From the NCBI GenBank assembly GCA_009841005.1, contig VXMR01000065.1, positions 1 through 35,882 of the forward strand: a stretch of 35,882 nt of DNA, read 5' to 3'. Shown one piece after another: positions 1-35,882 of the stretch. Positions within the stretch are counted from its first letter, which is position 1; every line of letters starts with the position of its first letter. Both the position numbers and the translations under genes were made by a program. The notes under the pieces are model-generated. The model saw only the letters and a program-made list of their open reading frames with translations. It did no database searches and was not told the DNA's origin. Source of the DNA: Gemmatimonadales bacterium. Lineage in GTDB: Bacteria > Gemmatimonadota > Gemmatimonadetes > Palauibacterales > Palauibacteraceae.

Positions 1-3000
1 GTTCTCAACGGCCGCCGGGATCCCGATCCGGAGGCCGAAGCGGTCATCCGCGAGTTGCGGGATGCCGGCGCCGACGTGCGGGCGGAGATCGCCGACGTCA
101 CGGACTTCGCTGCGGTCGACGCCATGCTCGCCCGGATCGACCGGGGTCCGAGGCCGCTCGGAGGCGTCATCCACAGCGTGGGCGTCCTCTCGGACGGTGT
201 CATCGAGAACCAGACGTGGGACCGCTTCGAGCACGTGCTGTGGCCGAAGGTCCTCGGAGCCTGGCACCTCCACCGGGCGACCAGGACCAGGGATCTCGAC
301 CTGTTCGTCGTGTTCTCCAGCGGGATCGGCGTGGTCGGAAACCCCGGGCAGTCGAATCACTCCGCCGCCAACGCCTTCCTCGACCAGCTCGCCGCCCACC
401 GGCGCGGCCTGGGCCTCCCCGGTCAGGCCATCGCCTGGGGGGCCTGGTCGGGCATCGGGGAGGCGGAAGAGCAGAGGGAGCGAATCAGGAGACGTTTCGA
501 CCACACCGCCGCAGAGTGGATCACTCCGGAACAGGGCATCGAGGCACTCGATCGGCTGGTCCGACAGGACGTGACCGCGCCCATGGTCACCGCGACCGAC
601 TGGTCCATCGTCGCCGAGGAGTTCGGGACACCGCCTCCGTTCTTCGACGAGCTACGGGCTACGAGGAAGGTCCGGCGACGGCAGACCGACGAGCCCGCCG
701 CCTCCGGCGGTTTGATGGTACAGCTGCGGGAGGCGCCGTCGGAGGAGAAACGGCATCTGCTGGAGGCGTTCATCCAGCAGGAGTTGCAGGCCGTGCTCCA
801 CCTCCCGTCGCCGCCGTCGGCGGCGGTCGGCTTCTTCGATCTGGGCATGGACTCGCTGATGGCGGTCGAGTTGCGGAACCGGCTGAACCGCGCCTTTGCC
901 GGCGAGTACACGACGTCCAACACGATCGTATTCGACTACCCCAGCACCGCGGATCTCGCCGGCCACCTCGTCGGCGAGATCGAGGCGTTCACCGGCGCGC
1001 CGTCTCGCGTTCCGGAGCAATCCGTTGCGCGATCTCGTCCCACGACCCACAGGGAGGCCGACAGGGAGACCGAAGGCGAGAAGGAGGGCATCGCGATCGT
1101 CGGCATGGCCTGCCGATTCCCCGGCGCGCCCGACGTTTCGACCTACTGGGATCAGCTCCTGGCGGGCGCCGATCTGGTCACGGAAGGACGCACCGACGTC
1201 GATTACTGGCTCGACCGCGTCGGCGATCCCGCCGCCGAGCATCCGGCCTATCGCTGGGGTGGCTTTGTCGCGGGTCTCGAACGGTTCGACGCCAGATTCT
1301 TCGGTATCACGCCGATCGCGGCGGAGACGATGGACCCCCAGCAGAGGATGCTGCTGGAGACGAGCTGGCAGGCGCTCGAGGATGCAGGGGTCGATCCCGG
1401 GGGGCTGAGGGGCAGCCGCACCGGCGTGTTCGCCGGGTTGAACGCGAGCGAGTACCGGGACCTGATGATCGCAAGCGGCGCGGACGGCGGTTCCGTCGGC
1501 ACGATGTCCAGCACTACCGTCGGGCGGGTGGCCTTCACGCTCGGGCTTATGGGCCCGGCCATGCCCTTCGTGTTGCAGTGCGCGGCGTCGCTCGCTGCGG
1601 TCCACGCCGCGGCCACGGCGCTGGAACGTGGCGAGGTCGATCTGGCGCTGGCCGGCGGCGTCAACGCGATCTTTTCCCGCAACTTCAGCAGGCTCCTGCT
1701 CGAGCACGGCCTGCTGACGTCGGACGGACGCTGCGCCCCGTTCGACGCTTCGGCGCAGGGCTACGTTCGCGGCGAGGGATGCGGCGCCGTCGTGCTCAGG
1801 AGGCTGAGCGAAGCGGAGGCCGCCGGCGACCGAATCTGGGCCGTCATCCGGGGCTCGGCGGTGAACCACAGCGGCACCGCCGCGGGACTGACGATGCCGA
1901 GCGGCCTCGCGCAGGAGCAGGTCATCGAGGAGGCGCTCTCTCGCGCCGGCGTCGCGCCGGCCGGTATCGACTACGTGGAGGCCCACGGCGGGGGGTCGGA
2001 TATCGGCGACGCCATCGAGGTGCAGGCGGCAGCCGCCGTCTACGGCCGTGAACGGGACGCCGCTCGCCCTCTGCTGATCGGGACGGCGAAGACGAACATG
2101 GGTCATCTTGAATCGGCCGCGGGCATCGCGGGACTGATCAAGGTCGTTCTCGCCCTGCGACACGGAGTGATTCCGAAGCACCTGCACTTCGAGACGCCGA
2201 ACCCGGGCGTGGACTGGGACCGGCTGCCCGTGCGGGTCACTTCCGAACACACGCACTGGCCGCCGGCCAAGGGCCGTCCCGCCCGAGCTGGAGTCAGCAC
2301 CTTCGGGTTCTCCGGGACGAACGCGCATGTCGTCGTTGAGGGCTACGCCGCGCCGGGCGGCGACCCCGCGCCCCGTGAAGAACTCGGCCCCTGGGGAGCG
2401 CCGACACCTGTGGCCGTCGTCGCTCCCGAGCCCGTCGTCGCTCCGCGAGCGGCTGGCGAAAGGCGCGACTCACGCCAGACCCGTATCCTGCCGCTCTCTG
2501 CGAAGTCCGGGAGCGCCCTGCGGTCGCTCGCCGGACGCTTTCTCGGCTGGGTCGACGGACACAACGAGGCCCTCCGGTCCGACGACCGCGCGGCGGGTCC
2601 GCTCCTGTCCGACATGGCATGGACCGCCGGTACCGGCCGGAGTCACTTTCCGTACCGCGCCGCGGTTGTGTTCCGAAACGGGGAATCCCTGGTCGAAAGC
2701 CTTCGGGTGCTCTCCGAAGCGAACGGCAGGCCGAAGCCGCTAGAAGCGACAAACGTCGCGTTCGTTTACCCCGGCCGGGACAGCCGCTGGACCGGCATGG
2801 GAGCCGCGCTCTACCGAACCGAGCCGGTGGTTCGTGCAGTGCTGGATCGGTGCGATGAAGTGCTCCGGGAGCAACGCGGCGAATCGCTCCTTGAGATCAT
2901 GTTCGGGCGAACGGACGCCTCGGGCGCTCTCGACGACCCGGCCTGGACCTACCCGGCCGTCTATGCGCTCGAAAGCGGGCTGACCGCGCTCTGGTCGAGC

Positions 3001-3651
3001 ATCGGGATCCGACCGAGAGTCGTCGCCGGCTTCGATGCCGGTGAGTTCGCGGCGGCTCGGGCCGCCGGAGTCTTCAGCCTGGAAGACGGCCTCCGCTTGT
3101 CGGCGGCCGCCGGCGAATCGGCGACGGCGAAATCACCGGCCGGGGGCGCAGTGCGGTTCGCCGGAGAAGTGGTCCTGGAACGCCCATCTCTCGCGGTAAT
3201 CCGCGGCGCCGACGGCCGCCCGTTGGGGGCGAACGAAGCGCTTGCCACCTCCTTCTGGCTCCAGCGCGCCGGGCAGCCGGCCGACCCGGAAGCTTGCGCA
3301 CCGACTCTGGCGGACAGAGGAGTCGAGGTAGTGCTGGAAGTCGGTCCCCGACAGTCCGCGGCCCCAGCGATCGCCGACGCCTGGCCGGCCTCCGACGCCG
3401 AAACCGCCGGAAACGAAGGAAACCGCAGCACGCCGGTCGTAGTGGCGAGTCTGCGGTCGCCGGCCGGCGCCGCCACCGCGACCGACACCTGCGACAGTTT
3501 CCTCGAGGCTGCGGCCGCCGCCTACGAGGCCGGGCTGCCGATCTCCTTCGCGGGCCTCTTCGCGGGCGAGGAGCGGCGCAGGATCTCGCTGCCCGGCTAT
3601 CCTTTCGAGCCCGTGCGCCACTGGGTGGAGCCTCCCAGCAGCCCGCTCTGA
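1..3651 (+). CDS. Type I polyketide synthase A, 3' part (KR-ACP-KS-psiAT), truncated by left window edge
   Basis: The frame is open from base 1, so the gene begins outside the window; 1216 residues are visible (numbered here from base 1). Order: C-terminal half of a KR (Ser107, then His120 exactly 13 residues later where the catalytic Tyr is expected, Asn124), ACP with LGMDSL and pantetheine Ser285, KS from about residue 363 (Cys527 in an unusual QCAAS context instead of TACSS; His662 in EAHGGGS; His702 in NMGHLE), then a decayed AT. The AT elbow reads GFDAGE, with Asp1012 replacing the nucleophilic Ser, and it is about 85 residues shorter than the intact AT of PKS B. The protein ends just after the usual post-AT GYPF motif, with no ACP or thioesterase. 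It is collinear with the 3' third of PKS B at an offset of exactly 12000 nt from base 1 through the ACP Ser codon. The missing 5' part is probably KS-AT-DH-MT-ER as in PKS B (inference). The 3' end overlaps the hydrolase on the other strand by 55 nt. Confidence 0.95.
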   Translation, partial: VLNGRRDPDPEAEAVIRELRDAGADVRAEIADVTDFAAVDAMLARIDRGPRPLGGVIHSVGVLSDGVIENQTWDRFEHVLWPKVLGAWHLHRATRTRDLDLFVVFSSGIGVVGNPGQSNHSAANAFLDQLAAHRRGLGLPGQAIAWGAWSGIGEAEEQRERIRRRFDHTAAEWITPEQGIEALDRLVRQDVTAPMVTATDWSIVAEEFGTPPPFFDELRATRKVRRRQTDEPAASGGLMVQLREAPSEEKRHLLEAFIQQELQAVLHLPSPPSAAVGFFDLGMDSLMAVELRNRLNRAFAGEYTTSNTIVFDYPSTADLAGHLVGEIEAFTGAPSRVPEQSVARSRPTTHREADRETEGEKEGIAIVGMACRFPGAPDVSTYWDQLLAGADLVTEGRTDVDYWLDRVGDPAAEHPAYRWGGFVAGLERFDARFFGITPIAAETMDPQQRMLLETSWQALEDAGVDPGGLRGSRTGVFAGLNASEYRDLMIASGADGGSVGTMSSTTVGRVAFTLGLMGPAMPFVLQCAASLAAVHAAATALERGEVDLALAGGVNAIFSRNFSRLLLEHGLLTSDGRCAPFDASAQGYVRGEGCGAVVLRRLSEAEAAGDRIWAVIRGSAVNHSGTAAGLTMPSGLAQEQVIEEALSRAGVAPAGIDYVEAHGGGSDIGDAIEVQAAAAVYGRERDAARPLLIGTAKTNMGHLESAAGIAGLIKVVLALRHGVIPKHLHFETPNPGVDWDRLPVRVTSEHTHWPPAKGRPARAGVSTFGFSGTNAHVVVEGYAAPGGDPAPREELGPWGAPTPVAVVAPEPVVAPRAAGERRDSRQTRILPLSAKSGSALRSLAGRFLGWVDGHNEALRSDDRAAGPLLSDMAWTAGTGRSHFPYRAAVVFRNGESLVESLRVLSEANGRPKPLEATNVAFVYPGRDSRWTGMGAALYRTEPVVRAVLDRCDEVLREQRGESLLEIMFGRTDASGALDDPAWTYPAVYALESGLTALWSSIGIRPRVVAGFDAGEFAAARAAGVFSLEDGLRLSAAAGESATAKSPAGGAVRFAGEVVLERPSLAVIRGADGRPLGANEALATSFWLQRAGQPADPEACAPTLADRGVEVVLEVGPRQSAAPAIADAWPASDAETAGNEGNRSTPVVVASLRSPAGAATATDTCDSFLEAAAAAYEAGLPISFAGLFAGEERRRISLPGYPFEPVRHWVEPPSSPL
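1..3651 (+). repeat. Diverged copy 1 of the PKS KR-ACP-KS-psiAT segment
   Basis: This 3.65-kb coding segment is the paralogue of 12001-15537. From base 1 to the ACP the two copies align without length change: the KR His codon is at 358 and 12358, the ACP Ser codon at 853 and 12853. Long stretches of the KR are identical in protein. Copies diverge more, with indels, after the ACP linker and in the psi-AT. This indicates duplication of a whole synthase gene rather than convergent domain choice. Confidence 0.85.
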
Positions 3652-4526
3652 CGAAGGAAAACGCGGAGCATCGCGACGCATTCCGCCGGCTTCTCCAGCT
3701 GCAGAAGGTGGGTAGAGTCCACGATGAAGTCGTAATCCACGCTCTCGATGTGCTTCAGATCAAAGCTGGGCAGGTACGCGTGCGGGAGGGTCGGATCGGC
3801 CCCGATTACTTTCGTGGGACAATAAAGCATGTCCAGGTCCAACAGCGGGGCAAAGCTCCTCATGTACTCCGAGACCTGCGCTTCGAACTCACGTGGACAA
3901 CGTAGTCCAAGGCCCTCTCCATCCGCCGCCTCCGTAAGGGTCGTCCTTGCCACGAGTTCCCGCACCCCGGGCACGACCTGGGCATACAGCGGAGAATACC
4001 GAAGAAGATCCGAGAACTCCTCCTCGGACCGGAAACGGGGCGACCGTCGCCGCTTCAGCGCCGTCTGGCGGTCCAGGGCCTCGTCGAACTCCGCTTCACT
4101 TGCCGCAGGCTTGCAGAGGGGCGGATCGAACAGCACCAGACCCGAGTAGGGACCGGAGAGGGAGAGAATGGCCGTAAGCGTCGAAAGCGAATGAAAGACG
4201 CCTACGGTCGGCTTGTCTCCGAGACGCTCGGCGATGGCCCTGGCGAGGACGTCATGGTCGTGGAGCATCGTCGGTATGTTGTGATGCTTCCGCTCACCGA
4301 CGGCATTCCAGCCGTGGTTTCTGATGTCGTAGACAACCAGATCGAACTCGTCCGCCAGGAGAGACCAGAACGGATAGTAAGCGTCGATGGCGAGGCCGTT
4401 GCCATGACTCAGAACCAGGCGAACCGGGGAATCCGGCCGGCCATGCCGCCGCACGACGGTGACCGTGTTCTCGTCGAGCCGCACCTGTTCCACCGCAAGG
4501 GGCTCAGGTAGTTCCCAGACAGTCAA
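3597..4526 (-). CDS. Alpha/beta hydrolase 1, putative trans-acting acyl-ACP hydrolase
   Basis: 309 aa, alpha/beta hydrolase fold. Visible elements: oxyanion-region HGNG (41-44), nucleophile elbow VFHSLS with Ser113, acid Asp244 in GADPT, and His273 in STHLLQLE followed by the usual E-P. The elbow lacks both glycines of GxSxG (Phe at -2, Ser at +2). The paralogue at 17299-18213 shares this layout, both ends of the elbow being non-glycine. The start is TTG; I chose it because the paralogue has the same WE-PEP N-terminus and no closer ATG exists. It follows the ACP gene at 4641-4871 by 114 nt and runs convergent to PKS A, overlapping its last 55 nt through a 17-residue C-terminal tail that the paralogue lacks. 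Neither PKS has a thioesterase, so chain release or editing is a natural role, but this is inference; the substrate is unknown. Confidence 0.85.
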   Translation of the reverse strand: MTVWELPEPLAVEQVRLDENTVTVVRRHGRPDSPVRLVLSHGNGLAIDAYYPFWSLLADEFDLVVYDIRNHGWNAVGERKHHNIPTMLHDHDVLARAIAERLGDKPTVGVFHSLSTLTAILSLSGPYSGLVLFDPPLCKPAASEAEFDEALDRQTALKRRRSPRFRSEEEFSDLLRYSPLYAQVVPGVRELVARTTLTEAADGEGLGLRCPREFEAQVSEYMRSFAPLLDLDMLYCPTKVIGADPTLPHAYLPSFDLKHIESVDYDFIVDSTHLLQLEKPAECVAMLRVFLRQSGLLGGSTQWRTGSKG

Positions 4527-4560
4527 CGGCTACCGATTCCGCCTATGCTTTGGGCCGACG

Positions 4561-4623
4561 CCGACCGCTGTCGGAAAGGCTCGGGACGATGCCCGCTGAG
4601 CCGACCGGAGGGTCGGAGCGGGC
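4561..4623 (-). promoter_or_regulatory. Pair of RNA hairpins in the ACP1-hydrolase1 gap
   Basis: Two inverted repeats fill the gap between the ACP and the hydrolase. The larger has outer arms GCCCGC (4591-4596) and GCGGGC (4618-4623), and inner arms CCGACC (4601-4606) and GGTCGG (4611-4616) around a GGAG loop. The smaller is CCGAC (4561-4565) and GTCGG (4570-4574). No T-tract follows on the minus strand, so a simple intrinsic terminator is unlikely. A stronger hairpin sits at the same place in the paralogous cassette (18235-18288). A role in transcript stability or differential ACP/hydrolase expression is inferred. Confidence 0.6.
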
Positions 4624-4640
4624 ACCGCCGCCAGCGAGGC

Positions 4641-4871
4641 TCAACCGGATCCGGAATCGAGAAACGCGGCCAGGTCCCGCATGTTCTTCCAGTTGGCAAC
4701 CTCCTCGGGGGGAATCTCGACACCGAACGCCACCCCGACCTTCTTCACGAAGGCTACGGCGTCAAGGGACGAGATGTCGGAGGAAAGCAGACCGGTGTCG
4801 AGATCCAGGTCTCTTCCGAGGTCGAGGTGCTGGCGAGCGAGTTCCTGAATGCGGGCTTCGGTTGCTGTCAT
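4641..4871 (-). CDS. Free-standing acyl carrier protein 1
   Basis: 76 aa from the ATG at 4871. The size and helix pattern are those of an ACP. The carrier site reads DISSLDAV, so Ser35 is the predicted phosphopantetheine attachment point, with Ser in place of the usual Asp of DSL. Downstream residues (FVKKVGVAFGVEIPPEE) follow the acidic helix II-III pattern. An upstream in-frame ATG would add 36 residues unlike ACP; a GAGGA stretch before the 4871 start supports the shorter form. It is the first gene of a two-gene minus-strand cassette with hydrolase 1, placed between PKS A and PKS B. It is a likely acceptor or donor for one of the PKS terminal KS domains (inference). The activating phosphopantetheinyl transferase is not in the window. 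Confidence 0.85.
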   Translation of the reverse strand: MTATEARIQELARQHLDLGRDLDLDTGLLSSDISSLDAVAFVKKVGVAFGVEIPPEEVANWKNMRDLAAFLDSGSG

Positions 4872-5217
4872 GGTCAGAGTCCTCGGGGTTGCATGGGTGG
4901 AAAATGTCACTTCCGCGCACCATGAATATAGACGCTCCAGGTGAGCGATACGAACCTCGAAGGCAATACTACGGCACATCTGTCTCCCCGGATACCGTCC
5001 GAAGCGCCGCCCAGGGCGCTCGACCGGCGGCGTCGCGTCGAAGTCCGCGTACCGCGGAGCGGCCGCGACCTAAAGCACCACCTCCCGCACCGCGGCCGCG
5101 GGGCCGTATTTTTTCTCAGCCCAACTTGATGATATTTCACATGCGGGAGCACACGCGACCGCGCCCGGGGAGTCGACCCTCGGCGGGCTGAAACCGAACG
5201 ACAGGAGGGGACTGCGG
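4872..5217. other. Divergent intergenic region between ACP1 and PKS B
   Basis: 346 nt without a gene. It should contain the promoters for the ACP1 cassette (leftward) and PKS B (rightward). I see a hairpin with a T-tract at 5093-5114, an AT-richer patch at about 5107-5140, and a TATATT-like hexamer on the minus strand about 60 nt before the ACP1 start, but no convincing paired -35/-10. The PKS B ribosome-binding site GGAGG is at 5204-5208. Confidence 0.7.
5093..5114 (+). terminator. Candidate short intrinsic terminator upstream of PKS B
   Basis: CGGCC (5093-5097), loop GCGG, GGCCG (5102-5106), then TATTTTTT (5107-5114). The stem is only 5 bp but all G/C, and the T-run is rare in this GC-rich sequence. 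It would stop + strand read-through from PKS A before the PKS B promoter. Confidence 0.4.
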
Positions 5218-8200
5218 GTGACGACTCACGGGAACGGGCGGACACGCGAACCCGGTGAACCCATCGCGATCGTGGGCATGGCGTGCCGGTTCCCCGGCAG
5301 CAGGACCCTGTCCGATTTCTGGCGACAACTGATCGCGGGCGAGAACGCGGTCGTCGAAGGCCCTCCCGGCTCCGTCATCGGACGCGCGGGCCGGCTCTTC
5401 CCGGACTCCGGCGGCGAGAACCGGGCCCTCCGTTTCGGGGCGTTCATCGAAGACCTTGACCAGTTCGATGCGGACTTTTTCCGCATCTCTCCCATCGAAG
5501 CCCAGATGCTCGATCCGCAGCAGCGCATGATGCTGGAGGTGAGCTGGCACGCGCTCGAAGATGCGGGGATAGACCCCGAGAGCCTGAAGGGCAGCCGCAC
5601 CGGGGTCTACGTCGGCATCAGCAACAACGACTACCGGGACATGGTCATCGATGCGCCGGAGACCGCCGATACCGCGGTCGGCTTCTACGCGGTGACCGGG
5701 ACGGCCCTCAACACGGCCATCGGCCGCGTCTCCTTTGCACTGGGCCTCGAGGGGCCCTGCATGGCGATCGACACCGCCTGCTCATCGTCGCTGGTTGCCC
5801 TCCACCAGGCGGTCGGGGCCCTGCAGCGGGGCGAGACGGATCTGGCCTTGTCCGGGGGCGTCCACATCTACCTTGCCGGACGTCCGCTCGAGTTGCGGGC
5901 CAACGCCGGCATGTTGTCGCCCGAGGGACAGTGCAAGGCATTCGATGCGGCCGCCGACGGCTTTGTGTGCGGTGAAGGCTGCGGTTTGCTGGTTCTGAAG
6001 CGCCTGGACGCAGCGGAAGCAGCGGGCGACCGGATCTGGGCCGTCATCCGCGGCTCATCGGTCAATCAGGACGGCGCGAGCCAGGGGCTGACCGTGCCCA
6101 GCGGCCCTTCGCAGGAGAAGGCCATGGCAGAGGCGCTTGCCCGAGGAGGCGTCTCGCCGTCCGATGTGGACTACCTGGAGGCCCACGGCACGGGGACGGT
6201 GGTCGGAGATCCGATCGAACTCGGTGCCGCGGCGGCCGTCTACGGGCGCGGGCGCACGTCGGCGAACCCGTTCCTGGTCGGGTCCGTCAAGACCAACATC
6301 GGACACCTGGGGCCCGCCGCCGGTGTCGCAGGCGTGATCAAGGCCGTGTTGGCGATGAGGCACGGGGTGATCCCCCGGCATCTCAACTTCAAAGATCCGA
6401 CACCGAGCGTGGATTGGGATCGCCTGCCCGTGCGCGTAACCGACGTCATGACGGACTGGCCGCTCCATCCGGACAGGCGGCCGCTGGCCGGCGTCAATTC
6501 CTTCGGCTGGTCCGGGACGAACGCCCACGTCGTACTCGAGGGATACGGAGAAGCCGTAACGGAAACGGCAACGGACGCGGGTTCCGGTCCCGCCACGCTG
6601 CGCCCCCCCGTCGGTCCCGCGATTCCCGTGCCGGTGTCCGCCTCCACGCCCGAGGCCGCGGACCCGAGTGACGCCCGCACGACCCGGTTCCTGCCCTTGT
6701 CGGGCAAATCGCCGGCGGCGCTTGGCGACGTCGCGTCGCGGCATCTGTCCTGGCTTGCCGAGCACTGGCGTGACGAACGTGAGGGAGAGCGGTCCGGGGC
6801 CGACACGATCGCCGACATGGTCTGGACCGCCGCATCGGGCCGAAGCCACTTCGCCCACCGCGCCGGCGTACTGTTCAGCGATGTCGCCGAACTGCGCCGG
6901 AAACTTGCACGCCTCGCCGAAGGTCAGGGTCCGGAAGCCGGCGTGGCGCCGGTCCGTGCGACCAACGTGGCTTTCGTCTTCACGGGGCAGGCCAGTCAAT
7001 GGGTCGGCATGGGCAGGGCGCTATATGAGAGGGAGCCTGTTTTCCGCTCCGTCCTCGACCGCTGCGACGGACTCCTTCTGGAGGAGCGCGGCGTCTCGCT
7101 GTTGGACGTCATGTTCGGGAGCGAGGGGGCGAGCGGGACGGGCGGCCTGCTGGATGAGGCGGCGTGGACCCAGCCGGCGATCTATGCCCTCGAATGCGCT
7201 CTGACGGCGCTCTGGGAGAGTGTCGGCGTGGAGCCGAGCGTGGTCGTGGGCCACAGCCTCGGAGAGATGGCGGCGGCGCAGGCGGCGGGCGTGTTCGGCC
7301 TCGAGGACGGCTTGCGCTTCGCCGCTGCCCGCGGTGCGCTGATGGGCGCCACGCGCAGCGATGGCGCCATGGCCGCGATCTTCGCCCCGGCCGCTCGCAT
7401 CGCCTCCGCGGTGGCGGAACGGAACGCTGCCTCGGACGATGTCGACCTGAGCGTCGCCGTCGACAACGGACTGCAGCAGGTCGTCAGCGGACCCGCGCAG
7501 GATCTCGAGGCGGTTCTGGCACGCTTCGAGGCCGAAAGAGTGAAGGTGGTGCGCCTGCGACGGAGCCCCGCCTATCACAGCGCCCTCATCGAGCCCGCGC
7601 TGGACGATCTCGAAGCCGCCGTCCGCGATATCACGCCCGCTCCGCCATCTCCATCCGTGCCTTTCGTGAGCAACCTGACGGGACGGTTGCTGGAGCCGGA
7701 CGAACGGATGGATGCCGCCTACTGGCGACGGCAGGCGCGGGAGCCGGTGGCCTTCCGCCGTTCGGTAGAGACGCTGGCGGAACTCGGTGTCGATGCCGTC
7801 GTGGAGATCGGCCCCCACGCCGTCCTCGGCCCGGTGGTCGCCATGACGTGGCCCGAGACGGCGCCTACCGGCCCGCCCGTCATTTTCGCGAGCCTCCGGC
7901 GGCCGCCGCGGGATCCCGCGGAGCCGGTGGCGGATCCAAGCGGGGGCTTCGTGGAGGCCGTGGCGGGGGCCTACGAGGCCGGAATGGAGATCGGGTTCCC
8001 CGGCCTGTTCGCCGGGGAGACCCGGCGCCGCATCTCGCTCCCCGGATATCCGTTCCAGCACAGTCACCACTGGATCCCGAGATCGAGGCGCCGGCGAACC
8101 GCCGCCGGCCATCCCCTGCTCGGCATGCGGCATGAATTGCCCCGCGGCGAGATCACGTTCGAGACGGAGATGTTCGCTTCGGATCCCGCCTGGCTGCAGG

Positions 8201-11200
8201 ACCACCTCGTGTACGACCGCATCGTCGCTCCCGGGGCACTCCACGGCGCCATGGCGGTGTCCGCGTCTCTGGCCGGTCGCGGCGGCTCGGCGACCGTGTC
8301 CGACATGCAGCTGCACAGTCCCTTGATCTTCGAAAGCGAGGATGGCGAGGACCCGGAGGACGGGGCGCATGGCGCGGGCCGCAAGCTGCAGTTTGTTCTG
8401 AGCGGACCCGAAGATGCCACGGTGGATGCCGCGGCGGATGCTGCGGCGGAAACCCCGGAGCGTCGTTTCGAGGTGTTCAGCAAGGGGGAAACCGAAGAGA
8501 CGTGGACCCTTCACGCCGGTGGCAGGCTTTCATGGCGTACGTCCGGCCCGGCCCCCGGCCCCGAAGAGGCTCCGCACGTCGATCTGGATGAGCTGAGAGC
8601 CCGACTGCCGCGCCGTGATCCGGCGGAGTTCTACCGACTGCGATGGAGCGGCGACATTCATCTCGGCCCATCGTATCACACGCTCCAGGCCGTCTGGGCC
8701 GGAAAAGGCGAAGCCCTGGGGGAACTGGCCCTCGGCGATTCGGTGGATGCGAGCGGCATGGAGATGCATCCCCTTCTCCTCGACGGCTGTTTCCAGATCT
8801 CGGCCATCGCCCGCCATCTGATGAAAGTCGAGCAGGGCGCGGTCTACCTGCCTTTCGGATGGGAATCTCTGTGGGTGGCGGGCCCACTGCCGGATCGGGT
8901 CGTATGCCACGCCGTCCTGAGGACTCCCGGGTCGGAGGACGGGGCGGACACACCACCGCAAGTCGTGACGGGCGACGTTCGGCTCTATGCCGCGGACGGC
9001 ACGGCCGTCGCCGTGCTGAAGGGCTACACCGCCAAGCGGGCGACCCGATCCGCGCTCCTTTCCGCCGAGGACGGGGTCAAGGACCTGCTGTACGAGGTGG
9101 CATGGCGGAAGAAGCCCCTGAGTGGGGGGATGCGCGCCGCGGATTACCTGGCGGATCCCGAGGTCGTCGCGAGCCGGTCCCCGACGTTCGTCGAATACCT
9201 GGCGCAGGAAGGCGTTGAAGGCCCGGACAGAGCCGCTCTACTGAAAGATCAGGAGACGTTGTCGAGGGCATACGCCCGTGCGGCGCTCGACAGCCTGGGG
9301 TGGGAGCGCGAAGCCGGCGAAGCGGTCCGGCCGGACGACCTTCGCCGCCAACTGGGGGTGACGGACGATCACCGGCGCCTGTTTGTCCGGCTCCTCGACC
9401 TGGCGGCGGGCGACCCGAGCCCGGACGGCCCGCACGGATCCGACGGCTTTCTCCTCGATCCCGGACCGCTGGCCGAGCGGTTCATTGACGGACATCCGCA
9501 CGGGATCAACGAACTCGGTCTCCTTCGCCGCTGCGGTTCGGCTCTCGCCGAGGTGTTGCGGGGTCGCAGAGACCCGCTCGGCTTGCTGTTCGGCGACGAC
9601 GGGCCGAGCGCCGCGAGCCTGTACCTGACGGCCCCCGCGTCGCGTGCGGCGAACCGAATGCTCGGGGATGCGGTGGCCGCGGCTGTGTCGGGTCTTCCCG
9701 AGAATCGGCGTCTGCGGATCCTGGAAGTCGGTGCGGGGACGGGTTCGGCGACGGAGTCGATTCTCCCGCTCCTCCCCTCCGGCCGGTTCGACTACACGTT
9801 CACGGACATCTCGGCGGGGTTCTTCGCGCAGGCCGAAGCGCGTTTCGCCGCTACCGGCGCTCCGATCGAGTACAGGGCGCTGGACATCGAGGCCTCACCC
9901 GAAGCCCAGGGGTTCGAGGCCCATGCCTACGATCTCGTGATCGCCGCGAACGTGCTGCACGCGACCCGGGACCTCGGCGAGACGCTCGCTCACTGTCGCG
10001 ACCTCCTGGCCCCCTCGGGTCTGTTGCTGGCGCTGGAAGGACTGCGCCGCCGGGCATGGCAGGACCTGACGTTCGGACTTCTGGATGGATGGTGGCGTTT
10101 CGAGGACGACTACCGTCCCGACCATGCGCTCGCGACTCCGGCCGTATGGCGCCGAGCCCTGGGCGATGCAGGGTTCCTCGACATCGAGTTCCCCGGGCTT
10201 GCGAACCCCGATACGGACGAACCCCTGGGCTCGAACGTGATCATCGCTCGGGGACCGCGGAACGTGGCGCTCTCCCCGGGCGTGTGGGTCCTGGCGGCCG
10301 ACGAAACCGGTCGAGCCGCCGAGATGGCCGCCGGGCTGGCCAGGGCGCTCGCCTCCCGGGACCAGACGGTGGTCTTCGCCGGAGACGCCGGAGATGATCC
10401 GGCGACGGTCGACGTGACTCGGCGGGAGTCCTGGCGAGCCCTGTTGGAGGGGCTTCCCGCGGATGTCCCGTTGAAGGGTGTGGTGCACCTCGCCGCTCTG
10501 GATGGGCACGGGGCGGCAGCTACCACCGAGCAAATGGCCGAGGACGTCGCGCGTGTCGGGTCCAGCGCCCTGGCTCTCGTTCAGGGCCTCATCGACACCG
10601 GCGCGACGCCGACCGACGGCGTGTGGTTCGTGACGCGGGGCGCGCAGGTTCTGGAAGAAGACCTTCTGGCGAGAAGCGCGGGGGAACTTGCCGGCTCGAC
10701 TCTGTGGGGGTTCGGGAAGGTGATGGCCCTCGAAGCGGCGCACCTCCGACCGAGGTTGATCGACCTCGACCCCGGGGCGGTGGGGACCGCGGAGACGGTT
10801 TCGAATCTTGCCCGGGAAGTCCTCTTTCCCGATGCCGAGACGCACATCGCCTATCGGGGAGGCTCCCGCCAGGGCGCCCGGCTGGTGCGCCTGGGTGCCG
10901 GCCGGACGCCGCTCGCCTTGCCGGAGGATGCGGATTGGGTTGTCGGGCCCACGGACCCGGCGGCCGGTCTGTCGGCGCTGGGAGCGAAGCCGCGCCCGAA
11001 ATCCCCGCTGGAGCCCGGCGAGGTCCGGATCTCGGTGGAGGCCGTGGGGCTCAACTTCGCCGACGTGCTCCTCAGCATCGGCGCCGTGCCGTACGACCGG
11101 GAGATCGGCCGCGAGATGTACGGCCGCGTGCTGGAGACGGCGCCCGATGTGGAGGTCCTCTCCGCGGGGGATACGGTCGTCGGATTGGGCTTCGGCTCGT

Positions 11201-14200
11201 ACACGCCGGAGATGGTGACGCCGGCGGTCGCGCTGGCTCCCGCGCCCGATGGGTTCTCCGCGCCCGCGCTGGCCACGATGCCCGTCTGCTTCGTGACGGC
11301 TGAACTCGCCTTCGAGATGGCGGGATTGACGGCCGGCGAACGCGTACTGGTCCACGCGGGAACCGGAGGCGTCGGCCTTGCCGCGATCCAGCTTGCGCGC
11401 GCCGCGGGCGCCGACGTCTTCGCAACCGCGAGTGTGGCGAAGCAGCCCTGGCTTCGCTCCCTCGGCGTCGACCACGTCTTCGACAGCCGGCAGACCGACT
11501 TCGGCGAAGAAATCCTCGATGCCACGGGCGGCGAGGGAGTTCACGTCGTGTTGAACAGCCTCACCGGCGAGGGCTTCATCGAAGCGAGCCTGTCCTGCCT
11601 GGGGACGCGAGGCCGCTTTGTCGAAATCGGGAAGCGGGAGATCTGGAGCGAAGAAGAGATGTCGGCGGCACGTCCGGATGTCGCCTACTCCGTGCTGGAT
11701 CTGGACGGGGTGAAGTTGACCGATCTCGCTCGGGCCGGCGCCTCCCTGGCGCGGGTCATGGGGCGGCTCTCGTCCGGCGAGCTGAGGCCGCTGCCTCACA
11801 CCGTCTGGCCCCTATCGGAGCTCCAGGCGGCCCTCGACGTCATGCGCGACGCCCGGCACACCGGCAAGAACGTCGTGCGGATGCCTCCTGTCGCACGGGA
11901 CGGCCTGCGCCCGGACCGGACGTACCTGGTGACGGGCGGGCTGGGAGGGATCGGCTGCGCGGTCGCCCGCTGGCTGGCCGAGAAGGGGGCCGCGACGATC
12001 GTCCTGAACGGGCGCCGCGCCCCCGACCCCGACGCGGAAGCGGCGATCCGCGAGCTGCGCGAGGGTGGCGTCGATGTTCGGGTGGAAGTGGCCGACGTAA
12101 CGGACCCCGCGGCCATCGATCACATGCTAACCCGGATCGACGAGACCCTGCCGCCGCTCGGCGGCGTGGTCCACAGCGTGGGCGTGCTGTCGGACGGCGT
12201 CATTGAGAACCAGAACTGGGAACGGTTCGAGGAGGTCCTGTGGCCCAAGGTGCTGGGAGCCTGGCATCTGCACCGGGCCACCATGGCGCTCGACCTCGAT
12301 CTCTTCATCCTTTTTTCCAGTGTCACCGGCGTCGTGGGAAACCCGGGCCAGACCAACCACGCCGCCGCCAACGCCTTCCTCGACCAGGTTGCCGCCCACC
12401 GGCGCGCCCTCGGTCTCCCCGGTCAGGCCATCGCCTGGGGTGCGTGGTCGGGAATCGGGGAAGCGGAAGAGCAGCGGGAGAGGATCGAGAAACAATTGGC
12501 GTACACCGGCGCGGGCTGGATCACGCCGCGGCAGGGGATCGAAGCCTTCGACTGGCTGGTCCGGCAGGACGTGACCCAATCCACGGTCACCAGCGTTGAC
12601 TGGTCGGTCAGCGGAGAGGGGCTCGAATCCCGGCCTCGCTTCCTCGAAGACCTGATCGTCACGAAGAAAGCCAGGCGCGGGACGGGTGAAGCCCCGGCTT
12701 CCTCCGACGGCCTGATGTCCCGGCTGCGGGAGGCCCCGGCTGACGACAAGGAGAATCTCCTGTCGGCCTTCATCCAGGAGGAACTGAAGGCCGTGTTGAG
12801 ACTGCCGTCATCCCCCTCGGCCACAGCGAGCTTCTTCGATCTGGGCATGGACTCGCTGATGGCCGTGGAGTTGCGGAATCGGCTGAACCGCGCGTTTGCC
12901 GGGGAGTACGCGGCATCCAACACGGTCGTGTTCGACTACCCCAACTCCGCCGGTCTCGCGGAACACCTGTCGAAGGAGCTCGGCGCCCTGACCGGCGCGG
13001 AGCCGGCGACCGAGCCCGTAGCGGAGCCGGTCACGGAAGTGGCGGAGTCGGCCACGGAACCTGTGGCGCCGGCCGTCCGCACGCAGTTCCGCCGCGACGA
13101 CGACGACATCGCCATCGTCGGCATGGCCTGCCGATTCCCGGGTGCGCCGGATATCGACGCCTTCTGGCGGCAGCTTGAGGAGGGCGAGGACGCGGTCAGC
13201 GAGGGCCGTGCGGATCGGGGCTCATGGGAGGGCGTGGTCGGAGATCCGGGGGCCGAGGACCCGCTGCACCGACGGGGTGCTTTCGTCGAGGACATCGACC
13301 GGTTCGACTCGCGGTTCTTCCGCATCGCACCCATTGAGGCGCGGACGATGGACCCTCAGCAGCGGATGCTGCTGGAGACCAGTTGGCAGGCTATCGAGGA
13401 CGCGGGCATCGATCCCGGCCGGCTGGCTGGCAGCCGCACCGGCGTATATGTCGGCGTCGGCGGCAGCGAATACCGGGACCTGTTCGCCTCCCGGGGGCAG
13501 CCACTGGACTACGGCGGCACCAACGAGGCGATGACGGTCGGACGGGTCGCCTTCGCCCTGGGCCTCGAAGGGCCGGCGATTCCGCTGGATATGGCCTGTG
13601 CATCGTCCCTGGCCGCGGTGCACCAGGCGGTGGCGGGTCTGCAGAGGGACGAAGTCGACATGGCACTTGCGGGCGGTGTCAACGCCATCCTGTCGCCCGG
13701 AATCGCCGACTTCCTCGCAGAGTTGGGGGTGTTGTCCCCCAGCGGCCGCTGCCGTGCGTTCGACGCGGCCGCAGACGGCTTCGTCCGCGGCGAGGGATGC
13801 GGCATGATCGTCCTCAAGCGGCTGGCCGACGCCCGCGACGACGGTGACCGCATCTGGGGCGTCGTCCACGGTTCCGCGGTGAACCAGAGCGGGCGGAGTG
13901 CGGAACTGATGGCCCCCAACGGGCCGACCCAGGAACGGGTCATGGAGGAGGCGCTCGCGCGGGCCGGCGTCGACCCCGGCGAGGTCGACTATCTTGAGGC
14001 CCAGGGAGTGGGCAGCGAATTCGGTGACCCCATTGAGCTGAACGCCGTAGCCGCCGTCTACGGCCGGGGTCGCGACGCGGACGATCCTCTCCTCGTCGGT
14101 TCGGTCAAGACGAACATCGGCCACCTGGAGTGGGCCGCCGGGATCGCGAGCCTGATCAAGACGGTGTTGGCGATGAACCGCGGTGTGATTCCCGGCAACC

Positions 14201-15537
14201 TGCACTTCCGGGACCCGAGTCCGCTCCTCGACTGGAAGAGCCTCCCGGTGCGCGTCGCCTCCGGCGCCACGGCGTGGCCGGGCCACTCCGGGAGAGCGCC
14301 TCTCGCCGCGGTGAACACCTTCGGGCTTTCGGGTGCGAACGCGCACGTCGTCGTGGGTGGATACGCGAACCCGGCTGCGGACGATGGCACCGTCTGGCCC
14401 GCAGGACCCGTTCGCACCGTCGCGGTCACCGGCACGACGGCCCCGGGAGGACTCGGAGAACGGACGACCCGTTTCCTGCCCCTTTCGGGCAAGTCCCCGG
14501 ACGCCCTGCGGGAGCTGGCTCGACGCTACCTGGAATTCGTTGGGAAGCCGGATGGTTCGAGTCTGGCCGATGTGGCATGGACCGCGGGCAGGGGGAGAAG
14601 TCACTTCGCCTACCGCGCCGGACTGGTGTTCGACGATCTCGCACAACTTCAGGAGGGGCTTCGGGATGTGGCCGCAGGAAGACGAGGGCCTGCTGACCCG
14701 GAACCGCTGGAAGCGCCCCGGACCGCCTTCCTGTACACCGGCGGGTCCCGTAGCTGGGCGGGCATGGGACAGGCCCTGTACGAGACGGAACCGGTCGTGC
14801 GCGAGGTGCTCGACACCTGCGAAGAAGTGTGGCGGGGAGAGCGTGGCGCCTCGCTACTGGAGGTGCTGTTCGGGAAGGACGGAGCGAAGGACGATGTCGG
14901 CGACGCCGGCGAGGCAACGTCGGTCGGGGCCTCGATCTACGCGCTCCAGTGCGGTCTCACGGCGCTTTGGAGGAGTGTCGGGATAAGCCCGACCCCCGTA
15001 GTCGGATGCGGCGTCGGCGAACTCGCGGCGGCGCAGGCCGCCGGCGTGTGGGGTCTGGAGGAAGGGTTGCGGCTCTGGGCGGAGTGGGGAGGACGCGAGG
15101 CTCCGCGGGACATCTCGCTCGCCGCGCCCGCCGTGACCCTGGTGAGTGGCGCGACGGGGGTGGCGGTTGGGTCCGGCGACGCGCGCGACGTGACGTATTG
15201 GCAGCGGTCGGTGCGCGAGCTGCCGGCCATTGACCGCTGCCTCCGGACGCTGGCGGAGATGGAGGTGCCGGTCGTGGTGGAGATCGGCCCGGAAAGCGTG
15301 CTGGCGCCGATGCCGATGGTCACGCAGAGCCCGGGGGAGGGCACCGCACCCGTCTTGCTTTCCAGCCTGAGCGCCGTGCAGCCTGCGGACGGCTTCGTGG
15401 CGGCGGTGGCCGGGGCGTACGAGGCGGGGCTCGAGATCTCCTTCGAGGGACTGTTTGCCGGCGAGGCTCGGTCGCGCGTGCCGCTGCCCGGCTATCCCTT
15501 CCAGCGCCGCCGCCACTGGCTCGAGGCCGTGGCTTGA
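5218..15537 (+). CDS. Type I polyketide synthase B: KS-AT-DH-cMT-psiKR-ER-KR-ACP-KS-psiAT
   Basis: 3439 aa. The GTG start lies 9 nt after GGAGG, and KS1 begins about 13 residues in, leaving no docking domain. KS1 (13-442): Cys188 in DTACSSS, His323, His363. AT1 (584-876): GHSLGE Ser680 and AYHS His787, malonyl-type rather than methylmalonyl-type. DH (965-1280): His996 and Asp1189. C-methyltransferase: SAM motif LEVGAGTG at 1502. Structural psiKR about 1683-1860. ER (1905-2222): HAGTGGVG at 2046. KR: GGLGGIG 2240, Ser2368, His2381 where Tyr is expected, Asn2385. ACP: DSL Ser2546. KS2 (2631-3050): Cys2794, Gln2929 replacing the first catalytic His (EAQGVGS), His2969. AT2 (about 3169-3405): GCGVGE with Gly3265 in place of Ser, and about 90 residues missing. 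KS1 to ACP is a complete reducing, methylating module like mycocerosate-type synthases, likely iterative and lipid-forming. The terminal KS2-psiAT is unusual. There is no thioesterase. Confidence 0.97.
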   Translation: MTTHGNGRTREPGEPIAIVGMACRFPGSRTLSDFWRQLIAGENAVVEGPPGSVIGRAGRLFPDSGGENRALRFGAFIEDLDQFDADFFRISPIEAQMLDPQQRMMLEVSWHALEDAGIDPESLKGSRTGVYVGISNNDYRDMVIDAPETADTAVGFYAVTGTALNTAIGRVSFALGLEGPCMAIDTACSSSLVALHQAVGALQRGETDLALSGGVHIYLAGRPLELRANAGMLSPEGQCKAFDAAADGFVCGEGCGLLVLKRLDAAEAAGDRIWAVIRGSSVNQDGASQGLTVPSGPSQEKAMAEALARGGVSPSDVDYLEAHGTGTVVGDPIELGAAAAVYGRGRTSANPFLVGSVKTNIGHLGPAAGVAGVIKAVLAMRHGVIPRHLNFKDPTPSVDWDRLPVRVTDVMTDWPLHPDRRPLAGVNSFGWSGTNAHVVLEGYGEAVTETATDAGSGPATLRPPVGPAIPVPVSASTPEAADPSDARTTRFLPLSGKSPAALGDVASRHLSWLAEHWRDEREGERSGADTIADMVWTAASGRSHFAHRAGVLFSDVAELRRKLARLAEGQGPEAGVAPVRATNVAFVFTGQASQWVGMGRALYEREPVFRSVLDRCDGLLLEERGVSLLDVMFGSEGASGTGGLLDEAAWTQPAIYALECALTALWESVGVEPSVVVGHSLGEMAAAQAAGVFGLEDGLRFAAARGALMGATRSDGAMAAIFAPAARIASAVAERNAASDDVDLSVAVDNGLQQVVSGPAQDLEAVLARFEAERVKVVRLRRSPAYHSALIEPALDDLEAAVRDITPAPPSPSVPFVSNLTGRLLEPDERMDAAYWRRQAREPVAFRRSVETLAELGVDAVVEIGPHAVLGPVVAMTWPETAPTGPPVIFASLRRPPRDPAEPVADPSGGFVEAVAGAYEAGMEIGFPGLFAGETRRRISLPGYPFQHSHHWIPRSRRRRTAAGHPLLGMRHELPRGEITFETEMFASDPAWLQDHLVYDRIVAPGALHGAMAVSASLAGRGGSATVSDMQLHSPLIFESEDGEDPEDGAHGAGRKLQFVLSGPEDATVDAAADAAAETPERRFEVFSKGETEETWTLHAGGRLSWRTSGPAPGPEEAPHVDLDELRARLPRRDPAEFYRLRWSGDIHLGPSYHTLQAVWAGKGEALGELALGDSVDASGMEMHPLLLDGCFQISAIARHLMKVEQGAVYLPFGWESLWVAGPLPDRVVCHAVLRTPGSEDGADTPPQVVTGDVRLYAADGTAVAVLKGYTAKRATRSALLSAEDGVKDLLYEVAWRKKPLSGGMRAADYLADPEVVASRSPTFVEYLAQEGVEGPDRAALLKDQETLSRAYARAALDSLGWEREAGEAVRPDDLRRQLGVTDDHRRLFVRLLDLAAGDPSPDGPHGSDGFLLDPGPLAERFIDGHPHGINELGLLRRCGSALAEVLRGRRDPLGLLFGDDGPSAASLYLTAPASRAANRMLGDAVAAAVSGLPENRRLRILEVGAGTGSATESILPLLPSGRFDYTFTDISAGFFAQAEARFAATGAPIEYRALDIEASPEAQGFEAHAYDLVIAANVLHATRDLGETLAHCRDLLAPSGLLLALEGLRRRAWQDLTFGLLDGWWRFEDDYRPDHALATPAVWRRALGDAGFLDIEFPGLANPDTDEPLGSNVIIARGPRNVALSPGVWVLAADETGRAAEMAAGLARALASRDQTVVFAGDAGDDPATVDVTRRESWRALLEGLPADVPLKGVVHLAALDGHGAAATTEQMAEDVARVGSSALALVQGLIDTGATPTDGVWFVTRGAQVLEEDLLARSAGELAGSTLWGFGKVMALEAAHLRPRLIDLDPGAVGTAETVSNLAREVLFPDAETHIAYRGGSRQGARLVRLGAGRTPLALPEDADWVVGPTDPAAGLSALGAKPRPKSPLEPGEVRISVEAVGLNFADVLLSIGAVPYDREIGREMYGRVLETAPDVEVLSAGDTVVGLGFGSYTPEMVTPAVALAPAPDGFSAPALATMPVCFVTAELAFEMAGLTAGERVLVHAGTGGVGLAAIQLARAAGADVFATASVAKQPWLRSLGVDHVFDSRQTDFGEEILDATGGEGVHVVLNSLTGEGFIEASLSCLGTRGRFVEIGKREIWSEEEMSAARPDVAYSVLDLDGVKLTDLARAGASLARVMGRLSSGELRPLPHTVWPLSELQAALDVMRDARHTGKNVVRMPPVARDGLRPDRTYLVTGGLGGIGCAVARWLAEKGAATIVLNGRRAPDPDAEAAIRELREGGVDVRVEVADVTDPAAIDHMLTRIDETLPPLGGVVHSVGVLSDGVIENQNWERFEEVLWPKVLGAWHLHRATMALDLDLFILFSSVTGVVGNPGQTNHAAANAFLDQVAAHRRALGLPGQAIAWGAWSGIGEAEEQRERIEKQLAYTGAGWITPRQGIEAFDWLVRQDVTQSTVTSVDWSVSGEGLESRPRFLEDLIVTKKARRGTGEAPASSDGLMSRLREAPADDKENLLSAFIQEELKAVLRLPSSPSATASFFDLGMDSLMAVELRNRLNRAFAGEYAASNTVVFDYPNSAGLAEHLSKELGALTGAEPATEPVAEPVTEVAESATEPVAPAVRTQFRRDDDDIAIVGMACRFPGAPDIDAFWRQLEEGEDAVSEGRADRGSWEGVVGDPGAEDPLHRRGAFVEDIDRFDSRFFRIAPIEARTMDPQQRMLLETSWQAIEDAGIDPGRLAGSRTGVYVGVGGSEYRDLFASRGQPLDYGGTNEAMTVGRVAFALGLEGPAIPLDMACASSLAAVHQAVAGLQRDEVDMALAGGVNAILSPGIADFLAELGVLSPSGRCRAFDAAADGFVRGEGCGMIVLKRLADARDDGDRIWGVVHGSAVNQSGRSAELMAPNGPTQERVMEEALARAGVDPGEVDYLEAQGVGSEFGDPIELNAVAAVYGRGRDADDPLLVGSVKTNIGHLEWAAGIASLIKTVLAMNRGVIPGNLHFRDPSPLLDWKSLPVRVASGATAWPGHSGRAPLAAVNTFGLSGANAHVVVGGYANPAADDGTVWPAGPVRTVAVTGTTAPGGLGERTTRFLPLSGKSPDALRELARRYLEFVGKPDGSSLADVAWTAGRGRSHFAYRAGLVFDDLAQLQEGLRDVAAGRRGPADPEPLEAPRTAFLYTGGSRSWAGMGQALYETEPVVREVLDTCEEVWRGERGASLLEVLFGKDGAKDDVGDAGEATSVGASIYALQCGLTALWRSVGISPTPVVGCGVGELAAAQAAGVWGLEEGLRLWAEWGGREAPRDISLAAPAVTLVSGATGVAVGSGDARDVTYWQRSVRELPAIDRCLRTLAEMEVPVVVEIGPESVLAPMPMVTQSPGEGTAPVLLSSLSAVQPADGFVAAVAGAYEAGLEISFEGLFAGEARSRVPLPGYPFQRRRHWLEAVA
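12001..15537 (+). repeat. Diverged copy 2 of the PKS KR-ACP-KS-psiAT segment
   Basis: Paralogous to 1-3651 (see copy 1). It covers the end of the PKS B KR, the ACP, KS2 and the degenerate AT. Both copies have the KR Tyr-to-His change and the same AT region deleted, so these changes predate the duplication. The KS His-to-Gln change is in this copy only. Confidence 0.85.
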
Positions 15538-17304
15538 GCGTCGGCGCGGCGGGCGACGCACCCGGCCTGCGCTTCCAGCCCGACGAACCGGCTCCGGCGA
15601 AGCTGGCTATCGGCCTGGGCATCCAGCTCGCCGCGCTCAACATCGCGGGCGTGATGCTGATCCCCATGGTCGTGATGCGGGCGGCGAGCGTGCCCGATGC
15701 CTACCTCTCCTGGGCCGTGCTTGCCTCGGTCGCCGTCAGCGGAGCGACGACGATCCTGCAGGCCTGCCGCGTGCGCCGCTTCGGCGCGGGGCATGTGCTG
15801 GTAATGGGAGGTTCCGGGGCCTTCATACCCGTCTGCATCATGGCCCTCGCGGAGAGCGGCCCCGCATTGCTCGCGACGCTGGTCGTCATCTCGGCGCTCG
15901 TGCCGCTGTTGCTGTCGTGGCGGCTGTCGCTCTTCCAGCGCATCCTGACGCCCCCCGTATCGGGAACCGTGATCATGCTGATCCCGGTGACCGTATCGCC
16001 GTACGTATCCGGACTCCTGGAGGGGGCGTCGGCCGGAGCCCCGGCCGCGGCCGGCGTGCCACTGAGCTTCTTCGCGACCGTCCTCCTGATCGCCACCATC
16101 GCGCTGCGGGGGACCGGAACTCTGCGCTTGTGGGCCCCGGTGATCGGCGTGATCGGCGGTACCGCGCTCGCGGGCTACCATGGACTGTACGATCTGGAAC
16201 GCGTCGCGGGCGCCACCTGGGTCGCGCCGCCGGATCCCCGCCTTCCGGGCTTCGATCTCCGGTTCGGGCCGGCGTTCTGGACCCTTCTCCCCTCTTTCCT
16301 TCTGGTAGCCGTGATCGCCGCCGTGCGCACGCTGAGCAGCGCGGTTGCGATCCAGCGCGTCTCGTGGCGCCGCAAGAGCCGCGCGGTCGATTTCCAGGCC
16401 GTGCAGGGGGCCGTGGCCGCGGACGGAGTGGGGAACCTGGTCGCCGGGGTCTTCGGTACGGTTCCCGGCACGGCCACCACGGCCAGCATATCGCTTACCG
16501 AACTCACGGGTGTCGCGGCGCGCGGCGTCGGGATCGTGGCCGGAGCCACCTTCATCGCGCTCGCGTTCCTCCCCAAGGCGTTCGCGGCAGTGCTCGCCAT
16601 TCCGGACCCCGTATTCGCCGGCTACCTGGCCGTCGTTCTGGCGATGCTGTTCACGATAGGCATGAGGATCGTCGTGCAGGGCGGCGTCGACTACCGCAGT
16701 GGCATCGTGGTCGGAATCGCCTTCCTTGACAGGGACGAGCTTCCAGTACGGCCTGGTGTTCCCGGACCTGGTCTCGTCGTTCGCGGGCGGCCTGCTCGCC
16801 AACGGGATGAACGCCGGTGGCCTCACGGCGATCCTGCTCACACTGTTCCTTCGTCTCACCGCGCCGCGCCGCGCCCGCATTGAGGCTCACCTCAGCGTCT
16901 CGGGGCTGCCTGCGATCAGGGAGTTTATCACGGCTTTCGGAGCGAAGGTCGACCTGGACCGTACCGTGGTGGATCGATTGGAGGCGGCGGCGGAGGAGGC
17001 TCTACTGGCCCTCGGTCTCCCCGACGACTCGGCGGACGGACTCGCCGCCCGGCGCCTCCTCCTCACCGCCTGGCGCGAGAAGGGCGACGTAACGCTCGAG
17101 TTCGTCGCCGCTCCGATGGGCGAGAACCTCCAGGACCGCCTCGCGCTGATGGGTGGAGAAGCGGGGGAGGCCTCATTCGAAAACGAAGTTTCCCTGCGTC
17201 TCCTGCGTCATCTCACTTCGTCGGTGCGCCATCGGCAGTATTACGACACGGACATCGTGACAGTGCGGGTGGGGACCGCCGTCACGGCCCGCCGACCGTC
17301 ATAG
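15534..17304 (+). pseudogene. NCS2 (xanthine/uracil-type) permease with C-terminal ATPase-like region, frameshifted
   Basis: The frame opens at TTG 15534, overlapping the PKS B stop (TTGA) with GAGG 8 nt upstream. It encodes a multi-span NCS2 permease: hydrophobic helices, then a VDFQAVQGAVAADG region and a GTVPGTATTASISLTELTG stretch typical of the family. At about 16722-16729 the frame is lost; the homologous sequence resumes one frame over as LTGTSFQYGLVFPDLVSS and runs to 17304. One extra base (or two missing) explains this; the first frame otherwise adds about 50 unrelated residues to 16883. The downstream part first completes the permease, then adds about 150 residues with EAAAEEALLALG and SLRLLRHLTSSVRH, resembling an RsbW-like histidine-kinase-type ATPase fold (moderate confidence). 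The cause may be a sequencing error or true gene decay. If intact it would import purines or related solutes; a link to the PKS is not evident. Confidence 0.8.
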
Positions 17305-18213
17305 GAGGCGGCGGGCCTCGAGAAAGCGCCGCAGCGCGGCGACGCACTCCGCCGGCTGTTCCAACTGGAGCAGGTGCGTGGTGTCCGGCAGGAAATCGTA
17401 TTCGACCGTCTCTATGTGGCTCAGGTTGAAGGACGGCATGTACGAGAAAGCCAGCGTGGGATCCGAACCGACGACCTTGGTCGGGCATGGTAGCCGGCCC
17501 ATGTCCACGAGGAACGCGAACGTGCGCGTGTACGCCAGGATCTGCGCCTCGTATTCGCGCGGACAGCGAAGTTCGTAGCCGGTGCCATCGGGAGACTCGC
17601 GGAGTACCGTCCGGGCCATCAGTTCCGCCGCCCCCGGGACCGCCCGGGTCAGCAGCAGGTGGCGGATGAGTTCGGCGAAGTCCTCCTGATCGCCGAAGCG
17701 GTCCGTTCGGCGCCGAATCGTCGCGGCCAGTTTCTCGGACAGTTCTTCGTACTCGACGTCACCCATCTTCGGTCTGAACATCGGAGGATCGAAGAGAATC
17801 CACGCCGATAACTCGCCCGTGCGCCCGGTCCCGAGCGACGGCGAAAGGAGCGCCGTCAGGGCCGCGAGGGAATGGAATACGCCGATCGTCCGGGCCCGGC
17901 CGTATTGATCCTCAAGGGCTTCAACGACCCGTTCCTGATCCAGGACCAGGTTGGGAACGTTGTGCCCGGAAGCTGACCCCACCGCGTTCCATCCGTGGTT
18001 CCGGATGTCGTAGAGGAAGAGGTCGAAATCGTCCTGGAGCAGCGACCAGAAAGGATAGTAGAGGTCGATCGCCAAGCCGCTGCCGTGACTCAGCAGCAGC
18101 CGTGGCCCACCCGGATTCCCGTGCCTGCGCAGCTTGGTGACGCTCCCGTCATCGTGACGAACGTCGCATACGGAACGAGGTTCCGGCACCTCCCAGATCG
18201 CCTTCGTGGTCAT
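17299..18213 (-). CDS. Alpha/beta hydrolase 2, paralogue of hydrolase 1
   Basis: 304 aa with an ATG start. It has HGSG (43-46), elbow VFHSLA with Ser115, Asp251 in GSDPT and His280 in TTHLLQLE. It matches hydrolase 1 along its length, including the N-terminal WEVPEP, YYPFWSLL and YDIRNHGWNAVG stretches, so the two are clear paralogues. As there, the Ser elbow lacks both GxSxG glycines. It lies 118 nt after ACP2 on the same strand, with a strong hairpin in between, and ends convergent to the permease (6-nt overlap). Its repeated pairing with an ACP next to a thioesterase-less PKS suggests hydrolysis or transfer of carrier-bound acyl chains (inference). Ester or amide hydrolysis of a small molecule cannot be excluded. 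Confidence 0.85.
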   Translation of the reverse strand: MTTKAIWEVPEPRSVCDVRHDDGSVTKLRRHGNPGGPRLLLSHGSGLAIDLYYPFWSLLQDDFDLFLYDIRNHGWNAVGSASGHNVPNLVLDQERVVEALEDQYGRARTIGVFHSLAALTALLSPSLGTGRTGELSAWILFDPPMFRPKMGDVEYEELSEKLAATIRRRTDRFGDQEDFAELIRHLLLTRAVPGAAELMARTVLRESPDGTGYELRCPREYEAQILAYTRTFAFLVDMGRLPCPTKVVGSDPTLAFSYMPSFNLSHIETVEYDFLPDTTHLLQLEQPAECVAALRRFLEARRLL

Positions 18214-18234
18214 GGCGCGCGTGCAGCAGTCAAA

Positions 18235-18288
18235 CCGACCAAGAGCCGGTCCCCCCGGACCTATGCCGGGGGGGGCGGCTCAAGTCGG
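18235..18288 (-). promoter_or_regulatory. Long RNA hairpin in the ACP2-hydrolase2 gap
   Basis: Nested inverted repeats: CCGAC (18235-18239) with GTCGG (18284-18288); GAGCCG (18243-18248) with CGGCTC (18276-18281); CCCCCCGG (18251-18258) with CCGGGGGG (18266-18273); loop ACCTATG. That is 19 Watson-Crick pairs plus a G-T wobble, broken by a mismatch and a small internal loop. No T-tract follows on the minus strand. It occupies the same intergenic position as the hairpins at 4561-4623. Confidence 0.75.
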
Positions 18289-18331
18289 AATCGGAGTCAT
18301 CAGCCTCGGCGCCGAGCGCCGTGCCGAGCGT

Positions 18332-18550
18332 TCATTTTGCGGCGGAGTTCAGGTAGTCTGCCAGCTTCCGCAGCGATCCAAGGCACTCCGTGGGGACGGA
18401 GACGCCGAAGTCCTCCTCGACGACTTTCTTGAAGGCCATGGCAGCCATCGACGAGACGCCGATGTCCGGGAGGGTCGCGTCGAAGTTGGGCTCGCGGTCC
18501 AGGTCGAGATGTTCGGCGACGAGCTCCCGCAGGCGATCTCCGGCGGCCAT
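18332..18550 (-). CDS. Free-standing acyl carrier protein 2
   Basis: 72 aa; ATG at 18550 preceded by AGGA at suitable distance. ACP-sized, with carrier site IGVSSMAAM: Ser34 is the predicted phosphopantetheine site, flanked by Ser instead of Asp and Met instead of Leu. The acidic EEDFGVSVP segment follows as expected for helix II-III. It lies between the PhyH-like oxygenase (134 nt upstream) and hydrolase 2 (118 nt downstream), all on the minus strand. Radical halogenases of this superfamily often work on carrier-bound substrates, so ACP2 is a candidate tether for the oxygenase substrate (inference). It is only loosely similar to ACP1 but in an equivalent cassette. Confidence 0.85.
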   Translation of the reverse strand: MAAGDRLRELVAEHLDLDREPNFDATLPDIGVSSMAAMAFKKVVEEDFGVSVPTECLGSLRKLADYLNSAAK

Positions 18551-18684
18551 TGATGTGTCCTTTCCGGGGGGTGGCGTGTGGTATCGGGCCCTTGACCAGA
18601 ATACCGGGAGTACTGTCCGACGGCGGGAAACTCTTATAGGGGTAGCGAGACGTCAAGCCTTTCAGGTCGACGGCGTCCCGCCGA

Positions 18685-19680
18685 CTACGAGGCTCCGCTG
18701 CCCGTGTGCCTCCGGATCGTTCGGCGGTCGCGGTCGCTGAAGTAGGCACACTGCGAAATCACGTCGCCGTGTTGCGCCCCGGCTTCGGCGATCTCGATAT
18801 GCTGGCGCGTGACCGGCTTGTACGGGAAGGGTCCCTTCCCGTACTGCTCGGAGGGGAATTCAAGGCACTGTGCCCGGTTCAGGTCGTAGCGCGAAGTCGC
18901 ATCGACGAAACGCATCACGTAGGCCGCACGCTGGGCCAACTCACCTTCGCCGAGCAGGACGCTGCGATGGATGACGCTCTTGTTGAACAGGAATGCGTCG
19001 CCCGGTTCGAAGTCGTCCTCCACGGCCTGCACGTCGAGAAGTTCCTTCATGGCGGGGGAGTTGAGGATCCCCCCTCGGAGACCGAAGTAATCGTCCACGC
19101 CCGTCCTCTTCCCGGCCCGTTCCCGGGCCTTGAGCGCCTCGACGACCGCGAGATCCGCCGGGTAGACGAAGTCGCCCGGCAGAATATGCTGGGGAATGTA
19201 GGCCATGCCGCCCCGCTGTCCGTTCGTATCGATGGGATGAAGCGGCACCCAGAGCGTGCACGCGAACTCCTCGGCGAATTGGTAGCCGAAGCTCTGCACG
19301 CCGACATGCCACGGGAATCCCTTGTTTACGTTCTTCTTGATCTCGAAGGACAACTCGAACGTGAGAAAGAGGTCACGCCCGGTCAGGTCCGTCAGGGCCC
19401 GCCGGAAATAGGGGCGTTCCAGTAGCTCGAAGATGTCCGCCTTGTCGGCGGCAAAATCGTATTGCGTCCGGCTGAACACCGATTCGGACGCGACGCGGTC
19501 CGTGGTTCCTCGGTTGAATTGAACTTCCATTCCCCGGTTCAATTCGACATCCACGCGATCGAGCAGCGTGCTGACCACGTCGGCGTTGAGGAATCCCTTC
19601 AGCTTGACGAAACCGTCGCGCGAGAAGTGCTCCACCTGCTCGCGCGCGACGCTGAATTCGGTGTCGAACGGATGGGCCAT
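18685..19680 (-). CDS. PhyH-family Fe(II)/2-oxoglutarate enzyme with HxG iron site, putative radical halogenase
   Basis: 331 aa; ATG at 19680 after GGAGAAGAA. The fold is phytanoyl-CoA dioxygenase-like. The iron site reads GFPWHVGVQ: His125 with Gly127 where hydroxylases have Asp/Glu, and the distal His238 lies in NKSVIHRS. Arg257 follows 19 residues later, a fit for the 2-oxoglutarate/anion-binding Arg. In SyrB2, as I recall it, the motif is FPWH-x-A, with His116, His235 and Arg254; spacing and the FPWH context match closely. Loss of the carboxylate ligand is the hallmark of Fe/2OG halogenases, since chloride takes its place. The neighbouring ACP2 would suit a carrier-tethered substrate. The alternative is a PhyH protein that has lost iron binding or uses another ligand. 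The PhyH fold is sure; the halogenase role is an inference. It is 34 nt downstream of the SDR gene. Confidence 0.85.
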   Translation of the reverse strand: MAHPFDTEFSVAREQVEHFSRDGFVKLKGFLNADVVSTLLDRVDVELNRGMEVQFNRGTTDRVASESVFSRTQYDFAADKADIFELLERPYFRRALTDLTGRDLFLTFELSFEIKKNVNKGFPWHVGVQSFGYQFAEEFACTLWVPLHPIDTNGQRGGMAYIPQHILPGDFVYPADLAVVEALKARERAGKRTGVDDYFGLRGGILNSPAMKELLDVQAVEDDFEPGDAFLFNKSVIHRSVLLGEGELAQRAAYVMRFVDATSRYDLNRAQCLEFPSEQYGKGPFPYKPVTRQHIEIAEAGAQHGDVISQCAYFSDRDRRTIRRHTGSGAS

Positions 19681-19714
19681 GGTTCTTCTCCGGCCAGGGT
19701 GCTGCGGGCGATGG

Positions 19715-20704
19715 CTATCGGCTTCGAGTAGCGGTAGTTGGCAGAGTATCTCCCGTACCGGGGGAGGGCAACCGACCCTCCTCGTCTTCGGCCGGCTGTC
19801 GCCCGAGGATCAAATCGAAGGCGTCGACAGGGACGACGAGCCGGGTGTCCAACACGTCGGCGAGCGCCGATGGCGTCAGGTCGCGTTCGGAGCGGGCCTC
19901 GAAGGCGATGCCGGGAACCTCCAGCACGCGCACTCGCCGCCCGGACACGTGGAAGATCTGGTTGCGGGCCGGGCAGTCGGCCTCGGCCAGCCACGCCGCG
20001 AGAGCGGCGACATGCTCGGGTCCGAAGGGGTCGTACCCGGTCTCGTCCGGCTCGCCCAGCTGATCGGCCCCCGTCATGCCCGCCACCATGCGCGTCCGCG
20101 CCGAGGGCGAGATCACGTTCGAGCGGACGCCGTACGGGGCTCCCTCGATGGACAGGACCTTGGAGAGGCCGATGACACCCATCTTCGCGGCCCCGTAGTT
20201 CGCCTGCCCGAAGTTGCCGCAGAGTCCGGAAGAAGAGGTCGTGTGGATGACGGAGGCGGCGCGGGGGCGGCCGGCCTTCGCCTCGGCGCGCCACCAGGCG
20301 AGCGCGTGGCGGCTCGGAGCGGCGTGGCCCTTGAGGTGGACGGCGACGACCGCGTCCCACTCGTCCTCGGACATGTTGAACAGGGCCCGGTCCCGAAGGA
20401 TGCCGGCGTTGTTCACCAGGATGTCGAGCCCGCCGAACGATTCGACCGCCAGGGCGATGAGGTCGTGGGCGGCGGTCCAGTCGGAGACGTCGTGACGGCT
20501 GGCCACGGCCCGGCCGCCGCCGGCCCGGATCTCGGCGCAGACGGATTCGGCCGGCCCGCCATCGGCGCCGTCGCCGCCAACGCCCGTGCCGAGGTCGTTG
20601 ACGACGACGCTGGCCCCGCCGGCCGCCATGGCGAGCGCGTGGGCCCGGCCGATGCCGCGGCCGGCGCCCGTCACAATCGCCACGCGCCCGGCCAGCCGGC
20701 TCAC
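19715..20704 (-). CDS. Short-chain dehydrogenase, MFE-2-type (3-hydroxyacyl-CoA dehydrogenase-like)
   Basis: 329 aa; GTG at 20704, with AGGA about 10 nt upstream. NAD(P) motif GAGRGIG near residue 13, then NDLGTGVGGDG, NNAG and a catalytic Ser / Tyr-x-x-x-Lys (SSSGLCGNFGQANYGAAKMG). The NDLG segment and the extra C-terminal 70 residues after the Rossmann core resemble the dehydrogenase unit of peroxisomal-type multifunctional enzyme 2 and its bacterial stand-alone relatives. The likely role is oxidation of 3-hydroxyacyl-CoA or reduction of a 3-oxo group. It lies 31 nt after the aminotransferase and 34 nt before the PhyH-like gene, so it probably shares their transcript. Exact substrate is unknown. 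Confidence 0.85.
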   Translation of the reverse strand: MSRLAGRVAIVTGAGRGIGRAHALAMAAGGASVVVNDLGTGVGGDGADGGPAESVCAEIRAGGGRAVASRHDVSDWTAAHDLIALAVESFGGLDILVNNAGILRDRALFNMSEDEWDAVVAVHLKGHAAPSRHALAWWRAEAKAGRPRAASVIHTTSSSGLCGNFGQANYGAAKMGVIGLSKVLSIEGAPYGVRSNVISPSARTRMVAGMTGADQLGEPDETGYDPFGPEHVAALAAWLAEADCPARNQIFHVSGRRVRVLEVPGIAFEARSERDLTPSALADVLDTRLVVPVDAFDLILGRQPAEDEEGRLPSPGTGDTLPTTATRSR

Positions 20705-20735
20705 TCCCGGACGTCCTGGCGTGCGGGCCGTCGGG

Positions 20736-22091
20736 TCAGCCGTCGATCCGCCGGCAGGCGGCCGCGAGGCGACGGATGCCCTCCGCCATCTCGTCCTCGG
20801 AGATGAGGAGCGAGGGCCCGATCCGGATCACATGCCCGTTCAACCCGCCGCGGCCGATGAGCAGGTGCTCCTCGCGCGCCGCCTCGAGCAGCGCGCCGGC
20901 CCGCTCGCCGTCCGGCGCCCTCCCGTCGCGGTCCTCGACCATCTCGATGCCCTGCATCAGCCCCATGCCGCGCACCTCGCCGATCCAGTCGTGCGCGCTC
21001 TTCAGCGTCTCCAGCCCGGCGCGAAGCTGCGCCCCCCGCTCGGCGGCGCGGGCGGGCGCGTTCTCGCTCTTCATCACGCCCAGCGTCGCGCCCATCGCCG
21101 CCATCGAGATCGAGTTGCCCCCGTACGTCGAGATCGACGGCCCCTGCCACGCCTCGGCGATCTCGGGCCGCGTGACGGTCGCCCCCACGGGGAATCCGTT
21201 CGCGATCCCCTTCGCCATCACCATGATGTCCGGCTCGACGCCCCAGTGCTCGATTCCGAACCAACGGTCCCCGGTCCGGCCGAACCCGGCCTGCACCTCG
21301 TCGATGATGAACAGGCCGCCGTAGCTCCGGATCACCTCGGCCGCCCTTCGAAAATACTTGGGAGGCGGCACGATGACGCCGGCCACGCCCTGGATCGTCT
21401 CGGCGAAGAAGGCGGCCGGCTTCCCGCCCGTCGTCGTCTCGATGACCTCCACGAGGTCGTCGATGAAGAAGTCCGTCGCCTCGGGACCCGCTCCGACCGG
21501 AGACCGGTAGAGGTACGGCGACCGCGCGTGGACGATCCCGTCGACGCCCCCGCCGGGGAGACGCCAGGCGCCCTGCGCCGTCATGTGGCTCGTGAGCGTG
21601 CTCCTGCCGGAGTAGGAGAGCCGCAGCGCGACGATCTCGTGACGACCCGTGTACAGGCGCGCCGTCGCGACCGCGGACTCCACCGCCTCCGTGCCGCTGT
21701 TCGTGAAACATGTCGTCCGGAGGGCGCCCGGCGTGATCTCCGCCAGCGAGCGCGCGGCTTCGATCTGGCCTTCCGTCACGTAGAGCGCCGAGGTGTGTCC
21801 GAGCCGCTCCATCTGTGCGCGCGCCGCCGCCACGACGGTCGGGTTGCAGTGGCCGACCGACGTCGTGAGGATGCCCGCGAACAGGTCCAGGTACTCATCG
21901 CCGTCCACGTCACGGACCCAGACGCCCTCTCCTTCGGCGAGGGCCAGCGGGTCGCCGTAGTAGGGACGGACCCAGGGGTACAGGAAGTCGCTCTGGGCCG
22001 CGGTCAGCGCCCGCGTTCGGGATTCCGCCACGGGCGCGGCGCCGGCGGCGTGCGCCGAGGATGTCTGCGGGGCGGTCTGTACGTTGCTCAC
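20736..22091 (-). CDS. Class III PLP-dependent aminotransferase
   Basis: 451 residues from the GTG at 22091, which has AGGAG directly upstream; the frame continues 61 codons further upstream but that part looks non-coding and overlaps the dehydrogenase gene. Family signatures: TNSGTEAVESAV, the IIDEVQAGFGRTG segment with the PLP-ring Asp, and the Schiff-base Lys in MVMAKGIANGFPVG. It is closest by eye to AGXT2 / 4-aminobutyrate-type enzymes, which move an omega- or beta-amino group to a keto acid. In an operon with beta-oxidation genes and a carrier-linked tailoring enzyme it could act on a 3-oxo or aldehyde intermediate, or in beta-amino acid catabolism; the sequence does not decide. Follows the dehydrogenase by 22 nt. 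Confidence 0.9.
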   Translation of the reverse strand: MSNVQTAPQTSSAHAAGAAPVAESRTRALTAAQSDFLYPWVRPYYGDPLALAEGEGVWVRDVDGDEYLDLFAGILTTSVGHCNPTVVAAARAQMERLGHTSALYVTEGQIEAARSLAEITPGALRTTCFTNSGTEAVESAVATARLYTGRHEIVALRLSYSGRSTLTSHMTAQGAWRLPGGGVDGIVHARSPYLYRSPVGAGPEATDFFIDDLVEVIETTTGGKPAAFFAETIQGVAGVIVPPPKYFRRAAEVIRSYGGLFIIDEVQAGFGRTGDRWFGIEHWGVEPDIMVMAKGIANGFPVGATVTRPEIAEAWQGPSISTYGGNSISMAAMGATLGVMKSENAPARAAERGAQLRAGLETLKSAHDWIGEVRGMGLMQGIEMVEDRDGRAPDGERAGALLEAAREEHLLIGRGGLNGHVIRIGPSLLISEDEMAEGIRRLAAACRRIDG

Positions 22092-22113
22092 GAGTGTCTC
22101 CTGACGGTAGGCG

Positions 22114-22971
22114 TCAATCCCAGCGGTAGAAGCCTCGTCCGCTCTTCCGGCCCAGGCGGCCCGCCGCCACCATCCGCTCGAGCAGAGCCGGGGGTTCGAA
22201 CACCGGCGACCCCAGCGCCTCGTGCAGGTAGCGGGCGATGTCGAGCCGGACGTCGAGCCCGACGAGATCTCCAAGTTTCAGCGGTCCCATGGGGTGGCGG
22301 TAGCCGAGCATCATGGCGGTGTCGATGTCCTCCGGGCTCGCCACGCCCTCCTCCACCATGCGGATCGCCTCCAACCCGAGGGCAAGCCCGAGCCGCGACG
22401 AGGCGAACCCGGGCGAGTCGGCGATGACGACCGGCGTCTTCCCGAGGCGTTCGGCGACCTCGCGGGCCCTCGCCACGGTTTCGTCGGACGTCTCCGCCCC
22501 GCGCACGATCTCGACGAGCGCCATGATGTGGACGGGGTTGAAGAAGTGCATCCCAACCACGCGGCCGGGCGACGGAAGTCCCTCCGCGAGCGCGGTGATG
22601 GACAGGGAAGAAGTGTTCGTGGCGAGCAGGGCGCCGGCGGCGGCCGCCTCCCCGCACCGGGCGAGGACCTTCTGCTTGAGATCCAGCCTCTCGGGCACGG
22701 CTTCGATCGCGATCCCGACCCCGTCGGCCGCCTCGCCCAGGTAGCGGCTGTACGACAACCCCCCGAGCGCGCGCTCGCGCTCTTCGGGCGTGACCTTCCC
22801 GCGCTGGATCCCCTTGCGGAGGTTGGCCTCGATGCGCTCGCGCGCCGTCTCCAGCACGTCGGGCATGACGTCGAACAGACGGGTGTCGTAGCCGGCCATC
22901 GCCGCGACCTGGGCGATTCCGTGCCCCATCGTGCCGGCCCCGAGCACGGCCAGCGCCGGACGGGCCGTCAT
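22114..22971 (-). CDS. 3-hydroxyacyl-CoA (3-hydroxybutyryl-CoA type) dehydrogenase
   Basis: 285 aa. The ATG at 22971 overlaps the preceding GNAT stop as ATGA. N-terminal Rossmann motif GAGTMG (residues 11-16), NTSSLS, and the catalytic HFFNPV (His) followed by VEIV (Glu). The C-terminal dimerisation domain ends in the family-typical GRKSGRGFYRWD-like segment. Full length for the stand-alone enzyme (about 285 aa), without a fused hydratase. It oxidises (S)-3-hydroxyacyl-CoA with NAD+ in beta-oxidation or in a related catabolic route, in the cytoplasm. Together with the hydratase and thiolase upstream it completes a beta-oxidation spiral, apart from an acyl-CoA dehydrogenase, which is not in the window. 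Confidence 0.93.
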   Translation of the reverse strand: MTARPALAVLGAGTMGHGIAQVAAMAGYDTRLFDVMPDVLETARERIEANLRKGIQRGKVTPEERERALGGLSYSRYLGEAADGVGIAIEAVPERLDLKQKVLARCGEAAAAGALLATNTSSLSITALAEGLPSPGRVVGMHFFNPVHIMALVEIVRGAETSDETVARAREVAERLGKTPVVIADSPGFASSRLGLALGLEAIRMVEEGVASPEDIDTAMMLGYRHPMGPLKLGDLVGLDVRLDIARYLHEALGSPVFEPPALLERMVAAGRLGRKSGRGFYRWD

Positions 22972-23486
22972 TCGATCCAGTCCTCCGGGTTCATCTCCGG
23001 TTCGGGGCGGAGCGAGTACCGGCGCACGACCTCGATGGCCTCGAAGCCGAGGTCGTCGGCGAGCGCGTTCGCGATCAGGTTGTCCGCTCCGGTGAAGAGG
23101 CGCACCTCGTGGATGTCCCAATCCGCCGCCCACTCGAAGGCGGCGCGCAGCAGGCGCCCCAGGTTCCCCTTGCGCCGCTCCTCCCGTCTCACGAACGGGG
23201 TCTGGATGCGCACGTAGCGGGGCGGGTCGAACAGAGGCTCGTTCTCTTCCACGAAGCAGACGAGCATGCCGTCGAGCCCGCCGTCTTCCGCCTCCAGGAC
23301 GAAGACGACGCTCGTGGCCTCTTCGATGTGACGGCGGAACATGCCCGCGCGCGTCTCGATGGCGTCCGTGCGGAGCCGCCGGTAGGCGGGATTGAGGGCA
23401 TGAATGCGCATGTACCGGGTCCACATGGCGACGAGTTCATCGATGTCGCCGACCCGAGCCTGTCGAACCGTGGCGGTCTCAGACAC
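22968..23486 (-). CDS. GNAT-family N-acetyltransferase
   Basis: 172 aa; GTG start at 23486, overlapping the upstream crotonase stop by 8 nt, and its own stop overlaps the next ATG, so it is tightly coupled in the operon. The GNAT core is visible: VFVLEAEDGGLDGMLVCFVEE strands, then RREERRKGNLGRLLRAAFEWA, which is the acetyl-CoA pyrophosphate-binding loop and helix (motif A), and the late NALADDLGF segment with the usual LGF. The acceptor cannot be predicted. Its place in an acyl-CoA operon is odd for a GNAT; it could regulate the neighbouring enzymes by lysine acetylation or modify an amine made by the aminotransferase (speculative). Confidence 0.85.
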   Translation of the reverse strand: MSETATVRQARVGDIDELVAMWTRYMRIHALNPAYRRLRTDAIETRAGMFRRHIEEATSVVFVLEAEDGGLDGMLVCFVEENEPLFDPPRYVRIQTPFVRREERRKGNLGRLLRAAFEWAADWDIHEVRLFTGADNLIANALADDLGFEAIEVVRRYSLRPEPEMNPEDWIE

Positions 23487-24315
23487 GCGTACCCGCCTCC
23501 GTCGTTGCAGGGTGTTCGACCTCGCCGCTCCTCCCGAACCGTGGCGGCCGCTTCTCGACGAACGCCCGGACGCCCTCGAGCGCGTCCGCGGACTCGAAGC
23601 AGGCCTTCTGCGCGGCCGTCTCGTAGTCGAGCATCTCCTCGAACGTGGACGAGAGGGAGCGCTGCACCGCCTGCTTCGCGAGCCGGAGGGGCAGCGTCGG
23701 CTTGCGCGCCAGCCTGCGCGCCCAGTCGCGGGCCAGCGGCATGAGTTCGTCCGCGGGGACCACGCGGTTCACGAGGCCGATTCGCTCGCACTCGGCGGCC
23801 GGAACCATCTCCGCGAAGAAGAAAAGCTCCGCGGCGCGCGCCGGACCCACGAGGCGGGGCACGGCGTAGGTCCCGCCCCAATCCGGGTGGAGGCCGATGC
23901 GGTTGAAGGTCTGGCCGATCGACGACGTCTCGGAGGCGAGCCGGAGGTCGCAGGCGAGGGCGAGGTTCGCTCCGCCGCCCGCCGCGGGCCCGTTCACCGC
24001 GGCGATCACGGGCTTCGGCATCTCCCGTATCGCCGCCGCGACCCGGCGTCCCGCTTCGACGAGCGCGACGGCCTCGTCGACGGCCTTCGTCTCGATGAGC
24101 CGGGTGAGGTACTTGACGTCGGCGCCGGCGCAGAATGCCCGCCCGGTCCCGGTGATGATGACCGCGCGCACCCCGTCGTCCGCGCCGAGCGTCTCGATCC
24201 CGCGGGCGATCTCGCTCCGCATCTTCCCGATGAAGGCGTTGAGCTTGTCCGGCCGGTTGAGCGTGAGGGTGCCTACGCCGTCCTCGGTCTCGATCAGGAC
24301 GTGTGCCGCGCTCAT
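23479..24315 (-). CDS. Crotonase-family enzyme, PaaG-like isomerase features
   Basis: 278 aa from the ATG at 24315; a longer frame upstream overlaps the thiolase and looks non-coding. Crotonase core with oxyanion-hole segments CAGADVKYL (62-70) and the GGG at about 113-115. The two Glu residues that hydratases use are absent: Asn117 and Phe138 occupy those places. Instead there is GLHPDWGG with Asp145, the arrangement seen in PaaG-type isomerases and dienoyl-CoA isomerases. So it is more likely a double-bond or ring isomerase than a plain hydratase. It lies 16 nt after the thiolase and overlaps the GNAT by 8 nt. The true hydratase of the operon is at 25581-26375. Confidence 0.88.
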
Positions 24316-24331
24316 GCCGAACCCGCCCGCT

Positions 24332-25552
24332 TCATGCCGTCTCCGCGTCGCGGTGCACGAGAAGGGCGATCCCCTGGCCGACGCCGATACACATCGTGAC
24401 GAGCCCATGGGACGCGTCCCGCCGACGCATCTCGTGGACGAGCGTCGTGAGGATCCTGGCGCCGGTGCAGCCGAGGGGATGGCCGAGCGCGATCGCACCC
24501 CCGTTCACGTTCACGCGGTCCGGATCGAGGCCGAGTTCGGCAATGCAGGGCAGCGCCTGCGCCGCGAACGCCTCGTTGAGTTCAATCAGGTCGAGGTCAT
24601 CGACCGTAAGTCCATCTCTATGAAGAGCTTTACGGGTTGCCGGAACGGGTCCGATGCCCATCCGATGCGGCTCCACACCGGCCACGGCGGAGGCCCCCAC
24701 TGTCGCCAGCGGCTCAAGGCCAAGCTCGTTCGCGGCGCCGCGGCTGGCGATGAGGACGGCGGCCGCTCCGTCGTTGATGCCCGACGCGTTTCCCGCCGTC
24801 ACGGTGCCATCGGCCCGGAAGGCGGCGCGCAGGCGGGCGAGTTGCTCCGGGGTCGTGCCGGGACGGGGGTGCTCATCGCCCCCCACCCGCAGCGTGTCGC
24901 CCTTCCGCTGTGGAACCTCCACCGGCACGATCTCGCCCGCGAACCGGTCCGCCTCGATCGCGGCGGCGGCGCGGCGCTGGCTCTCCGCCGCGAAGGCATC
25001 CTGCTCCCCGCGTCCAACGCCGTGATCCTCCGCAACGACCTCCGCGGTCTCGGCGAGCGGGATCGTCCACCGCTCCGGCATGGCGGGGTTCGCGAAGCGC
25101 CATCCGACAGTGGTGTCCGCAATCTTCGGCGGCACCCGCGAGAAGGCCCGGTCCGTCTTGAGCATGACCCACGGCGCCCGCGACATGCTCTCGACGCCGC
25201 CCGCGATGAACACGTCGCCCTCGCCGGCCCGGATCGCGTGCGCCGCGGTGACGACCGCCTGCAGTCCCGACCCGCAGAGCCGGTTCACGGTCTGGCCCGC
25301 GACCTCGACCGGGAGTCCGGCCAGGAGTCCGGCCATCCGGGCGACGTTGCGATTGTCCTCGCCGGCCTGGTTCGTACAGCCGGCGATCACGTCCTCGACG
25401 CGGTCGGCCGGGACGCCGGTCCGCTCCACGAGGGCGCGGATGGCGTGCGCCAGGAGGTCGTCGGCCCGAATCGACGAGAGCGCGCCGCCCGCGCGCCCCA
25501 CAGGCGTGCGGACGGCGTCAATGATGACCGGCGTGCGATCCGCGTCGCTCAT
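24332..25552 (-). CDS. Acetyl-CoA acyltransferase (thiolase)
   Basis: 406 aa, normal thiolase length; ATG at 25552. The catalytic nucleophile is Cys93 in [36 protein letters not shown] (His) and the second active-site Cys in CIGVGQG are all present. It cleaves 3-oxoacyl-CoA with CoA, or runs in reverse, and closes the beta-oxidation cycle. Closest by eye to the broad-range FadA/PcaF degradative group rather than to biosynthetic PhaA enzymes, but this is not decisive. It is 28 nt downstream of the enoyl-CoA hydratase and 16 nt upstream of the PaaG-like gene. Confidence 0.95.
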
Positions 25553-25580
25553 CGCTGCTTCCGTACCCGCCGTCCCGGTC

Positions 25581-26375
25581 CTAGCGGCCGGCGAACTCGG
25601 GGGCGCGCCGCTCCACGTAGGCCGCCAGGCCCTCGCGCGCGTCGTCTCCCTGGAAGAGGAGCTGCTGCAGCTCGCGCTCGATCGCGAGGCCCTCGGAGAA
25701 GGGCACCTCGACGCCGCTGCACACCGACCGCTTGATGCGGCCCACCGCGCGCGACGCCTTGTGGGGCGGCGTGAACTGCCGCGCGTACTCCATCACCTGC
25801 GCGTGGAATTCCTCGTCATCCCCCTCGAACACCTTGTTCACGAGCCCCAGTTCCAGCGCTTCCTCGAACCCGAACGTGCGGCCCTCGGCCATCAGCTCGA
25901 TGGCCTTCGGCTTCCCGAGCAGCCGGCCGAGCCGCTGCGTCCCGCCCGTCCCCGGGAGGACGCCGAGGTTCACCTCCGGCAGCCCGATCTTCCCCGCGTC
26001 CCCGCGGGCGATCCGGATGTCGCAGGCGAGCGCGATCTCGAGTCCGCCGCCGACCGTGTGCCCGTTCAGGGCGCCGATCACGAGCTTCGGCGTGTGCTCG
26101 AGCCGCGTCAGCGTCTCGTTCGCGTGGAGGCAGAAGAAGTACTTGAAGTACGGGTCCGAGGTCTGGAGCATCTTGATGTTCGCCCCTGCGGAGAAGAACC
26201 TGTCTCCCGCGCCCCGAATGACGATGACGTGGACGTTCTCGTCGAACCGCGCGCGCAGGATCGCGTCGTCCAGGTCGCGCATCATTTCGTACGTGTATGT
26301 GTTCGCGGGCGGGTCGTCGATCGTGAAGACCGCGACGCCGTCCTCGGCCGCATATCGAATCAGCGTGTCAGCCAT
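25581..26375 (-). CDS. Enoyl-CoA hydratase
   Basis: 264 aa from ATG 26375, which follows a strong AGAGGAAGGG ribosome-binding site; the frame upstream of this is not coding. Crotonase fold with both hydratase glutamates: Glu113 in GGGLEIALACD and Glu134 in GLPEVNLGVLPGTGG. Oxyanion segment SAGANIKML (62-70). It hydrates trans-2-enoyl-CoA. First gene of the minus-strand acyl-CoA operon; the promoter is expected in 26376-26650. The following thiolase, dehydrogenase and SDR give a nearly complete beta-oxidation set. Confidence 0.93.
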   Translation of the reverse strand: MADTLIRYAAEDGVAVFTIDDPPANTYTYEMMRDLDDAILRARFDENVHVIVIRGAGDRFFSAGANIKMLQTSDPYFKYFFCLHANETLTRLEHTPKLVIGALNGHTVGGGLEIALACDIRIARGDAGKIGLPEVNLGVLPGTGGTQRLGRLLGKPKAIELMAEGRTFGFEEALELGLVNKVFEGDDEEFHAQVMEYARQFTPPHKASRAVGRIKRSVCSGVEVPFSEGLAIERELQQLLFQGDDAREGLAAYVERRAPEFAGR

Positions 26376-26668
26376 GAATCCCTTCCTCTTGAAAACCGTT
26401 CTGAAGATGATGCCTGAAGACTGCGAGAGGCCGTCCCGCGGGCGTTCCGCGACCCGGGGCTGTCCCCGGCGTCCCGTGGAGGGGCAAACTATCCCCGCTC
26501 CCACCGGACGGACAGTGAGTTTTGGCGCCACGGCTTCCGCCATCGGAAGCGCAACGCGGGGATCGTCCGGAGTGTCGTGAGCACAGCATCCGCGCGGCGG
26601 TCCGCGCCGCGTCTCGCGCCCCCGGCCGACCCGGTCCGGGCATGGGTCCGAATAGGGAGGAGTTCGGC
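26376..26668. other. Divergent intergenic region before hydratase operon and MFS gene
   Basis: About 293 nt without a convincing gene. It must carry promoters for both directions, but I see no clear -35/-10 pair. One perfect 6-bp GC hairpin (GCGCGG, 26592-26597, with CCGCGC, 26602-26607) is within chance expectation here. A ribosome-binding site GGAGG at 26656-26660 serves the leader ORF. Confidence 0.6.
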
Positions 26669-26704
26669 TTGAAGCACGGGATGACCGCCGCAACCGCATG
26701 CTGA
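26669..26704 (+). CDS. Eleven-codon leader ORF overlapping the MFS start
   Basis: TTG at 26669 sits 8 nt after GGAGG (26656-26660) and encodes 11 residues (MKHGMTAATAC) ending at TGA 26702-26704, which overlaps the ATG of the exporter (26698) by 7 nt. The exporter's own start has no ribosome-binding site at normal distance, and its frame closes at a TAG just upstream, so no earlier start is possible. Translational coupling through this mini-ORF is the simplest reading. No known attenuator peptide is recognised. Confidence 0.45.
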   Translation: MKHGMTAATAC

Positions 26705-27963
26705 GGCGCGCCGGGCTCGGCGTCCTGTTCGGGACGGTGATGGTGGACATGATGGGCTTCGGCATCGTCCTCCCGCTGCTCCCCTTCTACGCCGAGGAAA
26801 TGGGCGCCTCGCCGCGCTGGGTCACCCTCATCATCGCTTCGTTCTCCATCACGCAACTCCTGTCGGCGCCGATCTGGGGACGCTTCTCCGACCGGGTGGG
26901 GCGCCGGCGCCTCCTCCTCATCGGGCTCTTCGCCTCGGCGCTCTCCTACCTCCTGTTCGCCCTCGCCGACAATCTCTGGGTTCTTCTGCTCTCCCGCGCG
27001 ACGGCAGGCGCCGCCGGCGGCACCGTCGGGATCGCCCAGGCCTACGTCGCCGACTCCACGGAGGGAGAGGAGAGGGCCAAGGGGCTTGGGCTCATCGGAG
27101 CGGCTTCGGGCCTCGGCATCATGCTCGGACCGGCGATCGGAGGGGCCTTCAGCAGCTTCGGGCTGGGAGTGCCGGGCTACGTCGCCGCCGGCCTGTGTCT
27201 GCTCAACCTGATGGCGGCGATGGTGCTGCTGCCGGAGTCGCGGCACTTCCGCTCCGGCCGAGCCGACGCCTCGAAGGGAGAGGCCGCAACGGTGTGGCTC
27301 TGGCTCCGGTCGCTCAACCGCTTCCCGCTGCGCGTGCTCCTCGTCGTGTATTTTCTGACGCTCGCCTGCTTCACGTCGATGACATCGGTTCTCGCACTCT
27401 ACGCGGAGCGCGTGTTCGCGATGACGGCGGCGGACATGGGCCTCGTCTTCACGCTCGCGGGCGGCTGCACCGTGATCGTGCGCGGCGGTCTCGTCGGGCG
27501 GATCGTGAAGCGGTTCGGCGAGCCGCGCACCATGCGCGCCGGTTGCGCGCTCCTCGCCCTCGGCGTGGGGGCCATCCCCTTCATCGAAGAGGGCTGGCAG
27601 CTGTGGGTGCTCGTCCCGACATGGGCGTCGGCGACGGGGCTTATCTTCCCGGCCCTCCACGCCCTGATCTCGCGGGCGACGGACGAACACTCGCAGGGCT
27701 CGGTGTTCGGCGGCAGCCAGGTCGCCGGTGGAGCGGGCCGGGTCCTGGCGCCGCTCGCGGCGGGTCATCTGTTCGAGCTGTATTCGATCGAGAGCCCGTT
27801 CCTGGTCGGGGCCTCGGCATCCGCCGTCGCGCTCTGGCTGGCGCTCCGGATCCCCGCGCCGCGCGATCACAAGGCGGAGGAAGAACTCGATCCCACCGAC
27901 CGCTGGACGGGCCCGGTCGCCGCGCACGAGCCCCGCGACCAGCCGGACGCCCGGTCGCCGTGA
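26698..27963 (+). CDS. MFS transporter, TetA/Bmr-like drug exporter family
   Basis: 421 aa, about 12 hydrophobic segments. The loop 2-3 motif A is clear (GRFSDRVGRRRLLL), and the first helix carries the DMMGFGIVLPLLP pattern common to the DHA1 (TetA/Bmr) exporters. A second, weaker copy of motif A follows helix 8. It probably uses the proton gradient to expel a small amphipathic molecule from the inner membrane. The C-terminal 30 residues are charged and cytoplasmic. It is the first gene of a plus-strand run with a hydrolase 13 nt behind. Whether it exports the PKS product cannot be told. Its translation seems to depend on the overlapping leader ORF. Confidence 0.92.
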   Translation: MLRRAGLGVLFGTVMVDMMGFGIVLPLLPFYAEEMGASPRWVTLIIASFSITQLLSAPIWGRFSDRVGRRRLLLIGLFASALSYLLFALADNLWVLLLSRATAGAAGGTVGIAQAYVADSTEGEERAKGLGLIGAASGLGIMLGPAIGGAFSSFGLGVPGYVAAGLCLLNLMAAMVLLPESRHFRSGRADASKGEAATVWLWLRSLNRFPLRVLLVVYFLTLACFTSMTSVLALYAERVFAMTAADMGLVFTLAGGCTVIVRGGLVGRIVKRFGEPRTMRAGCALLALGVGAIPFIEEGWQLWVLVPTWASATGLIFPALHALISRATDEHSQGSVFGGSQVAGGAGRVLAPLAAGHLFELYSIESPFLVGASASAVALWLALRIPAPRDHKAEEELDPTDRWTGPVAAHEPRDQPDARSP

Positions 27964-27976
27964 TCCCGCGGTCGCC

Positions 27977-28711
27977 GTGAATCCGCAGCCGCCCCGCGTC
28001 GCCGGCGAAGTAGGGGAGACGGACCGCTTCGCCGAGCAGGCACAGTTCGTGTCGCTGCGGTGGGGCGAGGTGTCGGCGCTGCTCGTCCGCCCTCCGGACG
28101 CGCGGGCGATGCTTGCCTTCGCGCACGGGGCCGGGGCGGGAATCGAGCATCCGTTCATGTCGGACATGGCGCAGAGGCTGGCGGGGCGGGGGATCGCGAC
28201 CTTCCGCTACCATTTCCCCTACATGGAGGCGCGGGCGCTCTCCGGCCGCCGCCGGCCTCCCGACCGTCCGCCGGTCCTCGTGGAAACGGTGCGAACCGCC
28301 GTTGCGAAGGCGGGCGCCCTGGCGGGCGGGCTGCCGCTGTTCGCGGGCGGCAAGTCGATGGGCGGCCGCATGACGTCGGCTGCCGCCGCCGAGGCGCCGC
28401 TCCCCGGCGTCGCCGGCCTCATCTTCTTCGGTTTCCCGCTGCACGCGCCCGGGCGCCCGGAGCGCACCGCCGAGCGGGCGGCTCACCTGAGCGGGGTCAC
28501 CGTCCCGATGCTCTTCCTGCAGGGGACCCGCGACGCCCTCGCCCACCTCGATCTCATCGAGAAGACGTGCGCCTCGCTCGGGCCGCTCTCCACGCTCCAC
28601 AAACTGGAGGGCGCTGACCACTCCTTCCGCGTCCTCAAGCGCAGCGGCCGCACGAACGAGGAGGTCGCCGATGAGATCACCGCATGTGTAGCCGCCTGGA
28701 CCGACAGATGA
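27977..28711 (+). CDS. Alpha/beta hydrolase of the KANL3/Tex30 (dienelactone-hydrolase-like) group
   Basis: 244 aa; I chose the GTG at 27977, 13 nt after the MFS stop, because the homologous region begins soon after (RWGEVSALLVRP). Features: oxyanion HGAGAG, nucleophile elbow GGKSMGG (Ser), an acid in QGTRDALAHLD and the final His in GADHSFRV. It is a compact cytoplasmic hydrolase without a lid. It is unrelated in detail to the two PKS-linked hydrolases, which have a different elbow. Substrate unknown; conserved in bacteria as a general carboxylesterase-like protein. Probably co-transcribed with the MFS and SDR genes. Confidence 0.88.
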   Translation: MNPQPPRVAGEVGETDRFAEQAQFVSLRWGEVSALLVRPPDARAMLAFAHGAGAGIEHPFMSDMAQRLAGRGIATFRYHFPYMEARALSGRRRPPDRPPVLVETVRTAVAKAGALAGGLPLFAGGKSMGGRMTSAAAAEAPLPGVAGLIFFGFPLHAPGRPERTAERAAHLSGVTVPMLFLQGTRDALAHLDLIEKTCASLGPLSTLHKLEGADHSFRVLKRSGRTNEEVADEITACVAAWTDR

Positions 28712-28749
28712 CGGGCGGAGGGCAACCATCGATCGAAGGAGCGGCGAGC

Positions 28750-29568
28750 ATGCGCAAGGTGATGCTGGTCACTGGAGCTTCGGCCGGGATCGGCCGGGAG
28801 GCGGCCATCCTGCTGGCTCGCGAGGGCCACGCGGTGTACGCGGGCGCCCGCCGGCTGGACCGCATGCAGGAGTTGGTTGCACACGGGATCTTCCCCATCG
28901 AGATGGACGTCACGGAGGAGGACGACAACGAGCGGGCCGTGAGCCGGATCCTCGAGAACGAGGGCCGCATCGACGTCCTCATCAACAACGCGGGGTTCGG
29001 CCTTTACGGGCCCGTCGAGGAAATCCCGCTCGACGACGCACGGTACCAGTTCGAGGTGAACCTGTTCGGCCTCGCCCACCTCACCCGGCTCGTCCTGCCG
29101 CACATGCGGGCGCAGCGCTCGGGCCGGATCGTCAACGTCTCGTCCGTGGTGGGGAAGATCTTCGTGCCTCTCGGGGCCTGGTACGTCGCCACCAAGCACG
29201 CGCTTGAGGGGTGGTCGGACTGCCTCCGGCTCGAGACCGCGCCGTTCAACATCCCGGTCGTCCTCGTCGAACCCGGCGCGATCCGGACGGAGTTCTTCGA
29301 CGTGACCAGGGGACGGTTGAAGGAGTACTACGACGACACCGCATACAAGGCGCAGTTCGAACCGTTCCTCAGGATGTTCGAAGATCCGAAAGCCAGGGAC
29401 CGGAGCACGGAGGCCCACGTACTCGGCGAAGTGCTGGTGGAGGCCGCCACGATCCCCAGGCCTCGCCGCAGATACGTCAAGGGCCACATGGCGCGGCCCG
29501 CGCTCTTCATCAGGAAGTGGCTCGGCGACGGCGTCTACGAATTCCTGCTGCGCCGGGCGTTCCGATGA
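28750..29568 (+). CDS. Short-chain dehydrogenase/reductase
   Basis: 272 aa; ATG at 28750 preceded by AAGGAG. Classical SDR: TGASAGIG nucleotide-binding motif, NNAGFG, catalytic Ser in NVSSVVG and YVATKHALEGWSD (Tyr, Lys). Arg-rich residues after strand 2 (GARRLDRM) suggest NADP(H). The stop overlaps the ATG of the carboxypeptidase (ATGA). Substrate specificity cannot be read from the sequence; similar proteins act on retinol-, steroid- or keto-lipid-like compounds. Confidence 0.9.
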   Translation: MRKVMLVTGASAGIGREAAILLAREGHAVYAGARRLDRMQELVAHGIFPIEMDVTEEDDNERAVSRILENEGRIDVLINNAGFGLYGPVEEIPLDDARYQFEVNLFGLAHLTRLVLPHMRAQRSGRIVNVSSVVGKIFVPLGAWYVATKHALEGWSDCLRLETAPFNIPVVLVEPGAIRTEFFDVTRGRLKEYYDDTAYKAQFEPFLRMFEDPKARDRSTEAHVLGEVLVEAATIPRPRRRYVKGHMARPALFIRKWLGDGVYEFLLRRAFR

Positions 29569-31142
29569 CCGCGCGGGCGTGGCGACCGGTGGCGTTCGCG
29601 GCCGTGGTGGCGGCGTGCGGCGGACCCGCGCCGCCGGACGGTGCGTTCCTCACCCGAGCGGAGCGGACGGCGTACCGCGAGACGAGTTCGTACGCCGACG
29701 TCGTAGATTTTATGCAGCGCGCGGCGGCGAGCGATGCATCCGTTCACTACACGACGTACGGATACACGAACGAGGGGCGGGCGCTTCCCCTGGCGGTGGT
29801 GGGCGATGTCGAAGGTCCGGATCCGGCGTCGGTCCGGGCTTCCGGGAAGACGGTCGTCTACCTGCAGGGCAACATCCACGCCGGGGAGGTCTGCGGGAAG
29901 GAGGCGCTCCAGATGCTGCTGCGCGACCTCCTGGCCGGCCGCCACGGCGGATGGCGGGAGTCGATGGTCCTCCTCATCGCCCCCATCTACAACGCGGACG
30001 GCAACGAACGGGTGAGCCTCGTGAACCGCGGCCGGCAGTACGGCCCGGTCGGGGGAATGGGCCAGCGGCCGAACGCCCAGGGTTATGACCTGAACCGCGA
30101 TCACATGAAGCTCGACTCGCGCGAGGCGCGGTCGGTGGCGCGGCTGTTCAGCGAGTACGATCCGCACGTCGCCGTCGACCTGCACACGACGAACGGGACG
30201 CGGCACGCTTACCATCTCACCTACTCGCCGCCGCTCCACCCGAACACGCCGGCGGAGATCGACGACTTCCTCCGGGAGGGGCTCTTCCCCCACGTGACGG
30301 GGGAGATCCGGGAGCAGTACGGTTGGGAGTACTACTACTACGGGAACGCGTCGACGCGAGGAGGGGACGCGCCCGGCTGGTACACCTTCGACCACCGTCC
30401 GCGCTTCAACAACAACTACCTCGGGCTGCGCAACCGGATCGCGATCCTGAGCGAGGCCTACTCCTACGCGACGTTCGAGGAGCGCGTGCTCGCGACGCTC
30501 CATTTCGTCGAGGAGATCCTCGATTACGTCCATGAGCACGCGGCCGAGGTCCGCCGCATCGTCGCCGATGCCGATGCCGCCGGCGTGACGGGCGATTCGC
30601 TCGCACTGCGCGCCGCTCCGGAGCGATCGGCCGCGCCCGTCGACATCCTGATGGGCGCCACGACCGAGGAAGCGCACCCCCTCACCGGCCGCCCGCTCCT
30701 CCTGCGCGCGGACACCCAGTACGTCGAGACGATGTACGAGTACGGGACATTCGCGCCGACGCTGCGGGGGCGCGTGCCCGCGGCCTACCTGATCCCGGCG
30801 GATCTGCCAGACGTTCTCACCCGGCTCGCGGCACACGGGATCGCGCTCGAGCCCGCCGGGTCGGCGTCCTTCGACGTGGAGGCGTTCCGTATCGACTCGG
30901 TGCGCACCGCCGAGCGGCCGTTCCAGGGACGCAACGAGCAGACGCTGTTCGGCCTCTACGAGACGGACCGGGTTCCGCCGGCCCCCGGGGACATGCTGGC
31001 GCGGACCGACCAGCCGCTCGGACGCCTCCTGTTCAGCTTGCTCGAGCCGCAGTCGGACGACGGCTTCGCGAACTGGGGGTTCCTCGCGGACCGGCTGCGC
31101 CCCGGCGAGGCGTACCCCATCCTGCGCGTCCCGGGAAACTGA
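29565..31142 (+). CDS. M14-family zinc carboxypeptidase, predicted lipoprotein
   Basis: 525 aa. An N-terminal hydrophobic stretch ends in VAAC (Cys18), a lipobox, so the protein is predicted to be exported and lipid-anchored. Zinc ligands: His105 and Glu108 in NIHAGEVCG, His207 in VDLHTT; a catalytic Glu is likely in ILSEAYSY. The GYDLNRDHMK segment carries the substrate-binding Asn-Arg pair of the M14 fold. About 200 extra residues follow the catalytic domain. It should cleave C-terminal residues of peptides in the periplasm. Its start overlaps the SDR stop (ATGA). Confidence 0.9.
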   Translation: MTARAWRPVAFAAVVAACGGPAPPDGAFLTRAERTAYRETSSYADVVDFMQRAAASDASVHYTTYGYTNEGRALPLAVVGDVEGPDPASVRASGKTVVYLQGNIHAGEVCGKEALQMLLRDLLAGRHGGWRESMVLLIAPIYNADGNERVSLVNRGRQYGPVGGMGQRPNAQGYDLNRDHMKLDSREARSVARLFSEYDPHVAVDLHTTNGTRHAYHLTYSPPLHPNTPAEIDDFLREGLFPHVTGEIREQYGWEYYYYGNASTRGGDAPGWYTFDHRPRFNNNYLGLRNRIAILSEAYSYATFEERVLATLHFVEEILDYVHEHAAEVRRIVADADAAGVTGDSLALRAAPERSAAPVDILMGATTEEAHPLTGRPLLLRADTQYVETMYEYGTFAPTLRGRVPAAYLIPADLPDVLTRLAAHGIALEPAGSASFDVEAFRIDSVRTAERPFQGRNEQTLFGLYETDRVPPAPGDMLARTDQPLGRLLFSLLEPQSDDGFANWGFLADRLRPGEAYPILRVPGN

Positions 31143-31185
31143 ACCGGGGCGTCGATCGTGCAGCCCATCATCGAAAGGACGTAGC

Positions 31186-31548
31186 GTGCAAACCGTTCAG
31201 GGATTCGGCGGGTTTTTCTTTCGGGCGAAGGATCCGGCAGGACTCACGAAATGGTATGAGGATCACCTCGGCATCAATCCCGCTCCGACGAACATGGAGA
31301 TGGAGCCATGGGTGACGGAGTCCGGGGTCACGGTGTTCGCACCCTTCGCCGCCGACACGGACTATTTCGCGGCCGAGAAGACGTTCATGCTGAACTTCCG
31401 TGTGGCCGACCTCGACGCGATGATCGCGCAACTGAAGTCCGCGGAAATCGAGGTCAGCCACGAAAGCGAGATGGAGGGCGTCGGCCGCTTCGCCCGCATC
31501 CACGACCCCGAAGGAAACGCGATCGAGCTCTGGGAACCGGCGTCGTGA
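31186..31548 (+). CDS. VOC (glyoxalase/bleomycin-resistance) family protein
   Basis: 120 aa; GTG at 31186 with GAAAGGA upstream. One vicinal-oxygen-chelate domain made of two beta-alpha-beta-beta-beta units: FFFRAKDPAGLTKWYEDHLGI at the N-terminus and FARIHDPEGNAIELWEP at the C-terminus, the latter with the family's metal-ligand Glu. The size fits a homodimeric lyase or binding protein. Last gene of the plus-strand run, 43 nt after the carboxypeptidase, convergent to the BCCT gene. Substrate unknown. Confidence 0.9.
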   Translation: MQTVQGFGGFFFRAKDPAGLTKWYEDHLGINPAPTNMEMEPWVTESGVTVFAPFAADTDYFAAEKTFMLNFRVADLDAMIAQLKSAEIEVSHESEMEGVGRFARIHDPEGNAIELWEPAS

Positions 31549-31591
31549 GACGGCGCGCCCGCGGCATCTTCGCTGGCGAGCGTCATCCTCG

Positions 31592-33181
31592 CTAAGGGTC
31601 GCGCGCGAGGGACCTGAGCAGCCCGGCGATGATGAACAGCAGCACGACGCTCACGGGCAGGGCGGCGGCGATGGCGGCGGTCTGCAGGGCCTGGAGGCCA
31701 TCGGCAAGCAGCAGCACGGCCGCCACCGCGCCCACGCCGAGCCCCCAGACGATGCGAAACCGCCGCGGGGGGTGAGGGTCGCCCATGCTCAGGAGCGTCG
31801 TGATCACCAGGGTGCCGGAGTCCGAAGACGTGATGAACCAGGTCGCGAGCAGGAGCGTGGCCATGGCAGACATGGCCCAGGCGAGCCAGTCGGCGTCGCT
31901 CATCCGGTCGATCGTCGCGTAGAGCGCGCCTTCGTAGTTTCCGCCCCGCACCAGTTCGATGATCCCCGCCGTCCCGACGCCGCCCGGAGCGTTGAGTTCA
32001 AGGTGGATGGCGTTGCCGCCGAAGATTCCGAACCACACGAGCGCCAGGCCGGTCGGGACGACGAGCACGCCGAGGACGAACTCGCGCAGCGTGCGCCCGC
32101 GCGAGATGCGGGCGATGAACGTGCCGACGAAGGGCGCCCACGAGATCCACCATCCCCAGTAGAAGATCGTCCAGGCGTTCTGCCAGGCGCTCGGCCCCGG
32201 ACCATCGGCGATCCAGAATCCCATCGGCACCGCGCGCCACAGGTACTCGCCGGCGGAAGTGGCGATGAACCGGACGAGCCACGCGAAGGGGCCCAGCAGC
32301 AGGAAGCACCCCAGCAGGATCACGCTCACGCCGATGTTCCACTCGGACAGGATGCGGATCCCGCGCTTCACGCCGGACACCGCCGACAGCGTGGCCGCCA
32401 GCGAGATGGCGGCGATGAGTGCAACCTGCGTGACGAGACCCGGATCCACGCCGACCAGCACGTCGAGTCCCGCGGCCATCTGGCTCGCCCCGAGGCCCAG
32501 GGAGGTCGCAATGCCGAAGACGCCGCCGAACACCGCGAGCAGGTCCACCAGGTCGCCGATCGGGCCGTAGATCCGGTCGCCGATGAGCGGGTACAGAGCA
32601 GAGCGCAGCGTCAGCGGCAGCTTCTTGCGGAACCCGAAGTAGGCGAGGCACAGGCCGACCAGCACGTACGCGGACCACCCGTGGACGCCCCAGTGGAGGT
32701 AGGTGACGCGCATGGCGTGCACGGCCCGCCGCTCGTCCAGCGCCGTGGCGCCCGCGAGGTCGGCGATGGGGTTGTTGGGGTAACCCGCGGCCTGGCTGTT
32801 GTCGAAATAGAAGATGGGTTCGGCGATCGAGAAGAACAGCAGTCCGATCCCCACGGCCGCCGAGAAGAGCATGGCGAGCCAGGAGAACCTGCTGAACTCG
32901 GGTGCCGCGTCCTCATCGCCGAGCCGGATCCTCCCGAACCGGCTGCATGCCAGGAGCAGGCAGGTGAACAGGGTGGCGCAGACCGTCAGGACGTAGAACC
33001 AGTCGAGCGTGCCCTCGATCCAGGCGCGGAGGCGGCCGAAGGCGGCGCCGGCGGCGTCCACGTCCCAGACCGTGGCGAGGACGAAGACGAGCACCACGCC
33101 CTTGGCGGCCAGCGCCATCGAGGGATTCAGCCCCTTCCACAGCCCGCCCTGCGCCGTGGCCCGCCGCCGCCGTCCGCTCAA
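31592..33181 (-). CDS. BCCT-family (betaine/choline/carnitine) transporter
   Basis: 529 aa with about 12 hydrophobic helices. Family hallmarks: GIGLLFFSIAEPIFYF, HWGVHGWSAY, and the tryptophan-rich WTIFYWGWWISWAPFVGTF with FIARISRGRT just after. It takes up a quaternary ammonium compound such as glycine betaine, choline or carnitine across the inner membrane. The start is uncertain: TTG at 33181 gives full family length but lacks a clear ribosome-binding site, while an ATG 21 codons in still precedes helix 1. The short C-terminal tail suggests weak or no osmosensing regulation. It is unrelated to the PKS genes by content. Confidence 0.93.
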   Translation of the reverse strand: MSGRRRRATAQGGLWKGLNPSMALAAKGVVLVFVLATVWDVDAAGAAFGRLRAWIEGTLDWFYVLTVCATLFTCLLLACSRFGRIRLGDEDAAPEFSRFSWLAMLFSAAVGIGLLFFSIAEPIFYFDNSQAAGYPNNPIADLAGATALDERRAVHAMRVTYLHWGVHGWSAYVLVGLCLAYFGFRKKLPLTLRSALYPLIGDRIYGPIGDLVDLLAVFGGVFGIATSLGLGASQMAAGLDVLVGVDPGLVTQVALIAAISLAATLSAVSGVKRGIRILSEWNIGVSVILLGCFLLLGPFAWLVRFIATSAGEYLWRAVPMGFWIADGPGPSAWQNAWTIFYWGWWISWAPFVGTFIARISRGRTLREFVLGVLVVPTGLALVWFGIFGGNAIHLELNAPGGVGTAGIIELVRGGNYEGALYATIDRMSDADWLAWAMSAMATLLLATWFITSSDSGTLVITTLLSMGDPHPPRRFRIVWGLGVGAVAAVLLLADGLQALQTAAIAAALPVSVVLLFIIAGLLRSLARDP

Positions 33182-33328
33182 CGACCGAATGGCCTGTCGA
33201 CCCAGGGGGTTCGGGTCATCGCCTGTGCCTCTCCATGTCCGGGTCCTTCCCGTGCACTGAGCCTCCGTCTTCGAAGTGCCCGCGCAGGAACGTCCCGGGG
33301 ACCTTCGCGGACGAGTTGACGGCGGCGG

Positions 33329-34168
33329 TCAGCGGACGGTCGCGCCCCGTGGCGCCAGGATGACTTCCCGCAGGTAGGCACCCATCCCGCGCCGGCGATC
33401 CCACTGCCTCGGATAACCCAGGGAGACCTCCTGGAAGGGTACGCCATCAAGCCAGTGCGTGTCCCGGATGTGGAGGTGGCCGTACACCACCGCGCACGCG
33501 TTGAAGCGACGGTGCCAACCTTCGGTTCGGCGGGTCCCGCACCACGGGGTGAATCGCGGAATCTTCGGCAGCACGGCGTGTCGTTTCTCGAGCGGAAAAT
33601 GATTCACCAGGACCTTGGGAAGATCGGACGGCACCGACGCCAGCCGCGTGGCCGCGTCCTCGCAGCGCGCCGCGCACCACGAGTCCCGATCCGGGAACGG
33701 GTCCGGATGCAGCATCACTTCGTCCCCGCAGACGACGCGGGTTTCCCGGGCCCACTGAATCACCTGTTCACGCGGGACCCGCCGGGGCCGGAAGCTGTAG
33801 TCGTAGAGCAGGAACAGTGGCGCGATCAGCACCGGCCCGTCCCGATGTTCGACCACCGGATACGGGTCCTCCGGAGTGAGGACGCCGTGGGAGCGGGCGA
33901 TCCCCACGAGATGTTCGTAGAGCGCCACGCCGCGGAGCCCGGGAGCCCGGTTCGGTATCGTCCAGAGTTCGTGGTTTCCCGGAACCCAGACGACCTGCCG
34001 GAACTTCGGAGTGAGTCGCGCGAAGCACCACTCGAGTCGCCGCGCGCCGTGGCCCACGTCGCCCGCCAGGATCAGCCAGTCGTCGGGATGGGCGGGAAAA
34101 TCCTCCAGCGCCGCCCGGTTTCCCGGATGGGAGACGTGCAGGTCGGACAACGCCCATAAACGTGGCAT
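33329..34168 (-). CDS. Calcineurin-like metallophosphoesterase
   Basis: 279 aa, ATG at 34168. All five metal motifs are visible: SDLH (Asp9, His11), GDVGHG, GNHELW, NHFPL and GHLHIRD. That gives a complete binuclear site, so an active phosphohydrolase is expected; the substrate is unknown. In actinomycetes related phosphoesterase genes can sit beside Sfp-type phosphopantetheinyl transferase genes (recollection), but no such transferase is seen here. It is 48 nt downstream of the ATP-grasp gene on the same strand. Confidence 0.9.
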   Translation of the reverse strand: MPRLWALSDLHVSHPGNRAALEDFPAHPDDWLILAGDVGHGARRLEWCFARLTPKFRQVVWVPGNHELWTIPNRAPGLRGVALYEHLVGIARSHGVLTPEDPYPVVEHRDGPVLIAPLFLLYDYSFRPRRVPREQVIQWARETRVVCGDEVMLHPDPFPDRDSWCAARCEDAATRLASVPSDLPKVLVNHFPLEKRHAVLPKIPRFTPWCGTRRTEGWHRRFNACAVVYGHLHIRDTHWLDGVPFQEVSLGYPRQWDRRRGMGAYLREVILAPRGATVR

Positions 34169-34216
34169 GCGATGAATACTAACACCGTGTCACCCCTCGA
34201 AGCCTGACCCGGACGC

Positions 34217-35221
34217 TCAACTCGCGATGCGCCGCCGCCGTCGGACCGGGGTCGCCGTTCGGCGCACGTACCGCGCCACCTCGCCCATGCCGTCCACGCC
34301 GATCCGGGCGCCCAGCGTCTGGTTGTAGTTCGTCGTGCCGTTGATGTCGTACGTGTAGCGGTGGCCCCACGCGTCCCGCACGTATTCGATGCCGGCGATC
34401 TCGATTCCCTCCCTGTTGCAGAGCCGGATGTACCGCTGCACCAGCGCGTCGTCCTCCGCGACCGGCGAGGGGCTGAAGAGCCCGGGACCGGTCGGGCACA
34501 CCTGGAGCCCCCCTTCCTCTACCTCGTCCGCTTCCTCGGTCTTCCCGGAGGGCATCGGATTGCACGCGTCGGAGGGGCAGAGCTCGAACCCGTCCGCCGT
34601 CGAACTCCGCATGGCGAACACGAATCGGCCGCCCACGATCTCCACCCGCGTGATGAAGGGCTCCGGAGCGTCGATGTACTGCTGGAGGATCATCCGGGCG
34701 CCGGGCCCGGCGTCGAAGCCGTCGCCGTCGAGGTGCCGCTCGAGTTCCCGCGCGTCGTGGAAGAGCCGGATCCCCAGCCCCTTGCCCCCCTGGTCGTGCT
34801 TCGTGATGAACGGGCCGTCGAAGGTGGCGGCCGCTTCGAGCAGGTGCTGCCTCCCCACGGCCAGCACGGTTCGCGGCGTGCGGATCCCGTGCCGGCGGAG
34901 GACGAGGTCCTGCCGGAGCTTGCTCATCTCCAGCTCGAAGGCGCCGAGCCCGTTGATCACCCGCCGGCCGTGCGACTCCAGCCAATAGAGGAGCTGGCGG
35001 GCCAGTTCGACCGTGTGGACGTGGCCCCGCGTGTGCGACGACGGGCTGATGCGGTTGATCCAGATGCCCGCGGGAGGCGGCGCCGAAGGGTCGACGAGCC
35101 CCTCGTTCACGTGCACGAGGCGGACCCGGAAGCCCTCCCTCGCCAGCGCCTCCTCAAGGGGCGGAATCCAGGCCGGGTTTTCGTACAGCACATGTATCTG
35201 CGGCAAAACGGGACGAATCAT
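34217..35221 (-). CDS. ATP-grasp ligase, RimK-like
   Basis: 334 aa from the ATG at 35221, preceded by a GAGAGAGA stretch; an in-frame TTG at 35260 would add 13 residues. ATP-grasp elements: KHDQGGKGLGIRLF (ATP-binding Lys and Gly-rich loop), ILQQYIDAPEPF, and the Mg-binding YDINGTTNYNQ. The N-terminal part (HVLYENPAWIPPLEEAL) is a pre-ATP-grasp subdomain. This group joins a carboxylate to an amine through an acyl-phosphate; alpha-L-glutamate ligases (RimK, LysX) are the nearest well-known kin. A charged, cysteine-containing insert (CPSDACNPMPSG onward) lies before the last third. Substrate unknown. Confidence 0.85.
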   Translation of the reverse strand: MIRPVLPQIHVLYENPAWIPPLEEALAREGFRVRLVHVNEGLVDPSAPPPAGIWINRISPSSHTRGHVHTVELARQLLYWLESHGRRVINGLGAFELEMSKLRQDLVLRRHGIRTPRTVLAVGRQHLLEAAATFDGPFITKHDQGGKGLGIRLFHDARELERHLDGDGFDAGPGARMILQQYIDAPEPFITRVEIVGGRFVFAMRSSTADGFELCPSDACNPMPSGKTEEADEVEEGGLQVCPTGPGLFSPSPVAEDDALVQRYIRLCNREGIEIAGIEYVRDAWGHRYTYDINGTTNYNQTLGARIGVDGMGEVARYVRRTATPVRRRRRIAS

Positions 35222-35258
35222 GGGTCTCTCTCGGGTTGAGTCCGGTTGCACGGGGCAC

Positions 35259-35294
35259 AAAAAAAGCCGCCCGGGTCGGCGGACCGGGGCGGCT
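35259..35294 (-). terminator. Intrinsic terminator for the molybdopterin-subunit transcript
   Basis: Arms AGCCGCCC (35265-35272) and GGGCGGCT (35287-35294), continued inside by GGTC (35274-35277) and GACC (35282-35285) around a GGCG loop. A run of A (35259-35264) on the + strand gives the T-tract on the minus strand. It lies about 215 nt after the stop at 35509, and just before the ATP-grasp gene, separating the two transcripts. Confidence 0.85.
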
Positions 35295-35508
35295 CGGAAA
35301 AACGCTTTGAGAGCTAGGGGCTCAGCGCATCAACACACCCGGATCCACGCGTCGTGGGGACACGAACACATACAGGCGCAGATGCTACCGGCGCGGTTCG
35401 CTCCGCGGGTGCGGAGGGCTCGGATGTCAGGCGCGTGGATCATGGCGCGAGAAGATGCTCGGGTCGGCTCCGCGCGGCAACCGGGCGGCCCGATCACACG
35501 GTTACCTT

Positions 35509-35882
35509 CTACTCTGCCAAGCCCTTCTCGTTCAAGACCTCCCACACCTTGTCGGGCGTGATCGGGATGTCGAGGTGCGTCACACCCAGGTGCGCGAGCG
35601 CGTCCACGACCGCGTTCGCGATGGCGGGTGGCGCGCCCACCGTGGCCGACTCTCCGACGCCCTTGGCGCCGAGGGGGTGGTGGGGTGACGGCGTGATCGT
35701 GTGGCCGGTCTCCCACGCCGGGGTCTCCATGGACGTGGGCACGAGGTAGTCCATGAAGGAGCCGGCGAGGTTGTTTCCGTCCTCGTCGTAGGGGATCTCC
35801 TCGAACAGCGCCGGGCCGATGCCCTGGGTGAGGCCGCCGTGGATCTGGCCCTGCACGATCATGGGGTTGATGATGTTGCCGC
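35509..35882 (-). CDS. CoxL/XdhB-type molybdopterin-binding subunit, C-terminal part, cut by right window edge
   Basis: The frame is open to the window end, so the N-terminus lies outside; about 123 residues are visible. They are the conserved C-terminus of the xanthine dehydrogenase/CO dehydrogenase large subunit: QGQIHGGLTQGIG, then PHHPLGAKGVGESATVG with the catalytic Glu of the GVGE motif. The enzyme hydroxylates an aldehyde or N-heterocycle, or oxidises CO, at a molybdenum cofactor; which one cannot be told from this part. Small and medium subunits would be expected upstream, beyond the edge. Confidence 0.92.
   Translation of the reverse strand, partial: GNIINPMIVQGQIHGGLTQGIGPALFEEIPYDEDGNNLAGSFMDYLVPTSMETPAWETGHTITPSPHHPLGAKGVGESATVGAPPAIANAVVDALAHLGVTHLDIPITPDKVWEVLNEKGLAE

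Follow-up and report, generated by a model that had tools for sequence, protein, structure and literature searches.

What does a PhyH-like protein do when its iron site lacks the carboxylate ligand, and what does it act on when its gene lies among those of a polyketide synthase (PKS)? Both questions are raised by a stretch of 35,882 nucleotides from a Gemmatimonadales bacterium (contig VXMR01000065.1), the whole of which is called the window here. A first-pass annotation, made from the letters alone, had proposed a radical halogenase resembling SyrB2 that takes its substrate from the adjacent acyl carrier protein (ACP). The gene, HAL, and the residues on which the proposal turns are located as follows.

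18685..19680, minus strand: HAL, the putative halogenase gene, 331 amino acids with an ATG start, PhyH fold and HVG iron site
19300..19308, minus strand: H125-V126-G127 (CAT GTC GGC), the proximal histidine (H125, 19308-19306) and the vacant ligand position (G127, GGC, 19302-19300)
18967..18969, minus strand: H238, the distal iron ligand, placed from the HAL reading frame and the alignment of relatives
18912-18910, minus strand: R257, the expected binder of 2-oxoglutarate, a role assigned from the family

The H-x-G site without Asp or Glu, the distal histidine and the arginine that the first-pass annotation had read here are all present in the 331-residue frame. The iron-site motif is GFPWHVGVQSFGYQ; residues 118-136 contain no Asp or Glu and the first acidic residue past H125 is E137, so the missing ligand has no close neighbour in the sequence as a substitute. 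Passages of PMC12871659 and PMC8407142 define these halogenases by an HxD/E motif changed to HxG or HxA, together with a distal histidine and an arginine for 2-oxoglutarate, a signature that H125, G127, H238 and R257 reproduce. All four residues are among 39 columns without variation across the 23 aligned HxG rows, and HxG occurs in 23 of the 26 relatives placed in the tree. The double-stranded β-helix of the PhyH/cupin kind is indicated by the Pfam PhyH match (1.7e-6) and by the resemblance of the structure model to the CurA halogenase domain (CurA Hal) and PhyH-fold enzymes. PHROGs has no family for HAL, and the GC content at 18-20 kb, 0.641, is below that of most of the window. The protein does not group with paralogues that have lost metal binding, an outcome that the first-pass annotation had set against its own proposal; the other, a nearby acidic residue supplying the ligand, is absent from the window protein, while two close relatives, described below, carry Asp and Glu respectively at the ligand position.

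A phmmer search of the PDB sequences (E up to 10) gave two matches, 9pv1_A (BtnX, 1.2e-111), whose PDB title combines 'Biotin halogenase BtnX' and 'Phytanoyl-CoA dioxygenase', and 3nnf_A (CurA, 9.7e-28). A profile of 20 relatives (E up to 0.01) gave three: BtnX (1.4e-155), CurA (3.1e-34) and a leucine hydroxylase (6e-4). SyrB2 is not among the matches listed at either threshold, an absence that excludes nothing; as closest kin it is unsupported, and BtnX and CurA Hal, being nearer, are better references than the SyrB2 on which the first reading had leaned. The AlphaFold2 model of HAL, built from 20 rows, has a mean pLDDT of 78.3 and a pTM of 0.82; pLDDT falls below 50 at 51-76, 116-121, 155-157 and 327-331, the first three of which leave parts near the iron site weakly modelled. 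Foldseek places the CurA halogenase domain first (7.4e-19). By Z score, too, this domain leads at 27.6 (296 residues aligned, rmsd 2.9), with SnoK at 20.5 and SnoN at 19.6 behind it; neither structure search has 9pv1 in its listed rows. The identity of HAL as a radical halogenase, the candidate function first proposed, is thus well supported by its nearest solved relatives, its top structural match and the prevalence of HxG, and its chemistry is very probably that of a halogenase, for which passages of PMC12346261 describe the mechanism.

The substrate has to be sought among the neighbouring genes, which form a PKS cluster.

1..3651, plus strand: a second PKS of the same kind as the one below, its end only (KR-ACP-KS-AT), cut by the contig end
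3597..4526, minus strand: another alpha/beta hydrolase, which shares 54% identity with the one at 17299..18213
4641..4979, minus strand: a second discrete ACP, found with domain queries
5218..15537, plus strand: type I PKS of 3439 amino acids, KS-AT-DH-MT-ER-KR-ACP-KS-AT, by domain search
15534..17271 (homology stretch up to about 17304), plus strand: Xan_ur (NCS2)-type permease, by domain search
17299..18213, minus strand: alpha/beta hydrolase, 304 amino acids, part of the core of the PKS cluster, by domain search
18332..18550, minus strand: discrete ACP, 72 amino acids, PP-binding match 2.9e-9, with its Ser in DIGVSSM
19715..20704, minus strand: short-chain dehydrogenase (SDR), upstream of HAL at a distance of 34 bases
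20736..22274, minus strand: class III aminotransferase, on the same strand as HAL

The order on the minus strand is therefore SDR, HAL, ACP and alpha/beta hydrolase, the last of which has no solved relative at 1e-3. PKS, hydrolase and ACP each occur twice (window 1-4979 and 5218-18550), as a tandem duplication of the core cluster would look. The permease homology is split over two frames in the window (15564-16724 and 16666-17271); the copy in G054 (L002:5414-7183) is a single frame of 589 amino acids. The first KS and AT of the PKS (KS1 and AT1) have intact catalytic motifs. The last AT (AT2; window copies at 14698-15525 and 2731-3630) lacks the catalytic Ser in 8/8 copies, and the last KS keeps its Cys in 8/8, has HGTGT replaced by H, Q or Y with GS, and keeps the His in 6/8. 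Given the missing Ser and the altered KS, the last KS-AT is probably a conserved, non-extending pair that may hand the chain to the discrete ACP. A CurA-type HMG cassette was also considered: two enoyl-CoA hydratases, a thiolase and a 3-hydroxyacyl-CoA dehydrogenase at 22114-26765 resemble β-oxidation enzymes, and no HMG-CoA synthase appears in the part of the window's reading frames that was scanned. The case for the SDR and the aminotransferase as partners in halogenation is weakened by G292, of the same genus as the window, which has the PKS and no HAL and in which genes 92% (SDR) and 95% (aminotransferase) identical adjoin the PKS.

How closely HAL and the PKS belong together was followed with domain queries over 28 contigs or joined stretches that carry HAL. 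A PKS of about 3,450 amino acids shares a contig with it in 17/28 (window, G060, G054, L003, L004, L005, G1137, G397, G411, G603a, G1354bc, G1334, L013, G402, L015, L016 and G1198), in which the window, G060 and G054 are one lineage and L016 and G1198 apparently one contig. As judged from record titles and search groups, six phyla are represented among these contigs: Gemmatimonadota, Actinomycetota (Acidimicrobiaceae), Dadabacteria, Nitrospinota, Acidobacteria and Gammaproteobacteria. SB-numbered bins are presumably from sponges. A PPTase accompanies HAL and the PKS in six of the 17 (G1137, G397, G411, G603a, G1354bc and G402), the window not being one of them. No PKS was seen in the other 11 contigs (L007, G409, G603b, G478, G1354a, L011, L012, L008, L017, G201b and G279). 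In L007 and G409 HAL lies at contig ends, L007 retaining the hydrolase and ACP; in G603b and G478 the permease adjoins HAL, and in L008 HAL stands with BioY. In at least five of the 11 (L008, L012, G603b, G478 and G1354a) the missing PKS goes beyond merely short flanking sequence.

Within Gemmatimonadota, HAL is matched at 1e-20 in 8/395 genomes (a fragment with a stop in G279, and at contig ends in G201) and the KS2-AT2 of the window PKS at 1e-200 in 41/390. All eight HAL genomes lie within the 41 PKS genomes (Fisher 8e-9, with two draws pooled and kinship ignored), HAL and PKS being on separate contigs in two of them, G099 and G162. HAL is absent from the remaining 33 PKS-bearing genomes, so the PKS does not need it. 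Elsewhere HAL was found in 4/18 Nitrospinota, 3/248 genomes of the order of the Acidimicrobiaceae record, 2/57 of the Dadabacteria group, 5/193 of the Acidobacteria class, and 1/196 and 1/199 in two further groups; so sparse a spread is what horizontal transfer would give. HAL is an optional accessory of a conserved PKS cluster. Seven halogenase-free PKS stretches carry a related discrete ACP in five, the permease in five and the hydrolase in four, which makes the ACP not specific to the halogenase. The observation that an ACP adjoins HAL stands, and its use in the first-pass annotation as a sign of a carrier-bound substrate does not stand as proof, such a substrate being possible and the nearest named enzyme, BtnX, moreover being called a biotin halogenase.

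The reading we favour, with somewhat better than even confidence, is that HAL belongs with BtnX and CurA Hal among the Fe(II)/2-oxoglutarate radical halogenases and serves a widespread, sup-like PKS cluster as an optional tailoring enzyme. The sequence, the iron-site residues, the family and the cluster with its conservation are observed; the halogen chemistry, a PKS chain as substrate and its ACP-bound state are what we infer. H125 and H238 would hold the iron and R257 the 2-oxoglutarate, with chloride or bromide filling the site that Asp or Glu would otherwise occupy; the ferryl-halide would take a hydrogen from an unactivated C-H and the halogen would rebound. The PKS is predicted to build a reduced, C-methylated chain, which the last KS-AT pair, adding no extension of its own, may pass to the discrete ACP, and HAL would halogenate the chain on that ACP or after its release by the alpha/beta hydrolase. 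If HAL is a halogenase, a substrate from the PKS commands rather more than half of that case, or a larger share still; the PKS chain, perhaps on the ACP, is favoured and biotin is the alternative, the sequence itself being undecided between the two. For the PKS-linked members any activity is so far a prediction, and it is plausible that the cluster makes a halogenated acyl chain. The gene would then mark a very widespread, uncharacterised PKS cluster, whose product could be helped to light by a halogen isotope pattern.

The strongest competitor, a serious though clearly less probable one, is that HAL is a biotin halogenase like BtnX, which halogenates free or carrier-bound biotin, for example into an antimetabolite, while the PKS serves another step or is a mere neighbour. 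The BtnX residues of the PDB match are identical over 303 residues to a plasmid protein of Dinoroseobacter shibae (WP_012187119.1), with which HAL shares 54.3% identity (BLAST, 322 columns) or 57.3% (302 ungapped columns) and PKS-linked Nitrospinota proteins share up to 66%. The gene order BioY, ABC ATPase and EcfT of BtnX recurs on a Pseudosulfitobacter plasmid; no paper on BtnX was found, so the basis here for biotin as its natural substrate is the PDB name together with the gene order. The BioY query is matched in L008, L018 and L019, but neither in the window nor in the sequence examined of all 17 contigs with HAL and PKS, and the window gene is without the neighbours BioY, EcfA and EcfT seen in roseobacters and Stappia. 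HAL lies near a biotin-dependent acyl-CoA carboxylase and without a PKS in two Acidimicrobiia contigs; the PKS link, on the other hand, recurs across six phyla.

The trees bear on the same choice. With CurA Hal included, BtnX and the PKS-linked rows are left unseparated. Without it, a tree of 26 rows places the window and other PKS-linked rows in a 19-row clade, mostly of PKS-linked proteins, apart from three BioY-linked rows, with support of 93/97, just below the tree tool's own threshold; the branch of the BioY trio has weak support (69/16), and BtnX looks to be in a branch sister to the PKS-linked clade. Near, partial or broken copies (G060, G054/L002, the three of L007, G409b, G1334, G201, G279, L010, L011, L015, L017 and L018) were left out of this tree. 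Under the rule used, with a PKS set of 16 rows that omitted the D, E and Q rows, clean separators of the BioY- and PKS-linked rows are confined to positions 31, 114 and 254 and the residues around two C-terminal gaps. So few separating positions mean that the enzyme core is very alike in the two groups, which keeps biotin in play; yet the two C-terminal loops whose residues are missing in the BioY-linked rows are present in 16/16 PKS-clade rows, and the window protein does not have the shortened form.

HxG relatives and further HAL copies occur at other loci with neighbours of their own. On Klebsiella, Pantoea and Acinetobacter plasmids (L020:6859-9598, L021:7098-9593 and L022:8001-9606) an HxG relative about 39-40% identical adjoins a LysE-type translocator; the Klebsiella gene also adjoins a haem-oxygenase-like protein (HrmI match 7.2e-37, with a weak 4-chloro-allylglycine synthase match of 1.9e-4), and the Acinetobacter copy has an internal stop. 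These plasmid loci look like a pathway for a halogenated or nitro amino acid with its exporter. In G603b and G478 (L062:13115-20000 with L063; L064/L065), HAL and the Xan_ur permease stand without a PKS; a sulfate permease and a biotin-dependent acyl-CoA carboxylase are close by, which may reflect a biotin link or chance. In Nitrospinota (L058:8618-13712, L007:813-10188 and L056:18780-19697 with L057), tandem HAL copies are followed by a Rieske oxygenase, with luciferase-like monooxygenase genes in two of the three, making up a larger oxidative tailoring set.

A non-halogenating role in the cell is improbable for HAL; on that reading it would be an iron/2-oxoglutarate oxygenase that uses its two-His iron site to hydroxylate, desaturate, epimerise or cyclise. 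The fold is common to epimerases, cyclases and hydroxylases (SnoN, SnoK and proline hydroxylases), and passages of PMC12871659 state that HxG alone is no proof of a halogenase and that searches with the HxG/A motif alone can return false positives; but halogenase is the name or known function of both nearest solved sequence relatives of HAL, and all 23 HxG rows keep Gly127. That HAL is a decaying, inactive remnant is scarcely credible: broken copies exist elsewhere (an in-frame stop in G1334, the fragment with a stop in G279 and His125 replaced by Gln in G1354c), whereas the window frame is open, keeps all 39 invariant residues, has dN/dS of 0.15 to 0.29 against its neighbours and recurs in two further genomes at 99-100% identity. 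The G1354c copy (L086:16166-17077), with Gln for H125, shares its cluster with an adjacent, intact HVG copy and is likely a non-catalytic or altered paralogue.

Within the clade of the radical halogenase favoured here, the carboxylate reappears. L003 (10001-10951), a Gemmatimonadota record and the nearest distinct relative of the window protein in the tree (82.4% over 324 columns), has PWHVDVRS and hence HVD (G127D), and L004 (10001-10936), an Acidimicrobiaceae record (72.8% over 312 columns), has PWHVEVQS and HVE (G127E). Departures among the 39 invariant columns are three in L003 (F19Y, G127D and T142S), which also carries Q129R, and two in L004 (L27I and G127E). In the tree the window pairs with L003 as sister rows (100/100), as L004 does with G603a, an HVG row (98/97); G1354a, also HVG, falls in the seven-row clade that these share. 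Forcing the HVD and HVE rows together changes the log-likelihood by -72.7 (AU p 4e-44, for a pair picked after an earlier tree); judged from the tree, HVD and HVE arose separately. Each rests on one contig, L003 being the same as L026 and L034, and L004 the same as L038, and each genome has one HAL copy. Codon 127 reads GGC in the window; L003 has GAC, and L004 has GAG, which differs from GGC at two bases, so that Glu needs two base changes. The frames are open, and pairwise dN/dS is 0.21 for window-L003, 0.26 for window-L004 and 0.23 for L004-G603a. Sequencing error as the source of HVD and HVE is unlikely, given these codons and contig coverage of 230 and 73. The PKS frame of L003 breaks where the assembly has a run of N flanked by repeated sequence; a pseudogene cluster was rejected, the break being read as an assembly gap.

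An acidic iron ligand would be expected to make such an enzyme a hydroxylase again, although Asp at the ligand position does not ensure hydroxylation. By their sequences, L003 and L004 form candidate natural halogenase/hydroxylase pairs with their HVG relatives. The chances are about even that the carboxylate was regained twice (G127D and G127E), that the enzymes are now hydroxylases or other oxygenases there, and that closely related bacteria produce one polyketide in halogenated and in hydroxylated form. A literature search found no report of such a natural reversal, which is not proof of none. If true, this would be a natural, repeated and recent switch from halogenase to hydroxylase at 82% identity, opposite to the direction usually inferred. 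What sets halogenation apart from hydroxylation in iron/2-oxoglutarate enzymes is an old question, simple Asp-to-Gly swaps being insufficient; for BesD, passages of PMC13244439 report a hydroxylase homologue at most 46% similar, with a single substitution insufficient and at least three changes needed. A pair 82% identical with a natural ligand change, together with an independent change to Glu, would allow the question to be asked with few confounding differences.

Several known systems can be set beside this cluster. The window PKS is likely of the sup (sponge symbiont ubiquitous) kind, an assignment made by its domains and Xan_ur permease rather than by sequence comparison with SupA or SupE. 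The sup clusters spread across phyla as this one does (passages of PMC9426513), the permease SupE is of similar length class, with a 557-residue homologue (PMC3908369, Table 1), and their proposed product is methyl-branched fatty acids (passages of PMC4245539 and PMC9864124); the passages on sup clusters mention no halogenase. BesD, HalA and HalD share the fold and the vacant ligand position (Z 15.2-15.6, BesD 15.6), but they are not found by sequence and their substrates are free amino acids, as given in passages of the review PMC8407142. According to the same review, carrier-bound substrates are required by the CurA Hal, BarB and SyrB systems and not by WelO5 or BesD, the substrate of CurA Hal being a carrier-bound acyl group.

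BtnX (PDB 9pv1 and 9q04; D. shibae pDSHI01, WP_012187119.1) is homologous to HAL over its full length, with the iron site PWHVGVQSFGYQ and the distal His and Arg. Its gene, however, is plasmid-borne, with BioY, an ABC ATPase and EcfT as neighbours, whereas HAL adjoins the ACP, the hydrolase and the PKS, and BtnX-type proteins, unlike HAL, are missing residues in two C-terminal loops. CurA Hal (PDB 3nnf, 3nnj, 3nnl and 3nnm) has the HVG site in the same PWHVGV context and is the best structural match. It is a PKS domain that acts on 3-hydroxy-3-methylglutaryl-ACP, whereas HAL is free-standing, and the two are 22% identical in the structural alignment.
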